From Norana najaformis (lineage: Eukaryota; Annelida; Clitellata; Crassiclitellata; Hormogastridae): DNA of 64,000 nt. Below are positions 1 through 64,000 of the stretch, piece by piece. The notes under the pieces were generated by a model. That model was given only the letters and a program-made list of their open reading frames with translations. It was not told the origin of the DNA and ran no database searches. Location: positions 31,999,351-32,063,350 of the forward strand of contig OZ029914.1 of NCBI GenBank assembly GCA_964023275.1, given 5' to 3'. Numbering within the stretch: position 1 is the stretch's first letter; every line of letters starts with the position of its first letter. The position numbers and the translations under genes are program-made.

Positions 1-189
1 ATTAGTTTCTAGATTTGATTCCATTATTTCTCAAAGTTTTGTTTTCACTACTACCTTGTAACTTCTCCATTTAAACAAAACTTAAGTCTGCCAGCCCATC
101 TCCGTTCAGTGTTCACCTGTCACACCAACAGATATTGCACAATCATTGGACACTGTGACACTTGTATCTTGTATCAGGATGATGTCGGG

Positions 190-460
190 TTCTCGAGCAT
201 TCTCTGTAGTTGGTCCACGGCTTTAGAATTCACTGCCCAGTTCTCTTCGATCTGTCAGTTCTTCATTGTCATTCAGGTCTAAACTTAGTGTTCATCTCTT
301 TGAACTTACCCTCCCTAGCCTAGCTTCTGGCTTCTCTGATCTATTGGAATTCAAGCGGGCTTCTCCAATGGATTATAATTATTGATTGTGATTACAATTT
401 TATTTGAAGCAACAATCAGTTGATGCCTTGGGCATTATGGTAATGATGCTGTAGAAATCA
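190..460 (+). repeat. 3' end fragment of a CR1/L2-like LINE, in an intron
   Basis: Translated on the plus strand the stretch reads like the C-terminal end of a CR1/L2/jockey-type reverse transcriptase: a 'VVGPR' motif, then an 'NSLPSSLRSVS' motif, then a basic 'FRSKLSVHLFEL' segment. It is followed by a degenerate tail with 'gatgccttgggcattatgg'. The same tail type recurs near 6510 and 50110. The copy is 5'-truncated and has an in-frame stop. It lies upstream of the first visible coding exon, so it is intronic or upstream sequence. Confidence 0.5.
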
Positions 461-1052
461 TTAGTACAGATTAGGACAGAGGACAATTTGCAATGGTTGA
501 AATAAATTCCAAATAGCACTGAATTATAAAAGTCTGAAATTTTTATGTTTTGATGATACTATATGCTTTGATCATTTTCTTTCTGCAAGTTTTTTGTCCA
601 TTAACCTGAACTTCTTTTTGCCACGTAAACTACTCATAGCATCCCATTGTCTGCACTGTCCTGTTTTTACTCAGTGTCATTGCCTTTTATGAAGAAGTTA
701 AAACTGTAGTGACAGACCTTCAGGAAGTGAAAAACTGTAGCATAAATAGGTAGCTGCACAACTTATTTTGGCATAAGGTCTGGTATATGAGTACGTAAGT
801 AAGCACATAATGATGGAGAAGCATTTTGCCTTAAAAATTTCTAAAATGCAAATGAAATTGCCAAAATATCAATTCAAATCCCAATCTTTTGCTTTCATGT
901 TGAATTTTTAAGTTTTTGAATTGAATCTCAAATAGGATTTAAAACCTGATTTAAGTTGAATCATGATTTGGATCTGCCGATCAGTTTTTCCCTCTTAAAT
1001 TGTGTATGAATCTGGTGGTCAGTATGCATTGTATTTTGTGTTTCTGTTCTAG

Positions 1053-1216
1053 AGAGTAATGGCATGAAAAATCTTCCATTGTCTCCTCCAAACAGTGACA
1101 GTGATGGCAGCCTGAGCCCTCTGAGATCAGACAGACCTAACATCACACAGACTCAGCTGTCACAAAATGTGGCCCAACAAAAGCCAAAGATTACTACATC
1201 ACTGCTTTCAAACTCT
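1053..1216 (+). CDS. CREB3-like exon: Ser/Pro-rich linker before the bZIP
   Basis: The acceptor is 'tttctgttctag' and the donor is 'TCT|gtgagt'. The segment is rich in Ser, Pro, Gln and Asp ('LSPPNSDSDGSLSPL'), as is usual between the activation domain and the bZIP region in this family. It starts two bases into a codon and ends in phase 0. The real start codon is in an exon left of the window, so the internal ATG at 1064 is not the start. Confidence 0.75.
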
Positions 1217-4200
1217 GTGAGTTATTCATGCAGTTGTTTGTTAAGGAAGCCATTTCATTTCTTTGGGAAAATCTGTTCATTTGCTGACTGTCATGAATTC
1301 ATCAGCAAGTAATGTGTGGTTGATACACTTGAGGCACGTGCCTATTTTATACTGTTGCAAATTATATACATATAGGAAAACAATGACATTCTGAACTCAC
1401 AGTGTGCAAAATGTGACAATGTAACTATTGTAGACAAGCACAAATTAAATTGTCTGCATGTCTTTTCTGTAGTAATTAAGTTTGTCATTTAAATTGACTA
1501 CCACGTTTTTTCAGATGCCTTCATCTGGCCTGATAATTTTGTCTGAAGAGGAGGAGCGCACCCTCATATCTGAAGGATATCCAGTTCCTACAAAATGGCC
1601 GCTTACCAAACAAGAAGAAAAAATCTTGAAAAAGATTCAGCGTAAAATTAAAAATAAGGTAGGAATGAGCTTTGCTTCATAATATAGAGGAATTCTCATT
1701 TATCAATCAAAAACTGCAGTTGTACATGTAAGTCTAAATATTTCTCCTGTAGCTGTATGATAACAGTTTTGATTAACGTTTGGGTGAAACTCTTGATCCA
1801 TTTAATTATTAATTATTTTTGTTCCTTATTTGTGTGTTTTGATCTTTTCATTGCTGTGTTTTAATCTTTTCATTATTGCCCTTTGTTTTTACCTTTTGAC
1901 TTTTGCACAATGTCAAGATTTTAACCATGTAGAGATTAATTTGTGTAAGTCTGAATACAATTTTAATAGAATTATAACACTATGATGTTTTATTTAAAGA
2001 TGCTTTATTATGAGATAGTTATCAGTGCTTTTTATTCTTCCACCAATATTGCTGATGTTGGCATGATAAAGATTGCTTGCAATTGATTAGTGTGAATATC
2101 TTTTTAGGTATCAGCACAAGAAAGTAGAAGAAAAAAGAAGGACTACATAGACAACCTAGAAAAAAGGTTACTTAACAAACTTTAAATAATTTTTTAATTA
2201 GAATTTCAGTAGTTGGGCATCATCTACCAAGTGTGCAAAAGGAAATGCTTAATAGGTCATTGTCTGTTACTTAAACTTTAAAATATGTTTTAATTTTCTG
2301 GACGATTAGATGAGAAAATGCAGGCCTGTCATCATTTGCACTTTACAAAGCAATTTTGACAACCTGTCTGTTGCAGACTGACTATGTTTAAGCAGAAGTT
2401 TCTGCAGTCTCTGCAAACTAAGAAACATGTTCCTGCAAAGGACAATGATCAGCTGTTGATCACCTGGACAGTGACTTAAGATTTATCAGCTGAAGTGCAT
2501 TTTTGCTGCTGCTGAGTGTTTGAAAAAGGTAATGGTACTAAATACATAAATATGGGATTTTATTTCGATGTCTTGTACAAATGTGAAGTGCTTAAGAGAT
2601 TTTTATTTGTTTTGCCAATTTTGTAGGCTTGAAGCCAGTAATCAGGAGAACACGAGTCTGAAGAAGAAAGTAGAGAAACTCGAGCATGGCAACAGGTATG
2701 GCATCTGAGGCATTTGCATGGCATGGGTATGGAGAATGCAGTCGCTTGGGAACAGAAGTTTGGATAAATTGTTTTTGAAGAAATGAATGGATGGTGGACT
2801 GAGTACTAAAAATGTGTCAGACATGTGAAAGAGAAAATTTGTTGTGTAGATAAGGAAATGGCACTGTGGACTAAATATTTGTTCAGATAATTTGTTTTTG
2901 CTGAAGTCAGCTCTGCCATCCCATTCCTGCATTCGGCATCAAAGTAGATTGGCCATAAACTCTTCAACTTCCTACTTACTGCATTTCTGTAATCTGTCTT
3001 CATTGTCTTAGCATTTTATTGTAATTATAATTAGGCACATGACCAGTAAATAGTAGTTCCTTTGCAAGGGAGACTCATCGCAAAATGAAACCGTGATGAA
3101 GGTGAATGGTTTTAAGCCATTGATTGAATTATGGCTTTCTTTAACCCAATACAGACGCGTAGGTAGTGATTGGTAGTATATGGGTCACGACGAGCTGGTA
3201 GTAATTGGTAGTGGGTATGTACTATTATGTAGACGGCTCTCAGCCTATCACAAACGTTATATTTTTGAAACCTTACATCAATTAGGCCAAGATATTATAA
3301 TTAAGTACAGAAATAAGTGGAAGATATTTTTAGAATTCGGTTATAAACATAAAAATCGACCAATCAAATCGGACATTTAAATCACGAATTTAAATAACCC
3401 AAAATGGCGGCGTGTTGTTGTTGTGGCCTTACTGACGACGAAATTCGGCAAATTCTTGACGAATTTGCATCAGATGATGACAGTTTTGACTCATCTGACA
3501 ATAAAAACCTGTCTTTTGCCACCAGTGAAGAAGATAAAGTGGTTTTGGCTAAAGAACATTCTGACATCGACTCCGAATTAGACGGCTACGGATACACGCT
3601 AGCGGACCGTGAAACTGGGTCAGGCGGATGACTTGGGCGAGATAGACAGGACTGAACAAGTAGCAGATATTCCAATTTGACCCCTAACTGTTCCATTTAC
3701 AAACGTCTGTGGCGGACCAGCCCCTGATGCACCATTTTTGAAATTTTTCTAACTGCTTTTGGATAAGCTTTTTTGATGTGCTAGTTGAACAGACCAGGCC
3801 TGCATGGTGAGCAGAGTAGGTCAAATGCACAGAAGGCAGGTAAACCCCACAGAATAAAATGGAAACCTACTTCTCCTCTAGCATCTTATGTTTTAGAGAA
3901 CAAGATCAAGAATCCCAAAGGCTGCCCCAAGAAGACTGGATATAATTGTGAAGCATGTAAAGTTGCTTTGTGCAAAGTTTTATGCTTCCACATTTGCAAC
4001 GAGCAAAATCAGATAGTGGTTCTGTGGAGGGTAAGGAAGGTAAGCAATATAACACATCGATACAATGTTAAAATTTCCATTCTAAAATGTCTTCTTAGAA
4101 CTGTTCAGTCCAGTCTATTGAGAAAAAGGAGTCGATTCAGGAGGCTTCATCCATCTTCAAGGTGACCATCCGGTGCACTCAGGCATTCATAAAAATGGCC

Positions 4201-6995
4201 CTTTTTTAGAACTACCAAATATTTGTAAAGGAAACAAACGTCAGTGTGTTTGCCTCTCTGTGTGCCTGGGTTGTTGTAATGTTACTGTTGTTGTCCTGTT
4301 GGTGTGCATGCTGCAGTGTTTTTGATGTCGTGGTTTTATTACTATGTATGTGTTTGGGAGGTGATGGGGTGAGTAGGCAACTTTGATTGCCCCAAAATTT
4401 TTCTATCAAAAACTGGACAAAAGGATTGAAAGAGTAGATAAAAGGCTAAGGAATGATGTTAACCTTATATCTGTTTGCCAAAAATTACCAAGATCTGATA
4501 AGTTAAAAATTTCTTAATTTTTAGGCATTTCTTGTTACTCCTCTGGTACGACTACTGTCTGCATACTAAAAATATTATATCTCCTTCATTTATGAAAATA
4601 TTTTCAAACTTTTTTGGAGGTTTTGTCTGATATTAATTGCTGCACAGTTCTTGTGCTGACACTACATGAGTTGTCACTGAAAATGTTTTCTATAGGGGTT
4701 TGAACATGAAAAAAGTTTTCAAATGGGGTGGGTACAGTTTGGGGCAACTATGGGTACCTTCAAAATTTTTTTCTCAAAAACTGGAAGATGGTTTGAAAGA
4801 GGAAATAAAATGCTAAAGAATGATGTTAACCTCAAGTCTGTATGTCGAAGAATGACCAAGATCTGATAAGTTAGACATTTCTTACTTTTCAGGTGTTTTC
4901 TTATATTTCCTTCAATTTGTACGACTTCATCTTACATACTAAAAATACTGTATCTCCTTCATTTATGAAAATATTTTCAAAATTCTTGTGAGGTTTTGTC
5001 TGGTATTGATTTCTGCACGATTTTTGTGCTGACACTACATATGTTGTCCCTGAAAATGTTTTTCCATAGGAACCTGAACATGAAAAACGTTTTAAACATG
5101 GGGTGGGGTACGGTTTGGGGCAACTTTGGGTACCCCAACATTTTTTGTATCAAAAACTAGACGAATGGATGGGAAGAGGAGATAAGATGCTAAAGATTGA
5201 TGGTAACCACATGTCTGTAGGTCAAGAACTGACTGAGATACAACAAGTTGAAAACTATTTAATTAATAGGCGTTTTCCGGTAAAAATCGCTCGTCGTCAG
5301 GGCCTAGGCGGAAAAATTTCTCTCGTCGGTTAAGGGTTAATATCTAATACCTTGTAATAAAAATTAATAGTCAGTTTCACATATTTTGTGTAAAGGTATT
5401 ACAATCCTCGATTAAGAACCGCTTAATCCTCGATTAAGAACTACTGAATTTGGTTTTGGCTGATGAGAAATGAGGAGAATGAGGATCTAACCGAATTGAT
5501 TTTGTCTTTGTTTTTCAGGGTTCTTATGTCACAGATTGAACAGCTTAAGAGGGCCATGCAGTCCGTTTCAGCACAGACATCGACTTATGTCATGGTCAGG
5601 GATTTTTTTACTATCCTTTAGTTGACAGTGATTTTTAGGGTTTTGTTGAAGTTTGTCTGAAAAAATCATTTCAGTAAATGATCTTTAAGAGGTTCCTAAA
5701 TGCTGTTTTTTTGCAGGCTAGCCATGTTATAATAATTAGAGGATTTTGCTAGTTTGGGTGATGTACACAGCCATTCATGTAAAAGGCTGGTAATAGATAT
5801 TACTTTTGATCATGCAAGAGGCTGTTACTGAGTTGCTAAAATAATTGGAAATATTTTTGGATGAAGCATTAGTAATCGGTTTGAGCATTAGGCAGAGACA
5901 TCCATTTCCATGCATCAGATGGCACTGTGCTTTAGGGAAGGTCTTAGATGATGCTGTACAGGTTATGCAATTACAATACATTGTATTAGAAACCACAATA
6001 CTTCTTCCTCTTCCACATAACGGTGCATTGTGTTTGTAGTTGAAGTGGTTAAATATTTTGTGTTTGGACTTTTTCTAGGTGTTTGTGTTGTTCTTTGCCA
6101 TTTTTCTTGGCGCTTGGAGTCCTCTGACTTCTCTGCGTTTCTCTCCCGGTTCCTCCTCATCGGTAGAACTTGCGAACCAACGACTTGGAAAGTCTTTTCC
6201 CTCAGGTCCACTTCCATCTGGTTCGCATGTGGCTCTTGACAGCAGTGATTACAAGACTCCTAGCAGTGAGTATTCATTGTTTGACGCATGTGCTAGGTTC
6301 CCAATGTTCCCAAGTATCCAGCCATGAACTCTGAGATTTCCTATCTGGTTCTGCCCACTGCTGTGCATGTTCTGTTATATTATTTAGATCAGGACTGAGG
6401 AGTTGCCTTTGTCAGATTGCTCATTCTCCGCGACCTGTCTTCCGGTCACTGGGCTGTAGGGATTTCAACTGGTCCTGTCGGGTGGATTGTAGTTTTGGAA
6501 CAACCCTCAGTTTATGCCTTGTGCATTATAATAACAGCGCTGAAGAAGTTTCCAGATTAGATTAGCTTAGGTTATTGAGCACACTTGGTATTGCCGGATC
6601 TTTTTAAACTCTGTAAATTTGAGTCCAAAAAGAAGTGATGTTGATGTTCTCAGGGCTGAATGTCATCCGACTGTTTACTTTTGTTTCTAGTGAAATCACG
6701 AACGCTGCTGTCCATTGCTGAAGACCTTGAAGATGCAAATGATGCTTCACCATCTGCAACCTGCTTCAGTGGAGTACTGAGCTGGCTGCTGCACTCCGGG
6801 GCCAAAGCAAAGCACTCGGAACAGCTAGACAACGTTCCCACTGCTTCCGCGCCTTTGGAGGTGAAAGGTCAGAGTTCAGTTGGAAGGTCTTTGGAAAACG
6901 AGACACAGTGGAAAGCAAGTGGGGGACAGATACCAGCTGGTGTTGACATGATCTACACATCGGATTTCATCACAGTTCCTGCATCAGAAAGTTAA
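1053..6995 (+). CDS. CREB3-family (OASIS-type) membrane-bound bZIP transcription factor, 3' seven exons
   Basis: Seven exons join in frame (1053-1216, 1515-1658, 2108-2166, 2627-2695, 5519-5594, 6079-6265, 6691-6995) with intron phases 0, 0, 2, 2, 0, 1 and GT-AG borders. The product has the CREB3-family box before the basic region ('EGYPVPTKWPLTKQEEK'), the basic region ('SAQESRRKKKDYI'), a leucine zipper, a hydrophobic segment ('VFVLFFAIFLGAW') and, about 55 residues later, 'RTLL', which fits the site-1 protease RxxL consensus. Family members sit in the ER membrane, are cut by S1P and S2P in the Golgi, and send the bZIP part to the nucleus to activate secretory or ER-stress genes. The N-terminal activation-domain exons lie upstream of the window. 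The closest relatives appear to be CREB3L1-L4; I cannot assign an orthologue. No frame-disrupting changes were seen, so it is probably functional. Confidence 0.9.
1515..1658 (+). CDS. CREB3-like exon: conserved pre-basic box
   Basis: The acceptor is 'cgttttttcag' and the donor is 'AATAAG|gtagga'. It encodes 48 codons with the family-diagnostic 'LSEEEERTLISEGYPVPTKW' and 'ILKKIQRKIKNK', which leads directly into the basic region. Both borders are phase 0. This block distinguishes CREB3/OASIS proteins from other bZIPs. Confidence 0.92.
2108..2166 (+). CDS. CREB3-like exon: DNA-binding basic region
   Basis: A 59-bp exon with acceptor 'ctttttag' and donor 'AAAAAG|gttact'. It encodes the basic region 'VSAQESRRKKKDYIDNLEK'. 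The spacing of Gln, Glu, Ser, Arg and Arg is the DNA-contact pattern of CREB3 proteins. It ends in phase 2, and the split Arg codon is completed at 2627. Confidence 0.92.
2627..2695 (+). CDS. CREB3-like exon: leucine zipper part 1
   Basis: A 69-bp exon with acceptor 'ccaattttgtag' and donor 'AACAG|gtatgg'. It encodes heptad-patterned residues ('LEASNQENTSLKKKVEKLE') that continue the basic region as the dimerising zipper. Both borders are phase 2. The following intron carries the piggyBac-derived insertion. Confidence 0.9.
3404..3631 (+). pseudogene. piggyBac transposase N-terminal remnant
   Basis: An ORF of 75 codons starts at an ATG in 'aaaATGGCGG'. It is strongly acidic ('LDEFASDDDSFDSSD', 'EEDKVVLAKEHSDIDSE'), the composition of piggyBac-family N-termini. 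It stops at 3631 without entering the transposase core. It is a remnant of the autonomous ancestor rather than a functional gene. Confidence 0.55.
3785..3985 (+). pseudogene. piggyBac transposase C-terminal Cys-rich remnant
   Basis: The reading frame contains 'IKNPKGCPKKTGYNCEACKV' followed by 'ALCKVLCFHI'. Closely spaced CxxC and CxxxC cysteines at the very C-terminus are typical of the piggyBac zinc-binding tail. It lies about 150 bp after the N-terminal remnant, so about 1.3 kb or more of catalytic sequence is absent. The open frame continues to 4165 without family resemblance. Confidence 0.5.
4356..5235 (+). repeat. Tandem repeat of about 370 bp, 2.3 copies, inside the piggyBac element
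   Basis: Copies begin near 4356, 4726 and 5099, each with 'GGGGTGGGTACAGTTTGGGG'-like sequence, then 'tcaaaaactgga', 'gctaaagaatgatgttaacc', 'gaccaagatctgataagtta' and 'gaacatgaaaaa' in the same order. The third copy stops after about 135 bp. The copies are diverged, so the amplification is old. It fills most of the element's 3' half. Confidence 0.7.
5519..5594 (+). CDS. CREB3-like exon: leucine zipper end
   Basis: A 76-bp exon with acceptor 'gtttttcag' and donor 'GTCATG|gtcagg'. It completes the zipper ('VLMSQIEQLKRAMQSV') and leads to 'QTSTYVM'. A similar Gln-Thr-Ser-Thr segment precedes the membrane helix in vertebrate CREB3L proteins. It enters in phase 2 and leaves in phase 0. Confidence 0.88.
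6079..6265 (+). CDS. CREB3-like exon: transmembrane segment and lumenal start
   Basis: The acceptor is 'ctttttctag' and the donor is 'CTAGCA|gtgagt'. The first 13 residues are hydrophobic ('VFVLFFAIFLGAW') and, with the preceding residues, form the single membrane anchor. A Ser/Pro-rich lumenal stretch follows. It ends in phase 1 and joins 6691 in frame to give '...TPSMKSRTLL...'. Confidence 0.88.
6691..6995 (+). CDS. CREB3-like last exon: S1P site and lumenal tail
   Basis: The acceptor is 'cttttgtttctag' and the stop codon is TAA at 6993-6995. The exon opens with 'KSRTLLSIAEDLED'. RTLL matches the RxxL site-1 protease motif at the expected distance from the membrane helix. The remaining 90 or so residues are a low-complexity lumenal tail with little recognisable conservation, as in other family members. 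Confidence 0.85.
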
Positions 6996-8270
6996 CTGTA
7001 GAAAATTATTCAGTTTGCTCTTGTTTTAAGGTTATCTGTACAGAAGGTATAAATATTTCAATTTCACGAGTGCCTTGTGAACAGAAGAGGAACATGAGGC
7101 ACAACACAAGATGTGATGCATTTAGTCATTCAGTTAGCCAGCAAGTGACGCAATTCAACAATCGATTTATCGTCGCTTGGCTGAGGTTTTACGACGTGCT
7201 GCTGAGGTTGAGAAATGCGTGATTATGTAGAACATGATGACTCGGTGAGTTGCTCGCATGCAGTTGCACGATGTGGAGTTTGGGTAGTAGCAGGTTGGCT
7301 GATTGAAAGCAGCCTATTGACTATGAATTACTTGGACCTGATTAGGCAGTGTGATGCCTGATTATTCACACCATCACAATTATTTATGAATACTTGGACA
7401 TTGTTGGGCAAAGTGCTGCTGATTATGCACAGTCTTGGTTTATTCATGAATTGTTTAAACCTTGATTTGTTAAAATTGACAATCGCTTTCATAATTTGAC
7501 TAAATTATTGATGTATTTGAAATTTTTTTAGAAGCCTAAAAATTGTAGGAGATCCATCTGGGGATTAAGTTATTAGCAAACTAATTGATTTACAAGTAGG
7601 CTGAAACAGTCACAAAAGCCAGCCTGGACAGAGACAGATAAAAGAGAAAAACAGTATTAGCAAGAGGGAGATGCTGTTAAAAAGAAATGAGAGTTTAAAT
7701 GATGCTTATAGAGCAATGAAGACTAACAAAGAGGAAGAAACTGACACAGAGACATCACAAAGTCATTTACTGCTACTGTATTTGAGGACACTCTGAGACA
7801 AAGGCACACAAAACTGCAAATGCAGTCACTATATGCAGTGCCAAATCTCTTGGATGTTTATTTCACCAGTAAAAGCTGCCTGCCAGTTATCAGCTTACGT
7901 CAGTTGAGAACGACTGTCCAAAGGGTTGTCAGCAGATGTGTACGTTCAAATTACTCTGCGTTATGTTGTTGGTTTGGAGGGTTTTGTAACATTATAATCC
8001 AATTTACAGTTAGTTTCATGTTTACATTGTGTTGGGCAATGGGCATAATCAAGAACTTCATAAAGGAAGTCTGTTCAGATGGTATTGGATATTGTTATTA
8101 CATATTGTTGAGTGACTTTCTGGTAAATCACTGACTGCCACATGTGAGTGAATGCAAATGGTGGTGCCATACTCTTTTTCTGTATCGTCTTGGGTTTGAG
8201 TCCGTGTGCATCGTGAAGTTGACAGTGCCTTCTTGAGCCTCATGCAATGCACAAGGAGGCTGTCCAGTTG

Positions 8271-8271
<1 letters not shown>

Positions 8272-8361
<90 letters not shown>
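8272..8361. repeat. (TA)n microsatellite, about 90 bp
   Basis: An uninterrupted run of alternating T and A. The length is likely polymorphic or compressed in assembly. Confidence 0.97.
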
Positions 8362-8365
<4 letters not shown>

Positions 8366-9811
8366 GAATGCGCCTTTTGAGAACCTCTCAGAGGCTGTGC
8401 TGCATTTGCATTCAGATGACAATTGCAGTTTCATCACGAACCAGAGACAAGATTATGTCGTAGATATGCAATTACCCAGTAAACATGATTATTGATTGGA
8501 CATTTGAACTGCATTTGCACTGGCATCCATTTTTCATGATGGTTATGGACAAGTGGCAAAGAAACCAATTTTCTGTTCTCTTGTGCAGGTTTTGGTCTGA
8601 TTTTGCTTTTTTGTGACACTAATAATTAGTAGTGCCACTTTTGCTCTAGAATTGGAAACACAAAATACAGGGCTACAAAACACATTCTGTAGTCACTGCA
8701 TATCACCCTTGCTTGCATATCAGTAATCATTGTATGTGCTCACAAAGAAAGGAGATTGTTTCACCTTAGGTGTATCATTATTACCCTCATTATCTCAGTT
8801 GCTTGAATTGTGCTGCAAATTCAGATTGAATGATTGTTCCAGTGAACACGAACTTACGCTAGATTCTGTAACCTTGGAAATGCAGTGTATTTTCACTGCA
8901 GATGCTGTGTTTTCTTGTAATTCTCAGTTGTAAATTGACAAATCTGCATTCTTATATAAATTATATATCCAGAAACAGCGAATCTGCAGAAGTGACTAGA
9001 GTATTACTATCTGTGCGCTGCCCACAGTGGGTGTATGTGGAATCTGAAAAATTGAATCTGTACAGGGTATAAATAATTGTGGAAATGTGCTTGCTGTGGG
9101 TCATGTTTGAAAATGAGTTACAGGATTAGATTCTAGTTGGTGATGATGTGTCTCGTCACGATGTTTGCTGAAGGCTGCTAGGTAAACACGGTCATGGATA
9201 TTAAACAGTCGAGTATGTTTTATCTTACACCTGTGCTTCAAGGTGGCCAAATGATGTGTTTTGGTAGCCTTCCTCTGCAGAAAAGAGCTCCAAAAAATTG
9301 CACATATGTTGGTACTGTATCCTGTATGATTCAGTTAAGTAGTACTGGTAGATGGGCAGATAGGGAAAACTGTTGTCATGATTTGTAACTGAAATGCTGT
9401 ACATAAATTATGTTTTCTGTATGAAATATAAGCTTCCATTGTAGTACTTGTTCTTTCTGGAATTTTTTGTGTGCATATTCGGTGATACATACAGTCCACA
9501 GAAAGTAAATGCAGTCATTTGCTGTTGTCTTTGTAATTATTGTTATTTAGGTATACGTATGTACTTGTTCATCCATATGTGTACATGTATATGAATATAT
9601 ATAACATATATGCAATGTTAATTGTATAAAAAAGATTGTGTATGTTATACATGTTGTATTTTCAAGCTGTTGATTAGGTACAGTTATGCATATACATATA
9701 TATAATGTCATTGTTTGAAAGATAAGTATATATAAATATAATATAAATATATAGCACATACTGTATATCATTATATGCAGATCTGTACAGGAACTTAATT
9801 CAGCCAAATGC

Positions 9812-9952
<141 letters not shown>

Positions 9953-10764
9953 GTTACACTTCACTTGTACTGCATGGCTGCTGTGAATTATCGTCTGATT
10001 TAATTAACTGTTGGTTTTGAGTTGTTTTAAACTCCAATTCGCAACAGTATAAACTTTGTGCCCAGTACCAAAAGATGAATTTTAGGTGATGTTGCATTTC
10101 TGTGAGTCGTTACTTGTGGCATTTTGCACCAATTCTAAGTGCTTGGCATGGCAATGATTTCTGGTGTTTGGTGAATTTTCCTTTTCCTGATGGCAGAATG
10201 TTTTTGCTCTGTTCACTTAACATGCTTCCTTAGAATATTTACTCATATTTGCTCGTTTAATTCTTGTTATGGTCATTATTATCTTGTACTTAATGGTGAC
10301 TATGCTTTTATTAGTTTATTTTTTAAATATATTTAAAAAGGTGTAGATAACTGTTGAATATTTAATTCAATTAAATGAACTAGAATAGCAAAACCTGTTT
10401 GCAGCTATTTCCTGTCATTCTCATGTGAAAATAAGTGAAAGCCACACAGTTCATGTGTCTGCCTTTCCAGCAACAGTCCACCTGTCCATAAACCCCACTT
10501 TTGTCTGTTCATTCACCTGTACATACATCCAGCAATCTGCACCTCCAGCTATTCATCACGTTGTCAGCTAATATGGCAACCCATCTGAATGAAGAGATCT
10601 CTGAATACATGCAATGAATACTGATTCCACCCACTCAGCCATTCATCTGGTTTTTGACCTACATGTATTTCAGTCAGCCCTGTGCTCATAAATCTTCCAT
10701 TACTCATCATCCCTATTTGTCTGCCAGTCTCCTGCTTGCTACTTTCTGTTTCATCACTGTACAT

Positions 10765-11440
10765 ACATTCACAGTGAGGTTCAAGTCTGGACCGCTACCA
10801 GGCCATGGCTCCAGCAGCGGAATGTGCTTCTGCTGCAGCCAGGATTTGACGGCCTTTGTACCATGACATGGTGCACCGTCCTGTTGGAAGTGGCTGATGT
10901 CATGGATGTTGATGAAGTTTGGCAGTTTCTCTTTCAGGATGTTCAGATACATGGTTCCATTTATTGTGGTGTTCTTTGGCACTATCCAAACCTCAGCCCG
11001 TCGAGCACCTGACACTGCTCCTCACACCAAGACCTTCGGTGTCTGCTTCACTGTCGGTATGACGTACTTGGGATTATGCTTTTGGTTAGGTGGTCTCCTC
11101 ACATGCCTGCAGAAACTGTAAAATTGTGTGAAAGTGCTCTCATCCAAAAACATTGTGCTTCCACAGGCCAGAAGTCCGCTGTTTGTACTTACGATAAAAG
11201 GTCAGCCTATCCTTAATGTTCTTCGGTGACCACTTCGGTTTTTGTGCAGGACAAAATGACTGCACAGCAGCATTGTGTAGTCTTCTTCGAATTGTTCTGT
11301 AGCTGGGTTTCTGGTCTGGAGACCCAGGGAATCTGGATCTGATCACACTTGAAGATGCCTTGGGTTAAAACTTTGCAATGTTCACAGTCGCAACATCAGC
11401 CCGAGTGCTGGTCACCTTCTGTGTCCCAAAGCGTGATTTG
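10765..11440 (-). pseudogene. Tc1/mariner (Tc1-like) transposase pseudogene
   Basis: The minus strand reads as a Tc1-type transposase with stops and breaks. Helix-turn-helix remnants ('PSYRTIRRRLHNAAV') are followed by a 'FGDESTF'-like first catalytic Asp near 11140. The second catalytic Asp lies in 'FQQDGAPCH' near 10880. The third block begins as 'GPDLN' but breaks off before the expected 'PIENLW' containing the last acidic residue. The C-terminus is therefore truncated near 10770 and the copy cannot be active. Confidence 0.85.
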
Positions 11441-12065
11441 AAGTAATGTTACGTTGTTCAGTTACCATTTCAATGTAGCAACGAACCGTTAACCTGAGAT
11501 TCAAATCTCTGAAATATAGGCGCGATCGGTATGTGAACCGCCGCACTCACGCACTGAGGCGCCTTGACGTAGGCCTACGCTATAACCAACAGCTATGCAG
11601 GCCCCTAAATTAGAATTAAAATCTTTTGAATTACTAGCGCCACATTAATTTAAATCTGTTTCATGGAAACAAGCTTATATCTTGGTGCTTATTCAATATC
11701 CAGATGATCTCCCTTCTGAATTCCGCCAATTCTCCTTTCCCGTACCCCTGCGGTCGTCCAGCAAACATTATCTGGCTCAAACCTCGCCATCACTGTAACA
11801 GGATTGGCTCACAGCGTCGACCAATCGCAGTTAGAAGCCGCAGCGAACATGAACTAACAGATACTTCGACAGCGCTCCTAGGCAGTTACGAGAAACACTG
11901 ACTCGTGAACACTAGATATAGAGCAACACGCTCCTCTAATTACGCTATTAGAGTATACATAATATATGATTATAATCGTCAAGGTGCTTCGTTCATTAAG
12001 TTCGATAGCATACCTTTACAATCACTCCTCAGGTTTCTTATGAAATCTTACACCGATACTCCTGT
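11440..12065. other. Intergenic, no gene recognised
   Basis: A short open frame lies at 11704-11901 without similarity I recognise. There is no splice context and no repeat of other window sequence. Confidence 0.4.
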
Positions 12066-12136
12066 GAATAAGCTGATCCCCGCGACGTGGGTTTCGTTTG
12101 GCGCTGTAGAAATCTCGGAATTACGATTACGCCCAG
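12066..12136 (+). repeat. LINE/SINE 3' tail, plus orientation
   Basis: It reads 'aataagctgatccccgcg', then 'cgtttggcgctgtagaaatc', then 'tcggaattacgattacg'. The same tail occurs inverted at 12830-12900, 34195-34270 and 60605-60730. The terminal 'gcgctgta.aaatct..aattac.attac' also ends the LINEs at 59760 and 50745. It is a 3' fragment of a retroposon. Confidence 0.6.
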
Positions 12137-12830
12137 GTCCGCCGTCCAATTTCTCTCGACCTAAACAACTCACTATGATTCACAATTAGGTCTAAATCAT
12201 CAAAGCCCAGGCTGTTTGATCAGTCCAGTCTCGAAAGCAAGGTTGGATTTCTAGAATTTTGGTCTGATTGGTTGAAATTTTGAAAGTGCAAGCACTGTAC
12301 ATATTTAAGGATCCGCCTGTGATTGGGTTCTGGGGAGAGTCGTGACTCGTGTTCTCCCACGCAACGGCTGCCAACAGTTTAAAAGGAAGTCCTCTTACAA
12401 ATTTGAGCTTAAACGGGTGATTCGTGCTTAGGCATTGCCGAAACATTTCGGAATGAACTTTTCGAAAAAGACTGGGATGGGTGGTGGTCATAGGTCTACT
12501 TTGACCCTACTATCCATCTGATCACTGCGGAGATCGATGTCTGATTTATTACCTAGAGATTAAGCTCCGCCAGAGTGGGGTCCGTGGCAGAGCATCAGTG
12601 GCCAACTATTCAATTATGGCGCATTTCCCCCAAAATTACCATTGAAAATTTCGCTTTAAAGTTTAAATTATGCTTGGACACCTGGGGATTAACAGAGTTT
12701 TAAAACTGAAACCATAAGAGATGCAGTTTTCGATCCAGACAAGAGTATTTGACTTTCAACGAAGCGTGTAGGCCTATATATGCCTATAATGTTACGGAAG
12801 CTCCCGTGGGGCCCCCCGTGGCGAAGACGT
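12136..12830. other. Spacer between two inverted tail repeats, no gene seen
   Basis: About 700 bp of apparently unique sequence separates a plus-oriented and a minus-oriented copy of the same retroposon tail. No recognisable coding potential. Confidence 0.4.
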
Positions 12831-13045
12831 AATCGTAAATTCGAGATTTCTACAGCGCCCAACGAAAGCTAAGGCGCGGGAGCCAGCTTATTCACAGGCG
12901 CTCAGTTAAAACAAAATCGATAGGCAAGAAGCGTTCGGCTCCAAGTCAAGATCCAACAGGCAGGCAGGCAGTTCGACGGCTACAGTGGCTGGTATTTGGA
13001 ATGGGATCTGCAGGAGAGATAAGGGGAAGATGACTAATAGTTTAA
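12830..13045 (-). repeat. Retroposon 3' region (LINE/SINE tail family), minus orientation
   Basis: The sequence 'ttctacagcgcccaacgaaa', then 'agccagcttattcacaggcg', then 'aaaacaaaatcgataggcaa', then 'caagtcaagatccaacaggc' and a 'ggagagataaggggaagatg' end recurs at 34195-34440. A more diverged form lies at 60605-60880. All three are in the same orientation. It is a dispersed multi-copy element. Confidence 0.7.
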
Positions 13046-13299
13046 TGAGTATTTTTTTTAAATTTTCTACTGGAAATTTGTTTGTAGGTCAGTAGGCCTA
13101 AGCCTCATATATCTCACAGTGGAATGAAAGAGAGCGTTCGATCGTTCCTTGTCTTAGGTCCTTGGCCTATTTTGTACTGTTAATTGCCGGGCGCTGGTTG
13201 AGGTTTGGCCTGGGATCGAACGATTCTACAGTAACGGGCTTGTTATCCTGCAAGTTTCAGTATTTTATTAATTAGCGACATCTATTTTGTTTGACGTCT

Positions 13300-13345
13300 C
13301 TCTCTTCGCTTAAGTAAGTAAGTAAGTAATGCATTTGTTAACACG
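13300..13345 (-). repeat. Retroposon tail with (TTAC) repeats
   Basis: 'taagtaagtaagtaagtaat' followed by 'gcatttgttaacacgcc'. A similar junction occurs at 61425-61460. A plus-oriented tail with 'attaaagaatacatttactt' and (ACTT)n lies at 13960-13997. These look like 3' tails of one retroposon family. Confidence 0.5.
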
Positions 13346-14590
13346 CCATATGTCCATCGAGTGAGCGAGGAATCGTAGGCGCTTCTCTTTTGGTTACCAG
13401 TTCTTGGTTTTGCTTAAATTAAATTTTAAACCAGTTTATGTGAAATTAATTCGAAACAAATTCAACGGTAAGATAATAATTTTCCCGTTAGTTTCAGTAT
13501 AAAAAACACCTATGTTTATCACTTAGGCCTATATATAATTTGAATCAAAAGTTAACTTTAGGCCCATTTCCCCCGTATAGACTCCTTTACAGCATCATAA
13601 TATGGCTGAAATAGGCTACAGATTCCCTAAGTTTCTATCCCCTTACCGGTTACCAAACCCTTAGATATGATACAGTAATAATGTTTCCCTTATTGGTAAG
13701 GTAAATATACCTTAGTTCACCCCTTATATATAAATTTTATTGAAAAAAGCTTAGACCCACTTAACCCATGTAGATTTTTTATTATCTTCTAGTTAGACTG
13801 CTTCATTAAAAATTTTCCCTTTCCTTATATCTTCTCAATGGCCAGTTCTCCTGCCCTCTTAATAATTAACCCATCCCCCTCGGCCCACATAATCATTCCA
13901 ATTCCTTCATATTAAGTTTTTCTTATGTTCTTAAATACTTGTAAACTGATGGGCGATTAGCTATTGGTTATTAAAGAATACATTTACTTACTTACTTTTT
14001 TACACCCTATTATTTAAAATAGTCCCAATTTTCTCCTTACCTTTGGAGGCGAAAGACTTACAACATTACTATGATGTCCGGGTATCTCCCCCTCCAATTC
14101 TCACCCGTATACCCATTGAGATGACAGCGTCTCAAAAATAGCTGTATAAAAACGTACGCTTTCATTGATTTCTAAATTTGCATATATTTTGCATCATATC
14201 TGATTGATTTGCAACTAAATGTGCATATATTTTATATCATAGTGAGATGTGGTGACCACCCTGGTCGGGCGACAAACGCGCTAAAAGCTGTGTTGGGGCT
14301 GAAAATTAGGGTTTGCTCGTACCCATGACTTATGCCTATTTTTAGCTGACTTCTTTGAATATAAGTTCTTATTAATAGGCCTAAACAAAAAGTATATATG
14401 AAACTGATCAACTACAGACTGTCAATGTAAAACTAACAGCAATGATCACGAACATTACTTGAACAGCTTTCGAATTTCCAACCATGCCCCAACAAGTCAT
14501 ATCAAACCACAGTTCACAACGTCGGCACTGCAGCCAGTCATCTGTTGACTCAAAACTTTCTCTTCATATCCTGCACAGCATGCCACTTTT
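13345..14590. other. Intergenic, retroposon tail near 13960, otherwise no gene seen
   Basis: AT-rich DNA. The (CTTA)n tail at about 13960-13997 is the only element I can name. The short open frame at 14484-14717 overlaps sequence repeated at 16355 and 35660 and looks like decayed LINE 3' end. Confidence 0.4.
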
Positions 14591-15500
14591 AAAACTCATT
14601 TTTAATCATTTCATGCCTGCTTCTCTTCTGAATGCGTTTCTCGCAAATTTATTTTGCGGACTTTGTGTTTTCTCATCCACGGTTACATGTACTCCGATAT
14701 TATCAATTTCAATCTAATTTTAGCATACATAACGTGATCATACATTGAACCCAAAAGCTGCCATGTACATTTGTGACTTCTTTTTTCATGGGTAACTTAA
14801 GCTTGGAAAGAGGACTTCAAAAAGCGTTCACTATAATTTTAATTATGAAATATAAAGTAGAAGAATATACAGTATATCTATATGTAATAATCGGTAAATA
14901 TTGAAGTTTTATGTATTGTTATGCTTTAGAATAGCCTACAAATGCCCCAAATATAACGTTGCTGTTGGGCATGGAGAAGCTTAACAAAGAAAGTGAGAAG
15001 GTGCTGTCGTCTTATTTTGATGGGGACGGAAGGAGACGTCAGCTGTGTCTTATTCTGGGAAAAACAGCATCTTTCCATTCGGTGCCAGAGCAAATCAAGG
15101 AGCTCCTTTCAGCTCAGCAAGTGCAGGAGGTAATATCAGAATTTGGCCAATGGTCTTGTAAATAAAAAAGTTTTGTAATTTGTCTGAATTCAGTCGATTA
15201 GAAAAGTTTACAGAAATGTTTCCACTGTACCTCTGATGCATCTAAGAGGAACTCGTTCGGAGCATTAAATCTAAGTTTCAAATCGATGCATGCCTTTCTC
15301 AAAGGCATGTTGTTGTAAACAATAATTTGAGGTTTAGTGGTATCCAAGTAATTTGCTATCAGTTCTCCTTGTCTGTATCACAAGCCATTCTTTGAATTAC
15401 TCTAATTGAACTTATTCACTAATGCTTACATGGTACTACGAAATCGACAATTCTTCCCTGCCGACAGTAGTTTTGTGCATAACTTCAGTCGCCTACTATA
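14590..15500 (+). repeat. Duplicated segment carrying type 1 exon copy A
   Basis: Sequence from about 14600 ('actcatttttaatcatttca') through 15499 recurs at about 16350-17540 and again at 35660-36545. Intronic stretches are almost identical between 14.8-15.5 kb and 16.9-17.5 kb; I counted one substitution in about 185 bp after the exon. The segment ends at the insertion that starts near 15500. Confidence 0.85.
14935..15129 (+). CDS. Type 1 array exon, copy A (65 codons), unknown protein family
   Basis: Bounded by AG at 14933-14934 and 'CAGGAG|gtaata'. It is open in one frame with both borders phase 0. It encodes a charged, probably helical segment: 'NKESEKVLSSYFDGDGRRR', then 'SVPEQIKELLSAQQVQE'. 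Four copies share exactly 195 bp. Relative to the copy at 16989 the exon differs at about 41 of 195 bases, while the next 185 intronic bases differ at about one. A 5-bp insertion next to the usual acceptor makes this copy use a slightly different AG. If the donor is not used, the frame continues 11 codons to a stop ('VISEFGQWSCK'), so a terminal exon is the alternative. I do not recognise the family. Confidence 0.55.
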
Positions 15501-15511
15501 GGGGGTAGAGA

Positions 15512-15884
15512 GGGGCAAGATGCCCCCTCGGGGCAAAACGCCCCCATGCCACCCTGTCTTCCTTCCGCTATGTAATGGACTGTTCTCGCTGTCCTTGAGT
15601 CAGTCACTGTACATATTGAGGTCAACTTTAGCCATTTTGGTATTGCTGATGCTTTGCGCGATTTTAGTAATAAATTCGATTTTTACGTGTTTCCTTGTAA
15701 AGGTAAGCTTGCCAATTCTGTCTCATTAATATTACTTGACGTTAGGCAGAACCAAAAGTAAATATATAGTTTTAAAGAGTACTTTATATATAATTATTTT
15801 GCACCGTAATTGGGGATCTTTTAGGCTACAATTGTGTGATATGGGAAGTCTGTCAGCGTAGTACCAAGCGGGGCAAAACGCCCC
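15512..15884. mobile_element. Possible MITE with short GC-rich terminal inverted repeats
   Basis: A 373-bp insertion between two stretches of the duplicated segment. The left end 'ggggcaagatgccccctcgg' and the reverse complement of the right end 'ggggcgttttgccccgcttgg' share a 'ggggc....tgcccc.ct.gg' pattern. Each end is itself a small hairpin of the form GGGGC-A-rich-GCCCC. No clear target-site duplication is visible. It has no transposase. Confidence 0.35.
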
Positions 15885-15988
15885 ATGAACATGAATATTT
15901 AATCTAAATGAGTGACTTCTATTGCGCCGTTATCATAATCTATAAAACGTCAATCGATAGTGCGTAAAGTGAGCCTGAAGTCAAAATT

Positions 15989-16073
15989 ATGATCCGCTGG
16001 AGAAGCCGGTTGTCACCCGATAAGTCAGAGAAACCAGATGTCATGCTGCGTTGGTTAAACAACCTGAAACAAC
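15989..16073 (+). CDS. Possible upstream coding exon, copy 1 (28 codons)
   Basis: An ATG opens 28 codons ('MIRWRSRLSPDKSEKPDVM' then 'LRWLNNLKQ') that end at a good donor, 'CAAC|gtgagt'. The second duplicate at 35298-35382 has the same structure with one residue changed. Because the duplicates are recent, conservation adds little. Its phase-1 donor does not match the phase-0 start of the type 1 exons, so an intervening exon would be needed. Weak. Confidence 0.2.
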
Positions 16074-16688
16074 GTGAGTTTTAAGTTTAGTTCTGATGAA
16101 ATTATATAGCCCAGGAGTCCATTACTGTTCTGGTGGGTGGAGCAGTAAGAGTCAAAGCATCCGTTGTTCGGGAAATATTTACTTGGGACCTACAAGAAAG
16201 AGCTTAAACGGAGTACGTTTGCGCACTGCATGGGAATCCTGTTGCATGGGGTCATTATAACATTGAAAAAAGCCGACATAGCGAAACTCTTTATAAGTAG
16301 GCCTACTCATAGCTTTATAGCTAACGCAACAAAGAACGTAAATATGCAAAGAACTCGTTTTTAATCATTTCATGCCTGCTTCTCTTCTGAATGCGTTTCT
16401 CGCAAATTTATTTTGCGGACTTTGTGTTTTCTCATCCACGGTTACATGTACTCCGATATTATCAATTTCAATCTAATTTTAGCATACATAACGTGATCAT
16501 ACATTGAACCCAAAAGCTGCCATGTACATTTGTGACTTCTTTTTTCATGGGTAACTTAAGCTTGGAAAGAGGACTTCAAAAAGCGTTCACTATAATTTTA
16601 ATTATGAAATATAAAGTAGAAGAATATACAGTATATCTATATGTAATAATCGGTAAATATTGAAGTTTTATGTATTGTTATGCTTTAG

Positions 16689-16883
16689 AATACAAATGCC
16701 CCTAATGTAATTCTATTGTTGGGGTTGGAAAAAACAACCAAAGAAACCGAAGAAGTGTTGACGGCTTTTTTTGATGGAGAAGGGAGGAGGCGAGAGCTGT
16801 CACTTACTCTTGGGATTACGTCAGATATTCAATCAGTGCCAGAAAGAATAAAGGAGCTACTTTTAGCTCAAGAAGTCCAGGAG
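16689..16883 (+). CDS. Type 1 array exon, copy B (65 codons)
   Basis: Acceptor 'tatgctttag', donor 'CAGGAG|gtaata', phases 0 and 0. Motifs: 'TKETEEVLTAFFDGEGRRRE' and 'QSVPERIKELLLAQEVQE'. Its downstream intron is only 105 bp before the next exon copy. Compared with that next copy (16989) it differs at about 38 of 195 bases, spread over synonymous and non-synonymous sites, whereas the upstream intronic 95 bp differ at one. Protein family not recognised. Confidence 0.6.
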
Positions 16884-16988
16884 GTAATATCAGAGTTTTA
16901 ATTATGAAATATAAAGTAGAAGAATATACAGTATATCTATATGTAATAATCGGTAAATATTGAAGTTTCATGTATTGTTATGCTTTAG

Positions 16989-17183
16989 AATACAAATGCC
17001 CCAAATGTAATTTTGCTGATGGACTTGGAAAAAACTACTAAAGAAACTGAAAAAGTTCTATCAGCTTATTTTGATGGAGAAGGAAGGAGACGTGAACTTT
17101 CTTTTATTCTTGGGATAACAGCAGCTCTTCAATCAGTGCCAGAACAAATCAAGGAGCTACTTTCAGCTCAGAAAGTGCAGGAG
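16989..17183 (+). CDS. Type 1 array exon, copy C (65 codons)
   Basis: Acceptor 'tatgctttag', donor 'CAGGAG|gtaata', phases 0 and 0, exactly 300 bp after copy B. Motifs: 'LEKTTKETEKVLSAYFDGEG' and 'QSVPEQIKELLSAQKVQE'. Copies B and C together would splice into 130 codons in frame across a 105-bp intron. The downstream intron is nearly identical to that after copy A. Same alternative as the others: read-through to a stop 11 codons past the donor. Confidence 0.6.
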
Positions 17184-17739
17184 GTAATATCAGAATTTGG
17201 CCAATGGTCTTGTAAATAAAAAAGTTTTGTAATTTGTCTGAATTCAGTCGATTAGAAAAGTTTACAGAAATGTTTCCACTGTACCTCTGATGCATCTAAG
17301 AGGAACTCGTTCGGAGCATTAAATCTAAGTTTCAAATCGATGCATGCCTTTCTCTAAGGCATGTTGTTGTAAACAATAATTTGAGGTTTAGTGGTATCCA
17401 AGTAATTTGCTATCAGTTCTCCTTGTCTGTATCACAAGCCATTCTTTGAATTACTCTAATTGAACTTATTCACTAATGCTTACATGGTACTACGAAATCG
17501 ACAATTCTTCACTGCCGACAGTAGTTTTATGCATATTTCAGTCGCGTACTATGCTCAGGACTGTTAAAAGTAGCGCTTATGACTTAGATCTACTCTAAGT
17601 GCGAGAGTGCCCCCGACACATATCATGTCACCGAAACGGCTGTCCTGCGTATTTTGTCCGATTTACGCGATGCTATAAATGTCTGCCTTGTGAAAACACT
17701 ATGCAAATTAGTTCCCTTTATCCCACGGGAATATTCATG

Positions 17740-17890
17740 GAATCAGATTTTGTATGCCTCAAACTGTCTTAGTTTACACGCAACTGATCTGGTTACTTGC
17801 CGACTCGATTTCTGCAACTCAATTCTGATTGGCGTTGTTAAAAGAGATTTGCACGAACTCCAAATTGTTTGAAATTCTCTAGTCAGAGCG
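17740..17890 (+). repeat. CR1-like LINE reverse transcriptase fragment
   Basis: The translation contains 'LVTCRLDFCNSILIGV' and 'LHELQIV', which is the LINE RT C-terminal signature 'lVtsRLDyCNsLL'. Only about 45 residues remain. The duplicate lies at 36735-36880. Confidence 0.7.
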
Positions 17891-17913
17891 ATAACGAAAA
17901 CCACTTAGTCTGA

Positions 17914-18174
17914 CTATGGCTCCACACTTATAGCAATGCATCTTTGGGAGACATCAATCCTAGTCATGCTGTCAGGCACAGTGTGGGCATGACGGAGGTT
18001 TCTATAATTTTGTCGTATTTTCTCGCTTTCGCCCGCCATATTCATAACCTTTGTAAGAACCAGATAAGGCATCATCTGCATTTCCTCTAACAGTTCGTCG
18101 TTCAGAATTCTCACAACTATTCGATCGCGTATAAGTTCACCCTTGATTCCTCCAAATTTACATGTCTCGTCCAA
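17914..18174 (-). pseudogene. Ty3/gypsy gag fragment, copy 1
   Basis: The minus strand encodes 'CKFGGIKGELIRDRIVVRIL' followed by a 'VLTKVMNMAGESEK' segment. This is the C-terminal part of the gag capsid domain in common gypsy elements (pattern 'C.fG.l.d.LiRDRIV.GI'). It has no LTRs or zinc knuckle nearby. The same fragment is at 36906-37166. Confidence 0.65.
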
Positions 18175-18659
18175 GAAAATAGTATAGTCATTAATGCCTC
18201 ATACGGCTACCCCTCTCGTGGAATGCGGCAACTGAATTTGGCGCGTTCATAGCTTACACATTTCCTCACAACAAAACAAATATCAAAACGCTGTTACTAT
18301 AGTCGTCAATTATCATGTCTATCAAACTTCTACGCGGCTAACTGACCGGTTTGCTTTTCAGTATTCGCATGCCTCTTCATGGGTATTTCATACCTACACT
18401 GTTCAGGCCCACCCCAGTGTGCAGATATAACATGGACATCTGCGCTATCACTATTATTATTTCTGCATTTATTAAGCGCTACTGTATGATGACTAAGCAT
18501 CAATCAATGGCATTGAGCCGTTTTGAGTGAAGGACTTGCTCAAGGTCCCTACACAGAAACAATCTCAGTGAAGGCTTGAACTCGTTACGAACAGATTCAT
18601 CCAAACATCCAATCATCTAAAGTATATCAGTTAATCGAGAAGAGAAGAGATAAGCCGTG

Positions 18660-20268
18660 TTTGCTGATCGATGGCAACGTGTGATAAGAGATCAAATCCA
18701 TCGATCGAATCTTCTTATGTGACAATAATGGTGAAGGCATTGTGCATGAAAACGCCTCTGATGGATGCTATCGCTGAAAAATGATCAAGATATTTATCCA
18801 CTAAATAAAGATGTCTTCTACAAGAAGCCAGTTTTCGTCATATGAGAACAAGTTATCTAGAACTAGAAATTTCAATAACACCTGAAGGGTAAACAGAAAT
18901 TACAGGCAAGAGAAAAGAAGCGAGACAATTGGAAAGAACAGAACAAGGAACCCCTTCTGGATGAAGAAAAAAGAAACCACTAGAAAATGAGAGTAATGTG
19001 CGTAAAATCCAGAGAGGGAAACCATTTCGATGGATGACATCAAGATTCTTGTATCCCAAACGCAAAACAATCACAAGCCGGGTTAGCGGGTGTTTGGAGC
19101 GGCGTCGACCGTTGTCCTAAATTAGTGGCCGGCTGGTGAAGTACACATGGAGGGATTTCTGGGCATTGCTTTTTCTATCGTCTTCAAGAGACTTTTAGAC
19201 AGTCAACTGTGTGCTGTGGATTTCATCTGCGGCTGTCGTTCCTTACTTTCTCATCTTCGATGCAGCACATTCAGAAATTCCAACTTGGTGTCACCCGTTA
19301 ACCCTAGATGAGAATCCGTCAGCTGGGCCCTGCGGAAGCCCAGTATTTCTGACTTTTCTAGTTATCTGAGCATTTATATTGTTTTGTTTAGCCCAATCTT
19401 GAGCATTTTCTACCGATGAACATAATTTAATCAAGGCTATAGCAGAGGGCGCCCTTTGTTAGGTTCACTTGAACAGTTAGGCAGACGTCTCTTTCCAAGA
19501 ATTTGGGTTAGGCCTACTTGTTGCTTTAGCTGCAAATTCTGCCCGTCAATTATAGACGTTTTTAAATTAGTCATAATTTATATTCTGTCAGACATTATTT
19601 GCTTGTTTAGTGTTTCATAAAAGGTGTATCGTATTTTTCACTTTGTTCTATTCATACTCCGATTTTATTCAACTAAGATGGCAAACCGCAATGCCTTCTC
19701 TATTATCTTTTATTCTGTCACCGCCGCTGGCTTCCTTAGTTTCCTCAAATCCGATGTATATGGCCAGCTAATAATTGTCTTTATCACTAATTTTCTAATT
19801 AAAATTACTATTTTAAAGCCCAGATGGTACAATTTTCCTACCCAATCAGACCGGGAGGATCTCACCTGAAATGTGATTGTTGAAAACGTCCTGGCTGAAT
19901 AATATAAATGTTAATATTGCAGGAACAGAGACCATATTTGGTGGCATAAAAGAAGGTAGCCAATAGGAAAGCGTATCGGCCTCTTAAATGTTCGTCCATG
20001 GGTTTTGACTCTTGGTCCGCTTAAATACCAAGGGTTAGGGTTCACGGCCAGCCTGGATTGCCATAGAGCTGATGGAAAGAATGGGCATATTTTTATCCCC
20101 TTGCAAACGTCTTGCCACAACGATCAGCGGTTCAGTGCGACTGTGTTCTGAAGTATGTTCGAGGAGCCGGACATATGCGAAGACGAACCATTCAAGGGAT
20201 GTACTCCACTTTGCATGCAGTAGTATGTTCCATTCTTTCTTTATTCTTTCTTTCCTTCTTTCCTTCTC
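18660..20268 (+). repeat. Block B, copy 1 (half-unit leading to a type 2 exon)
   Basis: Shares landmarks with 28020-29690, 37650-39262 and 41230-42905: 'atttatccac.aaataaag', 'ggagcggcgtcgacc', 'gtgctgtgga.ttcatct', 'aggcctacttgttgctttag', 'atggcaaaccgcaatgcc' and 'ccggacatatgcgaag'. Copies 1 and 3 are nearly identical, as are 2 and 4; between the pairs similarity is clearly lower. This gives two rounds of duplication. No convincing coding exon of its own was found. Confidence 0.75.
19512..20268. repeat. 757-bp direct repeat, left of the LTR element
   Basis: Identical, as far as I read, to 25285-26041, which lies immediately right of the LTR element. The corresponding stretch near 38517-39262 differs at several percent. 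The two flanking copies are therefore much younger than the big duplication. See the findings for interpretation. Confidence 0.85.
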
Positions 20269-20958
20269 TGTAGTGAAAAGTTGTAAAAACAATGAGGATT
20301 TTAGGGTTTTGCATATTGTAGATTGTATTACGTCCGACAGTTTAGCTATTGTGTTTATGCAATTAATTTGCACGGAACACTGGGGAACAGTTGGATGTAA
20401 TTAACGAGAGGCGGATAGGACGCCCGTAGTTGACAGGTAGAAGTAAACGAGACAGAGGGAGAGTCAGAGAGAGAGAGAGAGAGAGAAAGGCGGAGCAGAG
20501 GGATGCTGATCGGATGGCGAAAGGGAGAATTTGGGTGATTGACAGATGAAGGGGAAAGTTAAGGAAGGGTGCGAAGCGAAGAAGGCATTCGCTAAACAAC
20601 GGTCGAAAGAGGCGTTAGGTTCCGGAGAACAGAAGAAAGATAATAAACCTGTATCTCTTAAACGGACCTCGCTAGACTAATAGGCCGATGCGAATCATAG
20701 ACTCTGAGTTTGCTGAATTTGTTGTAAATACGGTGTAAATACGTGTAATATACGAGTGAAAGAAAGAATCGGTGTTAAGTCTCTGTACGGTCGGACTTAT
20801 CCGATCACGAACCCGCGTGCTGTTAAAGGCCTAAAGTCCCCCGAAGATAAAGCCATATCAATAGCACCGCTCGCCACCATATCCTGAAAGGAGACTTGTT
20901 TTCGCCAGCGATCCATCGCATCGCAGGACTCGCAAGCAAAAACATTTCTTTCAGTACA
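20269..20958 (+). repeat. 5' LTR of Gmr1-like element 1
   Basis: 690 bp, TG...CA ends. It contains a (GA)n run at about 20470-20487 and would carry the promoter. The sequence after it, 'ttgtgacagtgaaggac', occupies the primer-binding position, but I cannot assign the tRNA. Confidence 0.9.
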
Positions 20959-21480
20959 TTGTGACAGTGAAGGACTTGATTCGTGTGTCAACGGATACCT
21001 ACAACGTGACGCCGACATCTACAGGATTCGACCGATGTGCTGAGACGAACTAAGCCGAGAAGAACAACCAAGGGAACAACCGTTTCAACAAACAACTACC
21101 ATTTCATCAACCAAAGCAGGAGTCTGGAGAAGCCAGCAACAAGTGACGCAGGGTAACGGAGGTCGGAGCTCAACAAGAAATCATTCTCCAGCGGATGTGG
21201 CAGTTTCCCCAAAACTACACATTCGACAAATCTGGAACGAAATCTGGTGAGCGCATTCCGAGTCGTTAATCAGTGATCATTCGTCATTTTGTTCTGTGTT
21301 TCATAGAAGCAGCGTGATTAGTGATTTATTGAGAGTGTGAAGGCAGAAGCCGTTAAACTATATTACTATTACTGTTACGTTATATTATTGAATTATCTTA
21401 TTGTGTCTGTTGGTACAAGTGAAACTTGTAGAGATTTATCTATTGTCGTACTGTATTAATTGGTAGAATTTTATATTGAA

Positions 21481-24231
21481 ATGTTTGACAAAATGAAGAA
21501 GAAGGATTTGGAAGAAGAGTGCAGACGGAGAAATATCAACCCAGAAGGTTTAGATAAACGTGAAATGATACGATTGCTGAAGGGAAATGGAGATGTAGAG
21601 GGAGGCGAAGATAGAGTGGAAGAAGTTGAGACAGGTGAAGCTAGTATCAGTGAAGGCCAGATGAGGCTGAAACTGATTCAGGCTGAGGAGCGGCGTACGC
21701 AGGCTGAGAAAGAGAAAGTGCAGGCTGAGAAAGAGAAAGTGCAGGCTGAGAAAGAACGTTCGCAGGCTGAAAGAGAGAGGATGGAATTGGAACTTGTTTT
21801 ACTGCGTGAGAAAGCACAGTTGGGTCTGTTGCAATCTAACAACGCAAGAGTTGACGTAGATACTGCTGCTGCGTCTGCTTATGCAAAACTACCCAACATG
21901 CATGAATCCGAAGATCCGGTTTCCTATTTCCATTCTTTCGAGAAAGTTGCGTTTTTGCATGGTATTGATGAGGCTCGATGGGCTAGGCTTCTTCCATCTT
22001 TGTTAAATTCCTCCCTTAGAATGCATTACAACAGATTGCCTATGGAAATCTGTGCCGATTACAGGCAAACGAAATCGTCATTGCTGAGCGTATGTAGGAT
22101 GAACGCGAAGTTCTATCTGGATAAGTTCAGATCTACGCACAGAACAGGCAAACAGACATACCCACAGTTCTTAGATCAGTTGCGTGATGTGTTTCAATAT
22201 TATTTAGAGTCAAAGGATATTACTAATTTTGATGCTCTTAAAGACGATGTAATTTTGGAAAGACTGAAAGAGTCTTTGCCAAGTGACACTCGATATTTTG
22301 TGGAGGCGAGAAAGCCCCGAACTGCTGCTGAAGTGGCTGACTTTGCCAATCTTCACTACGAATGCACGCTAGAAGGAAGGAAGGTAAACCAATTCGAGCA
22401 AAAGCAGGGCTATAAGCCAAGGCCTTTTAATGTGAACCATAATGGTAATCAGTGGGAAAGTAAACAAACCCATTCCACATATCACGATACAGCGGAACAA
22501 AAGGCCCAGGACAAAAACCTAGAGCAAAATGCAAGGCCAATGCATTTTGGGAATGGCCATCATCGAACGGACCAAAGAAATCATTTCTACAACAGCAAGT
22601 TTAACAAAAACAATTCTCAAGGACAGGGAAATGCCCAAGTAAAATTCGTTAAGCAAAAGTCCAACTTAGACAAAATTGTGGATTACCAAAAACGATTCGT
22701 TGTACCTTTGTTTGTAAATAATATTTCTGTTGAGGCCCTGAGGGATACAGGAGCCCAGGTTACGTTGGTAAATTCAGAACTTGTAAAAGATAGTTCATCT
22801 GCCAGGAAGGGGAAGCCAGTAACCGTGCAGTGTGCTTTTGGGCTTGTGAAATATATTTCAACACAAGAAATTGAGATTTCCTCGCCACATTTTGGTACAG
22901 ACAGAAGGGTAACGATCAAAGCGGGTGTGGTCCCTGGACTTCAAACAGACCTGTTAATAGGCCATGATCTATTTGTAAATAATCCAGACTTGGTCGACCC
23001 GGTGGGTGCATGTAATTGGGATCCCGTTAGCTTACCCCAAGCATGTATAGCTACCCGCACCCGTAATTACGATATTAAGGATCAAAGGGAAACCGTAAAC
23101 CCGAGGGAGCCACCTAGCGCTGTCACGGCAAACGACGAAGCGACCGATGAGCCCAGCAATGTAGGGGTAATTAGTGACGATCACGAAGTGGAAACATATG
23201 GCAATGGAAGTGATAGCTCTGAGGCAGAAGATAAACGGATCTCAGGTGAGGAAGATAAGGTAATTAACTTAACGACCCCTGCGCGATCCGAAACCGCACT
23301 GCAAAGCGTCATTAGTGAGAGCGAAAGCCCGGAGGAAAATTCAAAGGAATCGATTAATACCCTAATTAACGAAGAAGTCCCTGAATTCAATACAGCACAG
23401 CGAAGCGTCATTAGTGGGAGCGAGAGCCAGAATGAGAATTCAAAGGATCCGATTAAAACCCTAATTAACGGGAAAGGTACAGAATTCAAAGCGGCACCGG
23501 AACAGGACCCCACGTTACCACAATGGTGGAAACTAACGCACACTGCAGATAACAGGCATTTGATAGAAGGTGGTCTGCTTTTTCGGCAAAGGAGCTCGGA
23601 TCACAGTCAAGACGATAATGGGAGGGATAGCAAGCAGATTGTTCTGCCCGTGGAAAATAGATCACAGACAATCAAATTAGCCCTTCATACTCTATGGACT
23701 GGCCAACGCGATACTGAATCAACAAAGGGTCGATTGTGCCAAGCATTTTCCTGGCCTGCTAGGACAAGTGGTATCCAGTCGTATTTAAGTCCGAAAACAG
23801 CTATAGTAAAGAAGGCTGATGTAGCGCCTTGTCACGTAAGAGTATTACTTTTGCGACATACCTTAGAGAACGAGTTACCGGCGAAATGGGATGGACCTCA
23901 GGTAGTGAGTAGGAAATTAAACCCAGAAGGAATAGATAGATTAATTGAATATGATAGAAGAAAACTGATAGCTAGAGAAGCCTATACGACTACCATCGAA
24001 TGGGAATTGCTATGCGTGATCTGGTCCCTGTATGTCATCTGGCTCTTAATAATTTCCAGTAGTATACACATGGCACAAGGCTACAGGCTTATCCAGACCA
24101 TGGCAAAAGAAAATCAGCAGATCACAGTTTGGGCTCTGGCAATTCAAAGGTACAATCTAGATATTCATCATGTCCAGGGGAAGTATAATTCGCTGGCAGA
24201 TGGACTATCTAGAGCGTATATGACGAATTAA
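21481..24231 (+). CDS. gag-protease-integrase/RNase H remnant polyprotein (916 codons)
   Basis: The first ATG is at 21481; an in-frame TTG lies 21 bp upstream. Order: SAP-like start ('KKKDLEEECRRRNINPEGL'), Gln-Ala-Glu-Lys coiled coil (residues about 75-105), Gmr1-type capsid region with SCAN-like helices (about 130-310), no visible CCHC knuckle, aspartic protease 'LRDTGAQVTLV' (Asp near 421) with 'LLIGHDLF', an acidic linker holding two imperfect 40-residue repeats, the integrase zinc-region core ('GLLFRQ', 'KQIVLP') lacking its cysteine pair, an integrase C-terminal 'LPAKWDGPQVV', and the RNase H end ('HHVQGKYNSLADGLSRA'). RT is absent. The frame is open throughout, which suggests selection on gag or a young age. 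Confidence 0.85.
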   Translation: MFDKMKKKDLEEECRRRNINPEGLDKREMIRLLKGNGDVEGGEDRVEEVETGEASISEGQMRLKLIQAEERRTQAEKEKVQAEKEKVQAEKERSQAERERMELELVLLREKAQLGLLQSNNARVDVDTAAASAYAKLPNMHESEDPVSYFHSFEKVAFLHGIDEARWARLLPSLLNSSLRMHYNRLPMEICADYRQTKSSLLSVCRMNAKFYLDKFRSTHRTGKQTYPQFLDQLRDVFQYYLESKDITNFDALKDDVILERLKESLPSDTRYFVEARKPRTAAEVADFANLHYECTLEGRKVNQFEQKQGYKPRPFNVNHNGNQWESKQTHSTYHDTAEQKAQDKNLEQNARPMHFGNGHHRTDQRNHFYNSKFNKNNSQGQGNAQVKFVKQKSNLDKIVDYQKRFVVPLFVNNISVEALRDTGAQVTLVNSELVKDSSSARKGKPVTVQCAFGLVKYISTQEIEISSPHFGTDRRVTIKAGVVPGLQTDLLIGHDLFVNNPDLVDPVGACNWDPVSLPQACIATRTRNYDIKDQRETVNPREPPSAVTANDEATDEPSNVGVISDDHEVETYGNGSDSSEAEDKRISGEEDKVINLTTPARSETALQSVISESESPEENSKESINTLINEEVPEFNTAQRSVISGSESQNENSKDPIKTLINGKGTEFKAAPEQDPTLPQWWKLTHTADNRHLIEGGLLFRQRSSDHSQDDNGRDSKQIVLPVENRSQTIKLALHTLWTGQRDTESTKGRLCQAFSWPARTSGIQSYLSPKTAIVKKADVAPCHVRVLLLRHTLENELPAKWDGPQVVSRKLNPEGIDRLIEYDRRKLIAREAYTTTIEWELLCVIWSLYVIWLLIISSSIHMAQGYRLIQTMAKENQQITVWALAIQRYNLDIHHVQGKYNSLADGLSRAYMTN

Positions 24232-24580
24232 ATATCATTGCGCTGTAATATGTTTTAGTTCATTCTGATATGTTGTCTTAGAAACTTATGTAATTAGCTG
24301 AGTAGTCAAATCTTAAAGTGTTACACGATTATATTATTATGTATTTTAAAGATATTACTCGTTTTTGGTTTTGTTTGTGCTTTCTGTTATAGATACGTAG
24401 ACTTGTAACTAAATCGCCTGGCGAGTTCGCTGACGTACGGCTTTGAAAGACATTAAACCTAACGCCGTTCAATGCTCGTCTGTGCTTCTGTAAATAAATC
24501 AGCGTTAAATTGAACTGTTTGCACACCTAAAGAAAGCCAACTGTGTACTTTCCGAAGCTACTGCGGGGTGCCGTCAGCTT

Positions 24581-24594
24581 CAGAAGTGGGGAGA
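24581..24594 (+). other. Polypurine tract of LTR element 1
   Basis: 'cagaagtggggaga' lies immediately before the TG of the 3' LTR, the position and composition expected for plus-strand priming. Confidence 0.75.
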
Positions 24595-25284
24595 TGTAGT
24601 GAAAAGTTGTAAAAACAATGAGGATTTTAGGGTTTTGCATATTGTAGATTGTATTACGTCCGACAGTTTAGCTATTGTGTTTATGCAATTAATTTGCACG
24701 GAACACTGGGGAACAGTTGGATGTAATTAACGAGAGGCGGATAGGACGCCCGTAGTTGACAGGTAGAAGTAAACGAGACAGAGGGAGAGTCAGAGAGAGA
24801 GAGAGAGAGAGAAAGGCGGAGCAGAGGGATGCTGATCGGATGGCGAAAGGGAGAATTTGGGTGATTGACAGATGAAGGGGAAAGTTAAGGAAGGGTGCGA
24901 AGCGAAGAAGGCATTCGCTAAACAACGGTCGAAAGAGGCGTTAGGTTCCGGAGAACAGAAGAAAGATAATAAACCTGTATCTCTTAAACGGACCTCGCTA
25001 GACTAATAGGCCGATGCGAATCATAGACTCTGAGTTTGCTGAATTTGTTGTAAATACGGTGTAAATACGTGTAATATACGAGTGAAAGAAAGAATCGGTG
25101 TTAAGTCTCTGTACGGTCGGACTTATCCGATCACGAACCCGCGTGCTGTTAAAGGCCTAAAGTCCCCCGAAGATAAAGCCATATCAATAGCACCGCTCGC
25201 CACCATATCCTGAAAGGAGACTTGTTTTCGCCAGCGATCCATCGCATCGCAGGACTCGCAAGCAAAATCGTTTCTTTCAGTACA
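24595..25284 (+). repeat. 3' LTR of Gmr1-like element 1
   Basis: 690 bp, matching 20269-20958 apart from the site reading 'aaaatcgttt' here against 'aaaaacattt' in the 5' LTR. It is followed directly by the second copy of the 757-bp repeat. Confidence 0.9.
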
Positions 25285-26041
25285 GCCTACTTGTTGCTTT
25301 AGCTGCAAATTCTGCCCGTCAATTATAGACGTTTTTAAATTAGTCATAATTTATATTCTGTCAGACATTATTTGCTTGTTTAGTGTTTCATAAAAGGTGT
25401 ATCGTATTTTTCACTTTGTTCTATTCATACTCCGATTTTATTCAACTAAGATGGCAAACCGCAATGCCTTCTCTATTATCTTTTATTCTGTCACCGCCGC
25501 TGGCTTCCTTAGTTTCCTCAAATCCGATGTATATGGCCAGCTAATAATTGTCTTTATCACTAATTTTCTAATTAAAATTACTATTTTAAAGCCCAGATGG
25601 TACAATTTTCCTACCCAATCAGACCGGGAGGATCTCACCTGAAATGTGATTGTTGAAAACGTCCTGGCTGAATAATATAAATGTTAATATTGCAGGAACA
25701 GAGACCATATTTGGTGGCATAAAAGAAGGTAGCCAATAGGAAAGCGTATCGGCCTCTTAAATGTTCGTCCATGGGTTTTGACTCTTGGTCCGCTTAAATA
25801 CCAAGGGTTAGGGTTCACGGCCAGCCTGGATTGCCATAGAGCTGATGGAAAGAATGGGCATATTTTTATCCCCTTGCAAACGTCTTGCCACAACGATCAG
25901 CGGTTCAGTGCGACTGTGTTCTGAAGTATGTTCGAGGAGCCGGACATATGCGAAGACGAACCATTCAAGGGATGTACTCCACTTTGCATGCAGTAGTATG
26001 TTCCATTCTTTCTTTATTCTTTCTTTCCTTCTTTCCTTCTC
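25285..26041. repeat. 757-bp direct repeat, right of the LTR element
   Basis: Starts 'gcctacttgttgctttagct' exactly at the 3' LTR end and runs to the pyrimidine tract where the 5' LTR begins in the left copy. From 26042 the sequence continues collinear with 39262 onward, so this is the copy attached to the original right flank. Confidence 0.85.
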
Positions 26042-26142
26042 TTTCTCTTTCTCTCTCTCTCTCTCTCTCTCATTCATCTTTTGGGTAAAAATCATTAACT
26101 TTTAAAATAAACTCTTATGATAATAAAGAATGTGTTTTTCAG

Positions 26143-26267
26143 AGTGAAGTGAATATTATGTTGGACAAACTTTTACAGACTTGGTTACGCTTTGTAAAAG
26201 CACAGAAGCTTGTTGATGCTGCGATTACAATTTCTGGCTGTGGGTATCATTCTTCACGTAGACCCGT
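26143..26267 (+). pseudogene. Type 2 array exon, subtype a, copy 1 (frameshifted)
   Basis: Acceptor 'gtgtttttcag', donor 'CCCGT|gtaaga'. It reads 'SEVNIMLDKLLQTWLRFVKA' then 'QKLVDAAITISG', followed by one extra base relative to 39357 that shifts the frame to an early stop. It is preceded by a long CT-rich tract (about 26010-26072). A SINE starts about 78 bp after the donor. The other duplicate of this exon is intact. Confidence 0.5.
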
Positions 26268-26344
26268 GTAAGAGTATGTATTATAATTACTTCACACATT
26301 ATAGGTTTGCATTTTAAACTTCATATTTAAATCATATTTCACAG

Positions 26345-26595
26345 AGGTGCGTGACTGTCAAATGGTTAGCGTGCTGGACTGTCAAGCGAAAGGTTGGGGT
26401 TTCAAATCCCCAATAGGCATTTCGAGATTTTGACTCCACCTACGCCCCCTGTCGAACTCACCTAAAATGAGTACAATGACCGTAAATTGTCAGTGGGAAG
26501 ATCAGACGGCGATGGAGAGAAGTGGTTAGCTGCCTTCATATGCCGAGCTAAAATATGAAGTCGCTGTCTCTCAGGCTAGCTTAAAGGATAGGTCT
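26345..26595 (+). repeat. tRNA-derived SINE, copy 1
   Basis: 'atggttagcgtgctggac' resembles an A box and 'ggggtttcaaatcccc' a B box with stem, as in tRNA-derived SINEs. The body 'gtcagtgggaagatcagacg' to 'gaagtcgctgtctctcag' follows. Further copies are at 29959, 39558, 43176 (truncated) and 43529, each directly downstream of a type 2 exon. Confidence 0.7.
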
Positions 26596-26699
26596 TCTTC
26601 TTTTTCTCTATAAACTCTGTTGTTTCGCAAAGAATTCAGATCCAATAGTTAAGTCATTTCTGAATCATTTTTGATCTAGTCGGATATCTAAAAATCCCA

Positions 26700-28020
26700 C
26701 ATCATCTGGTTTAGGCGAAAATTACTTTTATTATGAAAGCCATTATCCCAGTTGATACGGTGCATTTTACATTAGAAGGCAGTAAAATAAAGACCAAAAA
26801 CAGATGTAAAGATAGCACTGTAATGAATATAATGTAAAATAATGTAAACAAGGTGAGATAATATCAGATGATATGATATGACAAAATATGACATGACAAA
26901 ATAAAAAAATGACACTGGATGAGGCGAAACAAGACAAGACAACACAAGACTTAGATGTTAATCTAATCTAACCTATTCCATTCTATTCTTTTCTAATCTA
27001 ACAACTTCCATGGCGTCATTATTGTTATTAATTTTAAAGTACTATAGCATCGATGCATAACGTAGAAGTGTCAACCGATGGCCCATCAAATTTAAGCCGC
27101 AGTCAGACGAATATCGAGAAAATCAGTCCACTAAACAGAATTGCAATCTACGGCGGATAAACCAACTGAAGAACCCATTGGATGCCTCGGGTGTATGATA
27201 ATGACTAAGCATCATCGATGGTTGTTGCTTCCAGTCAATTCATATTCAAATGTCTTAATCATTTGGAGAAGCCAGATTGATTTTTCGATAGTTCGAAAAA
27301 GCCAGAAGTTAGGGAGCTGTGGATAAGCAAGTTTCAAGAAGTGAGGTTTAAATTTAAACCTGAATAACATCGAGGAACTGAGGGAACGAACAGAACTAAG
27401 CAGCGAATTCGAAGGCCTTGGGCCAACTAATGCGAACGCTTGAAAACCCAACACCGTCTTTGTCACAAACGGGTAGCTCAAATATCTGTATATTTGTGAA
27501 CAGTGTTAATATGACATAAAAGAGAAGGTACTGAAGGAATTAGGAAGTTGTTCAAGGTACCATATGGCTATAAAAAGAGACTGATAAAAGTGCAAACTCA
27601 TCATCCTTCTGGCTAGAATTAATCCCTCATAGGGATGATCAGTGGCTCCCGTGGTCGAAGATCATACTGTGACTCAAACTTCTCAGGATCGTTCCGGTAC
27701 CGCTAGAATTTCTCACGTGTCCATATTGTAGCAAACAAATCGTATATGTCGCTGCCAAGACGCTGCGGAACCGGACTGAAAGGTGTTGACGAATCTGCCA
27801 TTTACCTTTTCATCTCCCAAAATATAGATTTCAATATTGTAGTATTGTACTGTTTGTAAATTTGTCTCAGCAGCTAAACCCTCGTAAGCATTATCCGATG
27901 GCCCTGAACCGTTGTGAGTGAAGGACTTGCTCAAGGTCCTTACACAGTAACCGTCTCTAACTTATACTCTCTGCGTTACATACCGGACAGCGTTACATAC
28001 CGACGGCTACCGTCAGGGAA
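26700..28020. other. Duplicated non-coding stretch with LINE fragment
   Basis: Collinear with 39915-41230. It contains a low-complexity ATGATATGACAAAAT region (26840-27010) and a minus-strand LINE end. A short open frame at 26714-26830 ('KAIIPVDTVHFT') is also present at 30327, 39930 and 43899 but is broken in some copies. Confidence 0.5.
27290..27481 (-). repeat. CR1-like LINE C-terminal fragment, copy 1
   Basis: The minus strand reads 'FALVGPRPSNSLLSSVRSLS' followed by 'LFRFKFKPHFLKLAY', the C-terminal end of CR1/L2 ORF2 ('VGPrlWNsLP..lR', then 'FKsrLKthLF'). Its duplicate is at 40500-40693. Confidence 0.65.
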
Positions 28021-29690
28021 GAGCTAACTGTGTGTGCTGATCGATGGCACAGTGTCGCAAACGTCTGTATCTGTTCACCCCGTCGAATCTTCTTATGTGA
28101 CTGGAATGGTGAAGACAGTGTGCATCAAAACCCCTCTGGTGGATTTATCGCTGGAAAATGATCAAGAACATTTATCCACAAAATAAAGATATTACAAGAA
28201 GCGAGTTTTGGTCATATCAGGACCAGCTGTTTAGAACTAGACATCTCAGTAACACCTTAAGGGTAAACAGAAATTACGGACACGAGAAAACAATTTAGAC
28301 GACTGGAAAGAACAGAACATAAAACCCCTTATGGAAGAAGAAAGTAAGCACTAGCAAATGGTTAGAGGTGCGGAATGCTTGCTTCTGCTATAAGAGCGTT
28401 GTGCATAACAACCAGAAATGGAAACCATTTCAGTGGGCGACACAAAGATCGACGTATCCAACTCGTATAACAATCATCAGCCATATTAAGAGAGTCTTTG
28501 GAGCGGCGTCGACCTTAAATCACAGACATGTGCAGGCTGTGTGACCTATCGGCTAGCTGGTGACGAATGAGTATGCTGTACAGATCCGACTCATTGAGGA
28601 ATTTCTGTGCATTGCGTTTTCTACAGTCATCAAGGGACTGTTGGGCAGTTAGTCAACTGTGTGCTGTGGACTTCATCTATGGTTGTCGTTCCTTGCTTTC
28701 CATCTTCGATGCAGCACGTTCAGAAATTGCAACATGGCTTCACCTGTCAAATCTAAATGAGAATCCGTCAGATGGGCCCTGCGGGAGCCCACTATTTCTC
28801 ACTTTTCTAGTTATCTGAGCATTTATATTGTTTTTTTAGCCCAATCTTGAGCATTTTCTACCGATGAACTTCAGCATAATTTAATCTAGGCTATAGCAGA
28901 GGGCGCTCTTTATTAGATTCACTTGAACAGTTAGGCAAGCATCTCTTTCCAGAAATTTGGGTTAGGCCTACTTGTTGCTTTAGCTGCAAATTCTGCCCGT
29001 CAATTATAGACGTTTTTAAATTAGTCAGAATTTATATTCTGCCATATTAATTTCTTGTTTAGTGTTTCATAAAGGATGTATCGTATTTTTTGTTCAATTA
29101 ATACTCCCATTTTATTCAACTGAGATGGCAAACCGCAATGCCTTCTCTATTATCTTTTATTCTGTCACCGTCGCTGGCTTCCTTAGTTTCCTCAAATCCG
29201 GTGTATATAGCGAGTTCATAATTCTCTTTATCACTAATTTTCTAATTACAATTGCTATTTAAAGGCCCAGTTGGTACAATTTTTCTACCCAGGCAGACCA
29301 GGAGGGTCTCACCTGAAATGTGACTGGTAAACTTCCTGGCTGAATAATATACAGATGATAATATTGCAGGAACAGCGACCCGATTTAGTGGCATAAAAGA
29401 AGGTAGCCAATAGGAAAGCGTATCGGCCTCTTAACTGTTCGTCCACGGGTTTGACTCTTGGTCCACTTAATAACCAAGGGTTGGAGTTTACGGCCGGCTT
29501 AGATTGCCATTTGACTAGAGCTTCTGGAGTTAGTAGGCATTTTTTTTATCTGCTTGCAACGTCTTGCCACAACGAACAGCGTTCAATGCGATTGGGTTCT
29601 GAAGCAGGTTCGAGGAGCCGAACATATGCGAAGGTGAACCATCGCATCTCTATGCAGTGGTATGTTTGAGTCTTTCTTTCTTTCCTCCTT
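28020..29690 (+). repeat. Block B, copy 2
   Basis: Diverged relative of 18660-20268 and near-identical to 41230-42905. It shares 'aggcctacttgttgctttag' at 28965 and 'atggcaaaccgcaatgcc' at 29125. The latter opens a short hydrophobic frame here and in copy 1 but is frameshifted in copies 3 and 4. It leads to the type 2b exon at 29758. Confidence 0.75.
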
Positions 29691-29757
29691 TTTTCTCGCT
29701 TTGAATTTCATCTTTTATTTGCATATTCCTCTCATAATAATAATGTGTTTTTAACAG

Positions 29758-29881
29758 ACTGATCTGGAAAAATTTCTTTCGGCCTTGGAAAGTTTCGTTC
29801 AGCTCACAAGCCGAAACAAAGAAAGGTTTGAAGAGGCTGTTAGGAAGCTTTTTCCTGGGGTACTACTTTATGGAAACCCAG
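29758..29881 (+). CDS. Type 2 array exon, subtype b, copy 1 (about 41 codons)
   Basis: Acceptor 'tgtttttaacag', donor 'CCCAG|gtaaga', 124 bp, starts phase 0 and ends phase 1. Encodes 'TDLEKFLSALESFVQLTSRN' followed by 'EEAVRKLFPGVLLYGNP', an amphipathic helical segment. Against the copy at 43329 about 30 of 124 bases differ (about 15 residue changes against 4 silent codons), while 37 bp upstream are identical and about 95 bp downstream differ by about 7%. Against subtype a (39357) only about 35% of bases match, yet the following intron is about 90% identical. Family not recognised. Confidence 0.55.
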
Positions 29882-29958
29882 GTAAGAGTATATATCATAA
29901 TTATTTTCCACAATATAGGTTTGCATTTTAAACTTCATATTTAAATTATATTTCACAG

Positions 29959-30205
29959 AGGGTGCGTGACCATCAAATGGTTAGCGTGCTGAACGGTCAA
30001 GGAAAGGTCGGGGTTTCAAATCCCCACTATGAATTTCGAGGTTTTGGATCCACCTACGCCCCCTGTCGAACTCACCTAAAATGAGTACAATGACTCTAAA
30101 TTGTCAGTGGGAAGATCAATCGGCGAGGGAGAGGACTGGTTAGCCGCCTTCATATGCCGAGGCTTAAATATGAAGTCGCTGCCTCTCAGGCTAGCTTAAA
30201 GGATA
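29959..30205 (+). repeat. tRNA-derived SINE, copy 2
   Basis: Same A-box-like 'atggttagcgtgctgaac' and B-box-like 'ggggtttcaaatcccc' as copy 1, with the same offset from the type 2 donor. It was therefore duplicated with the exon rather than inserted independently. Confidence 0.7.
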
Positions 30206-30417
30206 AGTTTTCTTCTCTTTCTTCTTTATGAACTCTGTTGTTTTGCAAAAAGAATTCAAATGCAGTTACTTAAGTTATTTATGAATCACTGTGGATCTAG
30301 TCGAATATCTAAAAATCCCACATCATCTGGTTTAGGCGAAAATTACTTTTATTATGAAAGCCATTATCCCAGTTGATACGGTGCATTTCACAATAGAAGG
30401 CAGTAAAATAAAGACCA

Positions 30418-32110
30418 TGCGCAGGACTTCAGCTGCTCAGCAGCGCCTGTTTGGCTCTACCGGGACCACGCGGCTTCTCCCGACCGGCTCATCATCGTTC
30501 GCCTACATGCGTATTTGTTGCGCTACTGCTTCTGCTAGGATGAGTCTAACCCAACCCAGGTCCTGCTGCAACTCACCGGCATCTCGAGCCACTCACCTTT
30601 GGATCCCTGAACGCGCCCAGCGCCGTCCGCATAGTCGATTTGATTGAATCGAACCAGTTAGATGTACTGGGAGTCAAAATCTACCGCTGGCCATGTTCCA
30701 ACCTTAATGAATTTTACCATGAATGAAGCAACTTCCGGAAATCCCATAGACCCTCTTGCATCAGGTAGAGACTATGTCGGCACACATCTTGATCACCTTG
30801 AATAGTTGGCTCCGCTGAGAAAATTTACGAAATGCCGAGGAAAAAGATCAATCGCTGGCTATCTCCTGAAGCCACAGCTGCAAAACGACTTCGTAGACGC
30901 TTATAAAGACGTTGGAAGGCTACCGATGATGAACTTCTTCGACGCGCGTATCGGTCACCATGCCATAACGCCAACAAACTGATCAACGACTCACGCCGAC
31001 AATACTACTGTGATACCAAATCGGGAAAGCCTAACGGTTCTTATCTACAATGGTCTGTAATAATGGATGTACTGCACTCCATAGTGCCATCTGAGGCGTA
31101 ACCGAATGAAGAATGTCAGAAACGCTGTTCCACATTCTCAGACTTCTTCAAAAATAAGATCAAGTCCAGACAACCCATAGACCATCTTGCGTCAAATAGA
31201 GACTATGTTGGCACACACCTTGATCACGTCAGACCTGTGGATGGCGCAGAAATCTTCAAGCTACTGTTTTCCTTGGCCGGAAAATCATCTCCGATGGATT
31301 CTTTCCAATCGTCTTTGCTACTGTCATGTGCGGACGTGTTCACTCCAATCATCGTTCGTCTCTGCAATTTGTCTTTTAGTTGCGGACGGTTCCCAGCCTG
31401 TTACAGACCTGCCTCTGTTACACCTTTGCTGAAGAAGGAAGGCCTTGATCCTGATGATCCTTCCAAATACAGGCCGATCTCAAATTTATACACTCTGTCA
31501 AAAGGTTTTGAACGTGTCTTTCTGGCACGTCTTTTGCCGCATGTCAGTAGCTCCGGTAACTTTAACAGTCATCAATCAGCTTACCGTGGCCATTACTCGA
31601 CTGAAACGGCCTTACTGAAGATTCTAGATGATGTCTACACCGCTTCCGGACGACGACAGCCCACCCTACTTATCGGCTTTTGACACGATCGACAAAACAA
31701 CACTCATCACTAGGCTGCAGAAGACATTCGGTATCAGCGGTGATGCGTTAGATTGGATCCGTAGCTACCTGTCTGACCGGTCACAACATGTCAGCATTGG
31801 ATCATCAAGGTCGCAGCCGACTACCTGCGAATACGGTGTCCCACAAGGGTCGTTTCATGGCCCGATTCTTTTCACGTTGTATGTGGCTCCAGACGCTGGT
31901 GTTATTTCCGCACACGGCATCAATCACCACCAGTATGCAGATGACACCCAACTATAAAAGCGCTTGATCACATTGACTCTGATACCAGCAACCTAACATG
32001 ATGTACCGAAGCAGTACGCTTGTGGTTTCTAACTAATGGACTGTGTCTAAATCCAAAGAAGTCTGAAATCATTGTACTCGCCACTTCCTCATCAATAAAA
32101 TCGATCGTGT
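30418..32110 (+). pseudogene. CR1/L2-like LINE, copy 1 (internally deleted)
   Basis: Begins at the point where 26800 and 30418 stop matching ('aaataaagacc'). It contains an endonuclease start ('LIESNQLDVLGV'), then an internal deletion, the pre-RT region ('KLINDSRRQYYCDTKSG'), and RT motifs 'KYRPISNLYTLSK', 'AYRGHYSTETALLK', 'YGVPQGSFHGPILFTLY' and 'YADDTQL'. Multiple frameshifts and stops. It breaks off at 32110 in mid-RT, where copy 2 continues. Confidence 0.85.
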
Positions 32111-32530
32111 TATCACTTGTTTAGTTACAGTTCCATTAATACAGCGAACTCCTCCTGTTCTGTAGCTGAAACCTAGCATAACTCCAAAAACTAACACCGC
32201 CCGGGTGTCCTTCAATTGTGCTGAGCTTATGAGTCGGTCCATAAGCTGAAGATTTCTTTACTTTCCTTCTTTAGACCATAATTACAAGTTCCGCCTTCAA
32301 TATTCGCTGTGCTGTTTTCATCAACAAAGCCATCTGGTTTCTCAACAAGCGGTCCTCGCTACAATTTTCTAGAGTAACATGACGATTTAAATTACTCTCA
32401 GCATAATTATCTACACGTGATTAGAAAAAGCGACCCCTGGAAAACTTCATAATAACTTGAATTCAAAATTAATAACAATTAAACGTTTAATTGGTCAGTA
32501 ACCAATTTAACTAATTTGTTTGATGCATTA
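32110..32530. other. Unassigned spacer
   Basis: Between the truncated LINE and the mariner pseudogene; no recognisable coding or repeat content apart from AT-rich sequence. Confidence 0.4.
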
Positions 32531-32532
32531 AA

Positions 32533-33250
32533 CTATAATTTGTGCTCAAAATGTCCTCCTTTGGCATTGACACCAGCAGTAAGGCGTGCCTGACAGTGTC
32601 TGATTGCCGTATCAAGTATGCGTTGATCCAATTCATCCCAATGCCTGTCTGATACGTAGCTCATCGAAATTCCGATTTTTGCTTTGTATACTTTTTCTTG
32701 CATTATTCCCCAGATTTTATAGTCCACAGGATTAGGTCTGGACATGTTGGAGGCCAAAGTGCAGGAGGTTTGAAATCAGGAGTCTAGTTCGTCAGCAGTT
32801 CGACGGTTTCACGAACTCAGTGTGCTGGCACACCATCCTAAAATGTATAATACTCTGACGTTTTTCGTATATCTGAAATGTGTAAATACTCTGACATTTC
32901 TCGTATATTTGGTTTGAACTTCTCCGATAACAGGGCAATCCGGTAGTACGCACCATTAAGTTTAACGCCAGGTTCCACAAAGTGTACCCCAATTCTGCGA
33001 AGTGCAAACACACTTACTGAAACCATTAGTGATTGACTGAAAGTCGAATGAGTGCGAAGCAAACGATTCCCATGGATGTTCTTCTTAGTACTGACGGCAG
33101 CATACAAATGATCATTTTGACTATTCGATGGTGCAGCGACAGTGAAAAGTTTCTCATCATTGAGTCATCAGTGAACCAAATGAAATTGACCATATGCGCA
33201 GGATAACGTCGTAAAATCGTTTATTTCACTCTTCCTTTATGCTCGCCCGA
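32533..33250 (-). pseudogene. Mariner/IS630-type transposase pseudogene
   Basis: The minus strand reads in broken frames 'LYAAVSTKK'-like sequence, 'GNRLLRTHSTFSQSLMVSVS', 'IGVHFVEPGVKLNGAYYR', a degenerate 'QDGVPAH' (second catalytic Asp), then 'RPNPVDYKIWGIMQEKVY' and 'GGHFEHKL'. This is the layout of mariner-superfamily transposases with the PNPVDY third acidic block. Frameshifts and a stop occur near 32800. Confidence 0.8.
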
Positions 33251-33639
33251 TGGCGCCAGAATGCCACTCCCACTTCCTCCAGTCCGTCTCTCTTGCATAG
33301 ATATCTTAATAGCAGTGCTATTAATATAATCTTTTCGATGTTCTCGTTACGCCTCGCAGTTCTTTGTCTGCCGCTACCTTCCTGACGATCCGGTTCTATG
33401 AGTCTTCCTCAGAAGGGCCTTAATTGTAACCCCAAGTTTGAAAGAGAATCTTTGCCGAATAGGAAACAATTACAGCAATTTCAAAAAGCCAGGGCCCTTA
33501 TTATGTTCTATTTTGTGGTATCAGCTACGACTTAAAGTAGAATTTGAATTCTCTGGAGTTTCTACGCCATTTACTTTGTGATTCCGATGACAAACGAGTT
33601 ACATTAACCGAGGCGGCTGGAATCCAAAGCGTTATTTAA

Positions 33640-33905
33640 AGATATCCTGGGAAACAAAGCCTGATTCTGCCTATGTCATGAATATGCATTTGTGACGATT
33701 TACAGATACCATTCACGCATTCGGTGAAGGACAAAGTATAGGTAAAGTCAACACCAAAGTTACAAGCAGAATCAGCCAGAATAAGTAAGTCGCGTGGATT
33801 TAAAGATTCAAGCCATTCAAACTTTTTGAGCTGGTGTGGAATGCACAGTAGTAGAAATTCAGTTTTCGACCGTCTTAGGAGGAGTTTATTAGCCACACTC
33901 CAAAA
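33640..33905 (-). pseudogene. CR1-like LINE reverse transcriptase fragment
   Basis: The minus strand encodes 'ANKLLLRRSKTEFLLLCIP', 'NFGVDFTYTLSFTECVNGIC' and 'HIHDIGRIRLCFPGYL'. It corresponds to the CR1 RT thumb and connection region ('LnpdKTEfl', 'lGv.fD..LsF..hv'). It is followed by a sequence (33920-34010) shared in reverse with 18490-18550 and 27890-27950. Confidence 0.65.
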
Positions 33906-34194
33906 CTGACAAGACAAACAAGGTAACCGACGGTTACTATGTAGGGACCTTGAGCACAATCCTTCACTCACAGTTGCTAACGCAATTGACTGATGCTTAA
34001 TCATTAGGTAGTGACGGATAATAATAGCAGAAATAATATTAACAAGCTGTCAAACGAAATGTAACTTTGAGAATCATCCGCGTTGAAATGACATCCTAGT
34101 GAATAATTGCCGAGCAATGCACGTATATTGGTGTGGCGTACTAAGTGAACAAAAAAATACCAAACACAAACCATGTGGAACGTCACGTATTAAA

Positions 34195-34440
34195 AATCGT
34201 AAACGTAATTCCAAAATTTATACAGCGCCCAACGAAAGCCGAGCCGCTGGGATCAGCTTATTCACTGTCAAAACAAAATCGATAGGCAAAAGGGTTCGGT
34301 TCCAGGTCAAGATCCAAGAGTCAGGCAGAGAGACAGCGTGGCAGCTACGGTGGATGATGTTTGGGGTTGGAGAGGAGAGAGAGATAAGAGGAAGAAGGGG
34401 GAGCCAGGATAGGATCTGTAAAAGAGGAGCCAATATCAGA
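34195..34440 (-). repeat. Retroposon 3' region, second minus-oriented copy
   Basis: Same family as 12830-13045: 'tatacagcgcccaacgaaag', 'gatcagcttattcactgtca', 'caaaatcgataggcaaaagg' and 'ccaggtcaagatcca'. The retroposon's 3' end is at the left. Confidence 0.7.
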
Positions 34441-35195
34441 AGAACTAAACAGACGAGGGCCGTGATATAGAATTAGCATAGTAATAAGATATGAAGTAAG
34501 GCTGGTCAAGCACACAACCACACAGTTAATATACATTCAACAGGGAGTTACTGATGAAGAGGGAGGACATGTAACAGCCATTGAAAAAGAGCGTTGAACC
34601 ACCTAAAGCTTTTTCAACGAGAATATACCCTGTCTAGAGCATTACAAACAGCAAGAATGAAACTTACAAAACGCTAATGAAACTTTTTAATGCAGGATAA
34701 GAAACAATATTAATATGGTATTATATTAAGGTCGCCAATGTGTATAGCTCCCCTTTCAAAATACTTGGAACGTTGCCAGGAGGACGGCCTTCGAAATTTT
34801 CAATGTTTAAGACAGCGATTTGTCATGCTCAGTTGCCAGACATAGAGGCCATAGACAAGAATGGTCTCCAACAGACTTTCAATATACTTTAAACATCTAG
34901 AAGCTTGCTCATATCGGCTGCTGCTTACACGCGCCGGAGCGAGTAGCCGATTCAGAGCAGATGCATATCGGTGTTACTCAGAGGTACAGATCAGAGAACG
35001 TTTCGACGAGTACGTGACCGAAAACGTTAGTAGGGTCAGAAATAGAAAACACACTTACTTACTAGATCACAAAAGATTATAATTATAGCGTTCACTGTGT
35101 TTCGTTTAAAGCATAAATAAATTTCACATCTCATCCGTCACGTGTCGTTTCTGGCAAGAGAGACAAATTGCAAAGACGCGGCATGCCTGCCAGAA
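34440..35195. other. Unique spacer before duplication copy 2
   Basis: Sequence not seen elsewhere in the window. The open frame at 34861-35082 shows no resemblance I recognise. The duplication resumes at about 35196. Confidence 0.4.
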
Positions 35196-35297
35196 GAACA
35201 TGAATATTTAATCTAAATTAGTGACTTCTATTGCGCCGTTATCATAATCCATAAAACCTCAATCGATAGTGCGTAAAGAGAGCCTGCAGTCAAAACT

Positions 35298-35382
35298 ATG
35301 ATCCGCTGGAGAAGCCGGTTGACACCCGATAAGTCAGAGAAACCAGATGTCATGCTGCGTTGGTTAAACAACCTGAAACAAC
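35298..35382 (+). CDS. Possible upstream coding exon, copy 2 (28 codons)
   Basis: Same 85-bp ATG-to-donor structure as 15989-16073, with Ser changed to Thr at residue 9. Weak, for the same reasons. Confidence 0.2.
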
Positions 35383-35982
35383 GTGAGTTTTAAGTTTAGT
35401 TCTGATGAAATTATATAGTCCAGGAGTCCATTACTGTTCTGGTGGGTGGAGCAGTAAGAGTCAAAGCATCCGTTGTTCGGGAAATATTTACTTGGGACCT
35501 ACAAGAAAGAGCTTAAACGGAGTACGTTTGCGTACTGCATGGGAATCCTGTTGCATGGGGTCATTATAACATTGAAAAAAGCCGACATAGCGAAACTCTA
35601 TATAAGTAGGCCTACTTACAGCTTTATAGCTAACGCAACAAAGAACGTAAATATGCAAAGAACTCATTTTTACTCATTTTATGCCTGCTTCTCTTCTGAA
35701 TGCGTTTCTTACAAATTTATTTTGCGGACTTTGTGTTTTCTCATCCACGGTTACATGTACTCTGATATTATCAATTTCAATCTAATTTTAGCATACATTG
35801 AACCCAAAAGCTGGCATGTACAGTTGTGACTTCTTTTTTCATGGGTAACTTAAGCTTGGAAAGAGGACTTCAAAAAGCGTTCACTATAATTTTAATTATG
35901 AAATATAAAGTAGAAGAATATACCGTATATCTATATGTAATAATCGGTAAATATTGAAGTTTTATCTATTGTTATGCTTTAG

Positions 35983-36177
35983 AACACAAACGCATCTAAT
36001 GTAACCATGTTATTGGGGTTGGAAAAAACAACCAAGGAAACCGAAAAAGTGTTGACGGCTTTTTTGGAGGGAGAAGGGAAGAGGCGAGAGCTGTCACTTA
36101 CTCTTGGCATAACATCAGCTATTCAGTCAGTGCCACAAAGATTAAAGGAGCGATTTTTAGCTCAAGAAGTCCAGGAG
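35983..36177 (+). CDS. Type 1 array exon, copy D (65 codons)
   Basis: Acceptor 'tatgctttag', donor 'CAGGAG|gtaata', phases 0 and 0. Begins 'NTNASNVTMLLGLEKTTKE' and ends 'QSVPQRLKERFLAQEVQE'. It differs from copy B at about 23 of 195 bases, while the adjacent introns differ by only about 2-3%. Same length as the three upstream copies and uninterrupted. If the donor is unused, a stop follows 11 codons later. Confidence 0.6.
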
Positions 36178-36734
36178 GTAATATCAGAATTTGGCCAATG
36201 GTCTTGTAAATAAAAACATTTTGTAATTTGTCTGAATTCAGTCGATTAGAAAGTTTACAGAAATGTTTCCACTGTACCTCTATGCATCTAAGAGGAACTC
36301 GTTCGGAGCATTAAATCTAAGTTTCAAATCGATGCATGCCTTTCTCTAAGGCGTGTTGTTGTAAACAATAATTTGAGGTTTAGTGGTATCCACGTAATTT
36401 GCTATCAGTTCTCCTTGTCTGTATCACAAGCCATTCTTTGAATCACTCTAATTGAACTTATTCACTAATGCTTACATGCTACTACGAAATCGACAATTCT
36501 TCCCTGCCGACAGTAGTTTTATGCATATTTCAGTCGCGTACTATGCTCAGGACTGTTAAAAGTAGCGCTTATGACTTAGATCTACTCTAAGTGCGAGAGT
36601 GCCCCCGACACATATCCTGTCACCGAAACGGCTGTCCTGCGTATTTTGTCCTATTTACGCGATGCTATAAATGTCTACCTTGTGAAAACACTATGCAAAT
36701 TAGTTCCCTATATCCCACGGGAATATTCATGGAA

Positions 36735-36880
36735 TCAGATTTTGTATGCCTCAAACTGTCTTAGTTTACACGCAACTGATCTGGTTACTTGCCGACTCGA
36801 TTTCTGCAACTCAATTCTGATTGGCGTTGTTAAAAGAGATTTGCACGAACTCCAAATTGTTTAAAATTCTCTAGTCAGAG
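36735..36880 (+). repeat. CR1-like LINE RT fragment, duplicate
   Basis: Duplicate of 17740-17890 with the same 'LVTCRLDFCNSILIGV' reading. Confidence 0.7.
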
Positions 36881-36905
36881 CGATAACAAAAACCTCTTAG
36901 TCTGA

Positions 36906-37166
36906 CTATGGCTCCACACTTATAGCAATGCATCTTTGGGAGACATCAATCCTAGTTATGCTGTCAGGCACAGTGTGGGCATGACGGAGGTTTCTATAAT
37001 TTTGTCGTATTTTCTCGCTTTCGCCCGCCATATTCATAACATTTGTAAGAACCAGATAAGGCATCATCTGCATTTCCTCTAACAGTTCGTCGTTCAGAAT
37101 TCTCACAACTATTCGATCGCGTATAAGTTCACCCTTGATTCCTCCAAATTTACATGTCTCGTCCAA
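36906..37166 (-). pseudogene. Ty3/gypsy gag fragment, copy 2
   Basis: Duplicate of 17914-18174 with two residue changes; same 'ELIRDRIVVRILNDELL' core. Confidence 0.65.
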
Positions 37167-37649
37167 GAAAATAGTATAGTCATTAATGCCTCATACGGCT
37201 ACCCCTCTCGTGGATTGCGGCAACTGAATTTGGCGCGTTCATAGCTTACACATTTCCTCACAACAAAACAAATATCAAAACGCTGTTACTATAGTCGTCA
37301 ATTATCATGTCTATCAAACTTCTACGCGGCTTACTGACCGGTTTGCTTTTCAGTATTCGCATGCCTCTTCATGGGTATTTCATACCTACACTGTTCAGGC
37401 CCACCCCAGTGTGTAGATATAACATGGACATCTGCACTATCACTATTATTATTTCTGCATTTATTAAGCGCTACTGTATGATGACTAAGCATCAATCAAT
37501 GGCATTGAGCCGTTTTGAGTGAAGGACTTGCTCAAGGTCCCTGCACAGAAACAATCTCAGTGAAGGCTTGAACTCGTTACGAACAGATTCATCCAAACAT
37601 CCAATCATCTAAAGTATATCAGTTACTCGAGAAGAGAAGAGATAAGCTG

Positions 37650-39262
37650 TGTTTGCTGATCGATGGCAACGTGTGATAAGAGATCAAATCCATCGATCGA
37701 ATCTTCTTATGTGACAATAATGGTGAAGGCATTGTGCATGAAAACGCCTCTGATGGATGCTATCGCTGAAAAATGATCAAGATATTTATCCACCAAATAA
37801 AGATGTCTTTTACAAGAAGCCAGTTTTCGTCATATGAGAACAAGTTATCTAGAACTAGAAATTTCAATAACACCTGAAGGGTAAACAGAAATTACAGGCA
37901 AGAGAAAAGAAGCGAGACAATTGGAAAGAACAGAACAAGGAACCCCTTCTGGATGAAGAAGAAAGAAAGCACTAGAAAATGAGAGTAATATGCGTAAAAT
38001 CCAGAGAGGGAAACCATTTCGATGGATGACATCAAGATTCTTGTATCCCAAACGCAAAACAATCACAAGCCGGGTTAGCGGGTGTTTGGAGCGGCGTCGA
38101 CCGTTGTCCTAAATTAGTGGCCGGCTGGTGAAGTACACATGGAGGGATTTCTGGGCATTGCGTTTTCTATCGTCTTCAAGAGACTTTTAGACAGTCAACT
38201 GTGTGCTGTGGATTTCATCTGCGGTTGTCGTTCCTTACTTTCTCATCTTCGATGCAGCACGTTCAGAAATTCCAACTTGGTGTCACCCGTTAACCCTAGA
38301 TGAGAATCCGTCAGCTGGGCCCTGCGGAAGCCCAGTATTTCTGACTTTTCTAGTTATCTGAGCATTTATATTGTTTTGTTTAGCCCAATCTTGAGCATTT
38401 TCTACCGATGAACTTCAACATAATTTAATCAAGGCTATAGCAGAGGGCGCCCTTTGTTAGATTCACTTGAACAGTTAGGCAGACGTCTCTTTCCAGGAAT
38501 TTGGGTTAGGCCTACTTGTTGCTTTAGCTGCAAATTCTGCCCGTCAATTATAGACGTTTTTAAATTAGTCAAAATTTATATTCTGTCAGATATTATTTGC
38601 TTGTTTAGTGTTTCATAAAAGGTGTATCGTATTTTTCACTTTGTTCTATTCATACTCCGATTTTATTCAACTAAGATGGCAAACCGCATGACTTCTCTAT
38701 TATCTTTTATTCTGTCACCGCCGCTGGCTTCCTTAGTTTACTCAAATCCGATGTATATGGCCAGCTCATAATTCTCTTTATCACTAATTTTCTAATTAAA
38801 ATTACTATTTTAAAGCCCAGATGGTACAATTTTTCTACCCAGACAGACGGGGAGGGTCTCACCTAAAATGTGAATGTTGAAAACGTCCTGGCTGAATAAT
38901 ATAAATGTTAATATTGCAGGAACAGAGACCATATTTGGTGGCATAAAAGAAGGTAGCCAATAGGAAAGCGTATCGGCCTCTTAACTGTTCGTCCACGGGT
39001 TTGACTCTTGGTCCGCTTAAATACCAAGGGTTAGGGTTCACGGCCAGCCTGGATTGCCATAGAGCTGATGGAAAGAATGGGCATATTTTTATCCCCTTGC
39101 AAACGTCTTGGCACAACGATCAGCGGTTCAATGCGACTGTGTTCTGAAGTATGTTCGAGGAGCCGGACATATGCGAAGATGAACCATTCAAGGGATGTAC
39201 TCCACTTTGCATGCAGTAGTATGTTCCATTCTTGCTTTATTCTTTCTTTCCTTCTTTCCTTC
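37650..39262 (+). repeat. Block B, copy 3
   Basis: Near-identical to copy 1 (18660-20268). Its 'atggcaaaccgc' frame carries a one-base deletion. It ends in a CT-rich tract that corresponds to the empty insertion site of LTR element 1. Confidence 0.8.
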
Positions 39263-39356
39263 TCTCTCTCTCTCTCTCTCACACATTCATCTTTTGGGTA
39301 AAAATCATTAACTTTTAAAATAAACTCTTATGATAATAAAGAATGTGTTTTTTCAG

Positions 39357-39480
39357 AGTGAAGTGGATATTATGTTGGACAAACTTTTACAAACTTGGTT
39401 ACGCTTTGTAAAAGCACAGAAGCTTGTTGATGCTGCGATTACAATTTCTGGCATGGGTATCATTCTTCACGTAGACCCGT
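39357..39480 (+). CDS. Type 2 array exon, subtype a, copy 2 (intact)
   Basis: Acceptor 'gtgttttttcag', donor 'CCCGT|gtaaga', 124 bp, phase 0 start and phase 1 end. Encodes 'SEVDIMLDKLLQTWLRFVKA' followed by 'DAAITISGMGIILHVDP'. Length, phases and placement equal subtype b, but bases match subtype b at only about 35%, while the downstream intron and SINE are about 90% identical. The paralogue at 26143 is frameshifted. Confidence 0.55.
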
Positions 39481-39557
39481 GTAAGAGTATGTATTACAAT
39501 TACTTCACACAATATAGGTTTTGCATTTTAAACTTCATATTTAAATCATATTTCACA

Positions 39558-39805
39558 GAGGTGCGTGACTGTCAAATGGTTAGCGTGCTGGACTGTCAAG
39601 CGAAAGGTTGGGGTTTCAAATCCCCAATAGGCATTTCGAGATTTTGACTCCACCTACGCCCCCTGTCGAACTCACCTAAAATGAGTACAATGACCGTAAA
39701 TTGTCAGTGGGAAGATCAGACGGCGATGGAGAGGACTGGTTAGCTGCCTTCATATGCCGAGCTAAAATATGAAGTCGCTGTTTCTCAGACTAGCTTAAAG
39801 GATAG
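39558..39805 (+). repeat. tRNA-derived SINE, copy 3
   Basis: Same element and same offset from the type 2 donor as copy 1, including 'atggttagcgtgctggac' and 'ggggtttcaaatcccc'. Confidence 0.7.
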
Positions 39806-39914
39806 ATCTTCTTCTCTTTCTCTATAAACTCTGTTTTTTGCAAAGAATTCAAATCCAATAGTTAAGTCATTTCTGAATCATTGTTGATCTAGTCCGATAT
39901 CTTAAAATCCCCCA

Positions 39915-41230
39915 TCATCTGGTTTAGGCGAAAATTACTTTTATTATGAAACCCATTAACCAGTTGATACGGTGCAATTTACATTAGAAGGCAGTAAAAT
40001 AAAGACCAAAAACAGATGTAAAGATAGCACTGTAATGAATATAATGTAAAATAATGTAAACAAGGTGAGATAATATCAGATGATATGATATGACAAAATA
40101 TGACATGACAAAATAAAAAAATGACACTGGATGAGGCGAAACAAGACAAGACAACACAAGATTTAGATGTTAATCTAATCTAATCTATTCCATTCAATTC
40201 TTTTCTAATCTAACAACTTCCATGGCGTCATTATTGTTATTAATTGGAAAGTACTATAGCATCGATGCATAACGTAGAAGCGTCAACCGATGGCCCATCA
40301 AATTTAAGCCTCAGTCAGACGAATATCGAGAAAATCAGTCCACTGAACAGATTTGCAATCTACGGCGGATAAACCAACTGAAGAACCCATTGGATGCCTC
40401 GGGTGTATGATAATGACTAAGCATCATCGATGGTTGTTGCTTCCAGTCAATTCATATTCAAATGTCTTAATCATTTGGAGAAGCCAGATTGATTTTTCGA
40501 TAGTTCGAAAAAACCAGAAGTTAGGGAGCTGTGAGTAAGCAAGTTTCAAGAAGTGAGGTTTAAATTTAAACCTGAATAACATCGAGGAACTGAGGGAACG
40601 AACAGAACTAAGCAGCGAATTCGAAGGCCTTGGGCCAACTAATGCGAACGCTTGAAAACCCAACACCGTCCTTGTCACAAACGGGTAGCTCAAATATCTG
40701 TATATTTGTGAATAGTGTTAATATGACATAAAAGAGAAGGTACTGAAAGGAATGAAGAAGTTGTTCAAGGTACCAGATGGCTATAAAAAGAGACTGATAA
40801 AAGTGCAAACTCATCATCCATCTGGCTAGAATTAATCCCTCATAGGGATGATCAGTGGCTCCCGTGGTCGAAGATCATACTGTGACTCAAACTTCTCAGG
40901 ATCGTTCCGGGACCCCTAGAATTTCTCACGTCTCCATATTGCGGCAAACAAATCGTATATGTCGCTGCCAAGACGCTGCGGAACCGGACTGAAAGGTGCT
41001 GACGAATCTGCCATTTACCTTTTCATCTCCCAAAATATAGACTTCAGTATTGTAGTATTGTACTGTTTGTAAATTTGTCTCAGCAGCTAAACCCTCGCAA
41101 GCATTATCCGATGGCGCTGAACCGTTGTGAGTGAAGGACTTGCTCAAGATCCTTACACAGTAACCGTCTCTAACTTATACTCTCTGCGTTACATACCGGA
41201 CAGCGTTACATACCGACGGCTACCGTCAGG
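39915..41230. other. Duplicated non-coding stretch with LINE fragment, copy 2
   Basis: Collinear with 26700-28020. It contains the minus-strand CR1 C-terminal fragment at 40500-40693 and the same low-complexity region. No gene recognised. Confidence 0.5.
40500..40693 (-). repeat. CR1-like LINE C-terminal fragment, copy 2
   Basis: Duplicate of 27290-27481 ('FALVGPRPSNSLLSSVRSLS'). Confidence 0.65.
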
Positions 41231-42905
41231 GAAGAGCTAACTGTGTGTGCTGATCGATGGCACAGTGTCGCAAACGTCTGTATCTGTTCACCCCGTCGAA
41301 TCTTCTTATGTGACTGGAATGGTGAAGACAGTGTGCATCAAAACCCCTCTGGTGGATTTATCGCTGGAAAATGATCAAGAACATTTATCCACAAAATAAA
41401 GATATTACAAGAAGCGAGTTTTGGTCATATCAGGACCAGCTGTTTAGAACTAGACATCTCAGTAACATCTTAAGGGTAAACAGAAATTACGGACACGAGA
41501 AAACAATTTAGACGACTGGAAAGAACAGAACATAAAACCCCTTATGGAAGAAGAAAGTAAACACTAGCAAATGGTTAGAGGTGCGGAATGCTTGCTTCTG
41601 CTATAAAAGTGTTGTGCATAACAACCAGAAATGGAAACCATTTCAGTGGACGACACAAAGATCGACGTATCCAACTCGTATAACAATAGCAAATGGTTAG
41701 AGGAAAGAGAGTCTTTGGAGCGGAGTCGACCTTAAATCACAGACATGTGCAGGCTGTGTGACCTATTGGCTAGCTGGTGACGAATGCATATGCTGTACAG
41801 ATCCGACTCATTGAGGAATTTCTGTGCATTGCGTTTTCTACAGTCATCAAGGGACTGTTGGGCAGTTAGTCAACTGTGTGCTGTGGACTTCGTCTATGGT
41901 TGTCGTTCCTTGCTTTCTCATCTTCGATGCAGCACGTTCAGAAATTGCAACTTGGTGTCACCCGTTAACCCTAGATGAGAATCCGTCAGCTGGGCCCTGC
42001 GGGAGCCCACTATTTCTGACTTTTCTAGTTATCTGAGTATTTATATTGTTTTTTAGCCCAATCTTGACCATTTTCTACCGATGAACTTCAACATAATTTA
42101 ATCTAGGCTATAGCAGAGGGCGCTCTTTATTAGGTTCACTTGAACAGTTAGACAAGCGTCTCTTTCCAGAAATTTGGCTTAGGCCTACTTGTTGCTTTAG
42201 CTGCAAATTCTGCCCGTCAATTATAGACGTTTTTAAATTAGTCAAAATTTATATTCTGCCATATTAATTTCTTGTTTAGTGTTTCATAAAGGGAGTATCG
42301 TATTTTTTGTTCAATTAATACTCCGATTTTATTAAACTAAGACGGCAAACCGCATGACTTCTCTATTATCTTTTATTCTGTCACCGCCGCTGGCTTCCTT
42401 AGTTTCCTCAATTCCGATGTATATGGCCAGCTCATAATTCTCTTTATCACTAATTTTCTAATTACAGTTACTATTTAAAAGTCCAGATGGTACAATTTTT
42501 ATACCCAGACAGACCGGGAGGGTCTCACCTGAAATGTGACTGTGGTAAAGTTCCTGGCTGAATAATATACAGATGATAATATTGCAGGAACAGCGACCCG
42601 ATTGAGTGGCATAAAAGAAGGTAGCCAATAGGAAAGCGTATGGGCCTCTTAACTGTTCATCCGTGGTTTTGACTCTTGGTCCACTTACTAACCAAGGGTT
42701 GGGGTTTACGGCCAACTTAGATTGCCATTTGACTAGAGCTTCTAGAGATAGTAGGCATATTTTTATCTCTTTGCAAGGTCTTGCCACAACGAACAGCGTT
42801 CAATGCGATTGGGGTCTGAAGTATGTTCGAGCAGCCGGACATATGCGAAGGTGAACCATCGCATCTCTATGCAGTGGTATGTTTGAGTCTTTTTTTCTTT
42901 CCTCC
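41230..42905 (+). repeat. Block B, copy 4
   Basis: Near-identical to copy 2 (28020-29690), with a small rearrangement near 41690 where 'agcaaatggttagagg' is repeated. It leads to the type 2b exon at 42975. Confidence 0.75.
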
Positions 42906-42974
42906 TTTTTTCTCGCTTTGAATTTCATCTTTTATTTGCATATTCCTCTAATAATAATAATGTGTTTTTAACAG

Positions 42975-43099
42975 ACTGATCTGGAAAAATTTCTTTCGGC
43001 CTTGGAAAGTTTTGTACGCCTGACAAGCCGAAACAAAGAAACATTTTGAAGAGGCTGTTAGGAAGCTTTTTCCTGGGGTACTACTTTATGGGAACCCAG
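42975..43099 (+). pseudogene. Type 2 array exon, subtype b, copy 2 (frameshifted)
   Basis: Acceptor 'gtttttaacag', donor 'CCCAG|gtaaga'. It begins 'TDLEKFLSALESFVRLTSRN', then a net one-base insertion ('gaaacattttgaagagg' against 'gaaaggtttgaagagg') breaks the frame. Near-identical to 29758 otherwise. A truncated SINE (43176-43275) follows. Confidence 0.5.
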
Positions 43100-43175
43100 G
43101 TAAGAGTATATATCATAATTATTTTCCACAATATAGGTTTGCATTTTAAACTTCATATTTAAATTATATTTCACA

Positions 43176-43275
43176 GGGGGTGCGTGACCATCAAATGGTT
43201 AGCGTGCTGAACGGTCAAGAAAGGTCGGGGTTTCAAATCCCCGCTATGAATTTCGAGGTTTTGGCTCCATCTACA
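43176..43275 (+). repeat. tRNA-derived SINE, copy 4 (truncated)
   Basis: Keeps the tRNA-like half and stops at 'ggttttggctccat'. The next sequence restarts upstream of the following type 2b exon, marking a local tandem duplication breakpoint. Confidence 0.65.
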
Positions 43276-43328
43276 CCACTATCTTCTATGTGCATATTCC
43301 TCTCATAATAATAATGTGTTTTTAACAG

Positions 43329-43452
43329 ACTGATCTGGAAAAATTTGCCTGTACTTTGGAAAGTTTCGTTCGGCTCATAAGCCGAAACAGAGGAACATTG
43401 CAAGAGGCTACCAGAAAGCTTATACCAGGGCTGATACTGCATGGAAATCCAG
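43329..43452 (+). CDS. Type 2 array exon, subtype b, copy 3 (intact, strongly diverged)
   Basis: Acceptor 'gtttttaacag' (the preceding 37 bp match those before 29758), donor 'TCCAG|gtaaca', 124 bp. Encodes 'TDLEKFACTLESFVRLISRN' then 'EATRKLIPGLILHGNP'. About 15 of 41 residues differ from 29758, and most substituted codons change the residue. The exon is only about 350 bp from the frameshifted copy 2. Confidence 0.55.
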
Positions 43453-43528
43453 GTAACAGGATATATCATAATTATTTTCCACACTATAGGTTTGCTTTTT
43501 AAAGTTCATATTTAAATTATATTTCACA

Positions 43529-43770
43529 GGGGATGCGTGACCATCAAATGGTTAGCGTGCTGAACGGTCAAGGAAAGGTCGGGGTTTCAAATCCCCACTA
43601 TGAATTTCGAGGTTTTGGCTCCACCTACACCACTATCGAACTCACCTAAAATGAGTACACTGACTGTAAATTGTCTTTGGGAAGATCTATCGGCGAGGGA
43701 GAGGTCTGGTTAGCCGCCTTCATATGCCGAGGCTTAAATATGAAGTCGCTGCCTCTCAGGCTAGCTTAAA
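43529..43770 (+). repeat. tRNA-derived SINE, copy 5
   Basis: Full-length copy about 77 bp after the type 2b donor, as in the other units. Confidence 0.7.
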
Positions 43771-43975
43771 GGATAAGTCTTCTTCTCTTTCTTCTTTATG
43801 AACTCTGTTGTTTTGCAAAGAATTCAAATGCAATTACTTAAGTCATTTTTGAATCACTGCGGATCTAGTCCGATATGTAAAAACCCCCATCATCTGGTTT
43901 AGGCGAAAATTACTTTTATTATGAAAGCCATTATCCTAGTTGATAAGGTGCATTTCACAATAGAAGGCAAAAGAC

Positions 43976-46900
43976 CATGCGCAGGACTTCAGCTGCCTGT
44001 AGCGCCTATTTGGCTCTACCGGGACCACGCGGCTTCTACCGACCGGCTCATAATCGTTCGCCCGCGAGGGTATTTGTTGCGCTACTGCTTCTGGTAGGAT
44101 GAGTCTAACCCAACCCAGGTCCTGCTGCAACTCACCGGCGTCTCGAGCCACTTGCCGTTGGATCGCTGAATGCGCGCAGCGCCGTCCGCAAGAGAAGCAC
44201 TCATAGACGATTTGATTTAATCGAACCAGTTAGATGAACTAGGAGTCTGTGAGACTTGGATCTCTGCTGATGATTCAAATGCCATAAAGTTTGACATGAA
44301 CCCGCCAGGGTACGTCACAGACACGTCCATGCCTCCGCCCCCGGAAGAACGGGCAGAAACAGCGGTCTCGCGATCATCCATCGCAATACGCTTACCGTAA
44401 GAACTCATCCGCTTCAGAATACTGTGACAACAAAACAGCTTCCATTTCCAAGCTATCCGAATAATTACCTCTAACATCTCTTTCCTCTTCATCAATATCT
44501 ACCGCTGGCCAGGTTCCAACTTTAATGAATTTTACCATGAATTAAGCAACTTCCTTGCTGCAACTACCACCGTGATTGTTAGCGATCGACTTATTCTCAG
44601 CGGAAACTTCAACTGCCTGGAAACAATTCGTCCAGCATCCCGAAGACCTAACCACAGTACTTGACGTCTTCGGCTTAAAGCAGCTTGTGCTAGGTCCAAC
44701 GCGTACTGGATCGACCGGCGACAGTCTGCTTGATCTTGTCATCTCCGGACTCAATTCGACATCGGTCAAGAATGTACGGGTGTGTAGTAGCCACGGATTG
44801 TCCGACCATAGTCTGGTGAAGTGGACGGTTGCACGAAGCCTCAACAGAAGGCAACGGATTACGATCGTCTATCGAAGCTCAAAACACTCGATCTTGACTA
44901 CTTCGACAAGCGTTGATTAATTCGTTACTGTTCTTGGCTCCTGATGACACCCCGACGGCTTTGCTTGTCAGATAGACGACGTTGTCACCGACATTCTAGC
45001 AAGTTTGGCTCCGCTGAGGAAATTTACGAAATGCCCAGAAAAAACATCAATCACTGGCTCTCTCCTGAAGCCACAGCTGCAAAACGACTTCGTAGACCCT
45101 TAGAAAGGCGTTGGAAGGCTACCGATGATGAACTTGTTCGACGCGCGTATCGGTCACCATGCCGTAACGCCAACAAACTGATCAACGACTCACCCCGACA
45201 ATACTACTGTGATACCATATCGGAAAAGACTAACGGTTCTCATCTACAATGGTCTGCAATTAAGGATGTACTGCACTCCACAGTGCCATCCGAGGCTTTA
45301 CCGAATGAAGAATGTCAGAAACGCTGTTCCACGTTCTCAGACTTCTTCATAAATAAGATCAAGTCAGTAAAGGCATCAATTGCCAAGCAGTTAACCGGAC
45401 AACCCATAGACCCTCTTGCATCAGATAGAGACTATGTCGGCACACATCTTGATCACCTTGAACAGTTGGCTCCGCTGAGAAAATTTACGAAATGCCCAGG
45501 AAAAAGATCAATCGCTGGCTATCTCCTGAAGCCACAGCTGCAAAACGACTTCGTAGACCCTTAGAAAGGCGTTGGAAGGCTACCGATGATGAACTTGTTC
45601 CACGCGCGTATCGGTCACCATGCCGTAACGCCAACAAACTGATCAACGACTCACGCCGACAATACTACTGTGATACCAAATCGGGAAAGGCTAACGGTTC
45701 TTATCTACAATGGTCTGCAATAATGGATGTACTGCACTCCATAGTGCCATCTGAGGCGTAACCGAATGAAGAATGTCAGAAACGCTGTTCCACGTTCTCA
45801 GACTTCTTCAAAAATAAGATCAAGTCAGTAAAGGCATCGATTGCCAAGCAGTTGACCAGACAACCCATAGACCCTCTTGCGTCAGATAGAGACTATGTTG
45901 GCACACATCTTGATCACCTCAGACCTGTGGATTGCGCAGAGATCTTCAAGCTACTGTTTTCCTTGGCCGGAAAATCATCTCCGATGGATGCTTTCCCATT
46001 GTCTTTGCTAAAGTCATATGCGGACGTGTTCACTCCAATCATCGTTAGTCTCTGCAATATGCTTTCAGTTGCGGACGGTTCCCAGCCTGTTACAGACCTG
46101 CCTCTGTTACACCTTTGCTGAAGAAGGAAGGCCTTGATCCTGATGATCCTTCTAACTATAGGCCGATCTCAAATCTACATACCCTGTCAAAAACTTTTGG
46201 AACGTGGCACGTCTATTGCCGCATGTTAGTAGCTCCAGTAACTTTAACAGTCATCAGTCAGCTTACCGTGGCCATCATTCGACTGAAAAGGCCTCACTGA
46301 AGATTCTAGATGATGTCTACACCGCTTCCGGACGACGACAGCCCACCCTACTTATCGGCCTTTGACACGAACGACAAAACAACACTCATCACTAGGCTGC
46401 AGAAGACATTCGGCATCAGCGGTGATGCGTTAGATTGGATCCGTAGCTACCTGTCTGACCGGTCACAACATGTTTGCATTGGATCATCAAGGTCGCTGCC
46501 GACTACCTGCGATACGGTATCCCCCAAGGGTCGATTCTTGGCCCGATTCTTTTCACGTTGTATGTGGCTCCAGTCGCTTTTGTCATTTCCGCACACGACA
46601 TCAATCACCGCCAGTATGCCGATGACACCCAACTATACATAGCGCTTGATCACATCGACTCTGATACCAGCAACTTAACATGATGTACCGAAGCAGTACG
46701 CTTGTGGTTTCTAACTAATGGACTGCGTCTAAATCCAAAGAAGTCTGAAGTCATTGTACTCGGCACTTCCTCATCAATAAAATCGATCGTGGATCTAAAA
46801 ACAGTCAACATTGCAGGCGCGGACATCACACTATCAGGAACATTTAAGAATCTCGGAGTGACACTCGACTCTAATCTAACATTCAACCAGCATGTCACCG

Positions 46901-47345
46901 CTGTCTACTAGTCTTCGTATTTCCATATTAAAGCCATGCGTCATGTTCGATCGTGCTTGCCACCGGAACTTATGAAAACAGTCGCTTGTAGTGTAGTGGG
47001 GCAAAACTCGATTACTGTAATTCCCTATTGTATGGCACTACAAAGTCAAACTTCAACGAGTCCAGAACTCGCTAGCCCGACTAGTGACAAGAACCCGCAG
47101 GTTTGATCATGTCACTCCTATACTCGCAAAGTTACACTGGCTGCCCTTCAGTTCCAGGATCACTTACAAGATAGCTCTCCTTACACGTAAGACTCTCTCA
47201 ACCAATCTGCCTGCTTATCTGCTATCGTCCCTACAGCGCTATCAGCCATCCAGATCTATGCGTTCGGTTACACAAAGCAGTTTGTCTCTTCCTGACATCA
47301 GTGACTATCGGTCTGAATCCTCCAGTGTAAATAAAGTCAGGTGAC
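43976..47345 (+). pseudogene. CR1/L2-like LINE, copy 2 (near full length, many breaks)
   Basis: In order: endonuclease pieces ('NQLDELGVCETWISADDSN', 'LGLSDHSLVKWT'-like block near 44790), pre-RT region ('NANKLINDSPRQYYCDT'), RT motifs ('NYRPISNLHTLSK', 'YGIPQGSILGPILFTLYVAP', 'RQYADDTQLYIALDHIDS'), 'LNPKKSEVIVLG', and the C-terminus 'HVTPILAKLHWLPFSSRITY' near 47105. Stops, frameshifts and an internal 462-bp tandem duplication are present. It starts at the same base as copy 1, so it predates the segmental duplication. Confidence 0.88.
45007..45895 (+). repeat. Tandem duplication of about 462 bp inside LINE copy 2
   Basis: 45007-45468 ('ggctccgctgaggaaattta' onward) is repeated from 45469 ('ggctccgctgagaaaattta' onward) with a few percent divergence. 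Both contain 'caacaaactgatcaacgac' and 'gatgtactgcactcca'. The second copy then continues into RT. Confidence 0.85.
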
Positions 47346-47698
47346 TTTTAGGAAATATCTCAAATACAAAATCTATGTAAGTTTTCCTATATATCTCAAG
47401 CATATCATTTTACAAGACTTACACGAAATGGTCTTTCTCCTTTGACGACCAACTTTTTCAATTATCGCGTTTAGCGATAACACCGAGAAAAGGCAACAAA
47501 ATTACGTTGATTAAAAGGTTTTTGTGTATAATATACACGTCTGGGGCAATTGACACATCGGGCAGTATTAGCGTTCTAAGTACTGTTGCTTTTAAGAGAA
47601 AGGACAGTTGCTCTTTACTTCCGTAGCAAATTCTGTATGAACAAAAAACGAAACCAATATCGTATTTTGTAGACATTGGAAATTTGATCCAAAATCAA

Positions 47699-47782
47699 AT
47701 GGCCAGTTGGCCTGTTCCGGTAAAGGTCAGGAAGCTGCAGAATCCAACAGATGGGAAGAAAATTGAAGCCGTTGTTAATGAA
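47699..47782 (+). CDS. Possible first coding exon before type 1 copy E (28 codons)
   Basis: An ATG opens 28 codons ('MASWPVPVKVRKLQN' then 'TDGKKIEAVVNE') and ends at 'GAA|gtatgt', a good phase-0 donor. The next exon-like feature downstream on this strand is type 1 copy E, which starts in phase 0, so the two would join in frame. The Lys/Arg-rich N-terminus has no signal-peptide character. Evidence is only frame, phase and proximity. Confidence 0.3.
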
Positions 47783-48139
47783 GTATGTCGTCTAATCTTT
47801 ATAAATATAACATCGAAATAACAATATCATTATACAATTGTTTTAATTTAAATAACTCTATAAGGCCGTTATTATACTGCCCAAGGCATCAGTCGATTCT
47901 CGCTTTATATCAAACCGCAATCAAATTCATTTATTGGAGACGGCTGGTAGAATTCCTATAGCTTTTTAGGAAAAGATCATATGCTCGCAAACGACCGAAG
48001 CACGACGTTTGAATTTAAACTTTTATCGCTGATCCTCTGCTTTCCATTTAGTCAGCACCGGTATACAGCCTTTTGTCATCCCACTTTCTGTGTGAAAAAT
48101 GTCTGCGCGTCTGGTTAAAGTACCTGCAGCAGATTCTCA

Positions 48140-48445
48140 GAGCGTCCTGATCGGCCAGTTCTTAGAGACTCCTGGAATAGAGAGGAACCTGTTCGGACTA
48201 ATCAAGCAGAGGGAGCAGTAATATTTCGGGCATGTGCAGCGAAAGAGTGGAGATTGCCTACAGGAGATCATTCAAGGTACAACACCTGGACCTGGAGTTC
48301 AGGAAAGACCTAAGATAACATGGATCGATAACATCAAGTCGTGGAATAAAGTGTCATTTGACTAGTGATTACAGGAGACGAGGGACAGCAGCAGATGGCA
48401 CAAAATTGTCCGTGGAGCAGCCACTCCTCGACTACAGGACGATTA
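48140..48445 (+). repeat. LINE C-terminal fragment
   Basis: Broken frames read 'ERNLFGLIKQREQ', 'YFGHVQRKSGDCLQEIIQG' and 'KITWIDNIKSW', the 'wfGHv.R....l......G...rGRp...W.dni' signature at the end of several LINE ORF2 proteins. A stop interrupts it. Confidence 0.6.
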
Positions 48446-48913
48446 AATACAAGACAAGACCACTTTAATTGTTATATCCTAGCTATGTTACATCGAAATT
48501 AACTAATATACAAATCTAGCCATATGCTGGCCAACCTATATATATTTATATCTAATACCTATACATTTAACACACACACATCTACACTGTAGATCACTTC
48601 ACATAACTACTGTATATATGCAACAAATCAATACACTATACACTATAATAGATGTAATTTGAATTTAATGCGAATTTAAAGGAGAATCACTACAGGCAGC
48701 CAGCACAATGAATGTAATATTGGTTTAGTATATTTATATTTAGGGATCTTTGTTATGGCTTTTGCGAGAGTGTTCGAACAATTTGTAATTTGTGCAAATC
48801 TCCTTTAGTGATACCAATAAGAAGTGTAGCCGACGCTTGTAGCCGATCCTCCACATATAAAAATCAGTTAACTGTAGTATTGTGCTTTTATGCTTAAGGC
48901 AGCGAATATCTAG

Positions 48914-49096
48914 CCAACGGTTCTGCTGTTGATTGATATCAACGTCATAAGCGTGCAGGAGGCGGAAGCCCTTGTGAATATGCTGGAGGAAGAAAAGAAA
49001 AAAGGGCAGCTACTGGTGACAATTGGAACAACCTCCGACTACGAGAGGGTCCCAACTGTCATCAGGGAATCTTTCGATTCGAAACAAATCAAACAG
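48914..49096 (+). CDS. Type 1 array exon, copy E (61 codons, most divergent)
   Basis: Acceptor 'gcgaatatctag', donor 'AAACAG|gtaata', phases 0 and 0. It has the same architecture as the other type 1 exons ('LLIDINVISVQEAEALVNML', 'ERVPTVIRESFDSKQIKQ') but only about a quarter of residues match. By hand the last 87 exon bases match copies C and D at about 39-46%, whereas roughly 100 bp of downstream intron ('gtaatatca...ggtcttgtaaat...') match at about 75%. This is the clearest case of an exon changing faster than its own intron. Confidence 0.5.
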
Positions 49097-49217
49097 GTAA
49101 TATCATCATATGCCAAAAGGTCTTGTAAATCACAAAGCTTCATAATTAGTCTGGATTCACCCGAATAAAACAGCTTTCAAAAATGTTTCCATTGCGTATC
49201 TGATCTGAAGCATTTAA

Positions 49218-49345
49218 GAGGAGCTATGAGTTTTAAGTTTGAGTTTAAGTATGAGTTTAAATTAAATTATGAGTTATGAGTTAAGTAATGAGTTTTGAGT
49301 TATGAGTTAAGTTATGAGTTAAGTTTAAGTATGAGTTTTAAGCAC
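49218..49345. repeat. Degenerate tandem repeat of ATGAGTT(TT)AAGT
   Basis: About ten imperfect units of 'tatgagttttaagttt' and 'tgagttatgagttaag' lie immediately 3' of type 1 copy E's intron segment. Confidence 0.85.
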
Positions 49346-50165
49346 TAATTTGAGATTTAAGCTAATGATGTCTAAACAGTTTATTATTAATTCCCCTGAT
49401 ACGCCGCTCGTTTATAATTCAAGCTGTCGCGACCCTGATGCACGCATTCATGTGCATGCATTCATATGCACGCATTTCTATGCAACAAGTTTGATTGTGA
49501 CAATGTCGTTAGTGCATTTATGCAGACCTAACCCTTTTCCGCATTAATCAACTGCAGTACTTTTTAAAGCTGTGGCTCGCCTGTTCAGGCGTATGCCTAA
49601 ATTTGAAAAATAAAGCCTATTAGGAACTGCGTATGGAAAACACATTGAGTTTAAGTTCTTAGCGCTTTCGCGTAGTTGGTTAGCATGCTGTGCTTCATCT
49701 TACTTTAAGGAGCTATGCAGCTCAGTCTCTTCCATTTCTGGGAACAGATTTCTTCGCTGTGCTGGGCAAAGCGACCTGGTTGTCCCGCCAGCCTGAGCTT
49801 CTCAAGTCCAGCACCTTTGCTATGGTCGTTCCATCTCTTTATATTGCTTAGCAACCTGCGACTTGAGTACCTTGTTCATTCTTTGCGGCTTTTCCTCAAG
49901 CGCTTGGAAACCATTCTATTGAAACTCTCTCTTTCTGTCTCTCTTACTCTGTGCATCTCTGTTTGTTATGTTCAGTCGCTTGTGTAATTTCGTTCTCAAT
50001 TTAAGGCCTAATTTTATCAAATTGCTTATACCAAAGAAGGCTGCTTGTCTGTCTTAATGGACTGATCTTCTCGATGCTGACCTCATTGATGCTTGGTTTT
50101 GGTGCGCATACATTTGATGCCTTGTGGATTAGATACAGCTGCAATAGAAGTTATAAATCAATAAT
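49345..50165 (+). repeat. Mostly non-coding; decayed LINE 3' end at about 49780-50165
   Basis: A translated 'NLRLEYLVHSLRLFLKRLE' segment resembles the 'lR...s...Fk..LKt' end of CR1 ORF2. It is followed by a tail with 'tttgatgccttgtggattag' like those near 420 and 6510. The 49345-49780 part shows nothing recognisable. Confidence 0.4.
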
Positions 50166-50248
50166 ACTCGATCGTGATTTCATGTTGGTAATGAGTTTCT
50201 TCCCGTGTAATGGTGCTACATAAATTCGGCGTAGCAACTATAAGTTTG

Positions 50249-50783
50249 GGAACGCCATCTTTACCGGTCTATCGCTTGCCAACACTGCTAAGCTGCAATC
50301 TGTGATCAACTATGCGGCTCGTCTCATAGGGGGCATTCCAAAATATGGCCACATCTCGTCTTATATTCGTGACACTCTTCACTGGCTCCCCGTCCAGCAG
50401 CGTGTCCACTTTAAGATCCTCTCCGTCATGCGCAATGTGTTCTTGGCTCTGCTCCCCTTTACGTCATTCACTTCTGCACTTTGGTTTCCTCCTTGCCGGG
50501 GCGTTGCAACCTTCGCTTGGCCACTCAGGATCTCCTGTTTGTCCCTTGCATGCGAACCGCTGTGGCCCAGTCCAGAAGCTTTGCCTACGTTGGTCCCACT
50601 TGCTGGAATCGTCTCCCTCGAGAATTGCGACTTGAGCGTTTCTCTCTCCCCTTCTCAGTATTCCGCAGGCGCCTGAAGACTGTACTGTTAACGGTGATTT
50701 TAAAATTTCGGGTCGGAAGTACCTCTGCTGAGTTTATCCTCTAAGAGGCACTTTATAAATCTCAAATTACAATTACAATTCCG
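50249..50783 (+). repeat. 5'-truncated CR1/L2-like LINE with (AATTAC) tail
   Basis: Matches the 3' end of the LINE at 58202-59802 from 'gaacgccatctttaccggtc' onward. It encodes 'GGIPKYGHISSYIRDTLHWL' and ends 'aaattacaattacaatt'. A textbook 5'-truncated insertion. Confidence 0.85.
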
Positions 50784-51124
50784 ACATAAATAATTATATA
50801 CGTTTGTGACTGTGTTTTCTGTAAGTGAAAGTAATAATTCATTGTGTGTCTTGGCATCGTTTATCAGAGTTTATAATGCCGAAAGACCATAAAGTAAATA
50901 AACAATCTCATAAGAAATAAACAATCTCATAAGAAAACCCATACTGATAATGAGAAACAGCGAAAACGAGGAATCAAACATTTACGGCCGAGGAAGTTCT
51001 TGACATGCTGCTGGCATCAGATACGGAGTCTGTTGTGGCAGGCGACTATACGCAAACTACGATGTCGCGAGGGAAGTCTGGTACAGATGACACAAGATTA
51101 TTGAATGAACCCAACGTTCCAGTA
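50784..51124 (+). other. Short coding-like stretch interrupted by LTR element 2
   Basis: One frame reads 'TAEEVLDMLLASDTESVV' up to the LTR. The flank after the 3' LTR can be read as 'NNSRRDFADDDSLRSKG'. It may be a transposon N-terminus (acidic, piggyBac-like) split by the insertion, but this is weak. Confidence 0.25.
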
Positions 51125-52180
51125 TGTAGCGATCCTCCCTTTAATTCGCGTTTCTATTTGTTTACTTAAGCTGAGGAACAGCTGACTGACTTACTTAGTT
51201 AGTGCGTATAGTAGTTTAGTGTAGATAGTTAGTAGTAGTAGATTCGTGTGTAAAGGCTGTAGTTGATATAGTATTGTAGGCAGGCCAACTTATATGAGTT
51301 ATAGCTAAACTATAGCAAATGGCCGACTTAGGTAGGAATATCGTTTTTACTCGATCATATGGGACTATGCTACGTCAACACGGCGGATGTTAGCCTACAT
51401 GAAGATTATATCTAGGATAAATCATGCAGAGCGGAATTGAAAATTAAACAGCTGCTGATGCCATGAGCAGCCGACTTTGGCGATGGACGGTTGGCGATGG
51501 TCATGTGGGGATCAGCAACGACGGTTGGCCGCCATTGTTGGGCAGACAAAATTTTACTGGTATAAGAAGAGGTTTCCTATAGTCAGTCAAGGAGTTACGT
51601 TCGTTGGTGCACGTTAAGCTAGACGTGTAAAACACCTTAGAAATCTCCGTATTTTCTTTTCGATTTGTGTGCGTACATGTGGATGATCGATCGTTCGTAT
51701 ACATCGATCGTTCTTCGCATAAGGAGTTGCCTTAAAGTTTAGGAACATCTGAAGAAGCGTTGAACTTACCCGTTTACCGAAAGCGGCAGTTGTCGTATCA
51801 GACTGAGGAACAAGTAATCCGTACAAAGGATTGTATTCGAATCGACGAACTTTTCGTTTGATTCTACAAAGCGATCTGCATAGCGCAATCGTTCTTTGAC
51901 GAGCGAGTAACGTGCGTTTCGTTAGCTTTGTCGTCAGGTTAATGGAATAAACTGGAATTATCTTGAACTTTCGTAAAACATAGTCGAAGAGTTACAAAAA
52001 GAAATGGCGGATTTCCTTTGTCTTCTCGAGGAAGCCTCTCAACCAAGTTTGCCTAGCAAGGGACTTTGGAAAATCGCACTTTTCCAAGAACGTTTCCTTA
52101 AGATCAACTAATCACCACAAGAACTCCGGCCTGAACGATCTACACCTCATCAAAGGGAGGGAGGCAATCTAATTACTTTA
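51125..52180 (+). repeat. 5' LTR of element 2
   Basis: About 1055 bp, differing from the 3' LTR by scattered substitutions (for example 'ggaatatcgtttttac' against 'ggaatagggcttttac') and a 1-base length change. It is older than element 1. Confidence 0.8.
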
Positions 52181-52878
52181 TTAGTTGCTATAGTTAGTTT
52201 AGCAGTTGGCCTGCAGTAGTAGTGCATGTATTATAATTGAACTTGAACATATTATGTGGTTTAACAATTCATTTCTATAATAAAACTGTTTGTTTAATTT
52301 CAAAACTAACAATTAGTTTTAACGAGTCAACATTACGTCATGATCAATACCTTAAATTTGAGATTGACAGTAGGCCTATACGACTTGGGATATATGTATA
52401 TTGAAATAAACTGTTAGTCACTTGCATGTACCCTTTCCCAAGGTCTTATGGTAGAAGAGGTCAAGTTCTCTAATGATTAAGATTCAAGACTGATCTGTCA
52501 CTTTGGTAGTAGATTTAAGGGTACAACCGGTACATTTATATAGAGCCGGTACAAATTGGGGGCTCGCGCCGGGATAAGAACCAATTTTAAAATTTGGAGG
52601 ACACTTATCCAGAATTTAATCAAATTTAACATTAAATTATGAATATTATTGCGTCGAGTGCAATTGTCTATTTGCTCAGCTCATAGCTAGAGAGTAAATA
52701 TAGACTGTTTTTATGACGTCAGCTGTACGCGTCATTGTTACCATAGCAGAGTGAGGTTTTGGTAAAAACTGAGTTACCCGGATGACTAGATTTGAACGAT
52801 CTAAGGAACATACCGAGCATTTGTATAGCGTCAAACTAAGTGTAAGATTTACTGAAAGTTATCAATCGCAACTTTCTA

Positions 52879-53165
52879 ATGCTGCAGAGACGGCTAAGTG
52901 GATCAAAGTTGGTCAGGATTTGGGCTGAGGCCGAAGAACTGCGTAGTTATGTCAAGGGGAGAATGGCCGAGGCAGAGAAAGAGAAGGGACGCAGAGAGGA
53001 ATGCGAAGCTTTACATAAAAGAGGGGAACGCGAAGAGAAGAAACGCAAAGACGAAGCAGAGGCTTTAGAAAGACAGAAGCGAGAGGAACGCGATCTATGT
53101 TTGTTAAACTTCCGGTGTTTGACGAAGTGAAAGATTGCTTAGATGGATATCTTTTAAGGTTCGAG
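52879..53165 (+). pseudogene. gag N-terminal region of LTR element 2, frameshifted
   Basis: Frame one from the ATG at 52879 gives a Glu/Lys/Arg coiled coil ('AEAEKEKGRREECEALHKR'). At about 53100 the gag continues one frame back ('FVKLPVFDEVKDCLDGYLLRF'), and at about 53160 it shifts again into the long downstream frame. The joined order coiled coil - 'LP.FDE..D...YL.RFER' - capsid is typical of Gmr1-like gag, so the two shifts are disabling mutations. Confidence 0.7.
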
Positions 53166-55240
53166 AGGACCCAACCTTCGGGGTTACTGAAGATAAATGG
53201 GCAACTACTTTGACAAGATTCTTGCAAGGAAAAACCCTTGAGGTTTACCAACGGATGGGAGTTGAAGACTCTCAGAATTATGACAAATTGAAGGAACAAT
53301 TTTTGAGAAGGTTCCGTTTAACTGAAGGGGGTTACCGGAGCAAGTTTAAGAAAAGCGAAATGGAAACGAGAGAAACTCCATTTCAGTTTGTAGACAGACT
53401 TAGAAAGTACCTCAAACAGTTGATTAAGATGGCTGGTTTTGAGGGGACATATGAAGGATTAGAGACGTTGATCCTGAGAGATCAATTCTTCATAATCAGT
53501 CCTAATGACCTGAGAACTTTCTTGAAAGAAAAAGCGAAGATGAGTTTGGAAGATATGTTGTACCACGCGGAGGCGTATCTCGAGGCACATTGGCCTGAAG
53601 ATAATAAGTGGAACAGGAAAGATAAGGTCATGGAGGTTCACACTAATAAAAGCTTGAAGGCACAGGGTCTAGAAGAAAACAGATTTGAGAATAAAGACCA
53701 TTCGCACACAGGTGCAATGGAGAAGAAATGGAATAAAGACCATTCGCACACAGGTGCAATGGAGAAGCAATGGAATAAAGACCATTCGCACACAGGTGCA
53801 ATGGAGAAGAAATGGAATAAAGACCATTCGCACAGAGGTGCAATGGAGAAGCAATGGAGTACGCCGCAGTCTGCATTTAAATCAGACTGGAAATTTAATA
53901 AGAGACCAAGTGAGCAGAATTCTGGTGGAGAACAGAAGGTTTGCTGGCGATGTGGGGGGTATTCACATCTATTTGGAGATTGTCCCAAGATTATTAGAGA
54001 TAGAAAGACTCATAGAGTTGCATGTGTGCAAAGAGAACCTGAGGTCATGACATGCGAAGTTCATGATACAGCAGTCAAGACTATATACGAAAATGAAGTT
54101 GGCATGGCATATTGTCTATGCCTAGAACCGCTGAATACAAAGGGCGAATTGAATAAATTGAGAAATATGCACAAGAAGATGCAATTTAGACAGGGTGGTT
54201 ATACAGGAGAAATAAATGTGAATGGACACAAAGTGAATTGTCTGTACGACACAGGTGCGAACTTCTGTGTCATAAGAACAAGCTTAATGAGACCTAGGCA
54301 GTTTACAGGCCGAGAAACTAGTTGCAAATTTGCAGATGGTTCAGTTAAGAGCTTTCCGACCGCAAATGCTGAAGTAGAAAGCCAGTATTTCGCTGGAATA
54401 CTAGAGGTAGTGGTAATGGATAACCCAGTCTGTGATAATGTAATTGGGTTAAATGACGGCAAACAGAAACCAGGACATGAAATCCTGAAATCGAATGAGA
54501 ATCAGATTAAGAAAGATTATTCTGCCACTAGGAATCAAACGTGTTTAAATGCTGGAAAATCAAAATCCGAATCTAGGTTGGATGGACTGAAGGAAGGACA
54601 GAAAGGGCTGGCTAATGCCAAGATTAGCAGCAAAAACAAACGAAGTGTCGTCAAAACCTACAGGTCGTCAGTTCAAATCAACAATGAAGTCGACGGAACG
54701 ATTCGAGGACATATAATAATAGCAGGCTGCGAGACACAGACGCAGACGCTTGCAAACATAGGAGAGAGGAGAGAGAAGGATTTAACGATACTTAAGCCAA
54801 CAGATTTTACAATCATATCTAATGAAACCTGTAAAACACAGAAAGGAGTAATGAAACATACGATGTCTGATTTCTTAAGAACGGCTGAAAATTTAAGTGA
54901 GATGCATGAAGACGTCAACAGGACTTTAGATCACTTGATACAGATTAAAAAGAGAATGGAAGTAATTTGTCAATTGACTCAGATAGAGATCGAGCAATGG
55001 GAGAATGGAAATAAGGACTTTACTGACCACAGTGGGGTTAAATATTATGAGAGTGGAAGCACAGAAATGATGGTCAATTCAATATTTGACGATGTAAAGA
55101 GAAACGGAGAGCGTAATATTGACGAAGCAACGAAACCCACGGATGTTTATGATGTAATGAACGATATTGTGGTTAGAAGGAGATTGCAGGTGTCGCTGAA
55201 AGGCTTCCTGAACCAAATTTATCGTTTAATGAGTCATTGA
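53165..55240 (+). CDS. gag capsid - CCHC knuckle - aspartic protease of LTR element 2 (decayed 5' end)
   Basis: The open frame runs from a TTG at 53135 to TGA at 55240 (701 codons), but recognisable gag starts near 53165. Domains: SCAN-like capsid helices ('LTRFLQGKTLEVYQRM', 'LILRDQFFIISPNDLRTFL', 'AEAYLEAH'), four 14-residue repeats (53690-53857), a CCHC zinc knuckle 'CWRCGGYSHLFGDC' (residue about 270), and retropepsin 'CLYDTGANFCVI' (Asp near 370) with 'VIGL'. The last 260 residues are charged, helical and unassigned. There is no native start codon in this frame because of the upstream frameshifts. Confidence 0.8.
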   Translation, partial: EDPTFGVTEDKWATTLTRFLQGKTLEVYQRMGVEDSQNYDKLKEQFLRRFRLTEGGYRSKFKKSEMETRETPFQFVDRLRKYLKQLIKMAGFEGTYEGLETLILRDQFFIISPNDLRTFLKEKAKMSLEDMLYHAEAYLEAHWPEDNKWNRKDKVMEVHTNKSLKAQGLEENRFENKDHSHTGAMEKKWNKDHSHTGAMEKQWNKDHSHTGAMEKKWNKDHSHRGAMEKQWSTPQSAFKSDWKFNKRPSEQNSGGEQKVCWRCGGYSHLFGDCPKIIRDRKTHRVACVQREPEVMTCEVHDTAVKTIYENEVGMAYCLCLEPLNTKGELNKLRNMHKKMQFRQGGYTGEINVNGHKVNCLYDTGANFCVIRTSLMRPRQFTGRETSCKFADGSVKSFPTANAEVESQYFAGILEVVVMDNPVCDNVIGLNDGKQKPGHEILKSNENQIKKDYSATRNQTCLNAGKSKSESRLDGLKEGQKGLANAKISSKNKRSVVKTYRSSVQINNEVDGTIRGHIIIAGCETQTQTLANIGERREKDLTILKPTDFTIISNETCKTQKGVMKHTMSDFLRTAENLSEMHEDVNRTLDHLIQIKKRMEVICQLTQIEIEQWENGNKDFTDHSGVKYYESGSTEMMVNSIFDDVKRNGERNIDEATKPTDVYDVMNDIVVRRRLQVSLKGFLNQIYRLMSH
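53690..53857 (+). repeat. 42-bp tandem repeat, four copies, in gag
   Basis: Each unit encodes 'NKDHSHTGAMEKKW' or the Lys-to-Gln variant, and the last has Thr to Arg. The DNA copies are nearly identical, alternating AAG and CAA at one codon. They sit between capsid and zinc knuckle. Confidence 0.97.
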
Positions 55241-55587
55241 AGCGGAAAAGTAATTCGCCAGGATCCGTGGAAATGCCGAGAGTAGGTTTGGTGAGTAGAG
55301 ACGAGGTTTGGTCTCCAAATCCAAGACTCAAGATGGAAGTGGAGGAGAGAGTCGAAGAATCGACTGTTACTGGGGATATAGACCATGGTGATTGTGAAAT
55401 GAGTCACAAGAAATGTGAGGTTGCAGGTGAAATAAAAAATTCTCAGTTAGAGAATATGGATAGAAGTGGGCAATCGGAATTTCTTCCACTGAGTTGCTTG
55501 GAGAACGGATATCACTGGAGGAGAAAAGCAAAGTTTGACAGGCAAAAGGGAGTGCCTCGTCAGCTTAAGAGGATTTATGACGATTAG
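55237..55587 (+). pseudogene. Downstream overlapping frame of element 2
   Basis: An open frame of 116 codons overlaps the end of the long ORF in a different frame, starting with TTG. It is basic at the end ('RRKAKFDRQKGVPRQLKR') and may be remnant pol spacer or integrase tail. No catalytic motif is present. Confidence 0.35.
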
Positions 55588-55656
55588 GAACAGGCTAAGT
55601 GCACGTGTTGAGTTGGTTGGAATGCTAGTGGCGATGAATTAGTGCCTAATGTATAG

Positions 55657-55734
55657 AATTGTTGTTTTAAGGTGAGTTATATTAAGGGCACTGATAAGTT
55701 AATTGCAGATTATTTAAGTAGGGGAGTAGATTAA
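55657..55734 (+). pseudogene. RNase H C-terminal remnant of LTR element 2
   Basis: Reads 'VSYIKGTDKLIADYLSRGVD' then stop, matching the gypsy RNase H end ('h..G..N..AD.LSR'). It is preceded by an in-frame stop at 55654, so only about 25 codons remain. It shows RNase H was the last pol domain. Confidence 0.7.
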
Positions 55735-55890
55735 ATAAGAATGTAGTGTAGTGTAAAGTAAAGAGTAAATAAGTGTTCAGTGTGAATAAGTTTGTGTTTT
55801 GACTGTTGATCCTTTTGGACACAAATAAAAGCGAATTTGGTTTGGAGGTAATTTAAAATTTGTGCCAAATTTTTCTGAATGGGGGTCTAT

Positions 55891-56945
55891 TGTAGCGATC
55901 CTCCCTTTAATTCGCATTTCTATTTGTTTAGTTAAGCTGAGGAACAGCTGACTGACTTACTTAGTTAGTGCGTATAGTAGTTTAGTGTAGATAGTAGTAG
56001 TAGTAGATTCGTGTGTAAAGGCTGTAGTTGATATAGTATTGTAGGCAGGCCAACTTATATGAGTTATAGCTAAACTATAGCAAATGGCCGACTTAGGTAG
56101 GAATAGGGCTTTTACTCGATCATATGGGACTATGCCACGTCAGCACGGCGGATGTTAGCCTACATGACGATTATATCTAGGATAAATCATACAGAGCGGA
56201 ATTGAAAATTAAACAGCTGCTGATGCCATGAGCAGACGACTTTGGCGATGGACGGTTGGCGTTGGTCATGTGGGGATCAGCAACGACGGTTGGCCGCCAT
56301 TGTTGGGCAGACGAAATTTTGCTGGTATAGGAAGAGGTTTCCTATAGTCAGTCAGGGAGTTACGTTCGTTGGTGCACGTTAAGCTAGACGTGTAAAACAC
56401 CTTAGAAATCTCCGTATTTTCTTTTCGATTTGTGTGCGTACATGTAGATGATCGATCGTTCGTATACATCGATCGTTCTTTGCATAAGGAGTTGCCTTAA
56501 AGTTTAGGAACTTCTGAAGAAGCGTTGAACTTACCCGTTTACCGAAAGCGGCAGTTGTCGTATCAGACTGAGGAACAAGTAATCCGTACAAAGGATTGTA
56601 TTCGAATCGACGAACTTTTCGTTTGATTCTACAAAGCGATCTGCATAGCGCAATCGTTCTTTGACGAGCGAGTAACGTGCGTTTCGTTAGCTTTGTCGTC
56701 AGGTTAATGGAATAAACTGGAATTATCTTGAACTTTCGTACAACATAGTCGAAGAGTTACAAAAAGAAATGGCGGATTTCCTTTGTCTTCTCGAGGAAGC
56801 CTATCAACCAAGTTTGCCTAGCAAGGGACTTTGGAAAATCGCACTTTTCCAAGAACGTTTCCTTAAGATCAACTAATCACCACAAGAACTCCGGCCTGGA
56901 CGATTTAGACCTCATCAAAGGGAGGGAAGCAATCTAATTACTTCA
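55891..56945 (+). repeat. 3' LTR of element 2
   Basis: Starts TGTAGCGATCC after 'gaatgggggtctat' (polypurine-like tract). Ends near 'aattacttca'. Confidence 0.8.
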
Positions 56946-58200
56946 TTAAATAATAGTCGGCGCGATTTTGCTGATGATGATTCACTGCGGTCTAAAGGTT
57001 TGCTCGTTATTATCATGGTGCTGTGTATAATATTGAGTTCCAAATATGATTTCCGAAGAAGTTAAAGCAGGCGTTCTATCCCTCATAGTCTGCACTGTAT
57101 ATGTGCTAATGGCTTGTACGTTGACTGCATGATATATGCCATTGATCTGTTGTCAATGTCTGCATCAATAAGCTCTCCAGATAATGATTATCACTTGTCA
57201 ATTGGAAGCACTTTATATGGATATGAAGTTCAATTAGCAAAATCAATGGAGCTTAGGATTGGTAGAACGCCTATAAATAGTTGTGTAGGTATTTGAATGT
57301 TGCTGGTTTAAGCTTGCTTTTTGGATGCTTAAAGGCAGTTGACACTGAACTAAAGTGAAACCACTTGCAAATTTTATAAGTCGATCAATAGTACTCTTTC
57401 TAAAGCTAAAGGACACATGGATGAAATGGCTGGGCTGCAATCATTTGAAGCAGATTATAAGAAACTACTGGTCAGTTTCACTGCAAGCCCTAGAACGTAG
57501 CTTTTTGTAGCCAGTGAGATCCAAAATTGGGTGTGGCTCCTGGCAGAATCAGAAGCTTTGAATTGAATACATCTGACAGATTGTAGAATAATAAATCATA
57601 GAATGAATTAGCTCTTTCAGTTTCAAATAAAATTATTTCATATTCACTTAACACCATTAATATAATCACATCTAACAATTAATCATAAAGACAGTTCATC
57701 TACAAATCATGCTTTAATAGATTTATGTTCTAACCCAGCCTTACCTTAGCCTTATCTTCTGCAGAAAACAAAGGTTTCAGTTGATTCTGATCTAAAAACT
57801 GATTCTCCAGTCTGTCTTCTCATAAGAGTTCTTCTCGACTTCGACTCTACCGACGAGCAAAGTCTTTCACGAACTCGTTGACCAAACACTGATCAACCAC
57901 ACAAAAGAAACAGAAATCTATGAATTTCACTTAACGAAAGCTACAGTTTGCTTTCGAATAACATTTCAAAGTTTGGATTCACTCTTTTCAGCTAGTCTTT
58001 AATCTCATCGCACAGGTACACGAACCAATCGCCGTCAACAACCGTTCAATTAAATTGTACACAAATAAATTTTCTTTTCGATCGCATTACCGCTCAAACA
58101 GTCCTACTAGATTCGATCTGGAGATCACGGATGTTAATTTGTCTTATGCCTTCAACGAAATCCGTTAATCAGAAGAGACTTCATGAGTGCTTTTGTAAGG
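56945..58200. other. Intergenic, no gene recognised
   Basis: AT-rich; short open frames at 57114-57296 and 57490-57678 show no resemblance I can name and no splice context worth reporting. Confidence 0.4.
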
Positions 58201-58201
58201 C

Positions 58202-59802
58202 ATGGTCAAGTTTCGGAAAGCCATTCAACACGTGTTCAAGCTGCCCTTTGCGATCAAAAGGAAGGCTCGCATAAATAGCATCACATTAGTCAACCCTACT
58301 ACTCACAAAAGCACGGTCAAGAGCACTGCAGCACTGGACTCTTTGAAGCACCAGGGCCTTCACCCTGGTGCCCCCTCTAATTACCGTTCCATTTCTAACC
58401 TGTTCTTTCTCTCTAAGCTCCTTGAAAGATCCGTCTCTTGTCATCTAAATCACTACCTGGACACTAACTCTCTTATGCCTCCTCTTCAGTCTGGGTTCAG
58501 GAAATACCATTCCACTGAATCAGTTAAGACTCGCCTTCTTACTGACGTTTTTTGGGGCTATTGATTGCAGGTAGGTCACCTTTCTGGCCCTTTTAGATGT
58601 AAGTGCTGCTTTCGATACCGTTGATCATTCCATCCTATTAGAGCCTTTGGAGATTTCCTTTGGCATTAATCGTTCTGCCCTCACCTGGTTTCGGTCATTC
58701 CTCTCCGATCGCCTTCAGCTGTCGTTTTTGTTTCCTCGCGGTCCCCCCTGGTCTCCCGTCTTTTCTGGTCTCCCCGTGGTTCCGTCCTAGCTCTCTTCTC
58801 TATATTTTTTACCTCTGATCTAGCTTGGACCCTCCTCCCACTGAGTGTTGCCGTCCTTCAGTATGCAGACGACACCCAGGCTTATGCCCATGACCCGGCG
58901 GAGGCGACCCCAGCCCTTGTCCAGAGGATTCTTGTCGCCAACTCTGTCCCTGACCTACGGATGTCCTCCATTCGCCTCTGCTTGATCTGTAATAAGACCC
59001 AGTTCATCTGGTTTGGTGGCCGCATGCAGCTTGCCAAGATCGATCTCTCTTCCTTATGCCAAAGATTTCCAGATATCCCCTTCTCTGCTACGGTCCGGGA
59101 TCTCGGGGTTGTACTGGATCAGGAGCTTTCCCTGTTTGCTCATGTTAACAATGTCTCTCGCTCTTGTTTTTACCATCTTCGTCAGCTCCGTACCATTCGC
59201 CGTACTCTTTCCTTCCACGCTATCTTCACTCTGGTCCACGCCCTCATTTGCGCAAGGGTTGACTTTTGGAACGCCATCTTTACCGGTCTATCGCTTGCCA
59301 ACACTGCTAAGCTGCAATCTGTGCTCAACTCTGCGGCTCGTCTCATGGGGGCATTCCAAAGTATGGCCACATCTCGTCTTATATTCGTGACACTCTTCAC
59401 TGGCTCCCCGTCCAGCAGCGTGTCCACTTTAAGATCCTCTCCGTCATGCGCAATTGTGTTCTTGGCTCTGCTCCCCTTTACGTCATTCACTTCTGCACTT
59501 TGGTCTCGTCGTTGCCGGGGCGTTGCAACCTTCGCTTGGCCACTCAGGATCTCCTGTTTGTCCCTTGCATGCGAACCGCTGCGGCGTAGTCCAGAAGCTT
59601 TGCCTACGTTGGTCCGACTTGCTGGAATCGTCTCCCTCGAGAATTGCGACTTAAGCTCCTTTCTCTCCCCCTCTCAGTATTCCGCAGGCGCCTGAAGACT
59701 GTACTGCTCAACAGTGTTTTTACTTTTTCGGGTCAGAAGTACCTCTGCTGAGTTTATCCTCTAAGAGGCGCTGTATAAATCTGAAATTACAATTACAATA
59801 TT
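58202..59802 (+). pseudogene. CR1/L2-like LINE ORF2, 5'-truncated and mutated
   Basis: RT motifs in order: 'NYRSISNLFFLSKLLERS', 'QSGFRKYHSTESV', then frameshifts, 'VLQYADDTQAYAHD', 'LICNKTQFIWFGG', 'FSATVRDLGVVLDQEL', 'YGHISSYIRDTLHWLPVQQR', and the C-terminus 'WNRLPRELRL'. The 3' end is 'gcgctgtataaatctgaaat' with an (attaca) tail near 59800. The source type of the truncated copy at 50249. Confidence 0.9.
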
Positions 59803-60604
59803 AGAAATGACTCGCTACTGGCGCAGCTGTAAAAACATTGTTTTGATTAGAACATTGCTTACTTACTTATGAACTTTCTGTTCTTAATTACATTTAGCAT
59901 CGTTTAGGCTAGAGTAAGTAGCCCCTCTAACAATGAGTACCGCCTCCATTTCTTTTTAAAGCGGCGCTTGATAAATTTATAATTAATATGATTGCAATTG
60001 CAGTTACAAAGACGGCTGCAGAATTCAGAAGCTCTCATTGATACGCTAAATGTAACGGTAAGATACGATAAGATAAGGTACTTATTATTGATAAAGTGTG
60101 GCCTATTACTGGATATTTACATAGCGCTTTTAGTAACCCCTCAAGAGCGAAGTAAGGTATTGCAATGTATTGTCTTTATCAATTTATATGACGCCTTTGC
60201 AGATAAGAACTTCTCAGGGCCGCTGCCAGCATGAAAGCTCCGAAAATGTCTATGGTAAAATATGATAAGTTAATAAAAGATAAATTTAGATAAATTAATA
60301 AAGCAATGCTTTGTTTCCTATGTACCTCTAGAATTATTCTTTGTTCGATAAAGCGACTGAACTTTCCAGCCAGCCGCGTCATCATTTTCGCTTCCAGTCT
60401 GGACAGAAGCAGCGGCTTCGTTTGTTCTTACTTCCGCCGGAAGGATTCACAACAGAGACGGTCAGGGGCTTCTGCCGTTTGTTGGTGGAAGTCAAGCGGA
60501 CGATGGGACTGGGATGCCCATGAGGTTCTCACGTCCTTCGAATCATTCCTTCAGCCCAGCGAGTACCGCTGTATCAATCGGTTCGACCTACGAAGACTAA
60601 TCAT

Positions 60605-60880
60605 AATCTCGAGATTCATGCAGCGCCCACAGAGCTATTCCACGAAGAAGCGCAACATGTAGCAACAGGAATCATAATCTCGAGATTTATACAACGCCCG
60701 CAGAGCCGCGGGGAACTGGCTTATTTACAGGCACTCAATCAAAACCATTAGTAGGCAGATAGGCCAGTTTCGCTTTCAGGTCGAGATTCAACGATCTGGT
60801 AGGCAGACAATCAGACGGTTACGGTGGGTGGTGCTTAGAATAGCAGCGGCGAGAGATATAAAGGGAAGAGGATGAATCAG
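60605..60880 (-). repeat. Retroposon 3' region, third minus-oriented copy with duplicated tail
   Basis: 'tctcgagatttatacaacgc', 'gaactggcttatttacaggc', 'ttcaggtcgagattcaacga' and 'gagatataaagggaagagga' match the family at 12830 and 34195, more diverged. The 'ataatctcgagatt' tail occurs twice (60604 and 60672). Confidence 0.6.
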
Positions 60881-61735
60881 AAAATGATTTGTGGGAATGT
60901 TTTCAGCTTTAAATGAAAGAACTACCCAACAATTGCGAAAGATGCTGAGCTTGTCATTAGAAATATAGGTTCTGTTCAGTAACAAATTGTTCGCGTTAAT
61001 TTGAGGCGAAGAATTCAAAACTTAAAGCCAACTTGCCCTTTTTATTGCGATTGGATTTGTCATGGAAAGTTTAAATAATAAAGAAATGATGATTTGTGTT
61101 ACCCTGCTGTATCGTGCGATTCAGCCACTTCTTAACCGCAATATAGTTACATCTTTATAAATACGAAATCTACAGTATGACTGCGAACCTGCATTGACAT
61201 ATATACGTTGTCAGTCTGCAGGCGGTCTTAGGCGCCAGGACGGACACTCTGCGGCCAATCGTTGAGACGATTTTGCCACCTTTGCTGTTTAATGTTCGAC
61301 GGTAGCGTTTAAATCTTGTCAAAACGATGACGTTGATACCTTCAGACCATGTAGGTGTCGCAGGAATGTCTCACTGAATCGGAAATGTTTCTGCTTCAGT
61401 TAAAACAACCGAATCAAACCGATTCGTAAGTAAGTAAGACATTTGTTAACATGTCATCGGCTGAGCGAGTAATCAGTGAGTTAATGATCAGTTTGTCTCT
61501 AATGAGACACACTTGAAATAATTACACTAATCAACAAATTTTAAGTGTTTTGCTTCCGAAGAAACAACAGCTGTCTTATATATAGTTTTTGGCACGCAGA
61601 ATACAATGCTGTTCTCAGAATATTTGTATCACGTAAGGCTTTTGAGAAAAATGGTATGCAAGATTTTAAAAAGAAACACCTAAAATTTACTTAGTGCATA
61701 TATTTACAATGTACTTGTAATTTAATTTATGGACA
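60880..61735. other. Intergenic with a retroposon tail at 61425-61480
   Basis: 'cgtaagtaagtaagacattt' then 'gttaacatgtcatcggctga' is the same tail junction as at 13313. Nothing else recognised. Confidence 0.4.
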
Positions 61736-61737
61736 CT

Positions 61738-63290
61738 CTAACACCGAACTGCGGCTGATTTGCGTTTATATTCCATGTCGGGAGTTCTTTGATCAGTGTT
61801 CACCACTAATCTGCAGCATACCAGTGCTCCACGCACCCTGGTATCGTTTCTCCATTGTGGCAATGCTCTGATGAAGTCGTTCGCCATGTTCATCGCTGAC
61901 GTCACCAAGGCTTGCAGGGAAGAAATCCAGATGGGAATGCAAGAAATGTATTTTAGGGACAATTTTACTTCCATCAGATGAAATGCTTGAAGCATCTTTT
62001 CAACCAGCTGAACATAATTTGTTTTTTTACTGCCCAGAAAGTTGTTGACAACGACCTTCAAAGACTGCCACGCAGTTAACTCAACTTTATTCAGAAGTTC
62101 GTCCAAGTGAATGTCATTCATCGGTTCCCTGATCTGTGGAAGAGCAAATATGCCTTCTCGTATCTTGGCCTCACTTATGCGAGGACACTTGTCTCTTAAG
62201 TACTTGAACCCCTTTCCCTCTTTCTTCAATGCCTTGACAAAGTTCTTCACTAGTCCAAGCTTTATGTGAAGAGGTGGCAACAAAACAAAACGTTACTGGG
62301 ATCAACAAATAGTTCATGATGAACTTTCTTTTGGCATAGTAACAAACGTTTGCGACGTGGCCAATACTTGTTTGATGTAATGGGAATCTCTTGCACGACT
62401 GTCCCACTCTCAAATGAAGCAACAATACTTTATAAACCCTAGCTTCAGCCCAAATCACCACATAGATTCCAGTTATGCTTACTGTAATGGATAGATGACA
62501 GTAGCAGCTTTATATTATCATACTTCTCTTTCATGTCCACAGCATGCATTGCGTGTATTGATGGACACATTTTCTTTGTGTAATAAAACTGCTTTAAGGC
62601 TTAAACTCGATAAATCGATGAACAGTCGCCATTCTTGCGGATCAAAGTGACAACCAAGTGCGCCAAACAATCCTTCAATATTTTTGTAGAAATAAACAGT
62701 AACGTTTTTATCAAGAAACTTGATCAAATCGTCATGTCGCTTGCGAAATACAGAAACTTTACTTCCCTGTGCCAGATTCCATCCCTGAAGGCGAGAGCCC
62801 ATCAATTCCGCTTGACTCTTTGATAAATTTAAGTCCCTAACTAGTTCAGTTAGTTCAGGTTTCGTTATCAAATGAGGCTTACAGTATTGCATAGGTTGGA
62901 AATCAGGATCAGTGGAGTCTTCCGTTTCTTCTGTCACAGTCTCATCAACGTCGTCGATGCTCCAAACAGCTGGTTACTTGAGCACAGGAAGACTGTCGTC
63001 ATGTGGTAGTGGTCTCAGCGTCGATGGTAGATTAGGATATTCAACTGATTTCTTGCTTTTGGAGGAATGGCCTAACACATTTGTTAAACAGAAATAACAG
63101 TCTGAAACATGACCTTTCTAATCCCGCCATATCATTGGAACAGCAAACGGCATAGACGGCCGAGAACCATTAACCCATGCTCTGAGATTGATGCGGAAGA
63201 TGTACAACAAATATGAGGCGCCCAAGCTTTATCCTGATCGCCAACTTTACATACAAAATACATTTTATAACGCTTTCTTAACAAGCGGAG
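61738..63290 (-). pseudogene. Pseudogene of a multi-copy invertebrate family (mobile-element associated)
   Basis: Reading the minus strand from about 63290: 'KVGDQDKAWAPHICC', 'WVNGSRPSMPFAVPMIWR', 'GHVSDCYFCLTNVLGHSSKS', 'YPNLPSTLRPLPHDDSLPV', 'LVRDLNLSKSQAELMGSRLQ', 'WRLFIDLSSLSLKAVLLHKE', 'LPPLHIKLGLVKNFVKALKK' and a decayed 'RWNDTRV'-like end. These blocks, in this order, belong to an intronless uncharacterised protein family found in many copies in arthropod and other animal genomes. Several stops and frameshifts, including one between 62518 and 62283, mark it as dead. The family's biochemical role is not known to me. Confidence 0.7.
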
Positions 63291-63711
63291 TCATTGTCTT
63301 CCTTTGAGATTTCAAAGTGAACTCAACTCAGATGTAACAAAACGTATCACGGATGTTGACGCATTTAGGTGACATTTTGGACTCGCCACGATACTTTTGC
63401 GTTTGAAGAGCAGGAAAATATTACAATAATGGTGAGCCCCAATTATGTTAGTGATGAAATAAATATATTTATTACGTCACTTACATAATTAGTATTATGT
63501 CAAAATTATCACTTAAACACTAGCAGTATGTTAATTACGATTATCAATGAAGACCAATATGACGCAAACCTGCGGCAATTGCACAAAAACCTCACGTGAT
63601 AGAGAAATCCCGTGTTCATTTCTAAAATCAGCGACTGGAACCCCGCTAGAATCATCCAAATTTATTAAGGAAGCAAAATTCATGTTGAGCAACTGGTGTT
63701 ATTGACTAGTA
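63290..63711. other. Intergenic, nothing recognised
   Basis: AT-rich sequence without repeats of other window DNA. Confidence 0.35.
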
Positions 63712-63990
63712 TTGTCGGCAAGACCCGCTCCGGTGAAATTTCTGTTCCAGAACAATTTTTATTTAGGCCGAGATTTACTCATTGGCACATTTAGAAGCAA
63801 GTCTGCGCCAATGTGGGTGCCGCGAAACAAGATGGAGCACACTTGTATGAGGAATTCAAAAGTTAAAAAGAGATTAAACAAAGAAGTCATAGCAGAGATC
63901 AAAGCGGGACCAGAATCAGAAGCATTAGGCAAAAATGTACTAGGGTCGAAGATCATCCCTCCAGCGGAGCCTCTGGAAAAATGCAAATGA
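63712..63990 (+). other. Unassigned open frame at the window edge
   Basis: 92 codons open from a TTG to TGA. The first residues ('ARPAPVKFLFQNN') loosely resemble the candidate exon at 47699 ('SWPVPVKVRKLQN'), and the rest is Lys/Glu-rich. The opposite strand is also open for 75 codons, which weakens the case. It may be chance. Confidence 0.2.
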
Positions 63991-64000
63991 GGCTGTGAAC

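Follow-up and report, generated by a model that had tools for sequence, protein, structure and literature searches.

Organization of the exon array

Related protein-coding exons of type 2, type M and type 1 (T1) form a small tandem array in the window analyzed here, a stretch of 64,000 nucleotides. All the window features described below are on the forward strand. Four T1 copies are found, at positions 14935-15129 (copy 14), 16689-16883 (copy 16a), 16989-17183 (copy 16b) and 35983-36177 (copy 35). Each of them is open with phase 0 to 0, and a 5-bp insertion sets the acceptor region of copy 14 apart. The five type-2 exons belong to two subtypes. Subtype a is located at 26143-26267 (125 bp, with the frame shifted relative to 39357) and 39357-39480 (124 bp, open, phase 0 to 1), and subtype b at 29758-29881 (124 bp, open, phase 0 to 1) and 42975-43099 (125 bp, frame shifted), with a second copy at 43329-43452 (open, phase 0 to 1). 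T1 and type-2 exons take turns along the array.

The alternative exons have their length and phase in common, with 124 bp for the intact type-2 copies and 195 bp for the T1 copies. A one-base change in length shifts the frame in two of the five type-2 copies of the window (26143 and 42975). The other three are open, compared to 16% of 123-nt stretches expected by chance in a given frame.

A predicted M exon, newly found here, is positioned between type 2 and a diverged T1 exon (T1_48), at 47673-47782 (110 bp, phase 1 to 0), and has a homologous region at the second locus described below. T1_48 itself (48914-49096) is open with phase 0 to 0 and has a weak match to the Pfam AAA family. The window also contains two duplicated blocks. 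Block A (15880-30060) is interrupted by an LTR element (20269-25284), and the pieces of block B (35189-43277) that match block A are 94-97% alike. Scans of the window for tRNA genes and Rfam families found none. A further candidate exon is observed near 57356-57470.

A related array is located 2.6 Mb away on the same chromosome (locus 2), with identical phases and nearly the same exon lengths, and the exon family has at least two loci. All five type-2 exons at locus 2 are open, three of them being identical copies. Weak matches on C6 and at C2:47.05 Mb look like chance and were rejected.

The predicted protein product

The predicted joined product (type 2, M and type 1) shows a weak resemblance to a degenerate AAA-like P-loop domain. 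The best scores of predicted joins against Pfam PF00004 are 18.1 bits (M and T1_48) and 16.5 bits (locus 2), both below the cut-off of 21.2. These below-cut-off matches appear to follow the order of the family, covering positions 55-126 for the window product and 1-125 for that of locus 2, through the segments that we take to be the P-loop, Walker-B and sensor-1. Products with the T1 exons of the array have no AAA match to PF00004. The P-loop lysine is absent. Its position is occupied by asparagine in the M exon of the window and by a stop codon in both M exons of locus 2.

A sequence search of the Protein Data Bank with a T1 profile gave three weak matches (E of 0.11 or above), and the joined product had no match there. 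NCBIfam gave a single weak match, to another family. T1 alone was also modeled with AlphaFold, and the model (mean pLDDT of 55) was set aside.

Exons are more divergent than their flanks

The exons at 29758 and 39357 are alike in length and phases, and the sequence-only reading had put their identity at about 35% of bases. This is confirmed, with 44 of 124 bases matching without gaps. The identity is close to chance, yet the two exons are homologous, as all three alignment scores exceed those of shuffled sequences. In 2000 shuffles the ungapped match averages 32 (p 0.0085). With gaps, 61 of 121 positions match, whereas 60 shuffles gave 43 on average and never more than 59. At the protein level, the alignment scores 4.6 sd higher than shuffled sequences. 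The possibility that unrelated exons were dropped into one intron is rejected by these tests for subtypes 2a and 2b.

The introns around the two exons had been described as almost identical. This holds on the right side, where 7 of 79 and 11 of 99 bases differ and the difference is about 10% over the 180 bp downstream of the exon. It does not hold on the left side, where 14 of 44 bases differ in the adjacent 45 bp and the wider block is about 79% alike. The exon divergence of this pair is 0.496, compared to 0.144 in the flanks (p 8e-12).

For 29758 and 43329, the earlier counts of about 30 differences in 124 bases, with about 15 replacement and 4 silent codons, agree with those obtained here (28 of 124; 15 and 4). 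Their acceptor flanks, reported as identical over 37 bp, share 38 identical bases directly upstream. Divergence is 0.226 in the exon and 0.053 in the flanks (p 5e-6).

The T1 exons (14935, 16689, 16989 and 35983) show the contrast between exon and flank more strongly than the type-2 exons. Pairs of copies differ at 23-63 of the 195 exon bases (12-32%), with no insertions or deletions, whereas the homologous flanks differ by 0-7%, mostly 3% or less. Between copies 14 and 35, divergence rises at the exon edge and falls again past the exon. The dS values of the T1 pairs are 0.27-1.58, the dN values 0.09-0.26 and the dN/dS ratios 0.12-0.33, and 41 of the 78 variable sites are at codon position 3. 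Moreover, exon and flank distances are in conflict. The exon sites join 16a with 35 (20 sites, versus 0 and 1), but in its left flank 16a differs from copy 14 by 1 base and from copy 35 by 10. Shared derived sites in the flanks are few (2:0:0 on the left and 0:1:1 on the right). Decay of methylated CpG in the exons is rejected, as the six T1 pairs show no predominance of transitions (transitions/transversions of 25/31, 19/20, 26/37, 20/17, 13/10 and 26/23).

The assembly or haplotypes might have produced allelic or false duplications, either of the T1 copies or of blocks A and B. A 758-bp sequence is exactly duplicated around the LTR element, and locus 2 has blocks of 2.2-2.4 kb that are 100% identical, as such an artefact would produce. 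It would not by itself give exons this far apart within near-identical flanks, however, and the excess of exon over flank divergence recurs between loci 2.6 Mb apart. We consider an artefact very unlikely.

Recent block duplicates

Recent block duplicates, used as controls, keep exon and flank in step. In the window, 3 of 124 exon bases differ for 26143/39357, with 16 of 589 and 17 of 598 in the flanks, and 8 of 124 for 29758/42975, with 38 of 598 and 2 of 149. The excess of exon over flank is not significant for either pair (p 0.67 and 0.095, respectively). At locus 2, the 28072/36531 pair differs at 2 of 124 exon bases and 6 of 600 flank bases, and the M pair at 0 of 107 exon bases and at 3 of 589 and 7 of 600 in its flanks. 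An exception is the T1 pair 16689/35983, which sits in the block duplicates yet has an exon excess (23 of 195, compared to 10 of 325; p 1e-4).

Diversification via mature RNA (by RNA-templated rewriting, or by selection favoring nucleotide changes that evade small RNAs) would raise both silent and replacement change in exons only. Both are indeed raised, with edges at the splice sites. On the other hand, block duplicates at both loci lack a significant exon excess, no type of substitution dominates, and the ratio of dS to flank divergence is not constant, ranging from about 8 to several hundred without tracking the age of the flank. We regard this process as highly improbable. Constant hypermutation of the exons is rejected on the varying ratio and the block controls.

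Comparison between the two loci

Between the loci, the exons are 0.49-0.63 diverged and the homologous flanks mostly 0.26-0.35. In these deep comparisons codon position 2 is the most conserved (16-19 differences) and position 3 is randomized (30-33 of 41 differ, with 31 expected for unrelated sequences). The introns are about 30% different while the third codon positions are saturated. The dN values are about 0.9-1.5 (2.2 for M, at saturation), compared to a corrected intron distance of about 0.38.

The divergence of exon and flank is out of step between pairs, and even between the two sides of one exon. For the locus-2 pair 25682/28072 the right flank is 0.025 diverged and the left 0.50, and for T1_48 relative to three T1 copies the values are 0.24-0.26 and 0.45-0.48.

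The introns could be slow rather than young, with constraint on the flanks (for example from splicing regulators) letting silent exon sites outrun them. The flanks of three exon types can still be aligned between the loci, on both sides, as such constraint would predict. A constant slow rate should give a constant ratio of dS to flank divergence, but the observed ratio varies widely. Moreover, the alignable flanks span hundreds of bases and include repeat-like sequence, and some flanks have no homology at all. Slow introns are in our view quite unlikely.

Selection on the exons

The sequence-only reading had proposed accelerated exons. Its observation stands, as exons of three types at two loci are far more diverged than the adjacent non-coding DNA. 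Replacement-driven selection as the cause is not supported. Under this proposal, exons would evolve faster than neutral introns owing to long-term positive selection on the protein, as in families for venom, immunity or gamete recognition. At all depths, comparisons between the loci included, the introns are less diverged than the exons, both in total exon divergence and in dN, and if introns kept time as a true clock the proposal would be right. The ratio of 15 replacement to 4 silent codons in 29758/43329 points the same way, but per site replacements are not in excess (dN 0.22, dS 0.45, p 0.13).

In comparison, silent sites have diverged even more. Both synonymous and replacement divergence of the exons exceed that of the introns, dN is lower than dS in every pair with a finite dS, and dN/dS is 0.12-0.49 in within-locus pairs away from saturation. 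It is higher in near-saturated pairs (0.70 for 43329/39357; 0.84-0.85 for locus-2 25682 relative to 29758 and 43329). The codon-position pattern is that of constraint, and the two block-duplicate pairs of the window lack a significant excess. Positive selection as the main cause is rejected on these grounds, and acceleration is unlikely overall. Most differences between the exon lineages are at silent sites, and coding constraint is retained. The saturated third positions, the intron difference of about 30% between loci and the low dN/dS of T1 suggest that the exons are old and constrained and the non-coding DNA is young. Young introns read better as an account of the anomaly than fast exons.

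Probable homogenization of the introns

On balance, the region is probably a tandem array of internal exons (type 2, M and type 1) that belong to a single divergent AAA-like gene family, present at two places on one chromosome, with introns homogenized by conversion or exchange and exon lineages escaping. Repeated ectopic gene conversion and unequal crossing-over would overwrite the introns of adjacent units. Tracts reaching an exon may be halted by its divergence, or purged by selection if the variants are not interchangeable. The variants could be alternatives in one transcript or parts of adjacent duplicated genes. Homogenization between the loci would have to be old, as the introns differ rather uniformly by 30% and no fresh tracts stand out.

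Several observations count against homogenization. The dN between loci is above the corrected intron distance, which would mean acceleration if introns were a clock. The higher dN/dS of near-saturated pairs, the scarcity of shared derived flank sites and the exon excess of 16689/35983 also count against it. In addition, homogenization gives no reason why T1 exons are kept separate when most of their differences are silent.

Relationship to known systems

In the L/M opsins of gibbons, introns are less diverged than either the synonymous or the replacement sites of exons, replacement divergence is not significantly above synonymous, and exon and intron trees disagree. The authors attribute this to gene conversion acting on introns, with selection opposing conversion in exons (PMC3213168). 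That study covers whole genes in 94 sequenced individuals, with conversion tracts detected (PMC3213168). The array shares with these primate opsins the elevation of both classes of exon divergence. It differs in having small internal exons, a larger contrast, a single genome, and conversion that is only inferred.

In the array, the order in which exons and introns are normally conserved is inverted to an extreme degree, with no sign of positive selection and with silent sites up to hundreds of times more diverged than the adjoining intron. Exons that are more diverged than introns are therefore not, on that ground alone, proof of adaptive evolution, and codon-position and block-duplicate controls can tell the readings apart. 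In snake-venom phospholipase A2 and similar families, introns are more conserved than exons between paralogues, and replacement change is raised relative to silent change. The introns of the array are likewise conserved over the exons, but replacement change is below silent change.

In MHC class I genes and HLA introns, old variants are kept in one part of a gene while recombination homogenizes another. For badger MHC class I, separate histories of gene parts are described together with positive selection on the variable domain (PMC3434948). The array has similarly separate histories, but its dN/dS is below 1 away from saturation and it is known from one genome.

Mutually exclusive exon arrays such as Dscam consist of tandem exons of one length and phase. 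The exons of the window are similar in both respects, and a transcript with two type-2 exons would be shifted in frame, but here T1 and type-2 exons alternate. It is conceivable, although improbable, that one locus stores a set of ancient exon cassettes that cannot replace one another, all for one AAA-like domain in which nucleotide binding may have been lost. Mutually exclusive splicing, or the haplotype, would then determine which cassette is used, much as might be the case in an allorecognition or immune system, with free recombination keeping the introns young and new combinations of cassettes coming. The two-locus AAA-like exon family is in any case a candidate for alternative splicing or polymorphism.

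Organization of the exon arrays

The window (C2:31999351-32063350, in a genome of 608 Mb and 17 contigs) contains a tandem exon array on its + strand. The array copies of the type-1 (T1) exon start at 14935, 16689, 16989 and 35983 (to be referred to as 14, 16a, 16b and 35), and a diverged T1 exon (T1_48) is located at 48914. The type-2 exons start at 26143 and 39357 (subtype 2a) and at 29758, 42975 and 43329 (subtype 2b), and a single M exon is predicted at 47673-47782. The phases of type 2 (0 to 1), M (1 to 0) and T1 (0 to 0) are compatible, as are those of T1 followed by type 2. Two duplicated blocks (15880-30060 and 35189-43277) have matching pieces with 94-97% identity, and the first is interrupted by an LTR element. 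An open stretch at 57356-57470, whose acceptor is plausible and whose composition is helical, is perhaps a further exon after T1_48. Two long ORFs on the minus strand, 61738-62292 (184 aa) and 62518-62973 (151 aa), have no Pfam match, and a 373-bp unit is repeated in tandem (2.3 copies) at 4376-5233.

With the flank 38544-39230 as DNA query, at least 22 genomic places are found, including C2:29.389-29.396 Mb. The 60 kb examined there (C2:29364001-29424000; locus 2, with its own coordinates) contain five open type-2-like exons of 124 bp (25682, 28072, 32078, 34241 and 36531), with the same phases as type 2 in the window. Three of them (25682, 32078 and 34241) are identical. Locus 2 also has M-like exons at 29122 and 37592, identical and 107 bp long, and a single T1-like exon at 46400 (198 bp). 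Whole-genome protein searches return only window copies, four for T1 and two for 2a. The DNA search with 2b gives 3 matches. A search with T1_48 recovers T1_48, three of the T1 copies in the window and two chance-like matches.

Divergence of exons and flanks

The four T1 copies differ pairwise at 23-63 of 195 exon bases, with no indels. In comparison, the left flanks of 14 and 16a differ at 1/235 and 0/95 positions, and the right flanks of 14 and 16b at 0/100 and 2/240. The flanks of 35 differ by about 3% from those of 14 and 16a and from the right side of 16b, and the 100 bp to the left of 16b differ at 5/100 from 16a and 7/100 from 35. These counts omit the right flank of 16a and the left flank of 16b past their short common stretch, where they are non-homologous. 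Between 14 and 35, the contrast in divergence starts and stops at the exon borders. The excess in T1 is wider and stronger than in the type-2 exons, for which the sequence-only reading had described it.

That description of type 2 is correct. Exons 29758 and 39357 are indeed near chance likeness (44/124 ungapped matches), and 29758 and 43329 differ at 28/124 bases (15 replacement and 4 silent codons) next to 38 identical upstream bases. The introns of 39357 and 29758, described as almost identical, are so on one side only: the following 180 bp differ at 18/178 positions, the preceding 45 bp at 14/44. The pair 29758/43329 has significantly more divergence in the exon than in the flanks (p = 5e-6), and so does 39357/29758 (p = 8e-12); the excess is non-significant for 29758/42975 (p = 0.095) and 26143/39357 (p = 0.67).

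When locus 2 is compared with the window, exon divergence is 0.49-0.63, and that of homologous flanks is mostly 0.26-0.35. Flank homology across loci is absent to the left of 28072 and 36531 and to the far left of 16989.

Coding constraint and recent duplicates

The array exons are under constraint. Six T1 pairs have dS of 0.27-1.58, dN of 0.09-0.26 and dN/dS of 0.12-0.33 (NG86), and variable T1 sites at codon positions 1, 2 and 3 number 22, 15 and 41, each of 65. For locus-2 exon 25682 against 28072 and 36531, dS is 0.67 and 0.78, and dN 0.14 and 0.12. For 29758/43329, dS is 0.45 and dN 0.22, a non-significant difference. In deeper comparisons (T1_48 with T1, and type 2 across loci), conservation is best at position 2, whereas position 3 approaches the expectation for unrelated sequences. 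Ratios are higher in near-saturated pairs (0.70 for 43329/39357, and 0.84-0.85 when 25682 is compared with 43329 and with 29758). Across loci, T1 and type 2 have dN of about 1.0-1.5. These values are hardly informative in either direction.

Recent whole-block duplicates provide controls. Exon and flank differences are 3/124 with 16/589 and 17/598 (26143/39357), 8/124 with 38/598 and 2/149 (29758/42975), 2/124 with 6/600 (locus-2 28072/36531), and 0/107 with 3/589 and 7/600 (locus-2 M pair); locus-2 25682/32078 show no difference in either. Exon and flank agree in these pairs, so exon mutation is not generally faster. An exception in the window blocks is the T1 pair 16689/35983 (exon 23/195, flank 10/325), where flank exchange fits better than a rate difference, short of proof. 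With these duplicates in step and the low T1 dN/dS, the accelerated exons proposed earlier are probably not the cause.

Proposed homogenization of introns

Gene conversion and unequal exchange would rejuvenate the flanks, and exons exempt from them would stay old. Young flanks and old exons, with ages varying by pair and side, are what such a process leaves. The introns look too young across loci as well, as dS in the T1 array (up to about 1.6) exceeds the corrected inter-locus intron distance (about 0.38). A report on gibbon L/M opsins gives the same combination of young flanks and old exons (PMC3213168), and one on badger MHC gives separate histories for parts of one gene (PMC3434948). Several points count against homogenization, which we infer from divergence patterns: shared derived sites give weak evidence of flank incongruence, the even 30% flank divergence between loci would need homogenization there to be old, and the separation of T1 exons is not accounted for. 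The process is of an already known kind, and the AAA-like array looks like a new, extreme case of intron homogenization with exons kept apart; a search of the open-licence literature with few terms found no recognizable array of this kind.

The encoded domain

By profile similarity, the exons encode a putative degenerate AAA-like domain. Weak matches to Pfam AAA, none of which reaches the curated cut-off (21.2 bits), are found for the predicted joins of M and T1_48 (E = 0.0039, profile 55-126) and of type 2, M and T1_48 (E = 0.0077), for T1_48 by itself (E = 0.011), and for the predicted locus-2 product with X for stop (E = 0.012, profile 1-125). Products with array T1 exons, and locus-2 T1 alone, have no AAA match in Pfam. 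The P-loop lysine is absent from the AAA-like products, and the locus-2 M-like exons have an in-frame stop at its expected position. With such scores and no P-loop lysine, the matches are a lead and not AAA membership.

Repeats near the arrays

An exact 758-bp duplication (19512-20269 and 25285-26042) flanks an LTR retrotransposon with 99.7% identical LTRs (20269-20958 and 24595-25284). It exceeds the length of a target-site duplication, so it arose either by recombination or through misassembly. In locus 2, the 2.2-2.4 kb tandem blocks in C2:29384001-29404000 are 100% identical, possibly by false duplication. A second LTR element (51125-56948; LTRs 51125-52183 and 55891-56948, 97.5% alike) contains a gag-like ORF (53123-55240) with a weak Pfam match and, inside it, a 42-bp tandem repeat (53689-53858). 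LINE-like copies at 30735-32109 and 45395-46791, presumably CR1/L2-like, are 92% alike, and a 461-bp tandem duplication (45005-45919) is found with them.
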